Shown here: piece after piece, positions 1 to 64,000 of the stretch | Position numbering within the stretch: the stretch's first letter is position 1 | Layout: each line of letters starts with the position of its first letter | NCBI GenBank assembly: GCA_017795005.1 | Contig: CP051242.1 | Location: 1,550,001 to 1,614,000 of the forward strand | Source: Balneolaceae bacterium | GTDB lineage: Bacteria > Bacteroidota > Rhodothermia > Balneolales > Balneolaceae | Reading direction: 5' to 3' | Length of the DNA stretch: 64,000 nt | Translations under genes and position numbers: made by a program | Notes under the pieces: generated by a model | What the model was told of the DNA's origin: nothing | The model's input: only the letters and a program-made list of their open reading frames with translations | The model's database searches: none

Positions 1-2970
1 AGTTTTACGGCCCGCACGATTACCACTTCTGCGGACCGTGCTCATTCGGTGTATGCCATTGATGTGGACGGAGACGGAGATGTGGACGTACTGAGCGCTA
101 ATTATGGCGAAGATAAAATAGCGTGGTACGAAAACGATGGTTCGGAGAATTTTACTGACCAAACCATTACGAGTTCGGCGGATGGAATTTACTCGGTTTT
201 TGCCATTGATGTAGACGGAGATGGAGATGTGGACGTGCTGAGTGCCAGTTCTAGCGACGATAAAATAGCGTGGTATGAAAACAATGGGTCAGAAAGTTTT
301 ACAACACACACGATTACCACTTCGGCAGATGGTGCACGTTCAGTTTTTGCCATTGATGTGGATGGGGACGGGGATGTAGACGTACTGAGTGCTAGTCAAT
401 ACGATGACAAAATAGCCTGGTACGAAAACAATGGTTCGGAGAGTTTTATGGTCCACACGATTACCACTTCTGCGGACCGTGCTCTTTCGGTGTACGCCAT
501 TGATGTGGACGGAGACGGAGATGTAGACGTACTGAGCGCTAGTCTTAACGACGATAAAATAGCGTGGTACGAAAACGATGGTTCGGAGAATTTTACCGCC
601 CATACCATAACCACTTCGGCAGATGGTGCCCGTTCGGTGTATGCCATTGATGTGGACGGGGATGGCGATGTAGACGTGCTGAGCGCTAATTCTAACGACG
701 ATAAAATAGCATGGTACAAGAGTGAATCTCATACGTTTGCCGGTGGGGCTGGTACTACGTCCAATCCCTACCACGTATCTACTCCTACTGATCTGCATTT
801 CGTAAGAGCAGCTATTTCCGACAAATTCATAGTTACGGCAAATATTGACATGAATGTTGCTCCATATAATACAGGAGAGGGGTGGGATCCCATTGGGTTA
901 AATTCCCGTGAGGATGAGTTCCAAGGAGTATTTGATGGGAATGGATTTGTTATAAAAAATCTCTACATCAACCGTCCTACCGAAGATTTCGTGGGTTTGT
1001 TTGGTGCTACCTTTGGCGGCGAAATTAAGAACGTAGCACTGGAAGATGTGGACATTACTGGTGGAAGTTTTACCGGAGCGCTAGTGGGTATTAACTACAC
1101 CGATGTGCAAAAATCCTACGCAAAGGGTAGCGTTTCAGCAGCTAATCATTCCGGAGGCTTAGTAGGTACCCTGGAAGATTATTTGACTTCCACTGCAGAG
1201 GTTACCGACTCTTATTCGTTAGTAAACCTTACTTCCTCAGGTGGAAATTTCGGAGGCTTGGTTGGGCGGTTAATCAGCGGTACAATCAGTACTTCCTATG
1301 CAGCAGGCTCCGTAACAGGAGGCACCGATGCCAATGGAGGCTTGGTAGGACTGGATGAAGGAGGAACAGTCACCAATTCCTATTGGGATACCCAAACTAC
1401 CGGACAAGCCTCATCAGCAGGTGGAACCGGATACACCACAGCTCAAATGAGGCAGTCTACAAACTTTACCGGATTCGACTTTGCAAATATATGGGTAATT
1501 GATGAAGGAACAGGGTATCCAGGGCTTAATGAGCGACGCGAAAATAGCTTAGTTATAACCGGCAATGAAGGCTGGCGAATGCTTAGTGCTCCTGTAACTT
1601 CCACCTCGTACGGCACACTTCTGGATTCCCTCTGGACACAAGGTTTTACCGGGGCAGATGTAACCAATGGTACCTCTAACGTGCTGGTTTGGAACGAAGC
1701 AACAAAAGCATTCCAATCCATCAGCAACGCTACTGATGTTCCTTCAGCCGGAACAGGGTTTATAGCCTACATCTACGCAGATGATAATTACGATGGAACC
1801 CCGGATGACTTCCCAAAAGTATTAACTAATTCAGCAAGCCAATTTACAGGTTCGGCCAATCCAACACTCACCTTTACCGATTCAGGAACCCTAGCTAATG
1901 ACGGATGGAACCTTCTGGGAAATCCTTATGGAACTTCCATCGACTGGGATGGCGAAGATGGCTGGGAGAAAACCAATCTGGACGGCACGTTCTATGTGTG
2001 GAGCGATTCAGCGAGTGGCGGAGCAGGTTCGTACCTGAGTTGGAACGGTGCTACGGGAACACTCGAAAATGGTAAGATTGCTCCCTGGCAGGGATTTTGG
2101 GTAAAAGCAAATGCTGCGAGTCCCGGTATCTCAATGAATGATTCGGTTCGAAGTACTGGAGGTACGTTATTCAAGCGAAAGCCGGTTCCACAGGTAACAT
2201 TCAAGTTATTCGGGAACGAGATCAGTAATTCTGCCATTGTGATGTTCCACAAGCAAGCAGAAGCCGGTAAAGATGAATTGGATGCCTATAAATTGCAGCC
2301 GTTGAATTCAGAATATCTGTTGCTTGGAACTTCTGCAACAGGGCTGGAATCCATGGATATTCAGTCTCTTCCGTTAGATGGTTCAGAAACAGAACTGGAA
2401 TTAGATATTCAGGGAAGCAACCTGAATGGGGAGTTTAAACTAACCTGGAACCAGATCGCAATACCTGATGACTGGAGTATAATTCTTACAGACCGACTGA
2501 AAGATAAAAGCTATAATCTGAATAATAGTTCATCCATAAGCTTTGACTTAAGAACCAAAGAGAAGCAGAAGGCAAAACAAAATCCCAAATTACCTTCGTC
2601 GCCGATTCAACTCCTGAAAAAAGCAAAAGAGGAAACGCCAAGATTTAGTTTAAGAATTATCCAGTCAGAAAGCGTTTATAACGAGGAGGAGTTGGGGCTA
2701 CCCGCTTATGTAAAATTAGATCAGAACTATCCCAACCCATTTAATCCGTCTACCAACATCACCTTCGGTTTACCCGAAGCCGGAAAAGTGACCCTGGAAG
2801 TGTATGATGTGATGGGAAGGAAAGTAGCTTCTTTGCTTTCTGAAGAGCAACGCTCTGCCGGTATTCATACGGTTTATCTTGATGCAAGTACACTAGCTAG
2901 TGGAATGTATCTGTACCGCTTAGTTGCTGGAAACTCAGTGATCACAAAAAAATTAACTCTAATTAAATAG
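1..2970 (+). CDS. Secreted repeat protein with FG-GAP/VCBS-like repeats, GLUG motifs and T9SS-type sorting tail (5' truncated)
   Basis: The frame is open from base 1, so the gene begins upstream of the window. The N-terminal visible part holds five tandem 49-residue units around a DVDGDGDVDVLSA core, an acidic, probably calcium-binding FG-GAP/VCBS-like motif followed by DDKIAWYEN. From about base 735 a GLUG-type beta-helix region follows (GLFGA, GGLVG and NSYWDTQ motifs). Then comes a module common in such proteins (GWRMLSAPV, WNLLGNPYG, APWQGFWVKA). The last 85 residues are a type IX-style sorting domain (NYPNPFNPST, ending ITKKLTLIK). An extracellular or surface-attached role, adhesive or structural, is inferred. 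No enzyme motif is visible. It stands alone: a 93-bp gap separates it from the next gene. Confidence 0.85.
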   Translation, partial: SFTARTITTSADRAHSVYAIDVDGDGDVDVLSANYGEDKIAWYENDGSENFTDQTITSSADGIYSVFAIDVDGDGDVDVLSASSSDDKIAWYENNGSESFTTHTITTSADGARSVFAIDVDGDGDVDVLSASQYDDKIAWYENNGSESFMVHTITTSADRALSVYAIDVDGDGDVDVLSASLNDDKIAWYENDGSENFTAHTITTSADGARSVYAIDVDGDGDVDVLSANSNDDKIAWYKSESHTFAGGAGTTSNPYHVSTPTDLHFVRAAISDKFIVTANIDMNVAPYNTGEGWDPIGLNSREDEFQGVFDGNGFVIKNLYINRPTEDFVGLFGATFGGEIKNVALEDVDITGGSFTGALVGINYTDVQKSYAKGSVSAANHSGGLVGTLEDYLTSTAEVTDSYSLVNLTSSGGNFGGLVGRLISGTISTSYAAGSVTGGTDANGGLVGLDEGGTVTNSYWDTQTTGQASSAGGTGYTTAQMRQSTNFTGFDFANIWVIDEGTGYPGLNERRENSLVITGNEGWRMLSAPVTSTSYGTLLDSLWTQGFTGADVTNGTSNVLVWNEATKAFQSISNATDVPSAGTGFIAYIYADDNYDGTPDDFPKVLTNSASQFTGSANPTLTFTDSGTLANDGWNLLGNPYGTSIDWDGEDGWEKTNLDGTFYVWSDSASGGAGSYLSWNGATGTLENGKIAPWQGFWVKANAASPGISMNDSVRSTGGTLFKRKPVPQVTFKLFGNEISNSAIVMFHKQAEAGKDELDAYKLQPLNSEYLLLGTSATGLESMDIQSLPLDGSETELELDIQGSNLNGEFKLTWNQIAIPDDWSIILTDRLKDKSYNLNNSSSISFDLRTKEKQKAKQNPKLPSSPIQLLKKAKEETPRFSLRIIQSESVYNEEELGLPAYVKLDQNYPNPFNPSTNITFGLPEAGKVTLEVYDVMGRKVASLLSEEQRSAGIHTVYLDASTLASGMYLYRLVAGNSVITKKLTLIK
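49..783 (+). repeat. Five exact-length 147-bp tandem coding repeats
   Basis: The codon before YAIDVDG or FAIDVDG recurs at 49, 196, 343, 490 and 637, always 147 bp apart, with no indels. Units differ by scattered substitutions. More units may lie upstream of the window edge, since frame 1 enters in mid-repeat. Confidence 0.85.
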
Positions 2971-3063
2971 AACAACGGGTCAAGGAGAAAAGAACAAGGT
3001 TGTCCCAATCACCCGCTCCTTTCTCCATTGTCATTGTTCCTTACTTCTAAAAAGGTCATCAAT

Positions 3064-3519
3064 ATGAAAACACTAGAAACAGTACTAGCCGAATTATCCG
3101 AAACGCTGGATGAAATAAACAACAATAACTCTAAAGCGGAAAAGTGTAGCAGATGTGGAGCGGTAGAAGGAGAACCACATCCAACCCGAGGATTTGAAGT
3201 GATTTTACAACCAATACATAAACACAAGGCAGATTCACCAGAAGTATGTGTGATTTGCCGATTAGATCAACTTAAAAGAGATGCAATGGAAACGAATACC
3301 AAACCCAACCCAATGAACATATTAAGGCAATACGGATTGATAATCTTTTTTGGAATAATAGCAGTGCTGTTCTTTTCGGGAATGATTATGGCTCAGCCCC
3401 CGGGACTACCAGGCTCTCCATCACAAGCACCTATTGATGGCGGTTTAGGACTCCTAGCAGCAGCAGGTGGTGCTTATGCAATCAAGAAGCTTAGGGGCGG
3501 AAAAGGAAAAACGAAGTAG
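3064..3519 (+). CDS. Small protein: CxxC pair zinc-ribbon-like head plus PID-CTERM membrane tail
   Basis: I chose the ATG at 3064. A TTG further upstream would add 12 residues but has nothing to favour it. The 151-residue product has C28-x2-C31 and C62-x2-C65, which could bind zinc, then a hydrophobic segment at about 90-108. After that come a Pro/Gly-rich stretch and the motif APIDGGLGLL with a second hydrophobic patch and a basic end. The APIDGG...KKLR tail is the PID-CTERM type of short sorting/anchor domain of Bacteroidota. Such tails usually sit on tiny secreted proteins; here residues 84-151, starting at an internal ATG (3313), look like a complete small precursor with its own signal peptide. 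Either this is a fusion, or two products are made. Function unknown. Confidence 0.7.
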   Translation: MKTLETVLAELSETLDEINNNNSKAEKCSRCGAVEGEPHPTRGFEVILQPIHKHKADSPEVCVICRLDQLKRDAMETNTKPNPMNILRQYGLIIFFGIIAVLFFSGMIMAQPPGLPGSPSQAPIDGGLGLLAAAGGAYAIKKLRGGKGKTK

Positions 3520-3590
3520 TTATTAAAAAGTAAATTCAACAAATTTGTTTTTCGAAACTGGGTGGCTATTTTCTGATTGGTCATCTGATT

Positions 3591-6500
3591 ATGAAGAAAA
3601 ATATCTACTCTTTTTTTTTACTATTTCTGTTCAGCTTTTTATCGGTTCAATATCCGCTAAATGGGCAAACTCTTGATGACCAAAATTATATGGTTACCCG
3701 ATTTACCATGGATGATGGGTTGCCTCAGAATTCCATCAATGAAATACAGCAGTCAAGCGATGGTTATATCTGGATTGCAACGTTTAGTGGATTAGTCAGA
3801 TTTGACGGTCATGACTTCAAAATATTTAATCGGGTAAATACTCCTTGTTTAATAGCTGATGAGTTTTTGAATATACATATTTCATCAGATGATTCGATTT
3901 GGCTATTTCCAGCTACTTTAAATACTGTAGTAACAAGATTCAAAGATGGGAATTGCGAGAGCTTTAAAATTGCTGACGGAATATCCAGCTCTTTTGCTTT
4001 TTTAGAGGATTTTGATGGCACCTTTTGGGTAATTAATGAGGGGAAACCTTACCGTTACAATGGTGAAGAGTTTGAGGAAATAATACCCTTAGACAATACT
4101 GAACTTGCAAATAAAGCTCTTCAAAATGAAAATGGAGGCTGGTTTGGATTGGGAAAAAATCTGTATAGGATTTATGATGGAGTGCCAATAAAAGTTTTTG
4201 ATGATTTACTTATCAATGAAAATCTGCATTCATATGTATACCCTAATCCTGAAAAGGAGAGATCTATACTCGTTGATACGGAGAGTAGCATCAGTGAATA
4301 TGAATTTGACAAAGAGCTTGTTTTAAAAGAAAAATATCATCTGGAAGATCCATTCTTCTTAGGTATGGAATTTGATAACAATAGAAACGTATTTATTAGT
4401 ACTGCTAATGGTATTGCTCAAAAAGTTAATGACTCCTTTGAATTCTTAAAACCATTCAAAGACCAACCAAATATCCGGTTAAAATCCATTCTACAGGATA
4501 ACGAAGGAAATTATTGGATTGGTACCGGAGGGGATGGCCTTTTCAGGTTCCGAAAAAAATTTATTTCAATGATCGATAAAGAACTCGGTCTCGAAAATGA
4601 AAAGGTTCTCTCTATAACTAAACTTGAGAATGGTAAAATGTTGATCTCGACTAACTGCTCTGAGGTTTATGAATGGGACGGAGAACGAGCAAAAGTTTCA
4701 CCCTTACAAGAACTCATTCAATCAAACTGCTTTTGGTCAATATTTGAGGACTCCAAAGAGAGAATTTGGTTTGGAGCAGGTGAACCACACTTTATGGAAA
4801 CATATGGTGAACCAGCTCTACAGTTTGGGATAGATCAAGGTTTTGATGGGTACGCAGTGTTTGCAACAACAGAGGATAAAAATGGTCATGTTTGGGTGGC
4901 TTCAGCTAGTGGTATTTTTATATACGATGGTACAAATCTAATTAGAACAATAACCGAAGAAGACGGTCTTTACTACAATGATTCCAGAGTGATGTTCGAG
5001 GATGATGATGGAACTATGTGGGTTGGAACAAACGGTGGATTACATACCGTTAAAAATTATGAAGTGACGAGAGTCCCTCTTTTAGAACAAGAGGGAAATG
5101 AGTTTGAAAAACAACCATACGTTCGAGCGATTCATAAAGATGAAGAAGGTGTTTTTTGGATTGGTACCTATGGAGATGGCTTATTCAGAATTAAAGGGGA
5201 TGAGGTATTTCGATTTACTACTGCACAAGGACTGTTTGACAATATTGCCTCGCATATAATAGAAGATGCATCCGGCTTCTTCTGGATGGGTACAAACCGT
5301 GGGATTCAGCGTGTAAGTCGGAACCATCTCAATTTAGTTGCAGAGAGTGAAATGGATCAGGTTATATCCTATTCTTATGGATCAGCTGATGGGATGAATT
5401 CTCCGGAAACAAACGGAGGTTTCCAGCCCAGTTATATAGTAGAGGAGAATGGTGATTTTTATTTACCAACTGTTGCAGGTGTTGCTAAAGTCTCGGTTAG
5501 CAATGCAAACATAAATCATATTCCTCCCCCGGTATATATTGAAGCTGTTAAAAATAATTTCTCTGAAGATTTAGACAAAGAAGACCTAAATCTTGAATAC
5601 GATAATTCTTTTCTGGAAATAAAGTATACGGCAATTAATTTTTCAGATCCTTCGAAGGTGAGATTTAAGTATCGATTGCTCGGTTTAAATGATCAGTGGA
5701 TTGATGCCGGAACAAGGAGAGAAGCTGTTTATACTAAACTACCACCCGGCGATTACACATTTCAGGTAACTGCAACTAATAATGATGGAGTATGGAATGA
5801 TGAAGGTGCTTTTCTGTCAATCTCTGTAATTCCACCATATTGGCAAACCGTATGGTTTCTTAGTATTACAATACTGCTTCTATTAGGGGCTATTGGATCA
5901 ATTTTTCTCAAAAGAACTCAACGTTTAAAACAGGAATCCGAACGACAAAGAGCATTTACTGAAAGGCTTATTGAATCTCAGGAAAATGAGCGGAGAAGGA
6001 TTGCTATGGAATTACATGACGGATTAGGGCAACAAATACTAGTCATAAAAAACAGGGTAGAGTTAGCAAAATTACAATTTAAAGAAAACCCTGAACTTAG
6101 TGAGCAACTTGGGGAAATAGAACATAGTGCATTACAATCAATTGAAGATGTAAGAACTATTTCACACGACCTCAGACCGGTACTGTTGGAGAAATTCGGA
6201 TTAACTGACGCAGTTATTAATCTCTGTGAACAAATGGAAAAATCTTCAAAGTTTGACTGGAGTTACCATATCGATACTCTGGATAATATTTTTCCAAAAA
6301 AGAAGGAGATCAATCTTTACCGGATTCTTCAGGAAGCATGTAATAATATTCTAAAACATTCTAATGCAACTCAGGCTTCTTTAACCATTAAAAATGTTGA
6401 TTTAAGCATATTTATTACTATATATGATGACGGAAACGGTTTTGATCTGGATCAACTGGATCAGAAGACAAGTTCTGGTATTGGATTGACTGGTATTAAA

Positions 6501-6602
6501 GAAAGAGTACAGACTCTTAAAGGAAAACTCTCTATACAAACCAATACACAAAAAGGAACTACAATAAAAATTCAAATACCAACAGAAGGACATGCAGAGT
6601 GA
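3591..6602 (+). CDS. Two-component sensor histidine kinase with periplasmic beta-propeller (Reg_prop, Y_Y_Y, HisKA_3, HATPase)
   Basis: The 1,003-residue protein starts with a signal-like segment (residues 1-26, ending LNGQ). About 600 residues of two-component propeller repeats follow (for example DGYIWIATFSGLVRF and EGVFWIGTYGDGLFRI). A Y_Y_Y domain lies near 650-740, a membrane helix near 755-777 and a cytoplasmic kinase after that. The H-box is RRRIAMELHDGLGQQ with phospho-acceptor His809 (HisKA_3, NarX/DesK class). The ATPase part has the N-box motif LQEACNNILKH, DDGNGFD and GIGLTGI. It probably senses an extracellular ligand and phosphorylates a NarL-type regulator. Its stop overlaps the next gene's start by 11 bp, so the encoded regulator is the likely partner. 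It is a clear paralogue of the kinase at 7375-10389. Confidence 0.93.
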   Translation: MKKNIYSFFLLFLFSFLSVQYPLNGQTLDDQNYMVTRFTMDDGLPQNSINEIQQSSDGYIWIATFSGLVRFDGHDFKIFNRVNTPCLIADEFLNIHISSDDSIWLFPATLNTVVTRFKDGNCESFKIADGISSSFAFLEDFDGTFWVINEGKPYRYNGEEFEEIIPLDNTELANKALQNENGGWFGLGKNLYRIYDGVPIKVFDDLLINENLHSYVYPNPEKERSILVDTESSISEYEFDKELVLKEKYHLEDPFFLGMEFDNNRNVFISTANGIAQKVNDSFEFLKPFKDQPNIRLKSILQDNEGNYWIGTGGDGLFRFRKKFISMIDKELGLENEKVLSITKLENGKMLISTNCSEVYEWDGERAKVSPLQELIQSNCFWSIFEDSKERIWFGAGEPHFMETYGEPALQFGIDQGFDGYAVFATTEDKNGHVWVASASGIFIYDGTNLIRTITEEDGLYYNDSRVMFEDDDGTMWVGTNGGLHTVKNYEVTRVPLLEQEGNEFEKQPYVRAIHKDEEGVFWIGTYGDGLFRIKGDEVFRFTTAQGLFDNIASHIIEDASGFFWMGTNRGIQRVSRNHLNLVAESEMDQVISYSYGSADGMNSPETNGGFQPSYIVEENGDFYLPTVAGVAKVSVSNANINHIPPPVYIEAVKNNFSEDLDKEDLNLEYDNSFLEIKYTAINFSDPSKVRFKYRLLGLNDQWIDAGTRREAVYTKLPPGDYTFQVTATNNDGVWNDEGAFLSISVIPPYWQTVWFLSITILLLLGAIGSIFLKRTQRLKQESERQRAFTERLIESQENERRRIAMELHDGLGQQILVIKNRVELAKLQFKENPELSEQLGEIEHSALQSIEDVRTISHDLRPVLLEKFGLTDAVINLCEQMEKSSKFDWSYHIDTLDNIFPKKKEINLYRILQEACNNILKHSNATQASLTIKNVDLSIFITIYDDGNGFDLDQLDQKTSSGIGLTGIKERVQTLKGKLSIQTNTQKGTTIKIQIPTEGHAE

Positions 6603-7242
6603 TATAAAAATTGTGATTGCTGATGATCACAGTTTGATTAGACAAGGGCTTAGACAGGTATTGGAGTCTGGTACAGAATTCGAAATTCTGGAGGCCGAAA
6701 ATGGGAAAAAAGCACTGGAATTAATCCAAGATGAAAAACCTGAAATCGCCGTTCTTGATATTGAAATGCCTGAAATGACTGGTTTTGATGTAGCTAAAGC
6801 AGTTCAAGAGGGTTCGCTACCCGTTAACTTGATTTTCTTAACAATGTTTAAAGACGAATCTATTTTTAATAAAGCTATGGATATGGGAGTAAAAGGGTAT
6901 GTACTTAAAGAAAATACAGTTACGGAAATTATAAAATGCATCCAGTCAGTATTGGATGGGAATTATTATCTGAGTCCTGCAATATCCGATTTCCTTGTCA
7001 GAAGGAATCTTAAACCGGTTGAAGATTTGAGCAATCTCGATGACTTATACCAACTTACTGCGACCGAAAGAAAAGTATTGAAATATGTAGGAGCTATGAA
7101 AACGAGTCAGGAGATAGCAGACACCCTATACGTAAGTATAAAGACCATTCAAAACCACAGAAATAATATTTGCAATAAACTTGGTTTAAAAGGGGCTCAT
7201 GCACTGCTAAAATTTGCAGTGGATCATAAAGATAAATTATGA
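6592..7242 (+). CDS. NarL/FixJ-family response regulator (receiver + LuxR-type HTH)
   Basis: The 216 residues split into a receiver domain (acidic pair D11-D12, phospho-acceptor D56 in AVLDIEMPE, Lys in GYVLKEN) and a C-terminal GerE/LuxR helix-turn-helix from about 150 (LTATERKVLKYV ... SQEIADTLYVSIKTIQNHR). It overlaps the preceding kinase by 11 bp, which implies translational coupling and a cognate pair. Because the kinase downstream of it is a paralogue with the same HisKA_3 type, both kinases may feed this one DNA-binding regulator. Targets are not known. The surface-protein operon downstream is a reasonable guess. Confidence 0.95.
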   Translation: MQSDIKIVIADDHSLIRQGLRQVLESGTEFEILEAENGKKALELIQDEKPEIAVLDIEMPEMTGFDVAKAVQEGSLPVNLIFLTMFKDESIFNKAMDMGVKGYVLKENTVTEIIKCIQSVLDGNYYLSPAISDFLVRRNLKPVEDLSNLDDLYQLTATERKVLKYVGAMKTSQEIADTLYVSIKTIQNHRNNICNKLGLKGAHALLKFAVDHKDKL

Positions 7243-7374
7243 GCCATTTTTCTCATTTTGTTCATTGAGAGAACAACCTTCTTATAATCAATTTTAAAAG
7301 AGAAATTACTTATTAGCGCACCTGATTTGTTTTTTTATTAGGGCTCTATATTTTGGGTTCTTATTTCAGTTCAA

Positions 7375-10300
7375 ATGAAGAAAGTATTCACCTCTTTATT
7401 TTTTTCGTTAATTCTTCTTTGTGTTTTAAAGACACCTCTTTATTCACAAACGGAAGTGAATTTAAACTATGTTGTTACTCAATATGGATTAGAAGAAGGC
7501 TTACCGCAAAGTTCAGTTAATGATATCATCCAAACAAAAGACGGATATTTGTGGTTAGCGACTTTTGGTGGGCTTGTTCGTTTTGACGGTCATTCTTTCA
7601 CAACCTATAACAGATCAAATACAGAGGGAATGAAATTTGATCGTGTAATTCAGTTGTATGAAGACTTCTATCAAAATATATGGATCAGGGCTGAAGAGGG
7701 TATTTTAAAATTTAAAGATGGTGCGGCTATTCATTACTCATTTCCTGGAGAGTTATCTCAAATAATTCCAGCTACTTTTCATGAGGACTCTCAAAAAAGA
7801 TTATGGGTGAGTGTTAACAATAAAGTATTTCGTTTTGATGGAGAAAAGTTTAATGAAATTGAAGTTCAGGATGTTAGTAATAAAACGGTAAGTACAAGTT
7901 CTGACACTACCGGTGTACTATTATTCTTTGAGAAAAAGCTGCTAAAAACGATAGGTGATTCAGTTTATACTATTCTGAATTTGGAAGGAACCTTGAGCGA
8001 ACATATAGCTTATGTAACTGAATATCCGGTTAATTCCGGTATATACTTTCTGGCTACTGCTGGTGATGGAATATTAAAGTACGAACAAGGGATGATAACA
8101 TATTTTGATAATGAACAAGGTCTTCCTAGTAAAGATATCTGGAGTTTTTATACAGATAGCAAAAATCAGTTATGGGTGAATGCTTATGGAGGTACTACTA
8201 AATGGGACGGAGAGCTTTTCCAACCATTTGATGTAATTAAACTACCAGTGGAAAGGGATTTGCAATTAACAGCCATGTTCGAGGATATGGAAGGAAACCT
8301 TTGGATGGGTTCATCTGCAGAAGGTTTGTTCAAAATAAAGCCGTCTAACATCAGGATGATCGATAATAGCAATGGTCTGTTTAATCAGAAAATGCTTTCC
8401 CTTACGCAATTAAATAATGGCACCTATTTATTTGCTACAAATTGTGGTGGTGTGTATGAGTATAAAAATAACCTTGCTACGCCATCTCCGGTAAACAAAA
8501 CACTACCAAATCAATGTATTTGGTCGGTATATCAAGATTCAAAAGGTAGCATATGGTATGGTTCTCAAGCATTATATAGAACTAATGCCTCAGGATATCA
8601 AGGAGAGGTAATAGCGAGAGAACAGGGTTTTAATGAAATGAATGTTTTCGCTATTAAAGAAGACAGGAATGGTACAATGTGGATTGGTACCAGTAGTGGG
8701 ATAACTCTGTTTAAGGATAATGTATTTAGCTTACTGCATGATAATACTGGTAATCCCTTTCCCGAAACCAGAACATTCTTTGAAGATACTAAAGGCAGAA
8801 TGTGGGTTGGTACTGTATCAGGACTTTTTCTGATCGAAAAAGAGGAAGTCAAAAGAATTGATTTTTCAGAATTAGAGGTAAATGAGTCTTCTTTTAATGA
8901 ACCATACATCAGGGCAATTCATGAAGATATTAATGGAGTGATGTGGTTTGGTTCATACGGCCAGGGGATTTATAGAATAGATGGTGAAGATATTATTCAA
9001 ATCAGAGAAGAAGAGGGTTTATTTGATAATATCGTTTCTAATTTAGTAGAAGATAGTTTTGGGAATTTCTGGACAGGGAGCAACAGAGGGATTTCAAGAG
9101 TATCGAGAGAAGAATTAAATAAGTTCAGTCGAGGAGAAATTGATGAAGTTATTTCCTTCTCTTATGGTACAGGGGAAGGAATGAACTCAAATGAAACAAA
9201 TGGAGGATTTTATCCCAGCTTTATTCAAAATGAAGAAAATGAAATCTTCTTTCCTACGGTAAGTGGCGTAGTTGTTATTTCAACCAGAAGCTTTGAATCC
9301 GAAAGTATTAATCCAAACGTCTACATAGAAAATCTAAGGACTGGTGAGGGGGAAATCCCATATAGTAAGGAAATAACATTACCCTATAATAATTCATTTT
9401 TAGAGGTAAGCTACACAGGAGTACATTTCTCGGCTCCCGAAAAAACAGAATTCAGATATAAGTTATCAGGACTAAACGAAAACTGGATAGAAGTAGGAAG
9501 CAGAAGAGAGGCTCTTTATTCGAAGATACCTCCTGGGAAATATACCTTTATTGTTAATGCGAGAAACAGTAATCGAGCCTGGAGTACTAAAGAAGCAACT
9601 TTAAACATAACTATTACACCGCCTTTCTGGAGAACATGGATTTTTTATCTGTTTGTCTCACTCATGCTGGTATCAGCGGGAATGTCAGTTTATTATGTCA
9701 GAATTCGGACACTTGAAAAAGAAAATGAAGATAAAAAAGCATTTACGACACAGTTGATCGAATCTCAGGAAAGCGAAAGAAGAAGAATTGCAGCAGAACT
9801 TCACGATGGATTAGGGCAACAAATTCTGGTAATAAAAAACCGCGTCGAAATTGCAAAATTGATGGCAGAAGAAGGTTCGGATCTGGATCAGCAATTAGAT
9901 GAAATTCGCCACAGTGCAACGAGATCTATTGAGGACGTTCGAAATATATCACATGCCCTGCGCCCCGTTGTTTTAGAAAAGTTTGGGTTAACAGATGCCA
10001 TTATAAATTTGTGTGAGCAACTTGTTGAAGTAACCGGAATTGACTGGAGTTTTCACATCGATCCAATTGACGATGCATTTACCGGGAATAATGAGATTAT
10101 ATTTTACCGAGTGCTTCAGGAAGGCATCAATAATATATTAAAACATTCAGGAGCCACAAATGCATCGTTGATTGTACAACGCATTAATGAAAAAGTGATT
10201 GTTACTTTGTATGATGATGGAATAGGTTTTGAGACAAATACTCAACAAATTAAAAACAAAGGATTTGGATTGTTGGGCATTAAAGAGAGAATTGAAATTC

Positions 10301-10389
10301 TGAACGGAGAATTCAAAGTTGAATCAAATTCTGAAAGTGGTACCACAATCAAAATTTCTATTACTACAACAGAACAAATTTCTGTTTAG
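7375..10389 (+). CDS. Second propeller-type sensor histidine kinase, paralogue of 3591-6602
   Basis: At 1,004 residues it has the same layout as the upstream kinase. A signal segment (1-25, ending LYSQ) comes first, then Reg_prop repeats (DGYLWLATFGGLVRF, NGVMWFGSYGQGIYRI). A Y_Y_Y domain precedes a membrane helix near 757-777. The HisKA_3 H-box is RRRIAAELHDGLGQQ with His810, and the HATPase has DDGIGFE and GFGLLGIKER. The two kinases align end to end, including the MNSxETNGGF block before the Y_Y_Y domain, so this is a tandem duplication with later divergence of the sensor part. It has its own 132-bp upstream gap and therefore perhaps its own promoter. No DNA-binding regulator follows it, only the receiver protein at 10541. 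Confidence 0.93.
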   Translation: MKKVFTSLFFSLILLCVLKTPLYSQTEVNLNYVVTQYGLEEGLPQSSVNDIIQTKDGYLWLATFGGLVRFDGHSFTTYNRSNTEGMKFDRVIQLYEDFYQNIWIRAEEGILKFKDGAAIHYSFPGELSQIIPATFHEDSQKRLWVSVNNKVFRFDGEKFNEIEVQDVSNKTVSTSSDTTGVLLFFEKKLLKTIGDSVYTILNLEGTLSEHIAYVTEYPVNSGIYFLATAGDGILKYEQGMITYFDNEQGLPSKDIWSFYTDSKNQLWVNAYGGTTKWDGELFQPFDVIKLPVERDLQLTAMFEDMEGNLWMGSSAEGLFKIKPSNIRMIDNSNGLFNQKMLSLTQLNNGTYLFATNCGGVYEYKNNLATPSPVNKTLPNQCIWSVYQDSKGSIWYGSQALYRTNASGYQGEVIAREQGFNEMNVFAIKEDRNGTMWIGTSSGITLFKDNVFSLLHDNTGNPFPETRTFFEDTKGRMWVGTVSGLFLIEKEEVKRIDFSELEVNESSFNEPYIRAIHEDINGVMWFGSYGQGIYRIDGEDIIQIREEEGLFDNIVSNLVEDSFGNFWTGSNRGISRVSREELNKFSRGEIDEVISFSYGTGEGMNSNETNGGFYPSFIQNEENEIFFPTVSGVVVISTRSFESESINPNVYIENLRTGEGEIPYSKEITLPYNNSFLEVSYTGVHFSAPEKTEFRYKLSGLNENWIEVGSRREALYSKIPPGKYTFIVNARNSNRAWSTKEATLNITITPPFWRTWIFYLFVSLMLVSAGMSVYYVRIRTLEKENEDKKAFTTQLIESQESERRRIAAELHDGLGQQILVIKNRVEIAKLMAEEGSDLDQQLDEIRHSATRSIEDVRNISHALRPVVLEKFGLTDAIINLCEQLVEVTGIDWSFHIDPIDDAFTGNNEIIFYRVLQEGINNILKHSGATNASLIVQRINEKVIVTLYDDGIGFETNTQQIKNKGFGLLGIKERIEILNGEFKVESNSESGTTIKISITTTEQISV

Positions 10390-10405
10390 GCAAAGCTATC
10401 CCTTT

Positions 10406-10516
10406 GGGTACATATACCCACTCATCTAGGTATTTGTACCTATAAAAATGAGTACCTCTCCTCATTGTAATTCCAGTGCGTTAAAAAGACATTTAAGTGG
10501 CTTGTAGGGGTACAAG
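10406..10516 (+). promoter_or_regulatory. Cluster of short GTAC-cored hairpins/palindromes upstream of the receiver-giant protein operon
   Basis: Between the second kinase and the receiver gene lie GGGTA-cata-TACCC (10406-10419), AGGTA-TTTG-TACCT (10428-10441) nested inside ACTCAT/ATGAGT (10420-10425/10448-10453), and CTTGTA-GGGG-TACAAG (10501-10516). Several half-sites fit the NarL heptamer TACYYMT known from enterobacteria: TACCTAT at 10437, TACCTCT at 10453 and, reversed, AGGGGTA at 10506. They may be operator sites for the NarL-type regulator encoded at 6592, or RNA hairpins in the leader. The last one could also act as a weak terminator for the kinase. Function is inferred only. Confidence 0.4.
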
Positions 10517-10540
10517 CTTTTCATTAAAGAAGGTACAGAA

Positions 10541-10915
10541 ATGAAAATATTGATCGTCGATGATCATGTCGACATCAGAAGATTGATGAAGAGCATCCTT
10601 TCCAGCAGTATACAAGACTCGGTTGAGATTCTTGAATGCGAAAGCGGAGAGGATGCTTTTCTAGTTTATCAGGAGCAAATGCCCGACTGGGTATTAATGG
10701 ATATCGAACTTCAGGGAATTGATGGGTTCGAAACTACGTCACGCATATCTGAAGCTTTTCCTGATGCCAAAATTGTTTTCGTTTCCAGCCATGACACTCA
10801 AAAATTCCGAAAACATGCTGAAAAACTGAATGCGATCGGTTTTGTGTCTAAAAACAGACTTCTCGAAATAAGCCCCTTAATTACCTCTTTTAAATCAAAT
10901 AATCCGCAGTTATGA
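10541..10915 (+). CDS. Receiver-only (CheY-like) response regulator
   Basis: The 124-residue single receiver domain has the acidic pair D7-D8, phospho-acceptor D54 (VLMDIELQGIDGFE), a conserved Ser near 98 (FVSSHD) and the switch Lys in FVSKN. There is no output domain. Its stop overlaps the start of the giant surface-protein gene (ATGA at 10912-10915), so the two are translationally coupled. It may act as a phosphate shuttle or sink for the kinases upstream, or influence synthesis or export of the giant protein. Both are inference. The position of a receiver fused by overlap to a secreted giant protein is unusual. Confidence 0.9.
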   Translation: MKILIVDDHVDIRRLMKSILSSSIQDSVEILECESGEDAFLVYQEQMPDWVLMDIELQGIDGFETTSRISEAFPDAKIVFVSSHDTQKFRKHAEKLNAIGFVSKNRLLEISPLITSFKSNNPQL

Positions 10916-13900
10916 TTAATTATTTAAAAACTACTTACAGCTTCCTTGGTATTTTCATTCTTTTAGTTGGTACACAGACTGCGTATGCACAGTTTGATCC
11001 TCCTGAAGTAGGTCCGATTGCTGACTTTGTTGAGATAACAGGGACAACAGAAGTAGGTGAAGTTCTAACAGGTAGCTATGAGTATAATGATCCTTCAGAA
11101 TTACCTGAAAGTGGTTCAACATATCAATGGTATCGTTTAGATAGCGAATTTGACATTCCAGTAGCGATTGATGGTGCAACTGCTCAAACCTATACTTTGA
11201 CAAACGATGATGAAAACAAGTTCATTGTTTTTGAAGTTACACCGTCTAATGGTACCGACACGGGAAACCCAACTCCTAGTTTACCTGTTGGCTCCATCGG
11301 AACAGGTTCCGGCGGTGGAGGCGGAGGTGGAAATAACCCTCCAACAGTTTCAAATTTGAATATTAGTGGCACCCTCGAAGTTGGTTCTATCTTAACAGGT
11401 TCATATGATTTTAGTGATGCGGATGGAGATTCAGAATCAGGTTCTGTATACACCTGGTATCGTAGTGAGGATAGTGGCGGAACCAATAAAACAGCTATTG
11501 GTGGAGCAGATGCAACTACCTATACACTGGTAAGTGATGATGAAGGGAAATACATGAGTTTCTCGGTAATTCCCAGTGACGGAATTGATGCCGGTACTTC
11601 AGATGAAAGTTCTCTACAAGGTCCGGTTCAGTCAGAATCTGCTGGTGTAGCTTTTGCAGGAGGAGACGGAACACAAGGCGATCCATATCAAATTACTACC
11701 GCAGAACAGCTTCAGGAAATACAAAATAACCTCAGTAGTTATTTCATCTTAACGCAAAACATTGACGCTTCAGGAACCTCAAGCTGGAATAGCGGAGCCG
11801 GATTTGTACCTATTGGTGGTGATTCAACATTCAAAGGAAATTTAAATGGTAAGGGGTACAAAATTACCAGTTTGTTTATCGACCGTTCATCCACTGATAA
11901 TGTTGGACTATTTTCTACTATTGATGAAAATGGGGTTGTAGACAGTCTTGGAATTGATCAGGGAGATATTACCGGGGCACAAAATACTGCAGGTCTGGCA
12001 GGTGAGAACTATGGTACCATCACAAACAGTTATTATAGTGGAACCGTAACAGGTACTTCACAGGTAGGGGGGCTAGTGGCTCAGAATGCTGGTAATATTA
12101 CATCTTCTTACTCTGCCGGCTCTGCAACTGCTTCAGGTACCGATGTAGGAGGTTTAGTTGGAAACCACAATCTGGGGACAATCAGTAAATCGTACTCAAC
12201 AAGTACGGTTGCCGGCGGAAATAATGCAGGGGGATTAGTTGGCTTCACGAATGACAATATTGATAACAGTTATGCGACCGGGAATGTAAGCGGGTCAGAT
12301 CGTATCGGTGGGTTAATTGGTGATCAGAGTAGCGGTGTTTTATCTAATAGTTATTCTACAGGTACAGCAACTGGTAGTACCAATACCGGTGGATTTATTG
12401 GTTATAAAGAAAGTTTTGCTTCTGCCAGTAATAGCTTTTGGGATACTGAAACCAGTGGCACTTCAACAGGGGTTGGAACGGGTAGCGCGACCGGAATTAC
12501 AGGAAAGACGACCACCGAAATGAAAACTGAGTCGACCTTTACAAACGCCGGTTGGGACTTTACAAATACCTGGGAAATAGATGGAAATTACCCAACTCTA
12601 CAAGGCACAGGAAGTTCCGGGTCTGGATCAGGCAATACAGCTCCTTCTTTATCAAATCTGGTGGTAACCAATAAAACCGATGAAGGTCAAACTCCTGATC
12701 AGGGAGATGTATTAGCAGCCAGATATGATTTTAGCGATTCTGATGGAGATTCAGAGTCAGGCACTACCTTTCAGTGGTACAGAGCAGATGATAACAGCGG
12801 AATTAACTTGGAATCTATTTCAGGTGCAACAGACTCCACTTATACGGTTACATCTGATGATTTAGGGGAATTCCTGCGGGTGGATGTAACCCCAAATGAC
12901 GGAACTGATAGCGGAACGTTAGTTTCTAGTTCATATACAGAGGTTACAGCTGCAAATCAGGCACCTTCTGCTGGTGAGGTAACTATTAGTGGGACCCCCG
13001 CAATAGGAGAAACCTTAACAGCAAATTACTCCTATTCAGATCCGGATAGTGATCCTGAAGGTACAACAACTTTCCAATGGTACGTCGCAGTTGATGGTTC
13101 TGGTACCGGAGCTACTGCACTACCTGGAGCAACTTCACAAACATATCTGGTTACAGAAGCAGAAGAGGGTACTTTTTTAAGAGTAGACGTAACACCAAAT
13201 GACGGTTCACAAAATGGATCGGTATCTTCTTCGGCATATGTTCAGGTTAATGTTCGTCCGGCGCTAAACCCTGATTCTACCAGAATTACAGGGACACCGG
13301 AAGTAGGGGAAACTTTATTTGCTGCGTATACCTACGGAGATGTGGATTTAGATCCAAATGCCGGTTCACAGTTTAAATGGATGATTTCAAGTGATAATTC
13401 CGCATCGGATGAAGCTGCCATTTCCGGAGCAACAGACAGTAGTTATGTAGTTCAATCCGAAGACCTTGGGAAATTTATCCGGGTAGAAATCACTCCTTTT
13501 GATGGAACTTCTTCAGGTATCCCTGATACCACCGCTTTTGTGGAAATAATTAACGGGAATACAGCTCCAACAGTTACAAACCCTATTGCTGATATAACAG
13601 TAAACGAAGATGGTACGATAAGTAACATAGACCTTACAAATGTATTTAGCGATGCTGAAGAAAACGATTCAGATCTTAGCTATTCAGTTTTCTCAAATAC
13701 TGGATCAACTATAATAAATACTTCTGTTGATGCAGGTACAGATGAACTAAGTCTGACACTGGTAGCGGATTCTTCCGGTAGTGCTACTATAACTGTTCAA
13801 GCCGAAGATAGTCAGGGTTTAACGGTACAGGACTCATTTTTAGTAACTATTAATACAGTTAATGATGTTCCTTTATTTACCAAAGGTGGGGATCAGGTTC

Positions 13901-16900
13901 TCGACGAAAATGCGGGGGCACAGACTATTAATGGATGGTCAACAGGAATTAGCGCAGGCCCGGATGATGAGTCAGATCAAAACCTGAGCTTTAATATTTC
14001 TACGGATAATGATGATTTATTCTCTGTATTGCCGACGGTTGATCATGCTACGGGAAACCTGACGTTTACCCCTGCAGCAGATTCCTTTGGAGTTGCAAAT
14101 ATTACCATCAATCTTTCGGATAACGGCGGAACGGATAATGGCGGTTCGGATACCTCAGCAGATCAAAGTTTTACGATTACGGTTGAAGAAGTAATTAGCT
14201 TTGATCCGCTCACTGCATTTAGTACTACATGGAGAACAACCACCTCTAATGAGTCTATTACTCTTTACACTACAGGTGGAGCTGGTGTAACGGATTATGA
14301 TGCTTACATCGATTGGGGTGATGGTACTGATCTTGAGCAAATTACCGGTGATGATCCCGATCCAAGCCACCAATATTCTACTTCCGGTGACTACGTAGTG
14401 AAAGTGTATGGAACATTCCCTCATCTTGATCTTGTAAATGGTGTTGATGCATCAACCTATAGTACAACTCCGGCTCTTGCAGCAAACTCTGCAAAAGTAA
14501 TTGCCATTAATCAATGGGGAGATATAGCATGGGAATCGATGAAAGATATGTTTTATCAATCTCCGAATTTGGTTGCCTACTCTGCTTCTGACGTACCTGA
14601 TTTAAGTCTTGCCACGACCTTAGAAGGCATGTTTGCATTTACAGGTCTGTCTACAGCAGATTTGAGTGGTTGGGATGTAAGTACCATTACAGACTTCTCA
14701 AATATGTTCACAAACGCAACTAGTTTTAATGGAGATCTTTCCAGTTGGACATTTTCAAGTGCTGAATTTTCAGGTGCTACCGCAGTAAACTTTACCGGTA
14801 TGTTCAACTTAGCAAGTTCTTTTACAGGAACAGGATTAGCTAATTGGGACGTATCCAATGCCCAGACTATGTCGGTTATGTTTTCTGATGCCGCAGCATT
14901 CAATCAGGATTTGAGTGCTTGGGATATCAGTAATGTTTCTGATATGTTTTTATTTGCGGAAGGTTCTGCATTAAGTACTGCTAATTATTCTAGCATGCTT
15001 GCTGCCTGGGGTGCCCTGACCCTTCAAAGCGGAGTGGATTTTTCTGTTGGAACCACCACATATAATATTACAGGTCTGACCGGACACAATGAACTTACCA
15101 GCACATTTAGCTGGTCGGTTACCGATGGAGGCTTAACTGCGGGCGCTTTGAGTTTAACAACTTCTGAAGGTTCACCGGTAGATACTACCGTTACCGATAC
15201 CCTTTGGATGGATTTGACAATGGACGGTACTGTTGTGACGGATGCAATAACTCTGACCTGGATTTTAACGCCGGCAGCAGGAATGACTGCAACAGGTGCC
15301 CCGGTCTATGACCAAACCCGTCAACAGTGGGGATATGACCTGATCGGAATTGATGTTAGTGCTTTAGATCAGGAGTACTCTCTGAATATCTCGGCCTCTG
15401 TTTCTTTAGAGAATGGAAGTTCAAGCATAGAAGATAACTTCTCTATTAATATTACGGTCCCGAATACAGCTCCAACCCTTTTATCCGCAATTGCAGATTT
15501 TTCTGTCGATGAAGATGCTGATGATACGGTAATTGATTTGACCTCCATATTCTCTGATGCAGAGCAAACTTCAGGAGAACTTACTTTCTCTGTTGAATCA
15601 AATTCGAATACAGGATTGGTAAATGCCTCTGTAAATAATACGGCAGACGAATTGACATTTGCCTTTGTATCCAACCAGAACGGGGTTGCTGAGATTATTA
15701 TTCAGGCTCTGGATAATGGTGGGCTTACTCTACAGGATACCGTTAATATTACCGTGAATTCAATTAATGATGCACCGATAGTAAGTAATCCAATAGCCGA
15801 TTTAACTGTAAATGAAGACGCATCAGAAAGCAAAATCGATTTGAGCACAGTGTTTAGTGATCTGGAAGACAATGATTCGGATCTGACTGTATCATTGGTG
15901 TCCAATAGCGGGGAATCTGTTCTGAAGGATTCTCTAAGTACGACTACCAATGAACTGGTAATAACTTTGGTAGCAGATTCTTCAGGCTCCGCTGAAATAA
16001 TTCTGCAAGCAGAAGACAGTGAAGGTTTAACGGTACAAGATACAATCACTGTTACCGTAAATCCTGTAAATGATGCACCATATGCTCAGATTCTGTACCC
16101 AAATCCTGTGGTTGATAATGATTATGGTGCTTATACTCAAACACTTTTTATTGGAAGCTTTGATTTTGGCCCTGATAATGAATCGGAACAAACGATACAG
16201 GAATTTATTCTTACCACTGAACAAAGCGCCTTATTCGAAGTTCAACCCAAAATAGATTTCGTACCTCAGAATGGATACACCTTACCATCAGGAACATTAA
16301 GTTTTACACCAGCTTCTGATACCAGTGGAGTAGCAGCAGTAACAATTAAAGTTATTGATGACGGTGGAACTGATAACGGAGGTGTAAATTCGTTCGAAGT
16401 AACCTTTTTTGTTACTATTAATCAGGCTAACAGAGCCCCGGTAGCTAGTGATGTTGCCATTGCAGGCACGCCCAAGAAAGACTCTATCTTGGCCGCTACC
16501 TACACCTACAGCGATGCCGACGGGGATGCCAACCCGGGGGCAACCTTCCAGTGGTACCGCGCCAGCGATGCCTTCGGAACGGACTCCCTGGCCATCGGGG
16601 ATGCCACCGATTCGCTGTACACGGTAACCAGCGCCGATGCCGGGCAGTACCTGCGCGTGGCCATTACCCCCAACGATGGGCTAACCACCGGAACGGTAGT
16701 ACGTAGCAGTTGGGGGGGCGTAGAATCTGTGTTTAAACTCGCCGAAAACGGGGTAACCATAACGTGTAAGGAAGCCGATCTAAACGATACCGGAGTGGTT
16801 AACGGCATTACCTACAAGGCCCTTAGCAAAGACAGCCTGCGGGCACGCGCCAATGCCGATGAGGATGTGACTAACGCATGTACGAGTTTGATCACAAATA

Positions 16901-19900
16901 TGGATTCTATGTTTGGTTCAGCAAGCACTTTCAATCAGGATATTAGTAGCTGGGATGTAAGTTCGGTAACTAGTATGAACTTTATGTTTGAGTACCTCAA
17001 CGACTTTAACCATGACATCGGCAATTGGGATGTTTCTTCGGTTACATCTATGGTGAGTATGTTTCATGAAGCTACCTCTTTCAATCAGGATATTGGGGAT
17101 TGGGAGGTAGATTCTGTAACCACCATGTCATATATGTTTTCTTATGCCACTGCTTTTAATCAGGATATCGGCATTTGGGATGTTTCTTCGGTTACATCTA
17201 TGGTGAGTATGTTTCATGAAGCCACCTCTTTCAATCAAGATATTGGGGGTTGGGATGTGGATTCTGTGACGACTATGAATTTAATGTTTGCAGGTGCTAC
17301 CTCATTTAATCAACCCATTGGTGGCTGGATTGTAGAGGAAGTTACTGAGATGAGAAGTATGTTCTCTGGGGCAAGTTCTTTTAACCAAAGTTTAGCGGAC
17401 TGGGACATTTCTGAAGTCACAGACATGTATAACATGTTTTACGGAACAGACCTCAGTACGACCAATTATGATTTAATATTAAATGGCTGGGCTGCTTTAC
17501 CAAACGTACAACCTAACGTAGATTTTGGGGCTGGAGATGTACAGTACACGCCGGCAGCAAGAGCAGCCAGAGCTATTCTTACAGGGGCACCCAATAACTG
17601 GGCCATTACCGATGGCGGACGAACCAACATCGCTCCTGTGGCCACAAGTGTTTCTATTGGAGATGGTCCGTTTAAGCTTGGAGCTCAGATAACGGCAAGT
17701 GTTGATACTACCGATGCGGATGGAGATGCCATCACGTTAAGCTACCAGTGGTACCGCGCGGATGATGATCAGGGAGCAGGTGTGGTAGCCATTACCGATT
17801 CTACGGCTAAAACCTATACTCCAACGTCGGCGGATAACTTTAAATATCTGAAACTAGAAGTAACTCCAAATGACGGTATTGAAGCCGGAGCTACGGTTTC
17901 CAGTGGGTATGTTTTTGTCAGCCCGTTTGAGGGGGGTACCGGGGTGGAAGGCGATCCGTTCCTGATAGCTACCGTTATTCAATTGGATTCGGTTCGATCG
18001 AATTTAACGGCCCATTATAAACTCTTAAACGATCTTGATCTGGATATAGCACCCTATAATGAAGCAAAAGGATGGATCCCGATTTCTACATCTCTTCCGG
18101 AACCATTTTCCGGTCATTTTGATGGGGCAGGAAATACAATTGATGGGTTATTTATAAACAGTTCCGATTACTATTATTCAGGTTTATTCGGGATTGCCAT
18201 AGATGCGTATATAACAAATCTGAATTTTGAAAATGTGAATCTCTCCAGTAATAGAGTGATTGGTGCACTTGGGTATATTTATGGATCGAACTCGAATGTG
18301 AGCAATATCCGTGTATCCGGTAATATTCATGGGGATTATGCCGGTGGAATTGCCGGACAATTATGGAATAGGGCGAAGATATCTGAAAGCCGGTTTACAG
18401 GTAATATAACGGGCAGTAACGTTGGGGGGTTAGTCGGTTCTATTAGAGACGGCGCAAGTGTGGAAACAAGTTATTCCTTAGGCATATACACTGGTAGTAA
18501 GGAAGCAGGAGGAATAGTTGGATATGTTGAGCACGAATATGGAAGTGTTAAAAGTTCAATTAAAAACAGCTATTCTCTGGCTTCGGTAAGCGGGGAAAGA
18601 GGCTTTGGGGGGATAGCAAGTAACGACGCCCAATTAACGTTGAGCAATAGCTATCATTCAGGTGAGATAAGCGGTGCAAATTCCAACAGTTATTGGAATT
18701 CGGAGGGTACGGTTTTTTCAGGTGTCACAAATTCTGCCATGAAAGACTCCCTAACTTTTGATGGAGCAGGCTTCGATTTCACCAACATCTGGGCAATCGT
18801 TACCGGTGATTCGGTTAGTTATCCGTACCTGAAAAACAACCCGCAGAATCCAAAACCAGGTATTGCAAGAGCCAACACCGCCCCGGTAGCTAGTGATATT
18901 GCCATTGCAGGCACGCTCAAGAAAGACTCCGTCTTGGTCGCTACCTATACCTACAGCGATGCCGACGGGGATGCCAACGCCGGTGCTGCCTTCCAATGGT
19001 ACCGCGCCGATGATGATGCTGGAACCAACGCTGCAACCATAGGTGACGCAACCGATTCGCTGTACACGGTAACCAGCGCCGATGCCGACCACTATCTGAA
19101 GGTGGAGGTAACGCCGAACGATGGCTTAGAAGACGGTACCACCATATTGAGCAATTGGGCACTGGTGGAACCTGTATTTATACTCGCAGAAAACGGGATA
19201 ACCGTCACCTGTTCGGAGGCCGAAGTGGGTGACACCAGATACATAGCCGAATACAATCGGGAATTTACCAAGGTTAGTGAGTCCCAACTTCGGGCCATTG
19301 CTAACGATGATACTCGTTGGTCAGAGTTGTTAAGCGTATGTACCTCTGGTATTACCGATATGAGTGAGATGTTTTACGATCCTAATTGGATAATCGACTT
19401 TAGTAATTTTGATACCAATATCAGTCACTGGGATATGTCTGGTGTTACCAGTTTCAGTAATTTTTTAACATACACTGGTTTATCTCAAACCAATTACTCT
19501 GCACTAATTGAGGCATTAAATACACAGCCCCTTCAATCAGGAACTGAAGAAAACCCTATTGAATTTGGAGCGAATGAATTAATTTATTCCGGAACTGATC
19601 TGGAAAAGAAAATCAATATAATTGATACCTATAACTGGGATTTCGAAGGTGACGCGATTAATCGCGATAACGTAGAGTTGACACCTGTAGTTACCAATCC
19701 AACACTTGTAGGCACAGATTATTTTGAGTTTAAACTCACCATAGATGGTCTTGAAATTACAGATGCTCATGTTAATGAAATAAATCTTACATGGGCAGGA
19801 ACTAATTTTTCTAATGGTTTATTAGATGCAAAATATCAAGGCTCAGGAGTATGGGGTGCATTAGTATCTCATCTAGTAGATATAAATGATTTGCCGGCTG

Positions 19901-22900
19901 AAAAGGAGTTTCCAATAAATATTACAGTCGGAAATCAATACGGAGGTACTACAGCATATTACTCCCCACTATTTAATTTAACACTGGAAATTCAATATTC
20001 TGCAAACTTCAGTGTACTTGAAAATGGGGTAACCGTAGTATGTACAGATGCAGCAGTAGGAGAGAAAGGAATTATATCCTATAAAGGAGAAGACCGGGTA
20101 TTTACCAAAAGATCCCAGGATCAGATTACCACTGAAAATGCAGCTTCTACCTGTACAAGTGGTATTACCGACATGAGTAGTTTATTTAGTGCCGAGTCTC
20201 AATTTAATGAAGATATAAGTTCATGGGATGTTTCTGCAGTGACCAATATGTCTTTCATGTTTAATAATGCTACTATTTTCAATAAGGATATTTCTTACTG
20301 GGATGTTTCTTCGGTAACTAATATGCCTAATATGTTCGGTAATGCCCAAAGTTTTAATCAGCCTATTGGGAACTGGAACGTAAGTTCTGTTACAAATATG
20401 TATTCGATGTTCAGTAACACTTACGACTTCAATCAGGATATAAGTGGTTGGGACATTAGTTCGGTTACCCAAATGGCATCTATGTTTGAAGGAGCCCGTG
20501 CCTTTAACCAGAATCTTGGAAAATGGGATGTGAATTCTGTTATATATCTGGATAATATGTTAGATGGGGCTACTTCTTTCAATACCTCCAATTATGACTC
20601 CACGCTTATAGGCTGGTCACAACTGCCAAGCGTACAACCAAATGCGAACCTTGGAGCAGGAGATGCACAATACACCCCGGCGGCGAATGCAGCCCGTGCT
20701 ATTCTTACAGGGGCACCCAATAACTGGGTGATTACCGATGGTGGAATAATAATAGATGAGCTTGTTCTTACACAGCTTCAGACGAATCCAATACCTGATG
20801 TTGAGGAAGATGATAAAATCTACTTTACGTTAACTGCGGATGGAACCGGGATCGATTCTGCACTGGCAAAAGATTTTGGTATAACATGGCCTGAGCGATT
20901 AGAAGGGCAAAACCAAGGCTTGGTTCAAGCAGGTTCACCAAAGTATGACTCGGAACAAAATGCATGGTATTATACAGTTTCGGATTTGATTCCTGCGGAT
21001 AATACACAACGACAATATGGCGAACTGACCTATAGTTTTTCAGCCAAAAAGGAGGGACAGAATACGGTAAACTCCAATGAATTAGGTCTATCTTTCAATT
21101 TGATTAATGCCTATACAGAACTTCAGTTACAGGTTCAGTTTTCTGATGTAAATGGAAATACCGATGGAAATTGGATATCTGCGAATACGGTTTCTGATAT
21201 CAGAATTGGACAGAAAAAGCTCTTCAAGCTTAGAGCGGTTTGGTTAAACCCTTCCAGCCAGGACCCTACTGATATACGTGCATTAACTGAGTCCGAGAAA
21301 AATGCTCTTCAATTTGAAACAATTAATGGAAGCGATGCTCAGCCAAGTCTTGTTAAATTTAATGACGATGTAGTCTTTGCTTCTACGGGCATGGATGATT
21401 ATGATGGTTGGAAATACCATTCATTATCCATCCATTACTCACACGAATTTAGTGCGGGTGAAAATATCGTCCGACTTCAGGCTAACCTTGGACAAGGGCA
21501 ACCTGCTGACAGCATTGATATTCAATTAACAAATATCGATTTCCGGCCATTTGTACTATCACTTGAAGATGACCCATTAACAACAGCTATTGTTTCTGGT
21601 ACTACTATCGAAATTGACTTGCCCTCAACCAGTACCTACGATTTCTATCTATTGATTGACGAAAATGTTGAACTTACTCGTGTTACCGATGCAGATATCC
21701 AGAATGGAAGCTATACAATAACCTACGATTATGCTGTAGCAGCGGGCCCAAATACCGGTATTATTCAAATATGGGGAACGTTCCCGGCTGTTCAACATCT
21801 GGATGTATTCAGCAGAGTATTGCAATGGGGTGATATTGAATGGAAGTCAATGGAACAGATGTTTTCCGAAAAATTTCAAACGCCCAGACTAAATAGTATT
21901 ACTGCGACAGATGTACCAGATTTATCTCAAGCGACAAGCCTGAGAGCAATGTTCCAGGGTGTGTCTTACTTCAATAGTGATATTTCCAATTGGGATGTTT
22001 CCAATATCACAGATATGAGTTTCATGTTTAGTGGAGCACATGCGTTTAATCAACCACTTGGTAACTGGGATGTTTCTTCGGTTACATCTATGGAGAGTAT
22101 GTTTCATGAAGCCACCTCTTTCAATCAAGATATTGGGGGTTGGGATGTGGATTCTGTGACGACTATGAATTTAATGTTTGCAGGTGCTACCTCATTTAAT
22201 CAACCCATTGGTGGCTGGATTGTAGAGGAAGTTACTGAGATGAGAAGTATGTTCTCTGGGGCAAGTTCTTTTAACCAAAGTTTAGCGGACTGGGACATTT
22301 CTGAAGTCACAGACATGTATAACATGTTTTACGGAACAGACCTCAGTACGACCAATTATGATTTAATATTAAATGGCTGGGCTGCTTTACCAAACGTACA
22401 ACCTAACGTAGATTTTGGGGCTGGAGATGTACAGTACACGCCGGCAGCAAGAGCAGCCAGAGCTATTCTTACAGGGGCACCCAATAACTGGGCCATTACC
22501 GATGGCGGACGAACCAACATCGCTCCTGTGGCCACAAGTGTTTCTATTGGAGATGGTCCGTTTAAGCTTGGAGCTCAGATAACGGCAAGTGTTGATACTA
22601 CCGATGCGGATGGAGATGCCATCACGTTAAGCTACCAGTGGTACCGCGCGGATGATGATCAGGGAGCAGGTGTGGTAGCCATTACCGATTCTACGGCTAA
22701 AACCTATACTCCAACGTCGGCGGATAACTTTAAATATCTGAAACTAGAAGTAACTCCAAATGACGGTATTGAAGCCGGAGCTACGGTTTCCAGTGGGTAT
22801 GTTTTTGTCAGCCCGTTTGAGGGGGGTACCGGGGTGGAAGGCGATCCGTTCCTGATAGCTACCGTTATTCAATTGGATTCGGTTCGATCGAATTTAACGG

Positions 22901-25900
22901 CCCATTATAAACTCTTAAACGATCTTGATCTGGATATAGCACCCTATAATGAAGCAAAAGGATGGATCCCGATTTCTACATCTCTTCCGGAACCATTTTC
23001 CGGTCATTTTGATGGGGCAGGAAATACAATTGATGGGTTATTTATAAACAGTTCCGATTACTATTATTCAGGTTTATTCGGGATTGCCATAGATGCGTAT
23101 ATAACAAATCTGAATTTTGAAAATGTGAATCTCTCCAGTAATAGAGTGATTGGTGCACTTGGGTATATTTATGGATCGAACTCGAATGTGAGCAATATCC
23201 GTGTATCTGGTAATATTCATGGGGATTATGCCGGTGGAATTGCCGGACAATTATGGAATAGGGCGAAGATATCTGAAAGCCGGTTTACAGGTAATATAAC
23301 GGGCAGTAACGTTGGGGGGTTAGTCGGTTCTATTAGAGACGGCGCAAGTGTGGAAACAAGTTATTCCTTAGGCATATACACTGGTAGTAAGGAAGCAGGA
23401 GGAATAGTTGGATATGTTGAGCACGAATATGGAAGTGTTAAAAGTTCAATTAAAAACAGCTATTCTCTGGCTTCGGTAAGCGGGGAAAGAGGCTTTGGGG
23501 GGATAGCAAGTAACGACGCCCAATTAACGTTGAGCAATAGCTATCATTCAGGTGAGATAAGCGGTGCAAATTCCAACAGTTATTGGAATTCGGAGGGTAC
23601 GGTTTTTTCAGGTGTCACAAATTCTGCCATGAAAGACTCCCTAACTTTTGATGGAGCAGGCTTCGATTTCACCAACATCTGGGCAATCGTTACCGGTGAT
23701 TCGGTTAGTTATCCGTACCTGAAAAACAACCCGCAGAATCCAAAACCAGGTATTGCAAGAGCCAACACCGCCCCGGTAGCATTAACCCCGGCGATAGTGG
23801 GCTATCCAAAAATAGGGGCTACTATTGCTGCAACATATACCTTTGAAGATAGTGATGGCGATGCAAATGCAGGGGCTTCCTTCCAGTGGTATCGCAGGGT
23901 TAACGAAATAGTTAATTACTCGGTTGTTTCAACTGAAACAAAAATAGATGGTGCTACAGATTCGCTGTACACGGTTACTGAGAATGATAATCTGAATGAC
24001 CTTCGGGTTCGAATTGTACCATTTGATGGTTTTACGACAGGTGACACAGTATATAGTGGATATATAACAGGAAGTCCGTTTGACGGAGGTATAGGAGTGG
24101 AAGGAGATCCATTCCTCGTCTCAACCGCAGAACAGCTTAATTCCATGCGCGATGTAATGGATCCTGAAAATACAATCAGTATAAATCCGCATGTAAAACT
24201 AACTAACGACATTGATCTGACATCAGCAACAAGATCTGGTGGCGCTTTCTATAACGAAGGTGCCGGTTGGCAGCCTATCGGAGAGTATTTTGATTTTGGG
24301 TCTGGTGAAGGAACTACAACTAATTTTTCCGGGGTGTTTGACGGAAATGGACATACTATTAATGGGTTGTTTATTAATCGTTCGAATCAATCCTATGTTG
24401 GCTTCTTCGGATGGGTATTTGGTGAAGTTAAAAACCTGACACTTACAAATGTTGATATTACCGCAGGAAATGCTACGGGTGGACTCTCCGGCTACAATTC
24501 CAGTGCGACGTTTACTAATGTACATGTTACCGGAACGGTACGTAGTAATAGTGGTATGGCTGGTGGTATTACCGGATCACTTTGGAATAATGGAAGTATT
24601 CATAAGTCTTCCTTTAATGGAACTCTTACCGGTTCTTCTGTTGGGGGTATTTCAGGAGATCTGGAAAGTGAAGATGATGGAGAGAATACATTGATTGATC
24701 AGTCTTATGCTACAGGTACTTTTTCGGGGGGTACTGTGGGCGGAATTGTTGGCTCACTATCGGGAGGAGGAACATTATCAAACAGTTACTCAGCTGCAGA
24801 TATTACCGGAACTAACAATACAGGCGGTCTTGTAGGTACTGGAGACAGAGACTTAACAATAACAAATAGTGCTGCATTTGGAATCGTAAGTGGCACTAAT
24901 GCAGGTGGGATAAGTGGTTTGTCGGAGTCATTTTTTCCTCGCTTATTGGGATCCGGGATATTCTGGAATCAAACTACTACGGGGCAGTTCAGTGCGTACC
25001 CAACGCAGGATTTAACAGGAGCAACAGGACTTACAACCTCAGCCATGAAAGACTCCCTTACTTTTGCAAATGCAGGTTGGGACTTTACCAATATCTGGGC
25101 GATTGCCACAGGAGACTCCCTGAGTTATCCCTATCTGAAAAACAATGCACAAAACCCTAAACCGGGGATTCAAAAATATGTTCCTCCGTTTATTCTTGCA
25201 CAAAATGGAGTAACGGTAACCTGTTCCGAAGCAGAAGTTGGTGATATCGCTGAGGTCAACAACATATCTTACACCAAAAGAGATCGGGCAGGTCTTGATG
25301 CACTTCTTGCCGACCAAAGCAAATGGGCAGAGTTAGCCACTACTTGTACAAGCGGTATTACTGACATGTCTCATCTATTCGATGGACATATATCTTTTAA
25401 TGAAGATATTTCCAGTTGGGATGTGTCCAGTGTCACAGATATGACATCCATGTTCATGCCAACGACAAATCTGGGTGCAGATGTGAAATTTAATCAGGAT
25501 ATCGGAGCATGGGATGTATCTAATGTAACTTCCATGTATCAGATGTTTACAGGAGCGAACTCCTTCAATCAGGATATCGGTGATTGGGATGTAACATCAG
25601 TTACAAATATGCATGGAATGTTTAGTTATGCTTCTTCTTTCAATCAGGATATAAGCAGTTGGAATGTTAGTTCTGTTACCAACATGTCGGGTATGTTTAA
25701 TGAAGCAACTTCTTTTAACAATGGAGGGGGAGCATTGAATTGGGGAGATAAAACAGCAGCGGTTACAGATATGACCAATATGTTTAAATCTGCAAGTTCA
25801 TTTAATCAGGATATTGGCAATTGGAATGTAAGTGCCGTAACAAACATGAATGGTATGTTTTATAGCGCTGGGTCATTTAATCAACCCTTAAATGATTGGA

Positions 25901-28900
25901 ATGTTTCATCTGTTACTGATATGTCTTACATGTTTGGTTTAGCTTCATCATTCAATAAGAATATCAATAACTGGAATATGAGTTTAGTAACGGATATAAC
26001 AGAAATGTTTAATTACGCTACTTCCTTTAATCAGGATTTAAGTAATTGGGATTTTTCTTCTGTAACCAGTGCGACTTCCTTTTTAGATTATAGTGGAATT
26101 GATAGTGTCAACTACAGTGCTTTACTTGGGACACTGGGGTCGGTAGAAAAAGGATTAAACGCATTAGAAAACCAAACAGGAGAATTAGGAGTAAGAGGAC
26201 GGAACTACTTCTTTTCAACACTTCCAAGCCGGGTTAAGATCTATGATCTTCCATATAATATTGTGGGAGACACCCTAACTCTGGGTGAAGGAGGTAGCTT
26301 CGATTTAATTGCAGTTTCAGAAGGAAATGTAACAGATACCTTTATTTTTAATGCTACAGTTACCGATAATTCAAGTTCAGAGAGTACAGTACATCATACT
26401 GTAACTGATAATTTCAATATAAATTTTAAGGAAGAAGACAATCCAGGGCTTTCAGAGGAAGAACTTGACTATTTAGTTAACTTAATACCAGTCTATAATA
26501 CTGCCGAGCAAGAATGGAATCTGGATATTTCAGAGCTGCTGGAATATATCCCGAATGGGGGTACTTTCACATTTACCGCTTCTTTTAGTACTGTAGCAAA
26601 TATATCTGCTGAACTGCCAACGCTAAGCTTTAGCGTTATTCCAACGTTCAAGCTTGCCGAAAACGGAGTAACGGTTACATGTAAGGAAGCCAGTCCGAAT
26701 GACACGGGAGTAGTCAATGGCGTGACTTATAAAGCCCTTAGTGCTGACAGCCTGCGTACGCGAGCTAGAACGGGTGTAGACGTGACTAACGTATGCACGA
26801 GTTTGGTTACCACAATGTATGCCCTATTTGATGTAAATAATGGCCCTGACGGTCCTCAGCCTAATCCATTCAATCAGGATATTAGTAGCTGGGATGTATC
26901 TTCGGTAACTGATATGAGTTATATGTTCTATTATGCTAATACCTTCAATAAAAATATTAGTCACTGGGATGTTTCATCTGTGACGAGTATGCAAGGCATG
27001 TTCGATTATGCCGCAGCTTTTAACCAGGATATTGGTAACTGGAATGTGAGTTCGGTAACCGATATGAGCTATATGTTTAATAGAGCCGGTGTATTCAATC
27101 AGAATCTTGGTAAATGGGACATTTCAAAGGTATCTCATTTTAATCAATTTCTGGAGAATAGCGGTATAACCAGCACTAATTACGATTCGTTGTTAATTGG
27201 CTGGAGCGAACTGCCCAGTGTGCAGCCTAATCTGAGGTTGAGTGTTGGTGATGTACAATACTCCTCTGAAGCAAGTGAAGCCCGGGCGAAGCTAACAGGT
27301 GCTCCAAATAACTGGACCATTACCGATGGGGGGCTTGAAACACCAAAATTCATACTTGCCGAAAACGGAGTAACAGTAACGTGTAAAGAAGCCAGTACGA
27401 ATGATACGGGAATAGTTAATGGCATTACCTACAAAGCGCTGAGCGAAGACAGCCTTCGCGCGCGGGTGGCAGCCGATCAGGATGTAACTAATGTGTGTAC
27501 GAGTTTAGTAACTGATATGAGTCGTTTATTTTTTAAGGGTATAGATTCGGATCTTTTTGAACCGCTTCCAAATTCCTTTAATCAGGATATTAGTAGCTGG
27601 GATGTATCCTCTGTAACGTCTATGAAAGATATGTTTTGGCATGCCTCTTCCTTTAACCAGGGCATAGGAGACTGGGATGTAAGTGCAGTTACAACGATGG
27701 AAGGGATGTTTGAAGGCGCAAAAACTTTTAATCAGGATATTGGCAGCTGGGATGTAAGTGCAGTTACAACCATGGAAGATATGTTTCAGGGAGCATTTGC
27801 TTTTGATCAGGATATAAGTAACTGGGATGTATCTTCTGTTACAAATATGGCAGTAATGTTTTACTACGCTACTGCTTTCAATCAGGATATAGGAGATTGG
27901 GATGTGAGTTCGGTTACCCAAATGGGGATTATGTTTCAGGGAGCTTCTGCCTTTAATCAGAATCTTGGTAAATGGGACATTTCAAAGGTATCTCATTTTA
28001 ATCAATTTCTGGAGAATAGCGGTATAACCAGCACTAATTACGATTCGTTGTTAATTGGCTGGAGCGAACTGCCCAGTGTGCAGCCTAATCTGAGGTTGAG
28101 TGTTGGTGATGTACAATACTCCTCTGAAGCAAGTGAAGCCCGGGCGAAGCTAACAGGTGCTCCAAATAACTGGACCATTACCGATGGAGGACTTGATTTG
28201 AAAGTCTTTCCGATCGCCGAGAACGGGGTAACGGTTACCTGTAAGGAAGCTCAACCAAATGACATAGGATTGGTAGGGGACGTCATTTACAAAGCCTTGA
28301 GTGAAGACAGCTTACGTACCCGAGTCGCTTCAAATCAGGATGTTACCAATGTATGTACCAGTTTAGTGACTAATATGAGTAGTTTATTCTTGGATAAAAC
28401 AGAATTTAATCAGGACATAGGAAACTGGGATGTGAGCTCAGTAACTAATATGAATGCTATGTTTCTAGATGCTTCAGCGTTTAATCAGGATATAGGGAAC
28501 TGGGATGTTAGTTCAGTAACTAATATGAATCTTATGTTTAGTGGAGCTGTCTTGTTTAATCAGGATATAAGTAGCTGGAACGTAAGTTCAGTAACAACAA
28601 TGAGAAGTATGTTCCAAAGAGCTGAAAAGTTCAATACATCTATAGCCGCTTGGGAGCCTGTTAAGGTTACAACAGCAGTGGGGATGTTTGAACAAGCAAC
28701 ATCATTCAATCAAAATATAAGCGATGTATGTTTTCCTCTAGTTGATGCAGAAACAGACGGAAGAGAAATTTTTGCCGGCGGACCGTTGGCAAGCTCTTCA
28801 TTTACTTCCTGGCCAAACTGGGGTACTTGTACCGAACCAAAAGCTGTAACATCTACCCTTTCGGTGCTTGATGGAGACGGTAATACTGCGTGTCCAGATG

Positions 28901-30693
28901 GGGTTGATGTTGGTGAATTTGTTACGATAGCCATCGAAATTAAAGATTCGAACGGCAGAACATATACAAGCGCTAATAGTCATTTAGTTGATGCCTTTGT
29001 ACCTGCAGCGTCTTTAGGATTGGGAAGTGACCTCGTTTTCAATTACAATGAAAATAACGAGCAATGGGAAGCTACTTTTGCAAATTCGGTGTTAGGAACT
29101 TTCGAGTATTATGTAGGACTAAAACATAGCGATGAACCGGATGTATATGGAGAATTCGAGCTTTGTCTTGCTACTTTTGTAATGGGCGGTAACGGCTTTT
29201 TTAAAGAAATGAAAAAAGAAAAAAGCCAGGAAAATGCTGAGACTTTAGCGAATACCACTCCATTTGTTCTTGGCTTGGAACATTATCGAACCGAGACAAA
29301 TGGTACACTGGTAAGAGATACGCTACGTGTATTCATCGATTGGGGAGATGGTACCACCGAGCAATTTAAAGGAATGGGCTATCCTACTCATACCTATGCC
29401 ACAACAGAGTTACCTCAAATTAAAGTAGCGGGTAACCAGAACAGCTTTAAGGCTTCTGCTGCAAAAAACCAGATTTCTAAACTAAGAACCATTAGTGACT
29501 GGGGGAATACAAAGTGGGTGGATATGACCGATGCCTTCCGTGGAGCTATGAACCTGAATATCACCACTAAAGATGCACCGGATCTCAGTAAAGTTAAAAG
29601 CACTGCGAACATGTTTAAAGGGGCCAGATCCTTTAACGCACCGGTTAAGAACTGGGATGTTTCGAACATCACTAATATGACCGATATGTTCCAGGGTGCA
29701 TCTAAATTTAATCAGAACCTGGATAGCTGGGATGTATCTAATGTTATGGTGTTTGACAGCAACCCAAGAACATCTGCACAAAAAACGAAGGCAAATGAAT
29801 TGGATTCATCGGAAGAAAATGAGATGATGGAAAGACCGGACTTAGATATGGATTTTGTGGAAGATTACGAACCAGGCGGAAAGCTGAAGGTTAATACTTC
29901 CAATACAATTTCAGGGTTTCTGGTCGGTACAGCAATGTCACCGAATAATCTGGATTCACTACTTATTGGTTGGTCGAAGCTGGATCTGGTAGACGGAGTT
30001 GGCTTCAGTGTTGGAACACTTCAATATGGAAGTGCGGGTAAAGCAGCACTCGATCAAATCCGATCCAATAATGGCTGGACGGTAGTTTCCGGTGGAGAAG
30101 AAGGCGGTAACGACGCCCCTGTATTCTCTAACTTCCCTGATACTGTTCAGATTTCATTCGGTTCTACTTCAGTAATTCCGGTCTGGCAATTTGTTAACGA
30201 TACAAACACTCCTGATGATGAGCTTGATTTCGGATTCGAAGTAATTTCAGATTCAGCCATCACTTTCAGTTATGATGATACAAACGGTAACCTGTCTGTA
30301 ACAGCTCCTGAAATTACCTTGACTTTCCAGGTTGCGGTATTAGTTACCAATAACGACTTCATAGCGGCATCCGACACCGTAACCATAGAAGCAGTTTCTT
30401 CAGTGGATATAGAAGAAGAAACACTGGTGAATGAGTTCAGGTTAAGTCAGAACTATCCAAATCCGTTCAACCCATCTACTACGGTTTCATTCGATATACC
30501 GATAGGATCACATGTCCGCCTGGAAGTGTACAACATGTTGGGGCAGAAAGTACTTACTGTACTGGACGAATTTAAGTCAGCGGGTACTCATCAGGCCAAA
30601 ATTGATATGAAGACTCTGAACAGCGGAACCTATTTGTACAGATTGAGCGCAGGAAATAATTCAACCACAAAGATTATGACCTTAATCAAATAG
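10912..30693 (+). CDS. Giant modular surface protein (6,593 aa): Ig-like, cadherin-like, GLUG and BspA/DUF285 repeats, T9SS-type sorting tail
   Basis: A signal peptide (residues 1-27, ending AYAQ) leads a protein of roughly 0.7 MDa. Modules in order by nucleotide: Ig-like (11010-11630), GLUG (11640-12600), Ig-like (12640-13550), cadherin/tandem-95-like (13560-14180), BspA-type DUF285 (14190-15130), tandem-95 (15470-16430), Ig-like (16435-16725), DUF285 (16730-17620), Ig-like plus GLUG (17635-18870). Then come Ig-like (18880-19170), DUF285 arrays (19180-19620, 20010-20750, 21780-22510), Ig-like plus GLUG (22525-23760), Ig-like plus GLUG (23770-25170) and DUF285 arrays (25180-28830 and 29330-30090). 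A cadherin-like domain and the sorting tail (NYPNPFNPST ... TKIMTLIK) end it. DUF285 units follow the 25-residue theme FNQDIGxWDVSSVTxMxxMF, each array opened by a LAENGVTVTC module and closed by ITDGG. A very large adhesin or cell-surface filament is likely. It carries a nearly exact internal duplication and GC-rich patches, listed separately. Confidence 0.9.
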   Translation: MINYLKTTYSFLGIFILLVGTQTAYAQFDPPEVGPIADFVEITGTTEVGEVLTGSYEYNDPSELPESGSTYQWYRLDSEFDIPVAIDGATAQTYTLTNDDENKFIVFEVTPSNGTDTGNPTPSLPVGSIGTGSGGGGGGGNNPPTVSNLNISGTLEVGSILTGSYDFSDADGDSESGSVYTWYRSEDSGGTNKTAIGGADATTYTLVSDDEGKYMSFSVIPSDGIDAGTSDESSLQGPVQSESAGVAFAGGDGTQGDPYQITTAEQLQEIQNNLSSYFILTQNIDASGTSSWNSGAGFVPIGGDSTFKGNLNGKGYKITSLFIDRSSTDNVGLFSTIDENGVVDSLGIDQGDITGAQNTAGLAGENYGTITNSYYSGTVTGTSQVGGLVAQNAGNITSSYSAGSATASGTDVGGLVGNHNLGTISKSYSTSTVAGGNNAGGLVGFTNDNIDNSYATGNVSGSDRIGGLIGDQSSGVLSNSYSTGTATGSTNTGGFIGYKESFASASNSFWDTETSGTSTGVGTGSATGITGKTTTEMKTESTFTNAGWDFTNTWEIDGNYPTLQGTGSSGSGSGNTAPSLSNLVVTNKTDEGQTPDQGDVLAARYDFSDSDGDSESGTTFQWYRADDNSGINLESISGATDSTYTVTSDDLGEFLRVDVTPNDGTDSGTLVSSSYTEVTAANQAPSAGEVTISGTPAIGETLTANYSYSDPDSDPEGTTTFQWYVAVDGSGTGATALPGATSQTYLVTEAEEGTFLRVDVTPNDGSQNGSVSSSAYVQVNVRPALNPDSTRITGTPEVGETLFAAYTYGDVDLDPNAGSQFKWMISSDNSASDEAAISGATDSSYVVQSEDLGKFIRVEITPFDGTSSGIPDTTAFVEIINGNTAPTVTNPIADITVNEDGTISNIDLTNVFSDAEENDSDLSYSVFSNTGSTIINTSVDAGTDELSLTLVADSSGSATITVQAEDSQGLTVQDSFLVTINTVNDVPLFTKGGDQVLDENAGAQTINGWSTGISAGPDDESDQNLSFNISTDNDDLFSVLPTVDHATGNLTFTPAADSFGVANITINLSDNGGTDNGGSDTSADQSFTITVEEVISFDPLTAFSTTWRTTTSNESITLYTTGGAGVTDYDAYIDWGDGTDLEQITGDDPDPSHQYSTSGDYVVKVYGTFPHLDLVNGVDASTYSTTPALAANSAKVIAINQWGDIAWESMKDMFYQSPNLVAYSASDVPDLSLATTLEGMFAFTGLSTADLSGWDVSTITDFSNMFTNATSFNGDLSSWTFSSAEFSGATAVNFTGMFNLASSFTGTGLANWDVSNAQTMSVMFSDAAAFNQDLSAWDISNVSDMFLFAEGSALSTANYSSMLAAWGALTLQSGVDFSVGTTTYNITGLTGHNELTSTFSWSVTDGGLTAGALSLTTSEGSPVDTTVTDTLWMDLTMDGTVVTDAITLTWILTPAAGMTATGAPVYDQTRQQWGYDLIGIDVSALDQEYSLNISASVSLENGSSSIEDNFSINITVPNTAPTLLSAIADFSVDEDADDTVIDLTSIFSDAEQTSGELTFSVESNSNTGLVNASVNNTADELTFAFVSNQNGVAEIIIQALDNGGLTLQDTVNITVNSINDAPIVSNPIADLTVNEDASESKIDLSTVFSDLEDNDSDLTVSLVSNSGESVLKDSLSTTTNELVITLVADSSGSAEIILQAEDSEGLTVQDTITVTVNPVNDAPYAQILYPNPVVDNDYGAYTQTLFIGSFDFGPDNESEQTIQEFILTTEQSALFEVQPKIDFVPQNGYTLPSGTLSFTPASDTSGVAAVTIKVIDDGGTDNGGVNSFEVTFFVTINQANRAPVASDVAIAGTPKKDSILAATYTYSDADGDANPGATFQWYRASDAFGTDSLAIGDATDSLYTVTSADAGQYLRVAITPNDGLTTGTVVRSSWGGVESVFKLAENGVTITCKEADLNDTGVVNGITYKALSKDSLRARANADEDVTNACTSLITNMDSMFGSASTFNQDISSWDVSSVTSMNFMFEYLNDFNHDIGNWDVSSVTSMVSMFHEATSFNQDIGDWEVDSVTTMSYMFSYATAFNQDIGIWDVSSVTSMVSMFHEATSFNQDIGGWDVDSVTTMNLMFAGATSFNQPIGGWIVEEVTEMRSMFSGASSFNQSLADWDISEVTDMYNMFYGTDLSTTNYDLILNGWAALPNVQPNVDFGAGDVQYTPAARAARAILTGAPNNWAITDGGRTNIAPVATSVSIGDGPFKLGAQITASVDTTDADGDAITLSYQWYRADDDQGAGVVAITDSTAKTYTPTSADNFKYLKLEVTPNDGIEAGATVSSGYVFVSPFEGGTGVEGDPFLIATVIQLDSVRSNLTAHYKLLNDLDLDIAPYNEAKGWIPISTSLPEPFSGHFDGAGNTIDGLFINSSDYYYSGLFGIAIDAYITNLNFENVNLSSNRVIGALGYIYGSNSNVSNIRVSGNIHGDYAGGIAGQLWNRAKISESRFTGNITGSNVGGLVGSIRDGASVETSYSLGIYTGSKEAGGIVGYVEHEYGSVKSSIKNSYSLASVSGERGFGGIASNDAQLTLSNSYHSGEISGANSNSYWNSEGTVFSGVTNSAMKDSLTFDGAGFDFTNIWAIVTGDSVSYPYLKNNPQNPKPGIARANTAPVASDIAIAGTLKKDSVLVATYTYSDADGDANAGAAFQWYRADDDAGTNAATIGDATDSLYTVTSADADHYLKVEVTPNDGLEDGTTILSNWALVEPVFILAENGITVTCSEAEVGDTRYIAEYNREFTKVSESQLRAIANDDTRWSELLSVCTSGITDMSEMFYDPNWIIDFSNFDTNISHWDMSGVTSFSNFLTYTGLSQTNYSALIEALNTQPLQSGTEENPIEFGANELIYSGTDLEKKINIIDTYNWDFEGDAINRDNVELTPVVTNPTLVGTDYFEFKLTIDGLEITDAHVNEINLTWAGTNFSNGLLDAKYQGSGVWGALVSHLVDINDLPAEKEFPINITVGNQYGGTTAYYSPLFNLTLEIQYSANFSVLENGVTVVCTDAAVGEKGIISYKGEDRVFTKRSQDQITTENAASTCTSGITDMSSLFSAESQFNEDISSWDVSAVTNMSFMFNNATIFNKDISYWDVSSVTNMPNMFGNAQSFNQPIGNWNVSSVTNMYSMFSNTYDFNQDISGWDISSVTQMASMFEGARAFNQNLGKWDVNSVIYLDNMLDGATSFNTSNYDSTLIGWSQLPSVQPNANLGAGDAQYTPAANAARAILTGAPNNWVITDGGIIIDELVLTQLQTNPIPDVEEDDKIYFTLTADGTGIDSALAKDFGITWPERLEGQNQGLVQAGSPKYDSEQNAWYYTVSDLIPADNTQRQYGELTYSFSAKKEGQNTVNSNELGLSFNLINAYTELQLQVQFSDVNGNTDGNWISANTVSDIRIGQKKLFKLRAVWLNPSSQDPTDIRALTESEKNALQFETINGSDAQPSLVKFNDDVVFASTGMDDYDGWKYHSLSIHYSHEFSAGENIVRLQANLGQGQPADSIDIQLTNIDFRPFVLSLEDDPLTTAIVSGTTIEIDLPSTSTYDFYLLIDENVELTRVTDADIQNGSYTITYDYAVAAGPNTGIIQIWGTFPAVQHLDVFSRVLQWGDIEWKSMEQMFSEKFQTPRLNSITATDVPDLSQATSLRAMFQGVSYFNSDISNWDVSNITDMSFMFSGAHAFNQPLGNWDVSSVTSMESMFHEATSFNQDIGGWDVDSVTTMNLMFAGATSFNQPIGGWIVEEVTEMRSMFSGASSFNQSLADWDISEVTDMYNMFYGTDLSTTNYDLILNGWAALPNVQPNVDFGAGDVQYTPAARAARAILTGAPNNWAITDGGRTNIAPVATSVSIGDGPFKLGAQITASVDTTDADGDAITLSYQWYRADDDQGAGVVAITDSTAKTYTPTSADNFKYLKLEVTPNDGIEAGATVSSGYVFVSPFEGGTGVEGDPFLIATVIQLDSVRSNLTAHYKLLNDLDLDIAPYNEAKGWIPISTSLPEPFSGHFDGAGNTIDGLFINSSDYYYSGLFGIAIDAYITNLNFENVNLSSNRVIGALGYIYGSNSNVSNIRVSGNIHGDYAGGIAGQLWNRAKISESRFTGNITGSNVGGLVGSIRDGASVETSYSLGIYTGSKEAGGIVGYVEHEYGSVKSSIKNSYSLASVSGERGFGGIASNDAQLTLSNSYHSGEISGANSNSYWNSEGTVFSGVTNSAMKDSLTFDGAGFDFTNIWAIVTGDSVSYPYLKNNPQNPKPGIARANTAPVALTPAIVGYPKIGATIAATYTFEDSDGDANAGASFQWYRRVNEIVNYSVVSTETKIDGATDSLYTVTENDNLNDLRVRIVPFDGFTTGDTVYSGYITGSPFDGGIGVEGDPFLVSTAEQLNSMRDVMDPENTISINPHVKLTNDIDLTSATRSGGAFYNEGAGWQPIGEYFDFGSGEGTTTNFSGVFDGNGHTINGLFINRSNQSYVGFFGWVFGEVKNLTLTNVDITAGNATGGLSGYNSSATFTNVHVTGTVRSNSGMAGGITGSLWNNGSIHKSSFNGTLTGSSVGGISGDLESEDDGENTLIDQSYATGTFSGGTVGGIVGSLSGGGTLSNSYSAADITGTNNTGGLVGTGDRDLTITNSAAFGIVSGTNAGGISGLSESFFPRLLGSGIFWNQTTTGQFSAYPTQDLTGATGLTTSAMKDSLTFANAGWDFTNIWAIATGDSLSYPYLKNNAQNPKPGIQKYVPPFILAQNGVTVTCSEAEVGDIAEVNNISYTKRDRAGLDALLADQSKWAELATTCTSGITDMSHLFDGHISFNEDISSWDVSSVTDMTSMFMPTTNLGADVKFNQDIGAWDVSNVTSMYQMFTGANSFNQDIGDWDVTSVTNMHGMFSYASSFNQDISSWNVSSVTNMSGMFNEATSFNNGGGALNWGDKTAAVTDMTNMFKSASSFNQDIGNWNVSAVTNMNGMFYSAGSFNQPLNDWNVSSVTDMSYMFGLASSFNKNINNWNMSLVTDITEMFNYATSFNQDLSNWDFSSVTSATSFLDYSGIDSVNYSALLGTLGSVEKGLNALENQTGELGVRGRNYFFSTLPSRVKIYDLPYNIVGDTLTLGEGGSFDLIAVSEGNVTDTFIFNATVTDNSSSESTVHHTVTDNFNINFKEEDNPGLSEEELDYLVNLIPVYNTAEQEWNLDISELLEYIPNGGTFTFTASFSTVANISAELPTLSFSVIPTFKLAENGVTVTCKEASPNDTGVVNGVTYKALSADSLRTRARTGVDVTNVCTSLVTTMYALFDVNNGPDGPQPNPFNQDISSWDVSSVTDMSYMFYYANTFNKNISHWDVSSVTSMQGMFDYAAAFNQDIGNWNVSSVTDMSYMFNRAGVFNQNLGKWDISKVSHFNQFLENSGITSTNYDSLLIGWSELPSVQPNLRLSVGDVQYSSEASEARAKLTGAPNNWTITDGGLETPKFILAENGVTVTCKEASTNDTGIVNGITYKALSEDSLRARVAADQDVTNVCTSLVTDMSRLFFKGIDSDLFEPLPNSFNQDISSWDVSSVTSMKDMFWHASSFNQGIGDWDVSAVTTMEGMFEGAKTFNQDIGSWDVSAVTTMEDMFQGAFAFDQDISNWDVSSVTNMAVMFYYATAFNQDIGDWDVSSVTQMGIMFQGASAFNQNLGKWDISKVSHFNQFLENSGITSTNYDSLLIGWSELPSVQPNLRLSVGDVQYSSEASEARAKLTGAPNNWTITDGGLDLKVFPIAENGVTVTCKEAQPNDIGLVGDVIYKALSEDSLRTRVASNQDVTNVCTSLVTNMSSLFLDKTEFNQDIGNWDVSSVTNMNAMFLDASAFNQDIGNWDVSSVTNMNLMFSGAVLFNQDISSWNVSSVTTMRSMFQRAEKFNTSIAAWEPVKVTTAVGMFEQATSFNQNISDVCFPLVDAETDGREIFAGGPLASSSFTSWPNWGTCTEPKAVTSTLSVLDGDGNTACPDGVDVGEFVTIAIEIKDSNGRTYTSANSHLVDAFVPAASLGLGSDLVFNYNENNEQWEATFANSVLGTFEYYVGLKHSDEPDVYGEFELCLATFVMGGNGFFKEMKKEKSQENAETLANTTPFVLGLEHYRTETNGTLVRDTLRVFIDWGDGTTEQFKGMGYPTHTYATTELPQIKVAGNQNSFKASAAKNQISKLRTISDWGNTKWVDMTDAFRGAMNLNITTKDAPDLSKVKSTANMFKGARSFNAPVKNWDVSNITNMTDMFQGASKFNQNLDSWDVSNVMVFDSNPRTSAQKTKANELDSSEENEMMERPDLDMDFVEDYEPGGKLKVNTSNTISGFLVGTAMSPNNLDSLLIGWSKLDLVDGVGFSVGTLQYGSAGKAALDQIRSNNGWTVVSGGEEGGNDAPVFSNFPDTVQISFGSTSVIPVWQFVNDTNTPDDELDFGFEVISDSAITFSYDDTNGNLSVTAPEITLTFQVAVLVTNNDFIAASDTVTIEAVSSVDIEEETLVNEFRLSQNYPNPFNPSTTVSFDIPIGSHVRLEVYNMLGQKVLTVLDEFKSAGTHQAKIDMKTLNSGTYLYRLSAGNNSTTKIMTLIK
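16436..16862 (+). other. GC-rich, codon-atypical patch inside the giant gene
   Basis: This Ig-like domain and the following LAENGVTVTC module use GCC, ACC, GGG and CGC codons heavily (for example GATGCCGACGGGGATGCC), while flanking modules of the same domain families use AT-rich codons. A related GC-richer patch lies at about 18880-19230 and matches the first 92 bp of this one at roughly nine bases in ten. The contrast suggests modules of separate origin shuffled into the gene. Confidence 0.55.
17026..17222 (+). repeat. Local 150-bp-spaced direct repeat that forms the edge of the large duplication
   Basis: Bases 17026-17072 and 17176-17222 are identical (coding WDVSSVTSMVSMFHEA), and the sequence beyond remains similar. 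The second copy is exactly where the 1,715-bp duplicated block begins, so this motif could have been the crossover site. Confidence 0.7.
17176..18890 (+). repeat. Copy 1 of a 1,715-bp, almost identical internal duplication
   Basis: I compared this block base by base with 22066-23780 (constant offset 4,890). There are no indels and only two differences: T at 17204 versus A at 22094 (Val to Glu) and C at 18318 versus T at 23208 (silent). The block carries the end of a DUF285 array, one Ig-like domain and one GLUG module, and stops a few codons into the next Ig-like domain, at NTAPVA. Confidence 0.93.
22066..23780 (+). repeat. Copy 2 of the 1,715-bp internal duplication
   Basis: Second copy of 17176-18890, same orientation and frame, two substitutions in 1,715 bp. 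Sequence upstream of 22066 and downstream of 23780 differs entirely from that around copy 1, apart from shared repeat motifs. It is either a very recent duplication or gene conversion, or an assembly artefact. Confidence 0.93.
27097..27329 (+). repeat. Copy 1 of a 233-bp exact duplication in the giant gene
   Basis: Identical to 27955-28187 (offset 858). It codes for the closing part of a DUF285 array (NQNLGKWDISKVSHFNQFL to NNWTITDG). The neighbouring opening modules are similar but diverged, which again points to recent exchange between repeats. Confidence 0.88.
27955..28187 (+). repeat. Copy 2 of the 233-bp exact duplication
   Basis: Identical to 27097-27329. The identity ends at the Gly codons after ITDG, where the copies read GGGGGGCTT versus GGAGGACTT. 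Confidence 0.88.
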
Positions 30694-30719
30694 GAAAACT
30701 ACTTTTTAACTAACCTAGA

Positions 30720-30749
30720 ACCCTCGTAGAGAAATCTGCGGGGGTTTTT
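30720..30749 (+). terminator. Rho-independent terminator of the giant gene
   Basis: An 11-bp stem (30720-30730 with 30735-30745, two G-T pairs) closes on a GAAA tetraloop and is followed by a T run (30745-30749). It begins 27 bp after the giant gene's stop. Confidence 0.9.
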
Positions 30750-30818
30750 ATTGAAATACGGTTAGAAAAGAAAGGATATATGTGTTAGTTTTAGGTGTTG
30801 GAAAAAAACTAAGCAGAT

Positions 30819-31766
30819 ATGGCACGAGAAGAGTTTTATTGGTCAGATAATCACGAACCACATCTTCAAAGAAGAAAAGAAATACTTAAAAAATACCCTG
30901 AGGTTAGAAAACTTTACGGTATTGACCCACTCCTTAAGTATAAAATAGTTTCTCTGGTATTAATTCAACTGATCATTGCTCCATTCGTATTTCAGTTGCA
31001 TTGGTCACTGATCTTGTTGATTTCATATTTTGTTGGCGGTACCATTACACATTCGCTTTTTCTCGCCATTCATGAATCTAGTCATAATCTGGCATTCAAA
31101 AAGAAGGCCTACAATAACTGGCTCGCAATGATTGCAAATTTGCCTATGGTGGTACCAATCGCGATGTCATTTAAAACCTATCACCTGTTACATCATGCCG
31201 AGCAGGGACATGAACATCACGATACCGACATACCAACCTATCAGGAAGCAGGATTCTTTAAAGGCCTGGCAGGGAAATTTATTTGGCTTGCAAATCAACT
31301 GTTTTTCTATGCGTTCAGACCATTACTAATGAAGCCAGCAAAAGTTGAAAAATGGCATATCATTAATTGGGTTTTCCAAATAACGGTTATGGTGGTTTAT
31401 GTGTACTTCGCAGGCTGGAACGCACTGTATTTTCTAATGCTTTCCATGTTCTTTGCAGGTAGTATACATCCACTCTCCGGACATTTTATTTCTGAGCACT
31501 ATGTGTTTGAGGAAGGTCAGGAAACCTATTCTTATTATGGCCCTTTAAATAAGCTTACCTTTAATGTAGGATATCATAATGAACATCATGACTTCCCATA
31601 CATTCCGGGTTCCCGGCTTCCAAAACTGAAGAAATTAGCCCCGGAATTTTATGACTCTCTTCACTCTTACAACTCCTGGCTTAAAGTGCTTTATAAATTT
31701 ATTACTGATTCTAACCTGTCTTTGTATAACAGAGTTAAGAGAAAGGCTTCGGATAGTACCGATTAA
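30819..31766 (+). CDS. Membrane fatty-acid/sphingolipid desaturase resembling eukaryotic dihydroceramide delta-4 desaturase (DES1)
   Basis: The 315 residues carry the three histidine boxes of membrane di-iron desaturases: HESSH (85-89), HLLHH (122-126) and HNEHH (253-257), with hydrophobic segments at about 42-60, 62-84, 104-117 and 185-215. From my knowledge of the family, the closest match in style is the eukaryotic sphingolipid delta-4 desaturase. The N-terminal HxxRRKEILKKYPEV, the IPTYQEA region, FFYAFRPL, the long HPLSGHFISEHYVF block and YSYYGPLNKLTFNVGYHNEHH all have near-identical counterparts there. It should introduce a trans double bond into dihydroceramide or a similar lipid. No serine palmitoyltransferase gene is in the window. 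Substrate is inferred. The gene stands alone after a terminator. Confidence 0.82.
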   Translation: MAREEFYWSDNHEPHLQRRKEILKKYPEVRKLYGIDPLLKYKIVSLVLIQLIIAPFVFQLHWSLILLISYFVGGTITHSLFLAIHESSHNLAFKKKAYNNWLAMIANLPMVVPIAMSFKTYHLLHHAEQGHEHHDTDIPTYQEAGFFKGLAGKFIWLANQLFFYAFRPLLMKPAKVEKWHIINWVFQITVMVVYVYFAGWNALYFLMLSMFFAGSIHPLSGHFISEHYVFEEGQETYSYYGPLNKLTFNVGYHNEHHDFPYIPGSRLPKLKKLAPEFYDSLHSYNSWLKVLYKFITDSNLSLYNRVKRKASDSTD

Positions 31767-31870
31767 GTTCATTTTTTGAACCTGAATGATATTTCCCCCT
31801 AATACTGGTTTAGCAAACTAATAGCTGTTAATAAAATTTTTTTGAAACCTTGTAATACTTAGATCGTCTA

Positions 31871-31910
31871 TATACTTTGAATTCAAAGTATAAATAACTC
31901 AAAGTATATA
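31871..31910 (+). promoter_or_regulatory. Perfect 22-bp palindrome plus half-site upstream of padR-like gene (operator)
   Basis: Bases 31871-31892 form a perfect palindrome centred on GAATTC with arms TATACTTTGA/TCAAAGTATA. The half-site TCAAAGTATA recurs at 31899-31908, only a few bases before the ATG at 31913. This is the usual place for a PadR repressor to control its own operon. Binding is inferred. Confidence 0.65.
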
Positions 31911-31912
31911 GT

Positions 31913-32251
31913 ATGATTTCAAAATCACTGGTAGCGGCATCTTCTAAACCATTAATTCTTACCATTCTAAGTTGGGGTGAAAATTATGGATATGAAATTA
32001 TCCAAAAAGTAGGAGAGCTCTCTGGAGGTGTTCTGGATTGGTCGGACGGGATGCTTTATCCGGTACTTTATAAACTTGAAAAAGACGGATTGGTACAATC
32101 CAGATGGGAAATCGAGGAGGGATCCAGACCCAGGAAGTATTATTCAATAACTAAAAAGGGAAAAGAAGAACTGGCTCAGGAAAAAGCTCAGTGGATAAAT
32201 GTGAATGAAGTACTTCAAACAGTATGGAATATGAAACCAACCGTCTCATAA
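31913..32251 (+). CDS. PadR-family transcriptional regulator
   Basis: The 112-residue protein is a winged-helix PadR regulator: LILTILSWGENYGYEIIQKV, then SDGMLYPVLYKLEKDGLV, then SRPRKYYSITKKGKEEL, with a C-terminal dimerisation helix. Small PadR proteins of this kind precede FtsX/MacB-type permease genes in many Bacteroidota-like genomes and repress them until a ligand binds. It is followed by such a permease after 13 bp, and preceded by the 31871-31892 palindrome. Confidence 0.93.
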   Translation: MISKSLVAASSKPLILTILSWGENYGYEIIQKVGELSGGVLDWSDGMLYPVLYKLEKDGLVQSRWEIEEGSRPRKYYSITKKGKEELAQEKAQWINVNEVLQTVWNMKPTVS

Positions 32252-32264
32252 TTAAGGAATAATC

Positions 32265-34958
32265 ATGGCATCTATTGAAAAAAACATTGAAAAGTGGAAG
32301 AAAACACTAAAAAGAAATCCTTCCTTTGAAGAAAGCGATATTATGGAAATGGAATCCCATTTTCGTTCACTCATCGAAAAATATATGGAAGAAGGTTTCA
32401 ATGAAAAAGATGCTTTCGATAAGGCAGTCCAACAATTTGGTGAAATAGAAAAAGTAGGGGAGGATGTGTACAAAGTCAGAACCCCAAAACTGGTTGGGAA
32501 ACCATCATGGCAGGAATCAAAGTGGATACCATCATTGATTAGAAATTATTTCAAAACACTTGGCCGAAATATTTCCAGAAATAAGTTTTATACCACATTA
32601 AATCTGTCTGGTTTAACAATAGGGATTGCAACCTGTCTGCTTATCATTCTTTTCATCAAAGACGAAGTGAGTTACGATCGTTTCCATGAAAAAGCCGACC
32701 GCATTCACAGGGTTACATTAAAGTATGAAGTAGGAAGTCAAACCCATTGGGCAGCCATTGGACCGCCTGTTGCAAAAGGTTTAAAAGATGCCATTCCTGA
32801 AATTGAAGAAACAGTCAGAATGTATCCTATTGGAGGTAATTTCCATATCTTCGGCTATGAAAATAATCGTTATAAAGCTACAAAAGGAGTTTATACCGAT
32901 TCTTCTTTTTTCGATGTATTCAGCTACCCGTTAAAACATGGGGTTCCCGAAACTGCTTTGATTGAACCAGGAAGTGTAGTGCTGTCAGAAGAAATGGCTC
33001 AAGCTATTTTTGGCTCAGAAAATCCTATTGGCAAAGATATCCATATGACTGATTGGGGTAATATTTATTTCACGGTAACCGGGGTGTTGGAAAAAATGCC
33101 AACTAACACTCATTTCCCGTTCAACTATCTGGTTTCGATGAGTACTTTTTATGAGGTTACTTCAGGTCCGAACTGGAACCCCGATAACTCGTTAACATGG
33201 GCCGGGATGTACGAGTATGTGCTTTTAGACGAAGGCGTTAATCCTGGGCAAGTTGAAGCAAAACTTCCGGATTTCATTGATCAGTTTTTTGCTAGACTGG
33301 CTGATGGAGAAACAAAACCGTCTTCTATGGCAACCATGTACCTCCAGCCTCTAACCGATATTCATCTTTATTCAGATTTGGAAAAAGAATACAAAACTAA
33401 TAGCGATATGCGCTATGTCTACATTTTTTCCATAATTGCTGTATTTGTATTACTTATCGCTTGCGCTAATTTCATCAATTTAACAACGGCAAGAGCCAGC
33501 AACAGGATGAGAGAAATAGGTATTCGTAAAACCCTGGGAGCTGGACGTAAACAACTTGCTTTTCAGTTTCTGGGAGAATCGATATTACTTAGTCTGATTT
33601 CTTTTGTGCTCGCCTATGCTTTGACAGTTTTTCTACTCCCTTACTTAAATGAGATTACGGGAAAACAGTTTACCTTTGAGTTTACATCTGATCCGGTCTT
33701 GATACTTAGCTTCTTAGGCATTGCATTATTTTCAGGAATAATTTCTGGAATCTATCCATCCATTTATATGTCCGGATTTTCTCCTGTTAAAGTGTTAAAA
33801 GGAATAACTCCGAATAGTTCCAATAACGCGTTTCTAAGAAAAGGGTTGGTCGTTTTTCAGTTTGCCATCTCCATTTTTTTAATCATTGGCACGTTGATTG
33901 TTTACAATCAGCTTAATTTCTTAAGAACCGAGCAAATGGGCTTTGATAAGGAAGGAGTAATAAATATTCCAATCTTCGGGGATTTTGAAGAAATAGTGTA
34001 TGAAAATCCTGAATCCATTAAACAGGAGTTACAACGTAATCCGAATATTTTAAATGTATCCATATCCGGTGATTATCCCGGTAAAAGATTTAGTGTGGAA
34101 AGTGTTCGTTTGGATGGGCAAACAGAAGATGAAGAAACGTCGGTAAGAATAGCTGATGAGGGAATTGATTACGATTATATCCCAACCATGGGGATTAGTT
34201 TGTCAGAGGGAAGAAATTTTTCAAAAATGGCGCCAACCGATACCAATGCCTGGATTATAAATGAGGCTGCAGTTAAAAAACTTGGATTGGAAAACCCGGT
34301 TGGGAAAATACTCCATTGGGGAAGTTACTCAGGTCCAATCGTAGGAATTTCTGAAGACTTTAACTATATGTCTTTGCATACCGAAGTTGAAGCTTTGGTA
34401 ATGCCATTAACACCTGATTGGGGTGATTATTTATTTGTAAGGACTACAGCAGGTAAAACGAGTGAAGTGCTCGAATTTTTAGAAACCAGAATAGGTGAAT
34501 TGGCTCCATCAAATATTTTTGAATATAGTTTTCTAAGTGATGAATTTGATCAACTTTATCGGTCGGAAGATCAAATGAGTAGTGTATTCTGGTATTTTTC
34601 CTTAGTTGCTATTCTTATCGCCTGTCTGGGACTATTCGGTCTATCCACGTTTATCATTGATCAGCGTACGAAAGAGATTGGAGTTCGTAAAATTCTAGGA
34701 GCTTCAACAAAAAGTATTTTAGTTCTGGTTTCAAAGAGCTTCATTAAGTTGATTGCTGTAGCGTTTATTTTATCAGTTCCTATCGTTTATCTGATAATGA
34801 ACGAATGGCTAAGTTCATTTGCCTATAAAGCTGAAATAGGGATATGGATGTTTATTCTTGCTGGGATTTCTATCCTTCTTATTTCTTTAGCTACCATAGG
34901 ATTTCAGGCAATGAAATCTGCAATCTCTAAACCCGTAGAAGCTCTAAAAAGTGAATAA
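32265..34958 (+). CDS. FtsX/MacB-type ABC transporter permease with N-terminal prefix domain
   Basis: The 897 residues begin with an alpha-helical permease prefix domain (about 1-75; similar in kind to those found behind PadR genes). A first membrane helix lies near 108-130, followed by a MacB-type periplasmic core domain, an FtsX block of three helices (about 385-510) and a TM helix near 530. A second periplasmic core comes next, and a final FtsX block (about 765-890) contains TKEIGVRKILGAS, matching REIGIRKTLGAG in the first block. No ATPase is encoded here, so the partner lies elsewhere. Such proteins use cytoplasmic ATP hydrolysis to drive periplasmic movements, for export of peptides or drugs or for envelope stress. 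Its stop directly abuts the stop of the convergent GH20 gene, with no spacer. Confidence 0.9.
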   Translation: MASIEKNIEKWKKTLKRNPSFEESDIMEMESHFRSLIEKYMEEGFNEKDAFDKAVQQFGEIEKVGEDVYKVRTPKLVGKPSWQESKWIPSLIRNYFKTLGRNISRNKFYTTLNLSGLTIGIATCLLIILFIKDEVSYDRFHEKADRIHRVTLKYEVGSQTHWAAIGPPVAKGLKDAIPEIEETVRMYPIGGNFHIFGYENNRYKATKGVYTDSSFFDVFSYPLKHGVPETALIEPGSVVLSEEMAQAIFGSENPIGKDIHMTDWGNIYFTVTGVLEKMPTNTHFPFNYLVSMSTFYEVTSGPNWNPDNSLTWAGMYEYVLLDEGVNPGQVEAKLPDFIDQFFARLADGETKPSSMATMYLQPLTDIHLYSDLEKEYKTNSDMRYVYIFSIIAVFVLLIACANFINLTTARASNRMREIGIRKTLGAGRKQLAFQFLGESILLSLISFVLAYALTVFLLPYLNEITGKQFTFEFTSDPVLILSFLGIALFSGIISGIYPSIYMSGFSPVKVLKGITPNSSNNAFLRKGLVVFQFAISIFLIIGTLIVYNQLNFLRTEQMGFDKEGVINIPIFGDFEEIVYENPESIKQELQRNPNILNVSISGDYPGKRFSVESVRLDGQTEDEETSVRIADEGIDYDYIPTMGISLSEGRNFSKMAPTDTNAWIINEAAVKKLGLENPVGKILHWGSYSGPIVGISEDFNYMSLHTEVEALVMPLTPDWGDYLFVRTTAGKTSEVLEFLETRIGELAPSNIFEYSFLSDEFDQLYRSEDQMSSVFWYFSLVAILIACLGLFGLSTFIIDQRTKEIGVRKILGASTKSILVLVSKSFIKLIAVAFILSVPIVYLIMNEWLSSFAYKAEIGIWMFILAGISILLISLATIGFQAMKSAISKPVEALKSE

Positions 34959-36581
34959 CTACTTCCGGAGATGCTTTGCATAGTTAACACCTAAAATATC
35001 CAAACGATCAAAAGTGACCTGAAGACGTTCAAGGAATAATTCCCAGTTTCGTTGATCAACCGGAGACCAGAGAACTTCTGATAAGGCGATAGCTCTGGGA
35101 AAAGCCATATATTCAACTTTAGCTCCTGAGTGCATGTATTCAGTCCATACATTACCTTGGGATCCAATTACGTATTTTGCTTCTTCCTCGCTTAATTCTT
35201 CTGGAACGGGTTCATAACCATACACATCCTGAAGTGTAGTTAGTCCTCCAATAGAAATGGGTTCTTCAATAGTAGGTTCAGCCTGAAAATGATCGAAGTA
35301 ATTTGAGGCATTTGGAGTCATAATTACATCATGTCCCATTTTAGCAGCTTCTATTCCGCCTGATTCACCTCTCCAACTCATTACTGTTGCTCCCGGAGCT
35401 AATCCTCCTTCCATAATCTCATCCCAGCCAATAATCTGCCTTCCTTTACTATTTAAATATTGCTCAATTCGTTCAATAAAATAACTTTGAAGCTCGTGTT
35501 CATCTTTTAATCCTTCACGTTCTATCACTTGCTGGGCAATTGGACTTTCTTCCCATTGTTTTTTGGGAGCTTCATCACCACCTATATGAATGTATTCACT
35601 GGGGAATAATTCAATAACTTCATCCAGTACATCTTCCAGAAAAGAAAAGGTAGCTTCAGAAGGGCAGTAGATATCTTCGAATACTCCCCATGTTGTAGCT
35701 ACAGAATACTCCTTGTCAAAGCAACCAAATTCCGGATAAGCAGCTAAAGCCGCACTGGAATGTCCGGGCATTTCTATTTCAGGAATCACTGTAATATGTC
35801 GATCCGCTGCGTAAGCCACGATTTCTTTTACTTCTTCTTGAGTGTAAAATCCGCCATAACGGATTCCATCATATTTACCAGTGCCGTAATTGCCAATTAG
35901 GGTTGAATCTCTCCATCCTCCGATTTCTGTAAGCTTAGGATATTTCTTGATTTCAATTCTCCAGCCTTGATCTTCGGTTAAATGCCAGTGAAAGCGATTG
36001 TATTTATACATGGCCAGAAAATCGATGTAACGCTTTACAAACTCAACAGGAAAGAAATGTCGGGCTACATCCAAATGCATTCCACGGTATTCAAATCGTG
36101 GGACATCACTAATCTCAACTGCTGGTATTTCCCAATTGATATTATTTGGAACCAAAGAAGGATCGGTATGTTCAATTTCGGTTGGTAATAATTGCCTTAA
36201 ACTTTGTATCCCAAAAAATATACCCGCTCTTGAACCTCCGGATATAGTAACTCCCTGATTCGTTACAGAGAGAGAATAAGTTTCATCATGATCTATTTCA
36301 GAGCTGAGACTAAGTGATATAAAATCGGTTTTCGGTAATACATCAGAAATAATAATTGGGTATCCTTTCCAATTGGTAGCAAACAGAAGATCATTCAGGA
36401 ATTCTGCCTCGGAACGTAAGTCATCTGAAGAGATATAAATACTCAGGTTCTCGTTAAGGTTAAAACTACCAGGTTTTTCGCTGACTAATACTGGTTTTGG
36501 TATGATCTGAATATTTTGAAATGCTTGAAGAGGAGAGATGGTTAAAATGAAGGTGCCAAGTAGCAGCAATAATGTTTTCAT
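34959..36581 (-). CDS. Secreted beta-N-acetylhexosaminidase, GH20
   Basis: The 540 residues comprise a signal peptide (1-20), a GH20b N-terminal alpha/beta domain (about 22-160) and the catalytic barrel from PRFEYRGMHLDVARHF on. FHWHLTEDQGWR (197-208) and the catalytic pair D336-E337 in HIGGDEAPKKQW are intact, as are the MSWRGE and GSQGNVWTEY blocks. It removes terminal GlcNAc or GalNAc from chitin- or glycan-derived oligosaccharides in the periplasm by substrate-assisted catalysis. It lacks the extra C-terminal domains of some homologues. It may supply GlcNAc together with the GH3 enzyme at 61306-62448, although the genes are not adjacent. Confidence 0.95.
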   Translation of the reverse strand: MKTLLLLLGTFILTISPLQAFQNIQIIPKPVLVSEKPGSFNLNENLSIYISSDDLRSEAEFLNDLLFATNWKGYPIIISDVLPKTDFISLSLSSEIDHDETYSLSVTNQGVTISGGSRAGIFFGIQSLRQLLPTEIEHTDPSLVPNNINWEIPAVEISDVPRFEYRGMHLDVARHFFPVEFVKRYIDFLAMYKYNRFHWHLTEDQGWRIEIKKYPKLTEIGGWRDSTLIGNYGTGKYDGIRYGGFYTQEEVKEIVAYAADRHITVIPEIEMPGHSSAALAAYPEFGCFDKEYSVATTWGVFEDIYCPSEATFSFLEDVLDEVIELFPSEYIHIGGDEAPKKQWEESPIAQQVIEREGLKDEHELQSYFIERIEQYLNSKGRQIIGWDEIMEGGLAPGATVMSWRGESGGIEAAKMGHDVIMTPNASNYFDHFQAEPTIEEPISIGGLTTLQDVYGYEPVPEELSEEEAKYVIGSQGNVWTEYMHSGAKVEYMAFPRAIALSEVLWSPVDQRNWELFLERLQVTFDRLDILGVNYAKHLRK

Positions 36582-36720
36582 ACAGCTTTTTGTTTGGAAT
36601 CTAAGTGAAAATCAGTTCGCTAAAAAATCTATCAGGTAATTAGATTTTAAAATTGATCAAAGTCTGCATTTTCAAATCAAAAAATCCGCATCTTATAAGA
36701 CAATCTTAGACAGCTATTTC

Positions 36721-37827
36721 ATGATCATAACCATAGTACTTTTTATTGCCGGACTAGCAGCTCTTATTGCAGGTGCAGAATTATTTCTTAAGGCTGTCGA
36801 TCATTTTGGATTAAAGTGGGGTATTTCTCCATTAATAATGGGGCTTACTGTTGTTGCTTTTGCTACAGGAGCTCCGGAATTAGCTATCAGCATCAAAGCT
36901 GCTGCAAGTGGAAATGCAGACTTAGTACTAGGTAATATCATTGGCAGTAACATTGCAAATATTCTGCTCATACTTGGAATAACTTCACTTATTGCTCCTC
37001 TCAATATTACAAAAAGAGTCATTAAAATTGATGTTCCAATCGTAATTTTGGTAAGTGCGGTTCTATTTATTCTGGCGTTTGATGGAGAACTGACTACTCT
37101 AGATGGCACCATTCTAATTGCAGGATTTATTGCATACTCGGTCTTTACCTATTTTCAAATTCAAAAGGGGAAAGAGGAAGAAGGTATAGATGAAGTATTT
37201 CACTATGAGAAAAGTATTGACGAATTATCACAAGGGGCTTTTTTCTATTTCAAGAACGGCGGGTTTCTACTAGCCGGGTTGGGGTTAATTGTTCTGGGCT
37301 CAAATTGGATGGTTAACAGCGCAGTTTCAATAGCAACTTTTCTTGGTATTTCACAATTAGTTATTGGACTTACCATTGTTTCCATCGGAACATCGCTTCC
37401 CGAAGTGGCTACGTCTCTTGCTTCAGCAAGAAAGGGGAACGCCGACATTGCGGTAGCAAATGTTCTTGGTAGCAATCTTTATAACGTATTATTAACGCTT
37501 GGACTTACATTGATCATTGCTCCAAATGTACTTACAGTTTCTACTGATGCCATAAATCTGGATTTACCATTTATGGTGGCTGTTTCAATCGTCTGTATTC
37601 CGATTTTTATAGCTGGGTTTAATCTTACAAGGTTGGATGGATCTTTCTTTCTTTTATACTACGTTACTTACTTAAGCTATTTGGTACTTAAATCACTTGG
37701 CTCAGCTTATTCAGAATATATTGAGGTAGGAATGACCTTTTTAGTACTTCCTGTTACTGTGACTTATATGATTTGGAGAATCTTTTTGTATCGCAAAAAG
37801 TTAGTCTCAACTTTCATTGAAGATTAA
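36721..37827 (+). CDS. CaCA-family sodium/calcium (cation) exchanger, YrbG-like
   Basis: The 368-residue membrane protein has two inverted halves. The alpha-1 repeat reads GLTVVAFATGAPELAIS...GNIIGSNIANILLILG and the alpha-2 repeat GLTIVSIGTSLPEVATSL...ANVLGSNLYNVLLTLG, the ion-binding signatures of K+-independent Na+/Ca2+ exchangers. About ten hydrophobic helices are visible with a charged loop near residues 143-170. It exports Ca2+ or another cation using the Na+ gradient, which fits a marine host, as does the Na+/H+ antiporter following it. A 139-bp gap separates it from the divergent GH20 gene, and the two may share a promoter region. Confidence 0.94.
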   Translation: MIITIVLFIAGLAALIAGAELFLKAVDHFGLKWGISPLIMGLTVVAFATGAPELAISIKAAASGNADLVLGNIIGSNIANILLILGITSLIAPLNITKRVIKIDVPIVILVSAVLFILAFDGELTTLDGTILIAGFIAYSVFTYFQIQKGKEEEGIDEVFHYEKSIDELSQGAFFYFKNGGFLLAGLGLIVLGSNWMVNSAVSIATFLGISQLVIGLTIVSIGTSLPEVATSLASARKGNADIAVANVLGSNLYNVLLTLGLTLIIAPNVLTVSTDAINLDLPFMVAVSIVCIPIFIAGFNLTRLDGSFFLLYYVTYLSYLVLKSLGSAYSEYIEVGMTFLVLPVTVTYMIWRIFLYRKKLVSTFIED

Positions 37828-37962
37828 AGAACGATTTTTAAAAAAATATCTGTTAGTTGAAACGAAATGAGCAGATTACCTATAAATAATAATCAAATGG
37901 TACTCGGGACACATTATTCTTTTGTGTTTATAAAGCGTTGTTTAATTATTGATTGCCCACAA

Positions 37963-38013
37963 CATCATTTTGAAGAATGATGGAATTAGTTCGACTATAA
38001 AAAACAACTAATT
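37963..38013 (+). promoter_or_regulatory. Two tandem stem-loops in the leader of the nhaA gene
   Basis: CATCATT/AATGATG (37963-37969 with 37976-37982, loop of six) is followed at once by AATTAGTT/AACTAATT (37984-37991 with 38006-38013). They lie 28 bp before the nhaA start in a 214-bp gap. They may form a regulatory leader. No known riboswitch was recognised. Confidence 0.35.
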
Positions 38014-38041
38014 CACCAACATTCGATTAATTAAAAATACT

Positions 38042-39343
38042 ATGGCAAAATCTACTTCTACTCAGGAGCTTTCACCCGTAATGGAATTCATAAAAGCAGA
38101 ATCATTTTCAGGGATTTTGTTGATGATCTCAGCAGTTCTGGCTTTGGTTGTCGCAAATTCACCACTATCTGACTGGTACGTTCAACTGTTTCAGCTGAAG
38201 TTTACGGTTGGTTTTGATGGGGCTAATATCTCAAAACCACTTATTCTTTGGATAAATGACGGCCTGATGGCGATTTTCTTTTTATTGATTGGTTTAGAAA
38301 TAAAAAGAGAAGTCAAATTCGGAGAGCTTTCAACATTGCAATCTGCATTACTTCCTGTAATTGCAGCTTTCGGTGGAGCTTTAATACCGGGACTTATTTT
38401 CTTTGGATTTAATGCTGGAACTGAATTCATGGACGGCTGGGCAGTAGCAATAGCAACAGATATTGCTTTCGCAATTGGTGTGCTTGCATTACTTGGAAGC
38501 AGGGCCCCACTTTGGGCAAAAGTATTTCTTACAGCTGTAGCTGTAGTAGACGATTTAATCGCCGTTCTTGTAATTGCATTATTCTACACAAGCAAGATTT
38601 CGGTAATGGCTTTGGGTGTTTCAGCTGTAACTTTGATTATTCTTATCACGCTGAACCTTTCCAATGTCCGGTCTTTAGCAGTTTATGTAATCTTCGGTGT
38701 GATTTTATGGGTAGCTGTTCTGAAATCAGGCGTTCATGCTACTATTGCTGGCGTTTTATTAGGATTCCTGGTCCCTGCTACTTCACCCAGAGATCGTGAA
38801 AAAGTACTTGATGAAATAGAAGACGGTATAGATATGCTCAGGGAAGCAGAAGAAACTCCCGATGAGGAAGATGAAGAAGTGGCAATGCATATTTTAGAGG
38901 AAAGTATTGAACAGCTGGAAAGCCCACTCCATAAATTGGAGCACAAACTTCACCCATGGGTAGCTTATTTCATTATGCCAGTATTTGCTTTTGCAAATGC
39001 AGGTGTGGCATTATCAGTAGAACAAACAACGGCTGCATTCTCATCTACACTAACTTTAGGAATTCTGTTCGGACTTTTCTTAGGGAAACAAATTGGTATT
39101 ATGGGATCCGTTTGGATTTCTAGTAAACTTGGATTTGTGGAACTACCAAAAGACAAAAATGTATGGACGATTTTCTATGGAATTGCCTGTTTAACTGGTA
39201 TCGGATTTACAATGTCGTTATTTATTAGTGGACTGGCATTCACTGATCCTGCTTATATCGAATATTCTAAAGTCGGTATTTTTGTTGGTTCTTTGTTAAG
39301 TGGTTTTTTGGGCTATTTCTTCTTGAAGGTGAGACTGAAGTAA
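38042..39343 (+). CDS. nhaA: Na+/H+ antiporter NhaA
   Basis: The 433 residues match NhaA throughout: AESFSGILLMISAVLALVVANS at the N-terminus, GLEIKREV, the ATDIAFAIGVLALLG helix with D140, and the transport pair D170-D171 in AVAVVDDLIAVLVI, which correspond to the essential aspartates of the E. coli enzyme. An acidic cytoplasmic stretch (about residues 257-290, rich in Glu and Asp) between helices is longer than in E. coli and could be the pH-sensing or regulatory loop. It exchanges H+ for Na+ (or Li+) across the inner membrane. It has its own upstream gap with two hairpins. Confidence 0.96.
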   Translation: MAKSTSTQELSPVMEFIKAESFSGILLMISAVLALVVANSPLSDWYVQLFQLKFTVGFDGANISKPLILWINDGLMAIFFLLIGLEIKREVKFGELSTLQSALLPVIAAFGGALIPGLIFFGFNAGTEFMDGWAVAIATDIAFAIGVLALLGSRAPLWAKVFLTAVAVVDDLIAVLVIALFYTSKISVMALGVSAVTLIILITLNLSNVRSLAVYVIFGVILWVAVLKSGVHATIAGVLLGFLVPATSPRDREKVLDEIEDGIDMLREAEETPDEEDEEVAMHILEESIEQLESPLHKLEHKLHPWVAYFIMPVFAFANAGVALSVEQTTAAFSSTLTLGILFGLFLGKQIGIMGSVWISSKLGFVELPKDKNVWTIFYGIACLTGIGFTMSLFISGLAFTDPAYIEYSKVGIFVGSLLSGFLGYFFLKVRLK

Positions 39344-39407
39344 ATTCTAATTTTCTTATTTCTTTTATTTGATTTAATTAAAGTTAGTGTTAAATCAATG
39401 AGAGAAT

Positions 39408-40505
39408 ATGAAAACACTATTTTTTGTTTTTACGGTAGCTTTTCTGTGGACAGGATGTAATGTGTTCAATTCCGAGAAACAACCCAAAGAAGAGGCAGTC
39501 CGTCTTTTCAATTGGGAAAGCCCTGTTAGTCTTCAAACAGGGGTATTCAGAGGAGCTTCCGTTAATGATCTGGATCACTTATACGTTTTTGGAGAAAATA
39601 ACTGGTATAAATCTGAGAACTATGGTAAGAGTTTCCAACAATTCAATAACCCGGATGGTGTTTATTTCACTCATATAGACAGGCACTTTGGAAAGTATTA
39701 TGCAATTGGAACTCACGATGTAGAACATCCTGAATTCGGAGAACCCGACACCTCTCTTTTTATCCCTATTTGGCCAACGTATAGTTTTTTTAGTTCTGAA
39801 GATGGAAATAACTGGACTCAGGAATTCGGTAATTTTCAAATGAGAGCGTTCACTTTTTTAGATCAGAATACATTGCTGCTTTCAATAAATCATGGAACAA
39901 GAGTGTACAACTTATCAGATAGCAGTTATACTGATTCTGAATTTATTTTCTCTGACCTTACTGACTTAATAAATGTCTTCGTATTTGAAAACGATGAAAC
40001 AATTCTTGCAGGTGCTCATGATGGTATTCACAGATCAGAGGACAATGGATTAAATTGGGCTAAGATTACAGCCGGAAAAATGCATAGAGATTATGATCAC
40101 GTTGAAAAGATAGGTTTGCTACCGGATGGAACAATCATATTCTATGGAAGTGGATTTTATAGTACTACCGACAGGGGAGAAACGTGGCAATCAGTCAACC
40201 TTTCTTATATTTCAGAGGATGATAAGGAAGAAAAGATTTATGACTATGATGTCCATATTTCTGAAGAAGGATTTTACTATATAGCAGGAATTCACGGCTT
40301 TTACGTAGCACAAATTGACAGCCCAAATACAGTAAGAAGAATTTTAGAGTATTCTGATAGTTCATGGGAAATAAATTACAGAAGCAGATATGATGTTGTA
40401 CTCGGGTTTAGTAATGGGAACGTATTTCTGATAAATAAAGACCTTAATAAAGGATTGCCAGGTACTAAAATTCGGGATTTTACAGTATCAGATTTTGAAA
40501 ATTGA
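39408..40505 (+). CDS. Asp-box (BNR) beta-propeller lipoprotein of unknown role
   Basis: The 365-residue protein begins with a lipoprotein signal (lipobox ending WTGC, Cys17). It contains repeated Asp-box-like motifs SxDxGxxW (SSEDGNNWTQ, SEDNGLNWAK, STTDRGETWQS) spaced as in sialidase or Ycf48-like propellers. No sialidase catalytic residues are evident, so enzymatic activity should not be assumed. It probably sits at the outer membrane or in the periplasm. Its stop directly abuts the stop of the convergent glycosylase gene, and only 64 bp separate it from nhaA. Confidence 0.75.
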   Translation: MKTLFFVFTVAFLWTGCNVFNSEKQPKEEAVRLFNWESPVSLQTGVFRGASVNDLDHLYVFGENNWYKSENYGKSFQQFNNPDGVYFTHIDRHFGKYYAIGTHDVEHPEFGEPDTSLFIPIWPTYSFFSSEDGNNWTQEFGNFQMRAFTFLDQNTLLLSINHGTRVYNLSDSSYTDSEFIFSDLTDLINVFVFENDETILAGAHDGIHRSEDNGLNWAKITAGKMHRDYDHVEKIGLLPDGTIIFYGSGFYSTTDRGETWQSVNLSYISEDDKEEKIYDYDVHISEEGFYYIAGIHGFYVAQIDSPNTVRRILEYSDSSWEINYRSRYDVVLGFSNGNVFLINKDLNKGLPGTKIRDFTVSDFEN

Positions 40506-41453
40506 TTACCCTTTTGCCCGCTTTTCTTTTTCTTCTAAAATCCAGTTAACATAAAGAAACTCAAGAGCCGAACTTTCAAAACTTTTCCAGTTCGAAATAA
40601 GCTTTTGAAACTCTTCTTCACTTGTTGAATTAGGGTCTTCCCCATAACTCCAGATAATCCAGCGCCGCAATCCCTTTTCTTCTCCTTTTTTGATATTGCT
40701 GGGGAAAACTGCATCGGTTCGTCCCCGCATCATCATTAAATCCTGAGCTGCCGTTGGTCCAATCCCCTTAATATTAGTAAGAGTATTATAACATGTAACA
40801 GGATCACATGACTGCAGAAACTCCATTTCGGTATTTCCACCCACAATATTATTTGCGAGCTCAACCAAATACTGACCTTTACGAAGGGTGGGTCCCAGTT
40901 TTCTGATATTTGTCGGATCTGCTTTCATGAGCTGATAAGCTCTGGGCCATGCAGCGAGTGTTCCCCCTTTATATTCCAAAGCAGTTCCATAAGCCTCCCG
41001 GATAGCATACATCATTTTTTTAGCAGTAGGTTTGTGATTCATCTGCATTTCTACAATTCGGTTTTGAATATCCTCGAAAAGATTGGCGCGGGTCATTCTC
41101 TTCAACCCGTATAGAGAAGAAAGTTTGTCTCCTAATACAGGATCATTATGCGCCTGATCATATAAGGGACGAATATCCATATCAGTTCCGAAAATCTTGG
41201 AGAGACTCTTATTTGCTTCAGCAATTTCTTCCTTTGACAGAGACTCCAGCGATTCAATATTGAATTCAGGTGCATCCGGATCACCATTAAAGAATACAGT
41301 GACTATTACATCACGATCACCAACCGGTACTGGACGTGTAAAACCTTCTTCAAAAATATTTTCAGGATTATGTTCATGATCGAAATAGGATTGCACATCC
41401 AGGCAAAGAAACCAATCGTGGGGGGGAATAGATTTGAGCGTCCAGCTACTCAT
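40506..41453 (-). CDS. HhH-GPD-type DNA glycosylase-like protein, catalytic Asp apparently absent
   Basis: The 315 residues show a C-terminal helix-hairpin-helix region at about 222-265 (LTNIKGIGPTAAQDLMMMRG) after an N-terminal AlkA-like half (residues 1-90). In 3-methyladenine glycosylases, an Asp a few residues beyond the hairpin (the FPxxD position) is catalytic. Here the stretch is DAVFPSNIKKGEEKGLRRW, with S252-N253 at the place I would align to it and D247 somewhat earlier. The protein may thus be inactive, use another residue, or have shifted specificity. It likely still binds DNA. The gene's upstream gap is occupied by an inverted-repeat element that starts three bases before the ATG. 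Confidence 0.72.
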   Translation of the reverse strand: MSSWTLKSIPPHDWFLCLDVQSYFDHEHNPENIFEEGFTRPVPVGDRDVIVTVFFNGDPDAPEFNIESLESLSKEEIAEANKSLSKIFGTDMDIRPLYDQAHNDPVLGDKLSSLYGLKRMTRANLFEDIQNRIVEMQMNHKPTAKKMMYAIREAYGTALEYKGGTLAAWPRAYQLMKADPTNIRKLGPTLRKGQYLVELANNIVGGNTEMEFLQSCDPVTCYNTLTNIKGIGPTAAQDLMMMRGRTDAVFPSNIKKGEEKGLRRWIIWSYGEDPNSTSEEEFQKLISNWKSFESSALEFLYVNWILEEKEKRAKG

Positions 41454-41456
41454 ACT

Positions 41457-41535
41457 GAATTAGGAATAATTGAATATTGGAATTAGGAATATCAGAACGT
41501 ATCTGTTCTATTCCTAATTCCCATATTCCTAATTC
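41457..41535. repeat. Intergenic palindromic element, AATTAGGAAT family (copy A)
   Basis: Outer arms GAATTAGGAATA (41457-41468) and TATTCCTAATTC (41524-41535) enclose inner arms at 41479-41498 and 41505-41521, with the apex AGAAC-gtatct-GTTCT. It fills the space from the ATG of the glycosylase to the stop codon of the next minus-strand gene. Related to the element at 53104. Confidence 0.75.
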
Positions 41536-43109
41536 TATTTTATAAGCATCATCTTTTTTACGCTAACAAAATCATTCACTTCCAACCGATAGAAATAAAT
41601 ACCTGAAGAAAGGGAAGAGGCATCAAAATCTACCGTGTACGATCCTCTGATTTGGTTTTCATTAACTAACTGTTGAACAGATTGTCCCAATACATTAAAT
41701 ACGGTGATCTTAACATTCCCCGGATCTTTAACCTGATAGGTAATAGTTGTGGTAGGATTAAATGGATTAGGGTAATTTTGTTCGAGTTTATAATCGACTA
41801 TGCCCAAAATCTCTTCCTCAGTTGGTGATAATGGAGTGTTAAAGAATTGGACTACTCCAGAGTTTTCATTTCCATTAACTGAAGTAAACGGTGAGGAAAT
41901 GATGATATCAGCATAAGTTCCTGAAGTTATTCTGGTTCCATGATATTCTACACCCGGTTGTGGGTCGTTGCCAAGGAAAGAAAATGGAGTGATATCTTCA
42001 TAGCCATAATAAAAACCGTAAGAATAAATCTTACCAGTATTGTCATTTCCAGATCTGTTCGCTCCTATAAATAAACCGGATAAATCATTATGGGCTATAG
42101 AAATCCCAAAATGATCATTTGCAGCAGTCGATTCACCATATAACTTTTGGAAAAGAACCCAATTTTCCTCAGAATCAGCATAAAAATATACAGAACCAGT
42201 TTGAACTCCATCCTGGTTGTTGGAACCCGGTGCACCAATGAAAAGAGTACCATAACGATTAATATCAGATGCCTTAACTAATACCGGAATACTAATTTGA
42301 GTATTTAAGCTATAACCAAATAGATCACTGGAAGCTCCTTCAGGATCAAATATTTTAGTTGTTTGAACCCATTCGCCTTCTCCGTTTTCTTCAAAAATAT
42401 AAACGGCACCACTTCTTTCATTTGCACCGGTAGCGTTGTAAGCTCCAACTGCAATTTGATTGCCATCCAGGAATAATACACTATGTCCGAAATAGTCATG
42501 GGATTCCCCATCATCGGCAATTAGTTTGGCTATTTCTATCCAGGTATCATTTTCTTTTCTGAATACATAAGCTGCTCCAGATTTACTCTCGTTACCATCT
42601 GCATTGAAGGCTCCAATTACAGCTAGGTTTTCATAGTGCATTAAGTCAATTGACTGTCCAAATCTTGAACCGAATTTAGAATCTGATGGCCTTAGAACCT
42701 GCGTATTTATCCACGAGGTATCATTATACTCATATACAAACACAGACTCTTCCATTAGAATACCTCTTTCGCTTCCCATGGAACCTATAAAAGCAGTTAT
42801 ATCAGTCATTTTTGCACTTATCCCAAAATTAGAAAAAGCTGGAATTCCTTCGGGAGTAATTTCTGCTTTAATTTCCCAGCCATTTTGCGTTCTCTCATAG
42901 AAAAATGCAGAACCAATGGATTGATTATCTCCTATATCTTTTTGTGGAGCTGTTATAACCGCTTTCCAATCTGATGCTGAAATAGCAAATCCGAATAACT
43001 GGTTTTCTGTAGCAGGAGGTTGTTCTGAAACAATAAAATTTTGAGAGTAACAGAGTACAGTGGATAAAAGTAAAGCAAATGTGATTGATAGTGTTTTAAA
43101 AGTTTTCAT
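41535..43109 (-). CDS. Secreted FG-GAP repeat protein with T9SS-type sorting tail
   Basis: The 524 residues have a signal peptide (1-22, ending CYSQ) and about seven FG-GAP-type blades (repeats of FGxSxxx...GAVYIFEE...W, for example SSDLFGYSL and SHDYFGHSV), predicting an integrin-like propeller. The C-terminal sorting tail begins LEQNYPNPFNPTTTITYQV and ends VSVKKMMLIK. It is probably exported to the cell surface. Its ATG overlaps the stop of the 43109-46639 gene by one base (TAATG), so the two are translationally coupled and may form a complex, with this one bearing the sorting signal. Confidence 0.87.
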   Translation of the reverse strand: MKTFKTLSITFALLLSTVLCYSQNFIVSEQPPATENQLFGFAISASDWKAVITAPQKDIGDNQSIGSAFFYERTQNGWEIKAEITPEGIPAFSNFGISAKMTDITAFIGSMGSERGILMEESVFVYEYNDTSWINTQVLRPSDSKFGSRFGQSIDLMHYENLAVIGAFNADGNESKSGAAYVFRKENDTWIEIAKLIADDGESHDYFGHSVLFLDGNQIAVGAYNATGANERSGAVYIFEENGEGEWVQTTKIFDPEGASSDLFGYSLNTQISIPVLVKASDINRYGTLFIGAPGSNNQDGVQTGSVYFYADSEENWVLFQKLYGESTAANDHFGISIAHNDLSGLFIGANRSGNDNTGKIYSYGFYYGYEDITPFSFLGNDPQPGVEYHGTRITSGTYADIIISSPFTSVNGNENSGVVQFFNTPLSPTEEEILGIVDYKLEQNYPNPFNPTTTITYQVKDPGNVKITVFNVLGQSVQQLVNENQIRGSYTVDFDASSLSSGIYFYRLEVNDFVSVKKMMLIK

Positions 43110-46100
43110 TATTCTGCCTCCACATAAGCTTCAATTTGTAAATCCAGTTCGACGGGATCTCCCGTAAAATTAATCGGGAAATGTGATTTCCTGTCCGTTT
43201 CCCCCACAAAACGAAATCCGGGTGGAAGTACTATTCTTAATTCATATTCGCCTGTTTCAACTCCATGAATGGAAAACTGTCCCTGGGTTCCGGTTATGGA
43301 GAAATATTCAAGTCCCCCGGTCGAGGCCACATCGAAACTTCCATCTTTATCTTCATCCAGGAATACACGAAGTCCGGATTTAAGCGAATCAGAAATCTCC
43401 GGAAAAGTAACGGTTCCATATACATCTGGTGCGTGAAGTACTCCCAGAGCGTATTCCATTCGTTCAGGAGGGTTGTATCCGTCATCAATCACGGCAAAGA
43501 AGAAGAGAGAATCCTGCAGATAAATCTCATCTGGAGTGTAGGTTATGGATTCTGTTCCGTATCCGAACTCATCAAAATTTACAGCTTCAGCATGAGTAAT
43601 CAGTGTAGCTTCATTCGGTGAATTCACAGTGTTTACATAGAAAGAAACATGAGATGAGTCCGGAACGGCAGACCAGTAATTGGCATCAATTTGATACTTA
43701 TTACCTTCCTTAGAAACTTCAGCATCAATTATAGGAGATTGGTAAAGTGCCATTACACCTAAAGAGACCGAGTCAGGAGCCTGAGATGCAGGGATAGAAA
43801 AGAGTACCTGGTACCGGCCTTCAATCAGGGACGTATGTCCTATTTCTTCTTCGCTGAATGCGGTTGGTGAACTGATTATAAAAACTGCACCGGTATCCTG
43901 CGTTACCCAATCCATATTTTCTTCGTAGCCGAAGGTGGGTAAACCGGTAGAATCATCTTTTGATACCAGGGTTGTACGGGTAACTTCATAAACTCCCTCA
44001 GGACCAATGACCGTTACAAGTACACTATCAATTTCTTTACCCCAGTTTGCATCAAACTGGAGATAAGTAGGTGCCACAGGATCGTCATACACTTCAAAAG
44101 TATGTGAACTTGTAATGTAGGGAGAAGGAGCAACAAGCCCTTTTGAATTTTCATCATTTGAAATATCACTTTCAATACTGCTAATGGTACTGCTGCTGGA
44201 AAAGGTACTTATACTTCGGCTACTGAATTTATACTTTGCTCCTAAATGATAGGTATGCCAAAACGTTTTAACTTTTGTCCATCCTGCTGCATAGCTGCCA
44301 GATAAATCATTGTATTTATACCGAATAGCACCATCGACACTCCCTAATTTGTCTCCTCCAATAATTGGTATTGAGTGGGGCACATAAAAAGTTACATCTA
44401 CGAGTGCGTCAAAATCTTTATTTGAATTTACATAGGCAGATGCAGAAGCTTCTACCAACGGATCGGATGGAATTTTCACATCAATAGATGCTTTAACCGA
44501 AGCTTTTTTGTTTACAGTAATTGTTTGATAAAGGTCAGGATTATCGATACCAATCCAGGCAAACGGATTATATGTTTCTGTGTATGAATAATCCTGAAAA
44601 ATCACATCTAATGAGAAAGACCCATTGCCCAATAAGCTTTTCCAATTATCGCCACTTTTATAAGCTCCTACATTCACATCTCCACTCATGGTAAATTCGT
44701 CAGCGTCAATGCTAACTGCATCATACATCTCAAGCAAAGTGACATCTTCACCATCCAGAGTAAAGCCCCCACCAAAAATGGTAGTAATATCTGCATCAAT
44801 AAAAAGATCAGAAGAATTAGTGAGGTTCCCTACGGTACCACTCATTTCCGCTATTTGAATTCCCTCGAAAAGTTCTAATGCTTCTTCGAGATTATCTGCG
44901 GTATAGGTGATAGAGATTTCGTCAATAGTTGCAGGGTTACCTTTAAATTTCAGTTTTGCATCTATGTCTGTTCCTGATGGGAACACTACATCAACTTCGG
45001 ATTCTGTTATACCTGAGCTATTAAATGCTAACTCAAATTTCTTTAGATCAATGGCACCAAGATCGGCATGTTCAATGTCGATAGTAAGTGCTTCAATTTT
45101 GAATGTGGGCTCACTTCCGCTTACATCAATTTCCAGTCCGGCCTGATCGCCACTTCCGAGAGTTACAGCGAGTGAGAATACTTCATCAATTTCGATTTCA
45201 CCGATGACTTCAAATTTACTGGAGCTGTATTTGATGTTTACATCTTTAGTGGTTACTTCCAGATTACCAAATTTTAAATCGCTGTTTACATCCACTTCAA
45301 AAGAATGTAGGGAGCCATTTTTGATAACCAGCCCGGGATCAGAAAAGGTACCAAAGTCGGTATCAACAGTCTCGTTATCTATGCTCAGGTCCGCATCTCC
45401 ATACAAATAAAATTCATTCCCGCTTTTCCATTCCACACCAAGATCGGTGGTTTTAACTTTAAGACCTGAAAAAGAGAAGGTTTCGGTGATACCTATATTT
45501 ACCTGGGTAATGGAGTTGTCGTCATAAATTAATCCCGGATTATCAGAATCACCCATAATTGCTGTGACTTCATCATCCCCGATTTTAAATTTGATGTCCC
45601 CATACATCTCGAAGTACTCGTTGCCCGAGTCGTACTCGAAAGTGAGGTCTGTAGGTATTATGCTTAGATCTTTTACAGTGATATCACCATTTAGAGAGAA
45701 ATTTACATGTGTGATTACACCTGCATTAAATACAATTCCCGGATCGCTCGCATCTCCTAAAGATGCATCAATTTCCTCATTATCGAACTTAACAGATACA
45801 TCCCCATAAAATTCGAAGTAATCTTCAGCTTGGTCATATTCAAAAGTAAGCCCATCCGGAGAAATAGTAATTCCTTTAATTTCAAAATCAGTACTAATCC
45901 CAAAATTAATATGGGTTAGTGAACCCGAATCCAGGATTAATCCGGGATCATCTGAATCTCCAAAATCAAAGGTAATATCATTTCCATCAACTGAGCTGGT
46001 GGCTGAACCAAACATTTCGTAATACTCATTAGTAGAGTCGTACTCGAATGTTAATCCATCTGGTGATATGGTAATAGTCTTAATATCGAAACTTCCGGTT

Positions 46101-46639
46101 ACCGACATGGATACAGAAGTTATAATACCATTATCAATTGCTATTCCGGGAAATGCAGAATCTTGTCCAATTTGGACAGTCATGGTATTACCTTCCAATG
46201 AGGCAGTAGCTGTACCGTAAATTCCAAAGCTGGAACCACCAAGCCATTCAAATCCGAGTCCATCTGGGGTAATGGATAATTCCTTAATAGTAAAGCTGGT
46301 AGAAATGTTAAATGAAACTGATTCTAAAGCTTCATTAGAAATAACGAAATCAAGCTCAGCGTCAATTTCTTCTCCGTCAAAACTGGCTGTTACTGTTCCA
46401 TCAAGCTCAAATGAATCGTCAGCATCTGAATAGGTTAATGTGAGAGTACCTGGACTTACTGAAATTCCATGGATAGTAAAAGCATCTGTGATAGAAATGG
46501 AATAATCTCCTCCTGTTGTATCAAACTCGATACCGGATACACCATCAATGGTAATGGCTTGACTAAGAGCCTCATTAGAAATAAAAAGAGTTATTGCTAA
46601 AAAAAGAAACTGGAGAAAACATTTCCGAAATCCTTTCAT
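43109..46639 (-). CDS. Large secreted protein of tandem ~65-residue beta repeats, unrecognised
   Basis: I do not recognise this family. The 1,176 residues begin with a signal peptide (about 1-26, ending ALSQ). About eight repeats then fill residues 27-500, each reading roughly ISPDGLTFEYDxxNEYFEMYGD, then a polar strand with a short acidic turn, then DSDDPGLxxDxGxITHVNF. The repeats look like a regular beta-solenoid or beta-prism. A middle region (500-850) is less repetitive, with a Gly/Asp-rich SFSLDVIFQDYSY section. The C-terminus has strands and a SdrD-B/carboxypeptidase-regulatory-like domain (VYGTVTFPEIS ... FLDEDKDGSFD ... GEYELRIVLPPGF). There is no sorting tail of its own. It precedes and overlaps the FG-GAP protein gene by one base. 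Confidence 0.75.
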   Translation of the reverse strand: MKGFRKCFLQFLFLAITLFISNEALSQAITIDGVSGIEFDTTGGDYSISITDAFTIHGISVSPGTLTLTYSDADDSFELDGTVTASFDGEEIDAELDFVISNEALESVSFNISTSFTIKELSITPDGLGFEWLGGSSFGIYGTATASLEGNTMTVQIGQDSAFPGIAIDNGIITSVSMSVTGSFDIKTITISPDGLTFEYDSTNEYYEMFGSATSSVDGNDITFDFGDSDDPGLILDSGSLTHINFGISTDFEIKGITISPDGLTFEYDQAEDYFEFYGDVSVKFDNEEIDASLGDASDPGIVFNAGVITHVNFSLNGDITVKDLSIIPTDLTFEYDSGNEYFEMYGDIKFKIGDDEVTAIMGDSDNPGLIYDDNSITQVNIGITETFSFSGLKVKTTDLGVEWKSGNEFYLYGDADLSIDNETVDTDFGTFSDPGLVIKNGSLHSFEVDVNSDLKFGNLEVTTKDVNIKYSSSKFEVIGEIEIDEVFSLAVTLGSGDQAGLEIDVSGSEPTFKIEALTIDIEHADLGAIDLKKFELAFNSSGITESEVDVVFPSGTDIDAKLKFKGNPATIDEISITYTADNLEEALELFEGIQIAEMSGTVGNLTNSSDLFIDADITTIFGGGFTLDGEDVTLLEMYDAVSIDADEFTMSGDVNVGAYKSGDNWKSLLGNGSFSLDVIFQDYSYTETYNPFAWIGIDNPDLYQTITVNKKASVKASIDVKIPSDPLVEASASAYVNSNKDFDALVDVTFYVPHSIPIIGGDKLGSVDGAIRYKYNDLSGSYAAGWTKVKTFWHTYHLGAKYKFSSRSISTFSSSSTISSIESDISNDENSKGLVAPSPYITSSHTFEVYDDPVAPTYLQFDANWGKEIDSVLVTVIGPEGVYEVTRTTLVSKDDSTGLPTFGYEENMDWVTQDTGAVFIISSPTAFSEEEIGHTSLIEGRYQVLFSIPASQAPDSVSLGVMALYQSPIIDAEVSKEGNKYQIDANYWSAVPDSSHVSFYVNTVNSPNEATLITHAEAVNFDEFGYGTESITYTPDEIYLQDSLFFFAVIDDGYNPPERMEYALGVLHAPDVYGTVTFPEISDSLKSGLRVFLDEDKDGSFDVASTGGLEYFSITGTQGQFSIHGVETGEYELRIVLPPGFRFVGETDRKSHFPINFTGDPVELDLQIEAYVEAE

Positions 46640-46732
46640 AAAAATAAAGGTTTGTTTGAGCTTGTTTTAAAAGTGCATCAAACTATTTAAAAATAAAATT
46701 AGATATAGTTTTGTAGAGCGTTTGTAGTGCAT

Positions 46733-46762
46733 AAAAAAAGCCCAATTCTCAGAACCGGGCTT
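46733..46762 (-). terminator. Rho-independent terminator of the RND/adaptor operon
   Basis: On the minus strand a 10-bp stem (AAGCCCGGTT/AATTGGGCTT, loop CTGAG) runs from 46762 to 46738 and is followed by a T run (46739-46733). It lies 24 bp after the RND gene's stop. Confidence 0.88.
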
Positions 46763-46786
46763 AAATAAGGATAAACATACCAGATT

Positions 46787-49700
46787 TTAAGAGTTGGCCA
46801 GCTCTATGGTTTCGTTAGTTTTAGAAAACGGATTCCAGTTGTATTCTTTTATTCGGGCCATAACTTTATCAGCACTGATATATACTACCGGAATAAATAT
46901 AAGTGTGATTAACGTAGAAGCAGTTAACCCTCCAATAACCACCCGGGCCAGTGATGCCTGAATTTCGGCACCAGCTCCCAATCCAAAAGAAAGAGGGAGC
47001 AGACCAAGAATAGTTGTTAAGGTGGTCATAAGAATCGGTCGTAATCGAAGTTTACCAGCTTGTATCACGGCGTCAAATACGTTTAAACCTCTTTCTCTGC
47101 GCATCAGATTGATGTAATCAACAAGGACAATGGCATTATTTACCACTATACCTATCAACATTATGATACCCATCAAACTCTGTATATTAAGCGTGGTTCC
47201 TGTGAGCAGGAGGGTAGGAACTACACCAATAGTAGCAAGAGGTACAGAGAACATTACCACCAGTGGATCAAGAAAACGCTCAAACTGTCCGGCCATTACC
47301 ATGTATATCAATACTAATGCCAGTAAAATGGATAACCTGAAATCGGCAGCAGCTTTTTGCTGTTCTTCGTATTCACCTGAGAATACAACACTATATCCAT
47401 CAGGAAGATTAACATCTAATAATTCATCTCTAATGATATCGACTGCATCACCAAGTGCAATTCCCGGTTCCAGATTGGCAGAAATATTAGTTACGCGTTG
47501 TCCGTTTATACGATTTATACCGGTTGGGCCTCTGCCACTTTCTTTTCGAATAACAGACGAAACCGGAAGCACACGCCCATCAGGAGTTCGAATTGAGATA
47601 TTATCCAAATCTAAGGAGCTTAATCTGTCTTCAGCTCTTAAACGTACTATAATAGGATATTCATCACCACCATCACGAAACGCTCCGGCCTGACTTCCAC
47701 CGATATTAGTTTGAATTACACTGGCTACTTCATTTACCGAAAGTCCAAGATCGGCAATTTTCTCGCGGTCAAACTGAATTCGTTGTTCCGGGCGTCCTTC
47801 ACTTCGGCCAACACGGGCATCTACCACACCCGGTATAGTTTCCAGTTTCAGTTTTATTTGCTGAGCCAGTTCGTAGGATTTTTCAATTTCGTATCCGCGA
47901 AGTTGAATTTGAACGGCTTCGTCTCCATCTCCACTTCCAAAGAGTCTTCGAAGAATCCATAACCCAGACTGCGCCCGAACACGTACTTCTCCTCCCGGTA
48001 CTTTTCCTTCAATACTTTTGCGGATATCATCGGCAATATCAGAGGTCTTTCTGCTTCTTTCGGATGCAGGTACCATCGCAATTTCAACTTCTGCACGGCC
48101 ATCCCGAACTTCAGTGGTAAAGTTCTTTACATCGTCCATTGGGAGATTAGCGCGAACAATTTTCTCTACTTCTTTTAGATACAAGTTCTGTACAGCGATG
48201 TTTGTCCCATCAGCCATTTCAAAATCGATACTAATTTCGTCTGCATCGGTTTGGGGTGCAAGTTCTACAGGAATAATTGGTACCAACAAAAAGCTGAGTA
48301 CAACAAATACCGAAGTAACTCCAAAAACAGTATATCGGTGTTTCAGAGCACCTTCTAACACTCTCGAATATCTGTCTTCCAATCTTGAAAAGAAGAGTGC
48401 AAACTTTCCTTTTTTAGAGCGATTAGTTGATTTCTTAATAGTTAAGAATTTACTGGAAAGCATTGGAACCAACGTTAACGCAACAAATAATGAACACAGA
48501 AGAGCAAATACTACCACTAACGCGAGTTGCTTAAAAAGTAGTCCTGAAATAGTCTGCATGAATACTACCGGCAAAAATATCACTACGGTAGTTAGCGTTG
48601 AGGCTACAATTGCTCCGGCTACTTGTTTTGTTCCGATCAATGCACTGGTTTCCAGATCTTCGCCTTCCTCTTCCCGCATTCGAATGATATTTTCGAGTAC
48701 CACAATGGCATTATCAACAATTAAACCGACTCCAAGAGCCAGCCCCCCGAAACTCATTTGATTTAAAGTGAGTCCGTTAAAGTAGAGTAGCCCAAATGTG
48801 GCGATGATAGATATTGGGATAGCAACAGCGATAATGAAGGTTGCAGATCCATTTCTGAAAAATATATATAAGACAAGGATTGCAAGTAAAGCTCCCCAGG
48901 TAGCAGAACTTTGAACATTATCAATAGAATCCTGAATGAAGGTACTTTGATCCTGAGTTACGATTAGTTGAAGATCACTTCGCTCGGCATTAATGCGCTC
49001 AACTTCTTTACGGATGTCTTCAGCAACAGCAACTGTATTTGCTCCGGTTTGTTTTCTGATGAAGAAGCGAACCATTGGTTTATCATCGATAGTTACTAAC
49101 CGGTCTAAATCATCAAAACCAAAAGAAACTTCCGCAACATCTTTTACCCGAATCGGTTTCCCGTCAACTGTGGTGATAACGGTATTGGCGATTTCATTGA
49201 TGTTTTCATATTCACCCAGAGTTCGAACGTATAATCTTGAAGTTCCTTCATTTACATTTCCTCCGGGAGAATTCGTGTTTTCCCGGGCAATAGCTTGTTG
49301 TACTTGTTGGGTGGAAAGTCCGCTTGCTATCAAACGATCACGTTTAATATCTACTTTAACCTGACGATTAATCCCACCCCATATATCAATCGATCCAACT
49401 CCATTAATTTGTTCGAAGCGTTTCATTACTTCACGTTCGAGTAGCAAAGTTAAATCAGCAAGATTCTTATCAGAGTTAGCTCCAATAATAACAATTGGGA
49501 AGTTATTTGGATCAAATTTCCAGATTCTCGGAGGATCGGCTTCTAATGGAAGACTGCTTCTTACTCTGTCTAATGCAGCCCTTACATCATTGGAAGCTGC
49601 ATCAATATTAACGCCTTGTGCAAATTCCAGCGTAACTCTGCTGTTTCCTTCATTTGAACTGGATCGTACTCTTTCTACACCGGGCACGCCTGCTACTGCA

Positions 49701-49906
49701 TTTTCAATTCGCTCTGTGATAATATTTTCGATCTCTTCCGGACCAACATTATCGTAATTAGTAGCAATGGTTAACTGTGGATATTCTATGGGAGGTAGGA
49801 GATCCACCGGTAAAAACCTGAATCCCATCACCCCTAAAGTGATGATGATCAGGAACAACATGGAGGTTGCAATCGGACGACTTATCGAAGTTTTAGTAAT
49901 AGCCAT
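46787..49906 (-). CDS. RND-family multidrug efflux transporter (AcrB/HAE1-like inner-membrane pump)
   Basis: The 1,039-residue protein has the RND layout: TM1 at about 12-32, a large periplasmic domain (33-335), TM helices 2-6, a second long periplasmic domain and TMs at 860-1020. The TM4 motif GVGLIVDNAIVVLENI holds the proton-relay Asp398 as VDN, not the VDD of AcrB, as in many homologues outside enterobacteria. Other family blocks include GVMGFRFLPVDLLPPIEYP and VERVRSSSNEG. It should pump drugs or lipophilic compounds from the periplasm outward. It follows the adaptor gene by 10 bp. No TolC-like channel is in the window, so that component is encoded elsewhere. Confidence 0.94.
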   Translation of the reverse strand: MAITKTSISRPIATSMLFLIIITLGVMGFRFLPVDLLPPIEYPQLTIATNYDNVGPEEIENIITERIENAVAGVPGVERVRSSSNEGNSRVTLEFAQGVNIDAASNDVRAALDRVRSSLPLEADPPRIWKFDPNNFPIVIIGANSDKNLADLTLLLEREVMKRFEQINGVGSIDIWGGINRQVKVDIKRDRLIASGLSTQQVQQAIARENTNSPGGNVNEGTSRLYVRTLGEYENINEIANTVITTVDGKPIRVKDVAEVSFGFDDLDRLVTIDDKPMVRFFIRKQTGANTVAVAEDIRKEVERINAERSDLQLIVTQDQSTFIQDSIDNVQSSATWGALLAILVLYIFFRNGSATFIIAVAIPISIIATFGLLYFNGLTLNQMSFGGLALGVGLIVDNAIVVLENIIRMREEEGEDLETSALIGTKQVAGAIVASTLTTVVIFLPVVFMQTISGLLFKQLALVVVFALLCSLFVALTLVPMLSSKFLTIKKSTNRSKKGKFALFFSRLEDRYSRVLEGALKHRYTVFGVTSVFVVLSFLLVPIIPVELAPQTDADEISIDFEMADGTNIAVQNLYLKEVEKIVRANLPMDDVKNFTTEVRDGRAEVEIAMVPASERSRKTSDIADDIRKSIEGKVPGGEVRVRAQSGLWILRRLFGSGDGDEAVQIQLRGYEIEKSYELAQQIKLKLETIPGVVDARVGRSEGRPEQRIQFDREKIADLGLSVNEVASVIQTNIGGSQAGAFRDGGDEYPIIVRLRAEDRLSSLDLDNISIRTPDGRVLPVSSVIRKESGRGPTGINRINGQRVTNISANLEPGIALGDAVDIIRDELLDVNLPDGYSVVFSGEYEEQQKAAADFRLSILLALVLIYMVMAGQFERFLDPLVVMFSVPLATIGVVPTLLLTGTTLNIQSLMGIIMLIGIVVNNAIVLVDYINLMRRERGLNVFDAVIQAGKLRLRPILMTTLTTILGLLPLSFGLGAGAEIQASLARVVIGGLTASTLITLIFIPVVYISADKVMARIKEYNWNPFSKTNETIELANS

Positions 49907-49916
49907 AATTAACTCC

Positions 49917-51209
49917 TTACAGTGTTGTTGCTTTTGGTTGACCGGATTCCTGTAATGCTTCTTTCAAAAGATCTTCTCTTTGAAGCATTTGAAGTCCGAT
50001 TACCTTGTCCCAGCTTACAGTACGTATTCTGGCTTCTTCACGACCTTCGCCCAGGAGATCCTGACCCAGAGTTACAACCCATTGCCCGCTTTCAAGTCCG
50101 CCAACGCCCACTTCCATTCGACCACGAGCGAGCACATCAATTAATTTAAATTGTACCGGAGTAGGTTCTGTGAGTAGATTTGAGTTTTCATCATCATTTG
50201 CTGGTTGAATTTCTGATCCCATCGAAGAGGCAATGAAAACACCTTGTGCGCCTGAAGTTGGATCAGTATATATAGCACTTACTGGAATCAACGTTGCTTT
50301 TTCACTTTCTCCGAATAAGATATCTACAGGCACGAACATTCCTGGTTTTAACCAGCCATTTGTGTTTTCAACGTCGATTTCTGCCTCTGTGCTTCGGGTT
50401 ACTTCATTTAAGAAAGGAGAGATGCGAGATAATTTAGCTTGAATAAGTTGATCATTACCCTGATAGTCTTCTACCATAATATTGGCAGTTTGACCAATGG
50501 AAATTTTGTTCAGCATACTTTCAGTCAGTACAATTTCAACCCTCAGTTTTGAAAGATCACCAATCATAAACAATTGAGTATTTGGTGAAACCTGCATACC
50601 AATTTGGGCATTACGTTGTCCAATTGTTCCTGAAATTGGAGCTTTTATCGAAGTTCTGGAAAGTTGCTCTTTTCGTTCTTCTACAAGAGATTCTGATTGA
50701 GCAAGCTGTGCTTTTGCCAGCTCAACATTAGCTTCTCCCGAAATAAGTTGGGCTTCAAGCTGTTCAATTTCGGCTGCGCTGCTTAGTTCCTTATCCGCAA
50801 GTTGTTTGAGTCTGTTATACCTCGACTTTAACTCAGATAAACCTGCTTCAGCTTGTTTTAGTCGTGCTTTATTGATGTTGAGTCCGGCCTCAGCCTGAAT
50901 TAATTGCTGGCGATATTGTTCTGCATCCAGTTGAACCAGAGTCTGTCCCTTCTCTACATACTGACCGTTTTCAACAAAAACCTGTTCAATTTTAGCAGAA
51001 ATTTGAGGATAAAGAGGAACCTGATTCTCAGAACGTACATTTCCACTGAATCTTTCGACCAGCGGGAGTGACCCATACCGGGCCTGAACTGCTTCTACAG
51101 AAGGTATTACAGAATTTTGTGATCTCCCTTGCTGACTTTGTTCTCCGTCTGAAGAACATGCCATAAATACCGTAGTAATAAGTAGTACAAAGCTATTTTT
51201 TAATTTCAT
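49917..51209 (-). CDS. RND efflux periplasmic adaptor (membrane fusion protein), lipoprotein
   Basis: The 430-residue adaptor has a lipobox ending FMAC (Cys18). Its lipoyl/barrel-sandwich half begins GSLPLVERFSGNVRSENQVPLYP and is interrupted by a coiled-coil hairpin (about 110-190, heptad-like LKQAEAGLSELKSRYNRLKQ). The second lipoyl half (TSIKAPISGTIGQRNAQIG) and the beta-barrel follow. It links the inner-membrane RND pump 10 bp downstream with an outer-membrane channel. The upstream gap of 169 bp to the ligase stop contains only imperfect inverted repeats (51327-51338/51361-51371). Confidence 0.94.
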   Translation of the reverse strand: MKLKNSFVLLITTVFMACSSDGEQSQQGRSQNSVIPSVEAVQARYGSLPLVERFSGNVRSENQVPLYPQISAKIEQVFVENGQYVEKGQTLVQLDAEQYRQQLIQAEAGLNINKARLKQAEAGLSELKSRYNRLKQLADKELSSAAEIEQLEAQLISGEANVELAKAQLAQSESLVEERKEQLSRTSIKAPISGTIGQRNAQIGMQVSPNTQLFMIGDLSKLRVEIVLTESMLNKISIGQTANIMVEDYQGNDQLIQAKLSRISPFLNEVTRSTEAEIDVENTNGWLKPGMFVPVDILFGESEKATLIPVSAIYTDPTSGAQGVFIASSMGSEIQPANDDENSNLLTEPTPVQFKLIDVLARGRMEVGVGGLESGQWVVTLGQDLLGEGREEARIRTVSWDKVIGLQMLQREDLLKEALQESGQPKATTL

Positions 51210-51378
51210 GTTGAGAGCCGAAATATTTTATTTAATTAATTAGACAAGCAAACTTCTTTTGCAACTAAAGCTCTCCCTGAAAGTTGTTAAATACTTTAAA
51301 AAATTGTCATTATTAGTATCCGTTTTGTTAATGGTTATTAGTTATTTGTTTTACTTCGATTAACGATTAACAAATCCC

Positions 51379-53100
51379 CTAACCACGGAAAATAAAAGAC
51401 GGATTTATTCCTTGACGCTCCCTTTCTTCGTGAAGTTTTTCTTCGTACATCCGTTCAACGTCTTTTAAAGTATCTGCATCAGAAGGAGAGAAGTCCCATC
51501 GAATGGCTTTAAATCTTGGGAAACGTAGAGTGTATTTCGCCTTTGTTCGCTTATTAACCTGGATGTCTTCAAACTCAAGTTCAATGACTAGATGAGGTTT
51601 CAGCAGAAGAGTGGGACCAAATCTCTCTAATGTGATATCTTTTATAAGAGTGTTCATCTTCTTAAGCTCTTCATCAGAATATCCACCATACGCTTTTCCG
51701 ATTGGGATAAACTCTTCTTCATACCGTTCATCCTCTTTCACTGAAACTCCCAGCGTAAAATCAGAATAGGTACCACCACGTTTACCACTTCCGGCATGGG
51801 CATATAACATAACTGTATCCAGTGAACCGCTTGGTTTCTTTACCTTCAACCATGATTTCCGGCGCTGCCCATACTCATAAACCGAATCTTTACGTTTCAG
51901 CATGAGTCCCTCATTTCCATGTGCAAGTGCCCGTTCGAAAAGTTTCTCCACATCATCTTCAGAACTCAGTTCCATTTGGGAAGTAATTGGAAGTGAATAT
52001 TCTGAAGCCAAATCTTCAAGCCTTCTTCTACGAACAACTAACGAATCATCGAATAACGAATCGCCATCAAGAAATAACAGATCATACGCAATAAATAATA
52101 CCGGATATTCGGCTAATAACTTCTCACTTGGTTTCTTAACTCCCATTCTTTTTTGAAGCATTTGAAAAGGGAGAATAGTGTCATCTTTGAAGACACAGAT
52201 TTCGCCATCCAGAACGGTCGGGGATAAATTTCGATCCTGAAAGAACGCTAGTATCTCGGGGAAAGAACCGGTGATTTCATTCAAGTCTCTCGAATACAGT
52301 TTTACTTTCCCATGTTCTACATGAGCCTGACACCGCATTCCATCAAACTTCTCTTCGGCGATATATTCGGAGAGATGTTCAACCGAACGACTTTCAATTG
52401 GAGATGCCAGCATAAAGGCAATGGGACTAAACATTTCAAAGGTGGCTTTATCAAGGACATCCTGTTTTGCCATCAATGCGGTTTCTTCCATACTTCCGGA
52501 GATCATTCTGGCATATCGAACAGATTCTAAAGGTTGACCGAAAGCTTTAGCAATAGCATTTTCCACACTTTTAGATTCAAAACCAATTCGAAGTGAACCT
52601 TGTCCCAGAATCCGGATGAAATACTTTACTTCGAGAGGCGTCATCTTAGTCCAGGCATCCCAGAGAATCTGATTCTTCAACTCACGTTTAGACGTGATAT
52701 ATAATTGCTGAAAAATGGAATCAATTTCCTGAAGAGTTAGCTGGGTATCATTCCATTTTGATTGTGCTTCAGGAATATTTTCAAATAATCTTTGAATAGT
52801 TTCTGATGAGCTACCCGTCGCAGTTCTGGAAGGCTTGAAGACCAGTTCATAATCGATTTCACAAAAATCGGCAGCAAGTGTAGCAATAGTTCGGTGTCCT
52901 ACGGAAGCTTTTTTACTGGATACGCTTGAAAATGCACCTTCACTCAAATAACGGGCAGCCAATTTTAAATCTGCATTGGATGAAAGAGATTCAAAGTAAG
53001 AGGCAGCCAATTTGATCTTGGCATTATTTCCCCGCGTTGTCGAAATCTTTTGGGTGGTTTGAACAAGGGAGAGGAAGCTATTTGAAGTTTGCATTTCCAT
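51379..53100 (-). CDS. ATP-dependent DNA ligase of the ligase-associated DNA-damage type
   Basis: The 573 residues comprise an N-terminal DNA-binding domain (about 1-215), an adenylylation domain with the nucleotidyl-transferase motif EEKFDGMRCQAH (K251 is the AMP-accepting lysine), LDGEICVF, NEGLMLKRKDSVYEYGQRRKSWLKVK motifs and an OB domain ending RFPRFKAIRWDFSP. It seals nicks using ATP, in contrast to the housekeeping NAD+-dependent LigA. Bacterial homologues sit with an exonuclease, a DEXH helicase (Lhr-like) and a phosphoesterase (PdeM) in a damage-response cluster. Here only the exonuclease, 122 bp upstream, is present. The gap holds an inverted-repeat element that runs to within three bases of the start. 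Confidence 0.93.
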   Translation of the reverse strand: MEMQTSNSFLSLVQTTQKISTTRGNNAKIKLAASYFESLSSNADLKLAARYLSEGAFSSVSSKKASVGHRTIATLAADFCEIDYELVFKPSRTATGSSSETIQRLFENIPEAQSKWNDTQLTLQEIDSIFQQLYITSKRELKNQILWDAWTKMTPLEVKYFIRILGQGSLRIGFESKSVENAIAKAFGQPLESVRYARMISGSMEETALMAKQDVLDKATFEMFSPIAFMLASPIESRSVEHLSEYIAEEKFDGMRCQAHVEHGKVKLYSRDLNEITGSFPEILAFFQDRNLSPTVLDGEICVFKDDTILPFQMLQKRMGVKKPSEKLLAEYPVLFIAYDLLFLDGDSLFDDSLVVRRRRLEDLASEYSLPITSQMELSSEDDVEKLFERALAHGNEGLMLKRKDSVYEYGQRRKSWLKVKKPSGSLDTVMLYAHAGSGKRGGTYSDFTLGVSVKEDERYEEEFIPIGKAYGGYSDEELKKMNTLIKDITLERFGPTLLLKPHLVIELEFEDIQVNKRTKAKYTLRFPRFKAIRWDFSPSDADTLKDVERMYEEKLHEERERQGINPSFIFRG

Positions 53101-53103
53101 ATC

Positions 53104-53224
53104 AATTAGGAATTAGGAATAATTCAATTAGGAATAGTTACTGTGTTATTACTTTTCTGCCAGATTATTACCTCTTTTTTACTAATCATATACTCTTCTA
53201 TTCTCATATTCCTAATTCCTAATT
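53104..53224. repeat. Intergenic palindromic element, AATTAGGAAT family (copy B)
   Basis: Left arm AATTAGGAATTAGGAATA (53104-53121) pairs with TATTCCTAATTCCTAATT (53207-53224). The right arm overlaps the stop codon of the exonuclease gene (53223-53225), and the left arm reaches to within three bases of the ligase ATG. A second partial arm (AATTAGGAATAG) lies at 53126-53137. It resembles copy A at 41457. Confidence 0.75.
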
Positions 53225-54212
53225 ATTCTACATCTGAAGCTTCTAAATCCAGGAAACCTGACTTAATTCCCTTACGGGACAGATAATGCTGAACCACTTT
53301 AGGATTTGGGGTATGAGTAATGAGTACTTTTTTGGGATTCAGTTGTTCACACAAATCAATCAACTCGAAAAAATCCAAATGATCTGAAATTGGAATGAGT
53401 TCATCGACAGTGAGCTGAGTTTGCCTTGACTCATTTGCTGCCCATCCCGAACAATAGGCAACGCGTTTCTTCTTTACATTTGAAGCGAAACCGGTACCTA
53501 ATGCAGAACCCGGTGTAATTAAAATCTTCCCTTCACAAGTATCCCGGTTATAGCTTTCATAAGTACCCAGTGAGAATCCATGTTCCTCATATACACTGCA
53601 AAGTTTAAAGCCGGCGCCATGAATCTGCATTGGATGATCAAGTTCTTTGAGGATATACATCAATTCCTGTGCTTTCCCCAGATTATAGGCCGTAAAAATC
53701 GGAGTGAATCCTTCATTCAGATTCTCAGAAGCAAAGCTTCGGATTTGAAGCGACAGTTCTTCTTCTGATTTCCATTTATAAATAGGTAAGCTGAAAGTAG
53801 CTTCGGTTATAAAGGTATCGATATTCGTTTCAGGGAGTTCAAATCCTTCTGTTGCAGGAGAAGGAGGCGTGCGATAATCGCCGGTGTATAAAACCGAACC
53901 CTGATCACTTTCGATGAAAGTCATTGCCGAACCCAGAATATGTCCGGCAGGATAAAAAGTAATATTTGCAGCATCGGTTTGCAGCGTTTCTCCAAACTCC
54001 AGCGTTTTTACTTTTCCGCCAAATCCTCTGAGCTTCATGAAACTGGCTGTTGGCGGAGTGGCATATACCGTTAGTTTTCGGTTCCTGGGCATATGATCGG
54101 CGTGGGCGTGCGATACAAAATAATGATCCGCCTTTGTCCCACTGTAATCCAGCCCGATCTTCAGATCCGGAAGTAAAATGCCATGATGTCCTGCTTTTTT
54201 TATTCTAACCAT
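53223..54212 (-). CDS. Ligase-associated exonuclease, metallo-beta-lactamase/CPSF-like family
   Basis: I start at the ATG at 54212; a TTG at 54227 upstream has no support. The 329-residue protein carries the metallo-beta-lactamase signature SHAHADH (residues 34-40), GDYRTPPS and the beta-CASP-like core of the mRNA 3'-end processing/exonuclease family. ATP-dependent ligase partners of this kind are named ligase-associated DNA damage response exonucleases. It probably trims DNA ends before ligation. It is followed on the same strand by the ligase gene (122 bp). Upstream, a third inverted-repeat element occupies the space to the divergent SIR2-like gene. Confidence 0.88.
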   Translation of the reverse strand: MVRIKKAGHHGILLPDLKIGLDYSGTKADHYFVSHAHADHMPRNRKLTVYATPPTASFMKLRGFGGKVKTLEFGETLQTDAANITFYPAGHILGSAMTFIESDQGSVLYTGDYRTPPSPATEGFELPETNIDTFITEATFSLPIYKWKSEEELSLQIRSFASENLNEGFTPIFTAYNLGKAQELMYILKELDHPMQIHGAGFKLCSVYEEHGFSLGTYESYNRDTCEGKILITPGSALGTGFASNVKKKRVAYCSGWAANESRQTQLTVDELIPISDHLDFFELIDLCEQLNPKKVLITHTPNPKVVQHYLSRKGIKSGFLDLEASDVE

Positions 54213-54224
54213 TAGATCAATAAT

Positions 54225-54294
54225 CAATATTCAACAAGGAACATTCAATTACCAATTTGACTGTTGTTCATTCCTTGTTGGTTATTGAATATTG
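54225..54294. repeat. Intergenic inverted repeat, AT-rich (copy C)
   Basis: Arms CAATATTCAA/TTGAATATTG (54225-54234 with 54285-54294) and CAAGGAA/TTCCTTG (54235-54241 with 54271-54277), the right side holding a 7-bp insertion. It begins 12 bases upstream of the exonuclease ATG. A further small hairpin, CTGACA-ACGTGG-TGTCAG (54315-54332), stands before the SIR2-like gene. Confidence 0.65.
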
Positions 54295-54378
54295 AAGAAG
54301 AATAGGAGAGGGGACTGACAACGTGGTGTCAGTAGTTCTGTAATTAGTTATTTATTTTTTCCTTAATTATTATCGTGC

Positions 54379-55440
54379 ATGGTAAAAGATAATACGGTTA
54401 TAGTTGTTGGAGCAGGTGCAAGCAAAGAGTTTGGTTTACCAATAGGTAGCGAGCTATTATATGAGGTTAGTAAAGTACTCCGTATTTCAAGGGAGGGGCC
54501 AAGAATTGATGATGAAATAATTGATTCAGCTTTAGAAATTTATACATATAAATTTAAGCCTCATGATCCATATTATGGACAAAAATCACTTATAAGTGCT
54601 GCAAAAAATATTATTCAAGCAATACCATTGTCACTTTCAATCGATAATTTAATTGACGAGAGAAAGGATAAGGATATTGAGGTCTGTGCAAAAATTGGTA
54701 TTGCTAAAACTATATTAGATGCGGAAAAAAATAGCACAATCTATTTCAATCCAAAAGATAGCTATAACCTTGATTTTGAGAAATCAAAACAAACTTGGTT
54801 AAATCATATTTTTAAAATAATAAAACAAAATTGTGATTTTGATAGCCTTCCAGAAAGGTTGGACCAAGTTAAGTTTATTGTATTTAACTATGATAGATGT
54901 GTTGAGCATTATATTTATAATGCAATACAGAATGCATACAGTGTAAATGAGTATGAAGCAAAAAGATGTATGCAACATTTAGATGTCTACCATCCATATG
55001 GTAAGGTAGGTTCATTACCTTGGATGGATAATGAAAATCCAATTGAGTTTGGCGAAAGTATTAAACCAGATAAACTTGTTTCACTACTTAATGAATTAAA
55101 AACTTTTACTGAAGGTATTGATAAACAAGAGAGCGAGATTCTATGGATTCGAAAAAGTATTAGTGAAGCCACAACAGTTCTTTTTTTAGGTTTTGGATAT
55201 CATAGCCTGAATTTACGTTTACTTTATTCTGATGGCTTTAAGCATGTAAAATCAAACAAGGTTAAATACTTTGGTACAACTTTAGGAGAGTCAGATTCAA
55301 ATCATCTTTCAATTCATTCAGAATTGAGTGAATTAGCAGATATTTATAAGGAACAAGTTTGCTTAAATAAATTAGCTGCTAATAAAATTATAATTGAGTA
55401 TTGGAGAGAATTATCTTTATCAAAGATTTTTAAAACTTAG
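54379..55440 (+). CDS. Solitary SIR2-like domain protein, possible NADase/defence gene
   Basis: The 353 residues show a SIR2-like NAD-binding fold: VVGAGASKEFG (GAGAS at 11-15), SIDNLID (87-93), the FNYDR motif (169-173), an HPYG motif with H205 as candidate catalytic histidine, and FLGFGYHSLNLRLL (269-282), which is the usual SIR2-like family ending. It has no extra domains. Such proteins with FNYDR are found in bacterial SIR2-like families, several of which deplete NAD+ in anti-phage systems. No partner gene is adjacent. The gene is AT-richer than its neighbours and is enclosed by palindromic repeats on both sides, which fits acquisition by transfer. Defence function is inferred. Confidence 0.72.
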   Translation: MVKDNTVIVVGAGASKEFGLPIGSELLYEVSKVLRISREGPRIDDEIIDSALEIYTYKFKPHDPYYGQKSLISAAKNIIQAIPLSLSIDNLIDERKDKDIEVCAKIGIAKTILDAEKNSTIYFNPKDSYNLDFEKSKQTWLNHIFKIIKQNCDFDSLPERLDQVKFIVFNYDRCVEHYIYNAIQNAYSVNEYEAKRCMQHLDVYHPYGKVGSLPWMDNENPIEFGESIKPDKLVSLLNELKTFTEGIDKQESEILWIRKSISEATTVLFLGFGYHSLNLRLLYSDGFKHVKSNKVKYFGTTLGESDSNHLSIHSELSELADIYKEQVCLNKLAANKIIIEYWRELSLSKIFKT

Positions 55441-55465
55441 TACATCTGTTTAAGCATATTATTCA

Positions 55466-55573
55466 GGTCATCCCGAATTTATTTCGGGATCTTTGTGAAG
55501 TTTATAAAACAATACACAATTAAATGCTAAACTAAAGCCCTTCCATAAGATCCTGAAACAAGTTCAGGATGAC
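55466..55573. repeat. Composite palindromic repeat, Bacteroidota-style GTCATCC element
   Basis: Arms GTCATCC (55467) and GGATGAC (55567-55573) enclose two internal palindromes: ATCCCGAA/TTCGGGAT (55470-55490) and ATCCTGAA/TTCAGGAT (55550-55570). Elements of this type occur in many copies in related genomes. With the next element it accounts for most of the 404-bp gap before the SGNH gene. Confidence 0.75.
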
Positions 55574-55632
55574 GGCAGGTATTCTTTATTAGAGAGAATT
55601 CCCATACTAGCGCATTCGATGTTAAAATAACA

Positions 55633-55752
55633 ACTCCCCTTGAGGGGGGTACGCCGAAGGCGGGAGGGGTGTTTGTAAGGTTTCGATACACAATCAAACA
55701 CCCTCCATCTTTATTCGCTTCGCTCATAAAGATACCTCACTCAAGGGAGGAC
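55633..55752. repeat. Second composite repeat, CTTGAGG/CTCAAGG element
   Basis: CTCCCCTTGAGG (from about 55634) pairs with CTCAAGGGAGG (55740-55750), and GTGTTTG (55669-55675) with CAAACAC (55695-55701). Internal words GCCGAAGGC and GCTTCGC form small hairpins. No gene is seen between 55441 and 55844. Confidence 0.7.
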
Positions 55753-55844
55753 TTTCACTTGGTCTGCATAGTATCTATTTCAAATCTCCAATTCCAATGC
55801 TGCTTATAATTCTATATCATTTGTTCAAAACTAAAATTTCTCTG

Positions 55845-56567
55845 ATGAAAAGCATTTCTATCATTTTACTATCTTCGATTCTATTCCTTTCCTGTGGAAC
55901 TGAACCCAATTCCGATTCAACTCCGGCAAATCTGAATGTAATTATGCCGGTGGGAGATTCCCGGGTTCAGGGTGCTCATCCGGTGTTTGAAAGTTATCGG
56001 TACGAGTTATGGAAGCTGCTAATAAACAGTGAAGTTGCCTTTGATTTGGCAGGATACCGCCAAGATCAATCGGTATATGCAGAATATAAGGGAGAAATGT
56101 TTGATCCGGATCATGCGGGAGTAAGTGGTTATACTTCCACAGATGTACTCAATTCTATGACGGATATTATAAAAGAAGTACCCAATCCCGATATCGTTTT
56201 GTTGGGCATTGGCGGGAATGACTTACTTGGAGGAGCTACTCCTCAGGCTACCGTGGATAACATCCGCGAGATTATAGGATTGTTCAGAGCTTCGGAGGAT
56301 AGTGTGGTTATAATTCTTGAACAAATCGCACCGGGCAAATCAGAATTTATGGAAACACAGGACGAAGAAGAGTTTGCAAACTTCAATACGTTGGTGCTAA
56401 ATCTGGGACTGGAATTATCCACGAACGCATCCCCCATAATTGTAGTAGATATGGCAGAAGGCTGGCAGGATACTTACCTGTCGGATAATATCCATTATAA
56501 CCAGGCAGGTGCTGAAGTAGTGGCCCAACGCTATTTCACGGCAATGGTTCCTTTTTTAGAAGAATAG
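55845..56567 (+). CDS. SGNH/GDSL-type hydrolase lipoprotein
   Basis: I start at the ATG at 55845, because the following 17 residues form a lipoprotein signal (lipobox ending LFLSC, Cys17); an ATG at 55797 would place 16 extra residues in front of it. The 240-residue protein has block I PVGDSRVQG with the nucleophile Ser39, block III GIGGNDLLGG and block V DNIHYNQAG with the Asp-x-x-His pair, so the catalytic set is complete. It is likely an esterase or deacetylase of lipids or polysaccharides at the outer membrane. It stands alone downstream of the repeat-rich gap. Confidence 0.88.
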   Translation: MKSISIILLSSILFLSCGTEPNSDSTPANLNVIMPVGDSRVQGAHPVFESYRYELWKLLINSEVAFDLAGYRQDQSVYAEYKGEMFDPDHAGVSGYTSTDVLNSMTDIIKEVPNPDIVLLGIGGNDLLGGATPQATVDNIREIIGLFRASEDSVVIILEQIAPGKSEFMETQDEEEFANFNTLVLNLGLELSTNASPIIVVDMAEGWQDTYLSDNIHYNQAGAEVVAQRYFTAMVPFLEE

Positions 56568-56588
56568 AGATTCATCAATCCTTCACAT

Positions 56589-56617
56589 TTAATGTCGACT
56601 ATGAGTTGTCACATTAA
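56589..56617 (+). promoter_or_regulatory. Inverted repeat before the SQR-like gene (operator or hairpin)
   Basis: TTAATGT/ACATTAA arms (56589-56595, 56611-56617) continue inward with GAC/GTC after one unpaired base. They lie just before the GGAGG ribosome-binding site (56622-56626) that decides the start at 56632. Confidence 0.35.
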
Positions 56618-56631
56618 TAATGGAGGTTATT

Positions 56632-57831
56632 ATGAAAGTATTGGTTGTTGGAGGTAATTTCGCAGGCTCAACTGCTGCTCTGGAAATCAAAAGAAAATTG
56701 GGGAATGAGGTAGAAGTAACCTTAATAGACCGAAATCCGGATTTTATCTACATCCCATCTTTAATCTGGGTGCCCATTGGAAGAAGAGAAGTGGATGATA
56801 TTACCATCCCCCGTGAAAAAGTATTAGCCAGAAAAGGAGTGGTTTTTGTTCAGGATACAGCCACTGATGTAGATACTGAAACTCAGATTGTGTATACAGA
56901 ACACGGCCAATATCGATACGATCATTTAATTATTGCAACAGGACCAAAAGTTCAGTTTGATGCCGTTCCGGGATTAAAAGAGCATAATTTATATATCGGT
57001 ACTCCTGTTGGTGCGATGAAAACCCGTGAAAAACTGGAAGAGTTTAAAAATAATCCGGGTCCGGTAGTAATTGGAGCTACACAGGGAGCAGGATGTATGG
57101 GGGCTGCTTACGAGTTTCTGTTTAATCTCGAAAAATGGTTGAGAGATCAGAAAATCAGAAAAAAAGTGGATTTACACTGGATTACCCCGGAACCCTATTT
57201 AGGTCACTTTGGAATTGATGGAATGCCACTAGGCGAAACCATGCTCAAAAAATTCATGGATATGTTTCACATAACTTATCATACTTCGGTCGCTGTGGAA
57301 AAGGTTACTGAAGACGAAGTTTTTCTAAGCGATGGAACATCAATATCCTCCCGGTTTAAAATGTTGATGCCACCATTCACTGGAGTTGATTTCATTAAGA
57401 ATTCACCGGAGCTCCATTGTGGTGAAAATCAGTTTATTCCAACATTACCTTCGTATCGTCATACCGAAATTGAAAATATTTGGGCTGCAGGATTGGCAGT
57501 GAATGTTGCTCCGCCATTCGAACAAGGCAACGTTCCATTCAGTGTTCCTAAAACCGGATATCCAAGTGATGTGACCGGTAAAATTGTAGCTCATAATGTG
57601 ATCAATGCAATCCAGGGAATTGAAAAAATGGAAGAAAAACCCTGGGGTAAGATTGCAGGTCTCTGCGTGATGGACGCCGGTGAAAAGGAAGTTCTGATTG
57701 TAAGTAATTCTCTTTTCAAACCACGTAAATTCGCCATTATGATTCCAAATGTGCTTTTCGATTTCTTTAAAGTATTTCTTGAAAAGTACTTCCTCTGGAA
57801 ATTGAGAAGAGGTATTTCGTACTTGCCTTAA
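56632..57831 (+). CDS. Sulfide:quinone oxidoreductase-like FAD-dependent oxidoreductase
   Basis: The ATG at 56632 is preferred, since GGAGG at 56622-56626 lies the right distance before it and would be inside the gene if the ATG at 56620 were used. The 399-residue flavoprotein has the N-terminal FAD motif VVGGNFAGSTAALEIK, the IIATGP motif and the family hallmark GAGCMGAAYEF with Cys155. A second conserved cysteine, Cys345 (GLCVMDAGEKE), should form the redox pair with it, as in SQR. The C-terminus (FLEKYFLWKLRRG) looks amphipathic, as expected for membrane attachment near the quinone. It likely oxidises sulfide or a related sulfur species to feed the quinone pool. The third cysteine found in some SQR is not evident. 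Confidence 0.85.
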   Translation: MKVLVVGGNFAGSTAALEIKRKLGNEVEVTLIDRNPDFIYIPSLIWVPIGRREVDDITIPREKVLARKGVVFVQDTATDVDTETQIVYTEHGQYRYDHLIIATGPKVQFDAVPGLKEHNLYIGTPVGAMKTREKLEEFKNNPGPVVIGATQGAGCMGAAYEFLFNLEKWLRDQKIRKKVDLHWITPEPYLGHFGIDGMPLGETMLKKFMDMFHITYHTSVAVEKVTEDEVFLSDGTSISSRFKMLMPPFTGVDFIKNSPELHCGENQFIPTLPSYRHTEIENIWAAGLAVNVAPPFEQGNVPFSVPKTGYPSDVTGKIVAHNVINAIQGIEKMEEKPWGKIAGLCVMDAGEKEVLIVSNSLFKPRKFAIMIPNVLFDFFKVFLEKYFLWKLRRGISYLP

Positions 57832-57849
57832 CTGGCTCGACAATAAGAT

Positions 57850-57887
57850 GAAGAGTTACGCTATTTCAATGCAGTTCGTAACTCTTC
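57850..57887. terminator. Possible bidirectional stem-loop between convergent genes
   Basis: GAAGAGTTACG (57850-57860) pairs with CGTAACTCTTC (57877-57887) over a 16-base loop. It straddles the stop of the minus-strand gene and lies 19 bp past the SQR stop. There is no strong T run, so termination is uncertain. Confidence 0.4.
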
Positions 57888-58625
57888 TTCACCTAAATTC
57901 GGAAAGAATTCCTTCAGAATTGGAATATAGAATTCTATTTCCTGCTCATTTGACACCGTTACGTTGCGTTTTATAAGAAGTAATTCAATTTCTTTCAGCT
58001 TTTCCTCACCGAAGTAACTATTGATCGTCGGAAGGTGATCGGAACTCATACTAGCAATCCGCAGCATGATACTGGCCCGGTCGTTATATCGATCTGTAAA
58101 CCGCTTAAAATTGAGAAAATTACTTTGGTGGGCGAATTGTACATCAGGATTGTCACGACTCCCTTCAGGAATTGCTACGTATTTCATGGATAATTCAGTT
58201 AGCAGAAGCTCCACATGCTCCAGTTTTTTTAATTCCTGATAAATTTCAGCGATGATAGAGTTTAACTCGAAATTGATGACTTCAGCGTCTGAAGCTAATG
58301 CATATTCAACGGCTATATAATCATACTGAGGTTGAATGAATCGCCAGTTTGAGTAATCTGGGTATCGTTCGTTTCGTATGGATTCCCGCCATTCTTCAAC
58401 CTGAGATTCTCCGGCAAAATCGGGGAAGTAAATCCTGAAATATTCAAGATCTTCCTTTACACCAACCATTACCTTTTCTTTCTCAGCTTCCGTTTTTCTT
58501 TGTTCGCTATAATTTTGAAACAGAAAGGCACCATATACCCCAATAAATACGATAATTAATTCGAGAAACAGGAATTTTATCCCTTCTTTAGAAAAGAATT
58601 TAAAAGACCATTCCAGTCGACTCAT
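57861..58625 (-). CDS. Single-pass membrane protein of unknown function (DUF6090-like layout)
   Basis: The 254 residues begin with a short cytoplasmic part and one membrane helix (about 17-37, LFLELIIVFIGVYGAFLFQ), followed at once by NYSEQRKTEAEKEKVMVGVKEDLEYF, a charged helical stretch, and then a soluble helical domain. This layout is that of DUF6090-like proteins of Bacteroidota, which have no known activity; the identity is not certain. It is 3 bp behind the oxyR-like gene and the last member of a minus-strand operon, so it may be part of the same oxidative-stress or envelope response. Confidence 0.65.
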   Translation of the reverse strand: MSRLEWSFKFFSKEGIKFLFLELIIVFIGVYGAFLFQNYSEQRKTEAEKEKVMVGVKEDLEYFRIYFPDFAGESQVEEWRESIRNERYPDYSNWRFIQPQYDYIAVEYALASDAEVINFELNSIIAEIYQELKKLEHVELLLTELSMKYVAIPEGSRDNPDVQFAHQSNFLNFKRFTDRYNDRASIMLRIASMSSDHLPTINSYFGEEKLKEIELLLIKRNVTVSNEQEIEFYIPILKEFFPNLGEEELRTALK

Positions 58626-58628
58626 TTT

Positions 58629-59561
58629 TTATTCAACTACTAGTTCTTCTTTCTGTGATTTCAGGTGTTCCGGAATTGAATCTTTAATTGCTGTAGCGAG
58701 GGCATCAATTAAATTCTTCTTGAGAAACTCACGGCTGTATACTAATCGGTGCTTTCGAGTTGGTACAGGTTCATTGAATTCTTTGATTACTCCATTTGCA
58801 CATCGCGTATCATGATCTTCCATTGCCAGATAGGGCATTAAGGTAACACCAAAGTCCTGTTCAACTAATCTTTTTAATGTTTCAAGATTTCCGCTTTCAA
58901 ACTTGATCTGACCTTTATTTACTTTTTCATTGGTTTTCTTACATAGCTTAATCGCCTGATCACGGAAACAGTGACCTTCATTAAGTAACCAAAGGTTCTC
59001 ATCATACATATCATCCAAGTCGAGTTTATCCTTGGAGGCAAATTTGTGCATGTTGGATACATATCCTAAAAAAGGCTCCAGGAATAATTCTTCTTCAAAA
59101 AAGTGCTGATCAGTAGGTGTTGCGATAATACCAACATCAATAAGATCGTCATGCAAACTTTCAAGCAATTCAGAGGTAAGCATTTCCTGAAATGTGAGTT
59201 CCACATTAGGATGTTGTTCAGAAAATTTCCGTAAGAAAAGCGGAACTAAATAAGGAGCAATTGTTGGAATTATTCCAACTTTAAATGAGCCCTTTAGTTC
59301 TTCATCGCTTAACGAAGCCATATCTTCAATATGCTTGGCATCGTGAAGGATAATTTTTGCCCGTTCTATAATCTGTTCACCTATTGCAGTTGGAATAACT
59401 GGTGTTTTAGATCTGTCAAAGATTAATACTCCAAGCTCATCTTCCAGTTTTTGAATCTGCATACTCAAAGTGGGCTGAGTGATGTAAATTTTTTGAGCAG
59501 CGGTAGCGAAATGTCTGTATTTGTCAACGGCAACGATATATGAGAGCTGGGTAAGGGTCAT
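58629..59561 (-). CDS. oxyR: OxyR-like LysR-family peroxide-responsive regulator
   Basis: The 310-residue LysR-type protein has a helix-turn-helix near 15-45 (HFATAAQKIYITQPTLSMQIQKLE) and the regulatory domain of OxyR. The peroxide-sensing pair is visible: GHCFRDQAIKLC, with Cys198 and Cys207 spaced exactly as Cys199/Cys208 of the E. coli protein, plus the His before the first Cys. It would form a disulfide on H2O2 exposure and activate antioxidant genes. No catalase or peroxiredoxin is adjacent; instead it sits in an operon with envelope and hydrolase genes, 27 bp behind the SGNH gene. Confidence 0.92.
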   Translation of the reverse strand: MTLTQLSYIVAVDKYRHFATAAQKIYITQPTLSMQIQKLEDELGVLIFDRSKTPVIPTAIGEQIIERAKIILHDAKHIEDMASLSDEELKGSFKVGIIPTIAPYLVPLFLRKFSEQHPNVELTFQEMLTSELLESLHDDLIDVGIIATPTDQHFFEEELFLEPFLGYVSNMHKFASKDKLDLDDMYDENLWLLNEGHCFRDQAIKLCKKTNEKVNKGQIKFESGNLETLKRLVEQDFGVTLMPYLAMEDHDTRCANGVIKEFNEPVPTRKHRLVYSREFLKKNLIDALATAIKDSIPEHLKSQKEELVVE

Positions 59562-59588
59562 TTTATATAATATTAATTGACTTGAAGG

Positions 59589-60668
59589 TTATTGATTACC
59601 GAGTTTATTAACAAGTATGTTCCACGAACAATCTGCAATTGCCTGAGCACCATTTTCATTAGGGTGACCGTCTTCAGGAATTTTTAAATTTGACAGGTTC
59701 CCATCAGCTTTTTCAGCCACACAATTTGAATTGTCATAATAAAAATCGAACGGTATTGATATTGAATCTGATACGAATTCATAAAAATTTCGGTCATAAA
59801 CAGACATTTTATCAATTTCAAAGAAACCGGTTGTAATTACCATTAGCTCACAATTATTAGTTTTACACCAATTGTCCAATCGACTTAACAGACTAACAGT
59901 AAGTTGATTTGAGTAGTTTGAGCTTTCTTCAAAACTCGATAATGATGGGAGTTGTACTTCAGATTTGTCAGGATCAAAATTATGAGTCAGATCTTCGAAA
60001 TAAACATTCTTCCAAAGTATTTTTACAAGGATGTTAAATAAATCGGAATGGGTTTGTAGCCATCTATACCAATGATGATGAGCTATTTTTTTTGAAAATG
60101 ATCTTTGTTCCCATCTCTGTGATCTGATCAGATTGAGTGAATCCTGAGAAATAAACAAGTTCTTTGATAAAGCTCTGTTTATATCATCATAATTCATAAA
60201 ATAGATAATAAACTGCGGACTAATTTCTTCACCAAACTCTTCCAACCAAAGAGGGTAATCTGCAAGTCCGCTTCCTCCGATACCTCCATTTAAAAATAGG
60301 ATGGAGTCAGGATACATTGTATCCGCTTTTCTTTGCAACTTTTGCACAAAAGTATCTTCTTCATCCAGAAGAAGACCAAAAGTAAATGAGTCTCCTAAAG
60401 TAAGCACTTTGACACGCTCATCTTTAATTTTTTGCCCACGTAGTCTTTGTTCATTAAAACGGTAAAAAGCATTACGATCTCCGAATTCCTGAAAAGCTTG
60501 TCCACCTTGTTGATTCATCATAAATCCTTCTTCGTGCATTTCCAGCCAGGTAACCATTCTATTCTGAGGAATTACAATGCGAACAAATAGTTCTGTAATC
60601 AAAATCAGTACAATACAAATACCTGATACTACGCCAGAGATTTTCAAAAAATCAGAGAGGGGTTTCAT
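59589..60668 (-). CDS. Membrane-anchored SGNH hydrolase-like protein
   Basis: I start at 60668, where the ATG overlaps the upstream stop as ATGA; the ATG at 60680 would add four residues. The 359-residue protein has an N-terminal signal-anchor (about 8-33) and an SGNH fold with GDSFTFG (Ser94) and DGHPNENG (Asp333, His335) near the end, the typical catalytic pieces. A likely periplasmic esterase or O-acetyl-transfer/removal enzyme, possibly of an alginate/AlgX-like or GDSL type; the substrate is unknown. Its coupling to HD-hydrolase and NagZ-like genes suggests cell-wall or polysaccharide metabolism. Confidence 0.82.
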   Translation of the reverse strand: MKPLSDFLKISGVVSGICIVLILITELFVRIVIPQNRMVTWLEMHEEGFMMNQQGGQAFQEFGDRNAFYRFNEQRLRGQKIKDERVKVLTLGDSFTFGLLLDEEDTFVQKLQRKADTMYPDSILFLNGGIGGSGLADYPLWLEEFGEEISPQFIIYFMNYDDINRALSKNLFISQDSLNLIRSQRWEQRSFSKKIAHHHWYRWLQTHSDLFNILVKILWKNVYFEDLTHNFDPDKSEVQLPSLSSFEESSNYSNQLTVSLLSRLDNWCKTNNCELMVITTGFFEIDKMSVYDRNFYEFVSDSISIPFDFYYDNSNCVAEKADGNLSNLKIPEDGHPNENGAQAIADCSWNILVNKLGNQ

Positions 60669-61321
60669 TTTCCATCCCACTCTTTCAAAAATTGATGCAC
60701 ATAATTCTGCATAAACTTATGCCTTTCTTCCGCAATCGTTTTTCCTGTCCGGGTATTCATCCGGTCTTTTAAGAGAAATAGTTTCTCATAAAAATGATTA
60801 ATCGTATGTCCATCATCTTTTTTATATGCATCAAAGCTGGTGTGCATGGTAGGAGGGTGGTTTGGATTGTATAACTCTCTGTTTTTAAATCCACCATAAG
60901 AAAACGCTCTGGCTATCCCAATTGCACCTATTGCATCCAGTCGGTCTGCATCCTGAACAACTTTTCCCTCAATGGTGTGCATTGGGGTTCGAACTCCGGC
61001 TCCTTTAAAAGAAATGTCTTTAATAATCTTACATACATGTTCAATCGAAGCTTCATCCACATTTAAAGATTCAAGCCATTCTCTCGCTATCTTTGGACCT
61101 ACAGTTTCATCTCCGTCATTGAACTTATGATCAGCTATATCGTGTAGTAGTGCTGCAAGTTCTACAATAAAAAGATCAGCTTGTTCTTCAGAGCCAATAG
61201 TAAGAGCTACATTTCTGACTCTGTGTATATGCCACCAATCATGACCGCTATCTCCTTCAAGATGTTCTTTAACGAAGGTTTCCGTTTTTAAAAGAATATC
61301 TTTTTTTAAAAGTTCAGACAT
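60665..61321 (-). CDS. HD-domain phosphohydrolase
   Basis: The 218-residue protein has a typical HD fold: GHDWWHIHRV (H27, H31), then ALLHDIADHKF with the H60-D61 metal pair, and the last metal-ligand region in QDADRLDAIGAIGIARAF. This matches the YedJ-like family of small HD hydrolases of nucleotides or phosphoesters. It is soluble and cytoplasmic. It overlaps the NagZ-like gene by 16 bp and the SGNH gene by 4 bp, so all are co-translated. Its actual substrate cannot be told from sequence. Confidence 0.9.
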   Translation of the reverse strand: MSELLKKDILLKTETFVKEHLEGDSGHDWWHIHRVRNVALTIGSEEQADLFIVELAALLHDIADHKFNDGDETVGPKIAREWLESLNVDEASIEHVCKIIKDISFKGAGVRTPMHTIEGKVVQDADRLDAIGAIGIARAFSYGGFKNRELYNPNHPPTMHTSFDAYKKDDGHTINHFYEKLFLLKDRMNTRTGKTIAEERHKFMQNYVHQFLKEWDGK

Positions 61322-62448
61322 GTACAGAGGTCTTCAATTACTTCTTTTTTTAGAACCGCAATTCTATCCAACGAAGCCCGAATAGTTTCTTCACTTACTT
61401 TTCCTTCCGCTACCAGCTTTTGAATAATATCAATAACTTTTTCAGCAATGTTCTCATCATAAACCTGATTGTTTCGGAATACCAATACATCAACTCCGGC
61501 ATTTAAAGATTGTTCAATAGCTGTTTCCATTCCATAAGCCGATTGAATGGCTTCTGACTGCATATCATCAGAAAAAATTACCCCATCAAAGCCCAGTGAA
61601 TCCCGAAGTAAGCCATTTATAGTTTTTGGAGACAGAGTAGCCGGCCAGTCGGGGTCAATATTAGCATTATAAATGTGACCCGCCATTACAGCATTGATAG
61701 TTCGTTCATTGAAAAGTATTTCATATGGCATAAGTTCTTCAGGTTTCCAGCTATTGGTTACATCTGGAATACCAAGATGAAGGTCATTGCCAAAGCTCCC
61801 GTATCCGGGAAAGTGTTTTAAAACAGTCAATATTCCTTCTACATCAAATTCATCGATTACATAACCGGCATGTTCAACAACTTTTTGAGGATCTGAAGAA
61901 AAGCTTCGTTCTAATTGAGAAATAACCGGATTGTTTGAGTTTGTATTTAGGTCGATAACAGGTGCGAAATTTGTATTTACACCAACCACCATAAACTCCT
62001 GAGCAGTTCTGCGAGCATAAAACCGGGTTGAGTCTTCATTATCGAGTTCTCCCAGATATTCAGCAGAAACCATTTTCGGGAATCCCATTCTTTGTTTCAA
62101 TTGAGAAACCTGACCACCTTCCTGATCAATAGCGATGAAGGGTGGGTTTGATGAGTATGCTACTAATGAGCTCGCAAGTTTAAGGAGTTGATCGTCTGTT
62201 TCGATATTTCTTCCGTAAGTCTCCGTTTTACTGTCATAATCATAGAGAATTACACCACCAAGATTTAAATCTTTTATGTGTTTAGTAATCTCACTTTCCG
62301 GATTAATTTCTTCTCCTCGAAATCCAACAATGATAAGTTGACCCAATTCACGATCAGTAAATGCAGTTTCAGTTTGTTTTTCTTTGGGCTGATTTTCAGA
62401 GCATGAAACTAACAGGCTCGAGAATAAAAGGATTAACAGATATTTCAT
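61306..62448 (-). CDS. GH3 beta-N-acetylglucosaminidase-like lipoprotein (NagZ type)
   Basis: The 380-residue protein has a lipoprotein signal (lipobox ending LLVSC, Cys16) and a GH3 barrel: GGVILYDYDS, IAIDQEGGQVSQL, and KHFPGYG (211-217), the NagZ motif normally read KHFPGHG. A D-L-H (222-224) follows where NagZ has D-S-H; it carries the His/Asp dyad. SDDMQSEAI (293-301) supplies the nucleophile Asp. It hydrolyses GlcNAc-linked sugars such as muropeptides, but being lipid-anchored it acts at the envelope, whereas the enterobacterial NagZ is cytoplasmic. The Tyr in KHFPGYG is a small departure from the usual motif. It follows the TlpA-like gene by 17 bp. Confidence 0.87.
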   Translation of the reverse strand: MKYLLILLFSSLLVSCSENQPKEKQTETAFTDRELGQLIIVGFRGEEINPESEITKHIKDLNLGGVILYDYDSKTETYGRNIETDDQLLKLASSLVAYSSNPPFIAIDQEGGQVSQLKQRMGFPKMVSAEYLGELDNEDSTRFYARRTAQEFMVVGVNTNFAPVIDLNTNSNNPVISQLERSFSSDPQKVVEHAGYVIDEFDVEGILTVLKHFPGYGSFGNDLHLGIPDVTNSWKPEELMPYEILFNERTINAVMAGHIYNANIDPDWPATLSPKTINGLLRDSLGFDGVIFSDDMQSEAIQSAYGMETAIEQSLNAGVDVLVFRNNQVYDENIAEKVIDIIQKLVAEGKVSEETIRASLDRIAVLKKEVIEDLCTCLNF

Positions 62449-62465
62449 TTGATGAATCTAGTCTT

Positions 62466-63914
62466 TCAGTTGTATTGAACAAGTAAACTATCCAGAACTT
62501 CAGTAAAGTTAAAGGAAGGTCGAATATCGTTATATCTGACTATTTTCCCTTCCGGATCAACAAGAATATAAAAAGGAATTCCGCCACCTTTATAGGCTTT
62601 AAAAGTTTCCTGATCCATTCCGTCCCCTCCGTAAAGTTGTGGCCATGGATTCTCAAATCGGGTGATATCCTGAATCCAAACAAGGCTATCTACTTCAGTT
62701 GAGATGCCAAGGATTTCAAGGTCATCTCTGGAATATTTTGAGTAAATATCACGCATGTGAGGAAACTCAACAAGGCATGGTTGACACCAACCAGCCCAGA
62801 AATCTAGTAATACAAATTTGCCAGAATACTCTTCCAGAGTATGGATGTTTCCGTTACGATCGGTTATCTCAAACGGGATTGCAGGTTGACCAGGAGAAAC
62901 GGATTTAATTTCATTATAGAAATAAGTTAAGAATTCAGTGTATTCAGAATAATCAGCATATTCTTCAAGATAGTTGAAGTACGTTGGTTCAGAAATTGAG
63001 ATAGGTTGTTCTCCAATTCGTTCAGCTACAATGAAAAGTTCGGCATAAGCTTTAGCATCACGTTCTTCAATTTCATAAATAACACGCATTCTTTTCTCAT
63101 TTAATTCGGTATAAGCCACCTGCTTGATATCATACTCAGCCAGTGAAGTCTGATACTCATACATTACACTATCATAAATACCAAAAGTACGGGAGTAATA
63201 ATGACTAAAATCTCTTATTCCTGCTCTTTGTGCTTCAAGTACTTCAAGAGTAAAGAAATCTTTCATTTTGGCTTCATTAACCACATCTCTTCGGGCTCTA
63301 TCCGTATTATAACCAGATATATGTCTTCCTGAATATTCCACTGCGCGTAACTTTAATACAAGGTCTTCACCAATTACTTTATGATATAGTGCTTTAAGTG
63401 GAGTGCCTTCAAGATTGTTTTTAGCACTTTCAAGTTTTCTGGCAGAATAAGCTAGTGCGGTGTTTCTTTGTCCTACTTTAAACTTATCCATCTCAACTGA
63501 AATAATGGTCTCCAGATTTTCTGTTTCTTTTAAATACTTTTGGTAAGCCTGATTAATATTTGTGGAGTAACCATTAATATTGACATCAAAAGGGAAGTTA
63601 GATCTGATAATTTCAAAATTAAGATCCAAACCAGGTTCAGCATAAAATGGGTAAGAAACATCCCCTAAGACCAATTCCAGAATTTGAGGCTCATATATCG
63701 TCAATTCTGAAGAAAATTTTTGATTTGTAACTTGCAAGGGGAATCTTTCTTTAGGGGAATATTTATAATGAAGAGGGGGAATTTCAATATAAAATTCAGT
63801 TTCTCCCAGGTAGTCTAAACTGCCGGATATCGTAATTCTTTCAGGATTTTTACAACTCAAAAAAGAAAGAAAGGTTAAACTTAAAATTGTTAGCAATGGT
63901 AATTTAGCGTTCAT
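62466..63914 (-). CDS. TlpA-like thiol-disulfide/peroxiredoxin-like lipoprotein
   Basis: I start at the ATG at 63914, since the lipobox (LSFLSC, Cys21) then sits properly; an ATG at 63926 and an earlier one at 63950 would add residues in front of it. The 482-residue protein has a large N-terminal part with two beta-rich and helical regions and a C-terminal thioredoxin fold with the active-site WCQPC (Cys377, Cys380), GISTEVDSLVWIQDI and GGGIPFYILVDPEGKI with the cis-Pro. It is likely a periplasmic reductant for disulfides, or a peroxide-linked protein. First gene of the operon that includes oxyR, which supports an oxidative-stress role. Confidence 0.85.
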   Translation of the reverse strand: MNAKLPLLTILSLTFLSFLSCKNPERITISGSLDYLGETEFYIEIPPLHYKYSPKERFPLQVTNQKFSSELTIYEPQILELVLGDVSYPFYAEPGLDLNFEIIRSNFPFDVNINGYSTNINQAYQKYLKETENLETIISVEMDKFKVGQRNTALAYSARKLESAKNNLEGTPLKALYHKVIGEDLVLKLRAVEYSGRHISGYNTDRARRDVVNEAKMKDFFTLEVLEAQRAGIRDFSHYYSRTFGIYDSVMYEYQTSLAEYDIKQVAYTELNEKRMRVIYEIEERDAKAYAELFIVAERIGEQPISISEPTYFNYLEEYADYSEYTEFLTYFYNEIKSVSPGQPAIPFEITDRNGNIHTLEEYSGKFVLLDFWAGWCQPCLVEFPHMRDIYSKYSRDDLEILGISTEVDSLVWIQDITRFENPWPQLYGGDGMDQETFKAYKGGGIPFYILVDPEGKIVRYNDIRPSFNFTEVLDSLLVQYN

Positions 63915-64000
63915 AAAACTTTGCATTATGGGGGATTGAACGTATGTCAAATATTAAAATAAATTTATGTTTGTTATACAGGGTCTGAAATCATCTCTTA

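Follow-up and report, generated by a model that had tools for sequence, protein, structure and literature searches.

A young internal copy in a giant DUF285/PARCEL-type gene of a Balneolaceae bacterium, best read as recurrent intragenic recombination

Within the 64,000-nucleotide stretch of DNA analysed here (hereafter the window), a single reading frame of 6,593 codons contains two copies of a 1,715-bp block that agree at all but two sites; the best reading of this arrangement is recurrent intragenic recombination in a putative surface protein of the DUF285/PARCEL type. We consider it fairly probable that a recent, non-reciprocal copy event carried the last part of PARCEL array 2 and its Ig-GLUG module to the corresponding site behind the start of array 5 within the same gene. 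The genome consists of one contig of 3,747,071 bases (3.75 Mb); the coordinates of the relevant features are compiled in Table 1.

Table 1. Features of the giant gene and its upstream neighbours (window coordinates).
Feature	Coordinates	Strand	Remarks
Propeller histidine kinase HK1	3591..6602	+	conserved neighbour in orthologous loci
LuxR-type response regulator RR1	6592..7242	+	conserved neighbour in orthologous loci
Propeller histidine kinase HK2	7375..10389	+	conserved neighbour in orthologous loci
Stand-alone receiver RR2	10541..10915	+	conserved neighbour in orthologous loci; overlaps giant ORF start by 4 bp
Giant ORF	10912..30693	+	6,593 aa; signal-like N-terminus, Ig (AIR9-type) and cadherin-like modules, GLUG modules, about ten DUF285/PARCEL arrays, T9SS type A sorting tail
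Paralogous Ig start (NRAPVAS)	16429..16445	+	polarises the right seam (junction comparison)
Diverged sibling of 17167-17267 (first PARCEL units of the block)	17017..17117	+	6/101 differences; in the array of copy 1 only
Block copy 1	17176..18890	+	judged native (donor); last four PARCEL turns, cap, Ig, GLUG beta-helix, linker, first residues of next Ig (NTAPVA)
Left seam of copy 1	17176..17203	+	28-bp WDVSSVTSM-coding motif
Right seam of copy 1 (AACACCGCCCCGGTAGC)	18874..18890	+	runs into TAGTGAT...GCAGGCACG, like the paralogous Ig at 16429; apparently native junction
Spacer between block copies	18891..22065	+	3,175 bp; Ig, head, arrays 3-4, head of array 5
Block copy 2	22066..23780	+	judged recipient; differs from copy 1 at 2 of 1715 sites
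Left seam of copy 2	22066..22093	+	28-bp motif
Right seam of copy 2	23764..23780	+	runs into a different Ig type; chimeric junction
Second identity island, copy a	27097..27329	+	PARCEL array end and cap; 233 bp with no mismatch to copy b
Second identity island, copy b	27955..28187	+	offset 858
T9SS type A C-terminal sorting domain	30454..30675	+	Pfam/NCBIfam scans

DUF285/PARCEL arrays, AIR9-type Ig and GLUG modules and the C-terminal T9SS type A sorting domain of the giant ORF were identified by Pfam and NCBIfam scans; the 25-residue tandem repeats reached up to 827 bits (PF03382) and up to 268 bits (TIGR02167) per gene segment, far above the cut-offs, and the signal peptide was judged by eye only. 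Since the sorting domain and SprA, the outer-membrane channel of the T9SS, are both encoded in this genome, export of the giant protein via the T9SS can fairly be expected; the type A tail is the one feature that suggests its location at the surface. The targeting to the membrane or to secretion that many PARCEL family members show is indicated here by the same domain together with SprA. A second, much smaller DUF285 gene (approximately 660 aa; L058, G000:C1:738000-752000) is located elsewhere in the same genome and is devoid of near-identical internal repeats.

The duplication with only two substitutions that had been proposed in the original prediction proved to be exact: in a base-by-base comparison, 1713 of the 1715 sites agreed and no gaps were required. 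One mismatch (17204/22094, T/A) replaces Val (GTG) by Glu (GAG), the other (18318/23208, C/T) is silent in a Ser codon (TCC/TCT). The offset of 4,890 bp corresponds to 3 x 1,630, and the two copies share one reading frame. Identity drops to approximately 50% only a few bases beyond either block edge. Searching the complete genome returned exactly two full copies of the block, all other matches being limited to at most 160 bp at 68-85% identity. The divergence of 0.12% (95% range 0.014-0.42%; two sites out of 1,715 bp) indicates that the event is recent or that the copies have been refreshed since. Such agreement greatly exceeds chance expectation: among the other long gapped pairs of the giant gene (at least 150 bp), the next best are 70-77% identical if the second, 233-bp island is set aside; the earlier view that other copies of these domain families have diverged widely is thus correct for most long pairs, but not for 27097-27329 and 27955-28187, which are 100% identical. 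It had also been supposed that the intervening 3.2 kb alone could be lost by the same route; a crossover between the copies, however, would remove 4,890 bp (one copy and the 3,175-bp spacer) and leave a predicted in-frame product of 4,963 aa.

In the structure model of the block (mean pLDDT 74.5), four short strands spaced 25 residues apart (solenoid) are followed by two cap helices, an Ig-like sandwich and a long beta-helix over the GLUG part, with a low-confidence linker at block residues 527-571. The block as modelled is a structural cassette: its left edge coincides with a solenoid-turn boundary, and on the right it ends in a flexible linker followed by the opening residues of the adjacent Ig. 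The proposed span of complete modules is thereby largely backed, with the qualification that the DUF285 part comprises the last four turns and the cap, not a complete array, and that the right edge extends 5-6 codons into the next Ig. The modelled GLUG beta-helix is similar to PDB 3n6z and to part of the IgA1 proteases (Foldseek). A protease role is not proposed: the matched IgA1 protease regions correspond to the GLUG beta-helix stalk and have the fold alone in common with it, and the Pfam scan of the giant ORF matched the M26 N-terminal region model only and no catalytic protease domain.

The two edges of the block allow the copies to be polarised. On the left, the block does begin at the repeated WDVSSVTSM motif, the 28-bp coding sequence of which is identical at 17026, 17176 and 22066 and nowhere else in the window. 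A diverged sibling of the first PARCEL units is situated just upstream of copy 1, and none is present beside copy 2; given its 6 differences in 101 positions, the sibling is older than the copy event. It carries T at the base matching 17204, and the A at 22094 is on that account probably the derived base. On the right, copy 1 reads GCCCCGGTAGC followed by TAGTGATATTGCCATTGCAGGCACG, and the paralogous Ig at 16429 reads GCCCCGGTAGC followed by TAGTGATGTTGCCATTGCAGGCACG; the edge of copy 1 is considered continuous because the Ig at 16429 runs on alike, whereas copy 2 switches to a different Ig. In addition, an array-cap-Ig-GLUG unit of the G059 orthologue aligns with the whole block (48% at the amino acid level) at a roughly corresponding position of the gene. 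Judged from the right junction, the left sibling and the G059 unit taken together, 17176-18890 looks like the source and 22066-23780 like the recipient.

The second island (27097-27329 = 27955-28187) had been overlooked in the first reading of the sequence. It is embedded in a 930-bp alignment of 75% identity with in-register flanks that are 64-72% identical, and differs from shuffled alignment columns at p ~2e-27; such column shuffles assume independent sites, and significant runs of 40-60 bp may partly represent conserved motifs. The pattern of intragenic conversion, an identity island within in-register diverged homology, is clearly displayed by these 233 bp, and the main block shows it with short flanks; of the two, the 233-bp island is the cleaner case of gene conversion. 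The FG-GAP protein at the start of the window (15-720) contains repeats spaced by 441 bp (86 bp at 96.5%), and its self-alignments revealed no significant conversion-like island.

Orthologues were searched for across the family with the N-terminal 591 aa as query. The N-terminal identity was 71-73% in G061, G063, G059 and G018 and 59-66% in G023, G080, G075 and G077 (two other genera overall), and two genomes of the same genus were without an orthologue; this distribution suggests horizontal transfer or repeated loss. A broader protein-level scan of contigs yielded only distant relatives of at most 49% identity, as did phage records. The unbroken orthologous reading frames range from 2,394 to 7,511 aa, a divergence between genera and not a population variation; their ends are colinear, and the middle varies in the order and number of modules. 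Significant identity islands were present in six of nine orthologue sequences, i.e. G061 (4), G063 (1), G059 (6), the 5' part of G018 (3), G080 (1) and G077 (3), with longest exact runs of 68-121 bp in alignments averaging 68-87% identity; no significant islands were present in G075, the 3' part of G018, the truncated G023 piece and the control FG-GAP gene. Every near-identical orthologue pair of at least 75 bp showed an offset that is a multiple of three, and the block of the window is longer and fresher than any orthologue island. The G018 orthologue is split over L086 (G018:C6:1-20000) and L059 (G018:C21:132000-148947) with a 20-bp overlap inside a repeated Ig module, probably an assembly break caused by the repeat. 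With the second island and the orthologue islands at hand, the conversion part of the original alternative (very young, or kept uniform by conversion) has gained backing, and the young intragenic copy is well supported.

How the block reached its second site may be envisaged as ectopic gene conversion or cassette replacement via homologous recombination, presumably of the RecA type, whereby pairing would probably have been anchored by short seams (on the left the conserved 28-bp motif of a PARCEL turn, on the right the Ig start that codes for NTAPVA). Exchange of this kind would recur in the giant gene, with selection retaining only in-frame, domain-respecting products. Identity profiles revealed in-register diverged homology on both sides of the block (PARCEL on the left, 50-78%; Ig on the right, 42-68%), these homologous flanks being short (~125-150 bp per side). 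Downstream of copy 2, an Ig follows directly and neither a remainder of array 5 nor a cap is found; a plain insertion is disfavoured, as the rest of array 5 and its cap would remain there, and copy 2 would appear to have replaced an earlier sequence at its site. A tree of the Ig-GLUG units singled out no unit as the replaced one. A single replacement event (gene conversion) is the shortest account, and its main rival, possible but rather unlikely in our view, is a duplication followed by a deletion: PARCEL motifs in arrays 2 and 5 would have recombined by unequal crossing over to give an in-frame tandem duplication of 4,890 bp, and a later deletion between Ig starts would have removed most of its second unit. 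Both junctions are indeed located in motifs common to many modules, and tandem module expansion is seen in orthologues (for example with offsets of 1,902 bp in the case of G061 and G059 and of ~1.3 kb in G018). Yet a simple 4,890-bp tandem duplication is disfavoured because the identity spans 1,715 bp and not 4,890; no trace of the remaining duplicate is left after 23780, and two events would be needed in the short time allowed by two substitutions. Against the copy or conversion reading it can be held that an illegitimate event followed by selection for intact domains could also leave in-register flanks, and that conversion can be cleanly separated from duplication plus deletion only with the sequence of the copy 2 site before the event.

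An assembly artefact, i.e. one real copy placed twice, is unlikely: short reads resolve repeats of such length poorly, and in G018 the orthologue breaks off at a repeated module, but the genome is a single contig, both copies have unique flanks and differ at two sites, the frame stays open across all 6,593 codons, and false joins at just 28 and 17 bp would be needed for entry and exit; furthermore, real copying is evidenced by the shorter second island and the orthologue islands. Still less probable is a horizontal import from a differently ordered allele of another strain with subsequent recombination. The variable module order among orthologues, and the absence of the gene from two genomes of the same genus as opposed to its presence in other genera, which implies that the locus moves or is lost, would agree with such an import; it is, however, unnecessary with an identical source already present in the same gene. 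Although an association of PARCEL genes with mobile elements exists for some taxa (PMC2996958), a mobile-element insertion appears extremely improbable: no long inverted repeats were detected in the window, no further copies in the genome and no transposase in the block, and the flanks are homologous instead of representing a split target. A mobile-element origin was rejected for want of termini and of other copies.

A propeller histidine kinase, a LuxR-type regulator and a stand-alone receiver are encoded directly upstream of the giant gene in all eight orthologous loci of the two other genera. As RR2 overlaps the giant start, the gene order suggests that the regulators (3591-10915) and the giant gene form one operon. 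The genes downstream of the giant gene in the window (FA desaturase, PadR, MacB, GH20) were not found after the orthologue in the six loci examined. It is doubtful, albeit conceivable, that the giant gene acts as a self-contained generator of diversity, in which conserved PARCEL turns and Ig starts would serve as recombination seams and whole structural cassettes would change position in frame with appreciable frequency; surface variants would then arise within a single population, controlled by the conserved propeller two-component operon upstream.

Intragenomic shuffling of PARCEL repeats has been proposed before (Roske et al. 2010, PMC2996958). The giant protein shares with PARCEL (DUF285/TIGR02167) proteins the tandem 25-residue arrays, the predicted secretion and the proposed shuffling; in contrast to them, it is 6,593 aa long and includes Ig and GLUG modules as well as a T9SS tail, what was copied is a cassette of several domains instead of single repeats, and no mobile element is situated near the gene. 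Dyad symmetry of the PARCEL DNA was not recovered: the best palindrome score of 26 aligned units was equalled or exceeded in 58 of 300 synonymous-codon shuffles (a simple test, different from the MEME analysis of that paper). This result counts against the strict PARCEL DNA definition, and membership is restricted to the DUF285/TIGR02167 protein family; likewise, the shuffles gave no support to dyad symmetry of the repeat DNA as the cause of the breakpoints. In the Periscope concept, surface proteins change in length via recombination between near-identical repeats (PMC8201768, PMC9704523). As in this class (SasG, Rib, Sgo_0707, CdrA), near-identical internal DNA repeats could alter the length of the giant protein by intragenic recombination. 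Periscope proteins, however, possess tandem folded repeats of more than 50 residues with at least 80% identity, whereas the 99.9% identical copies of the giant gene are dispersed (3,175 bp apart), most other modules have diverged (most pairs at ~70-77% DNA identity), and the protein is of the T9SS type instead of being wall-anchored; the giant gene resembles Periscope proteins without being identical to them. Gene conversion between repeats of bacterial surface-protein genes, reported for example for mgpC of Mycoplasma genitalium (PMC2169797), likewise diversifies an exposed protein by copying segments from one homologous sequence to another; the giant gene differs in holding donor and recipient in one reading frame, with neither separate silent cassettes nor signs of a high frequency seen.

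The principle is already well known, and the block is a clear but ordinary case of modular reshuffling in bacterial surface proteins; a caution for such genes is that their assemblies can break at repeated modules. The block represents a young, polarised example of how a giant modular putative surface protein gains and homogenises cassettes, with two seams recognisable in its sequence, and the orthologues (2,394-7,511 aa), with their common operon and shuffled middle, show that the giant gene has evolved in this way recurrently.
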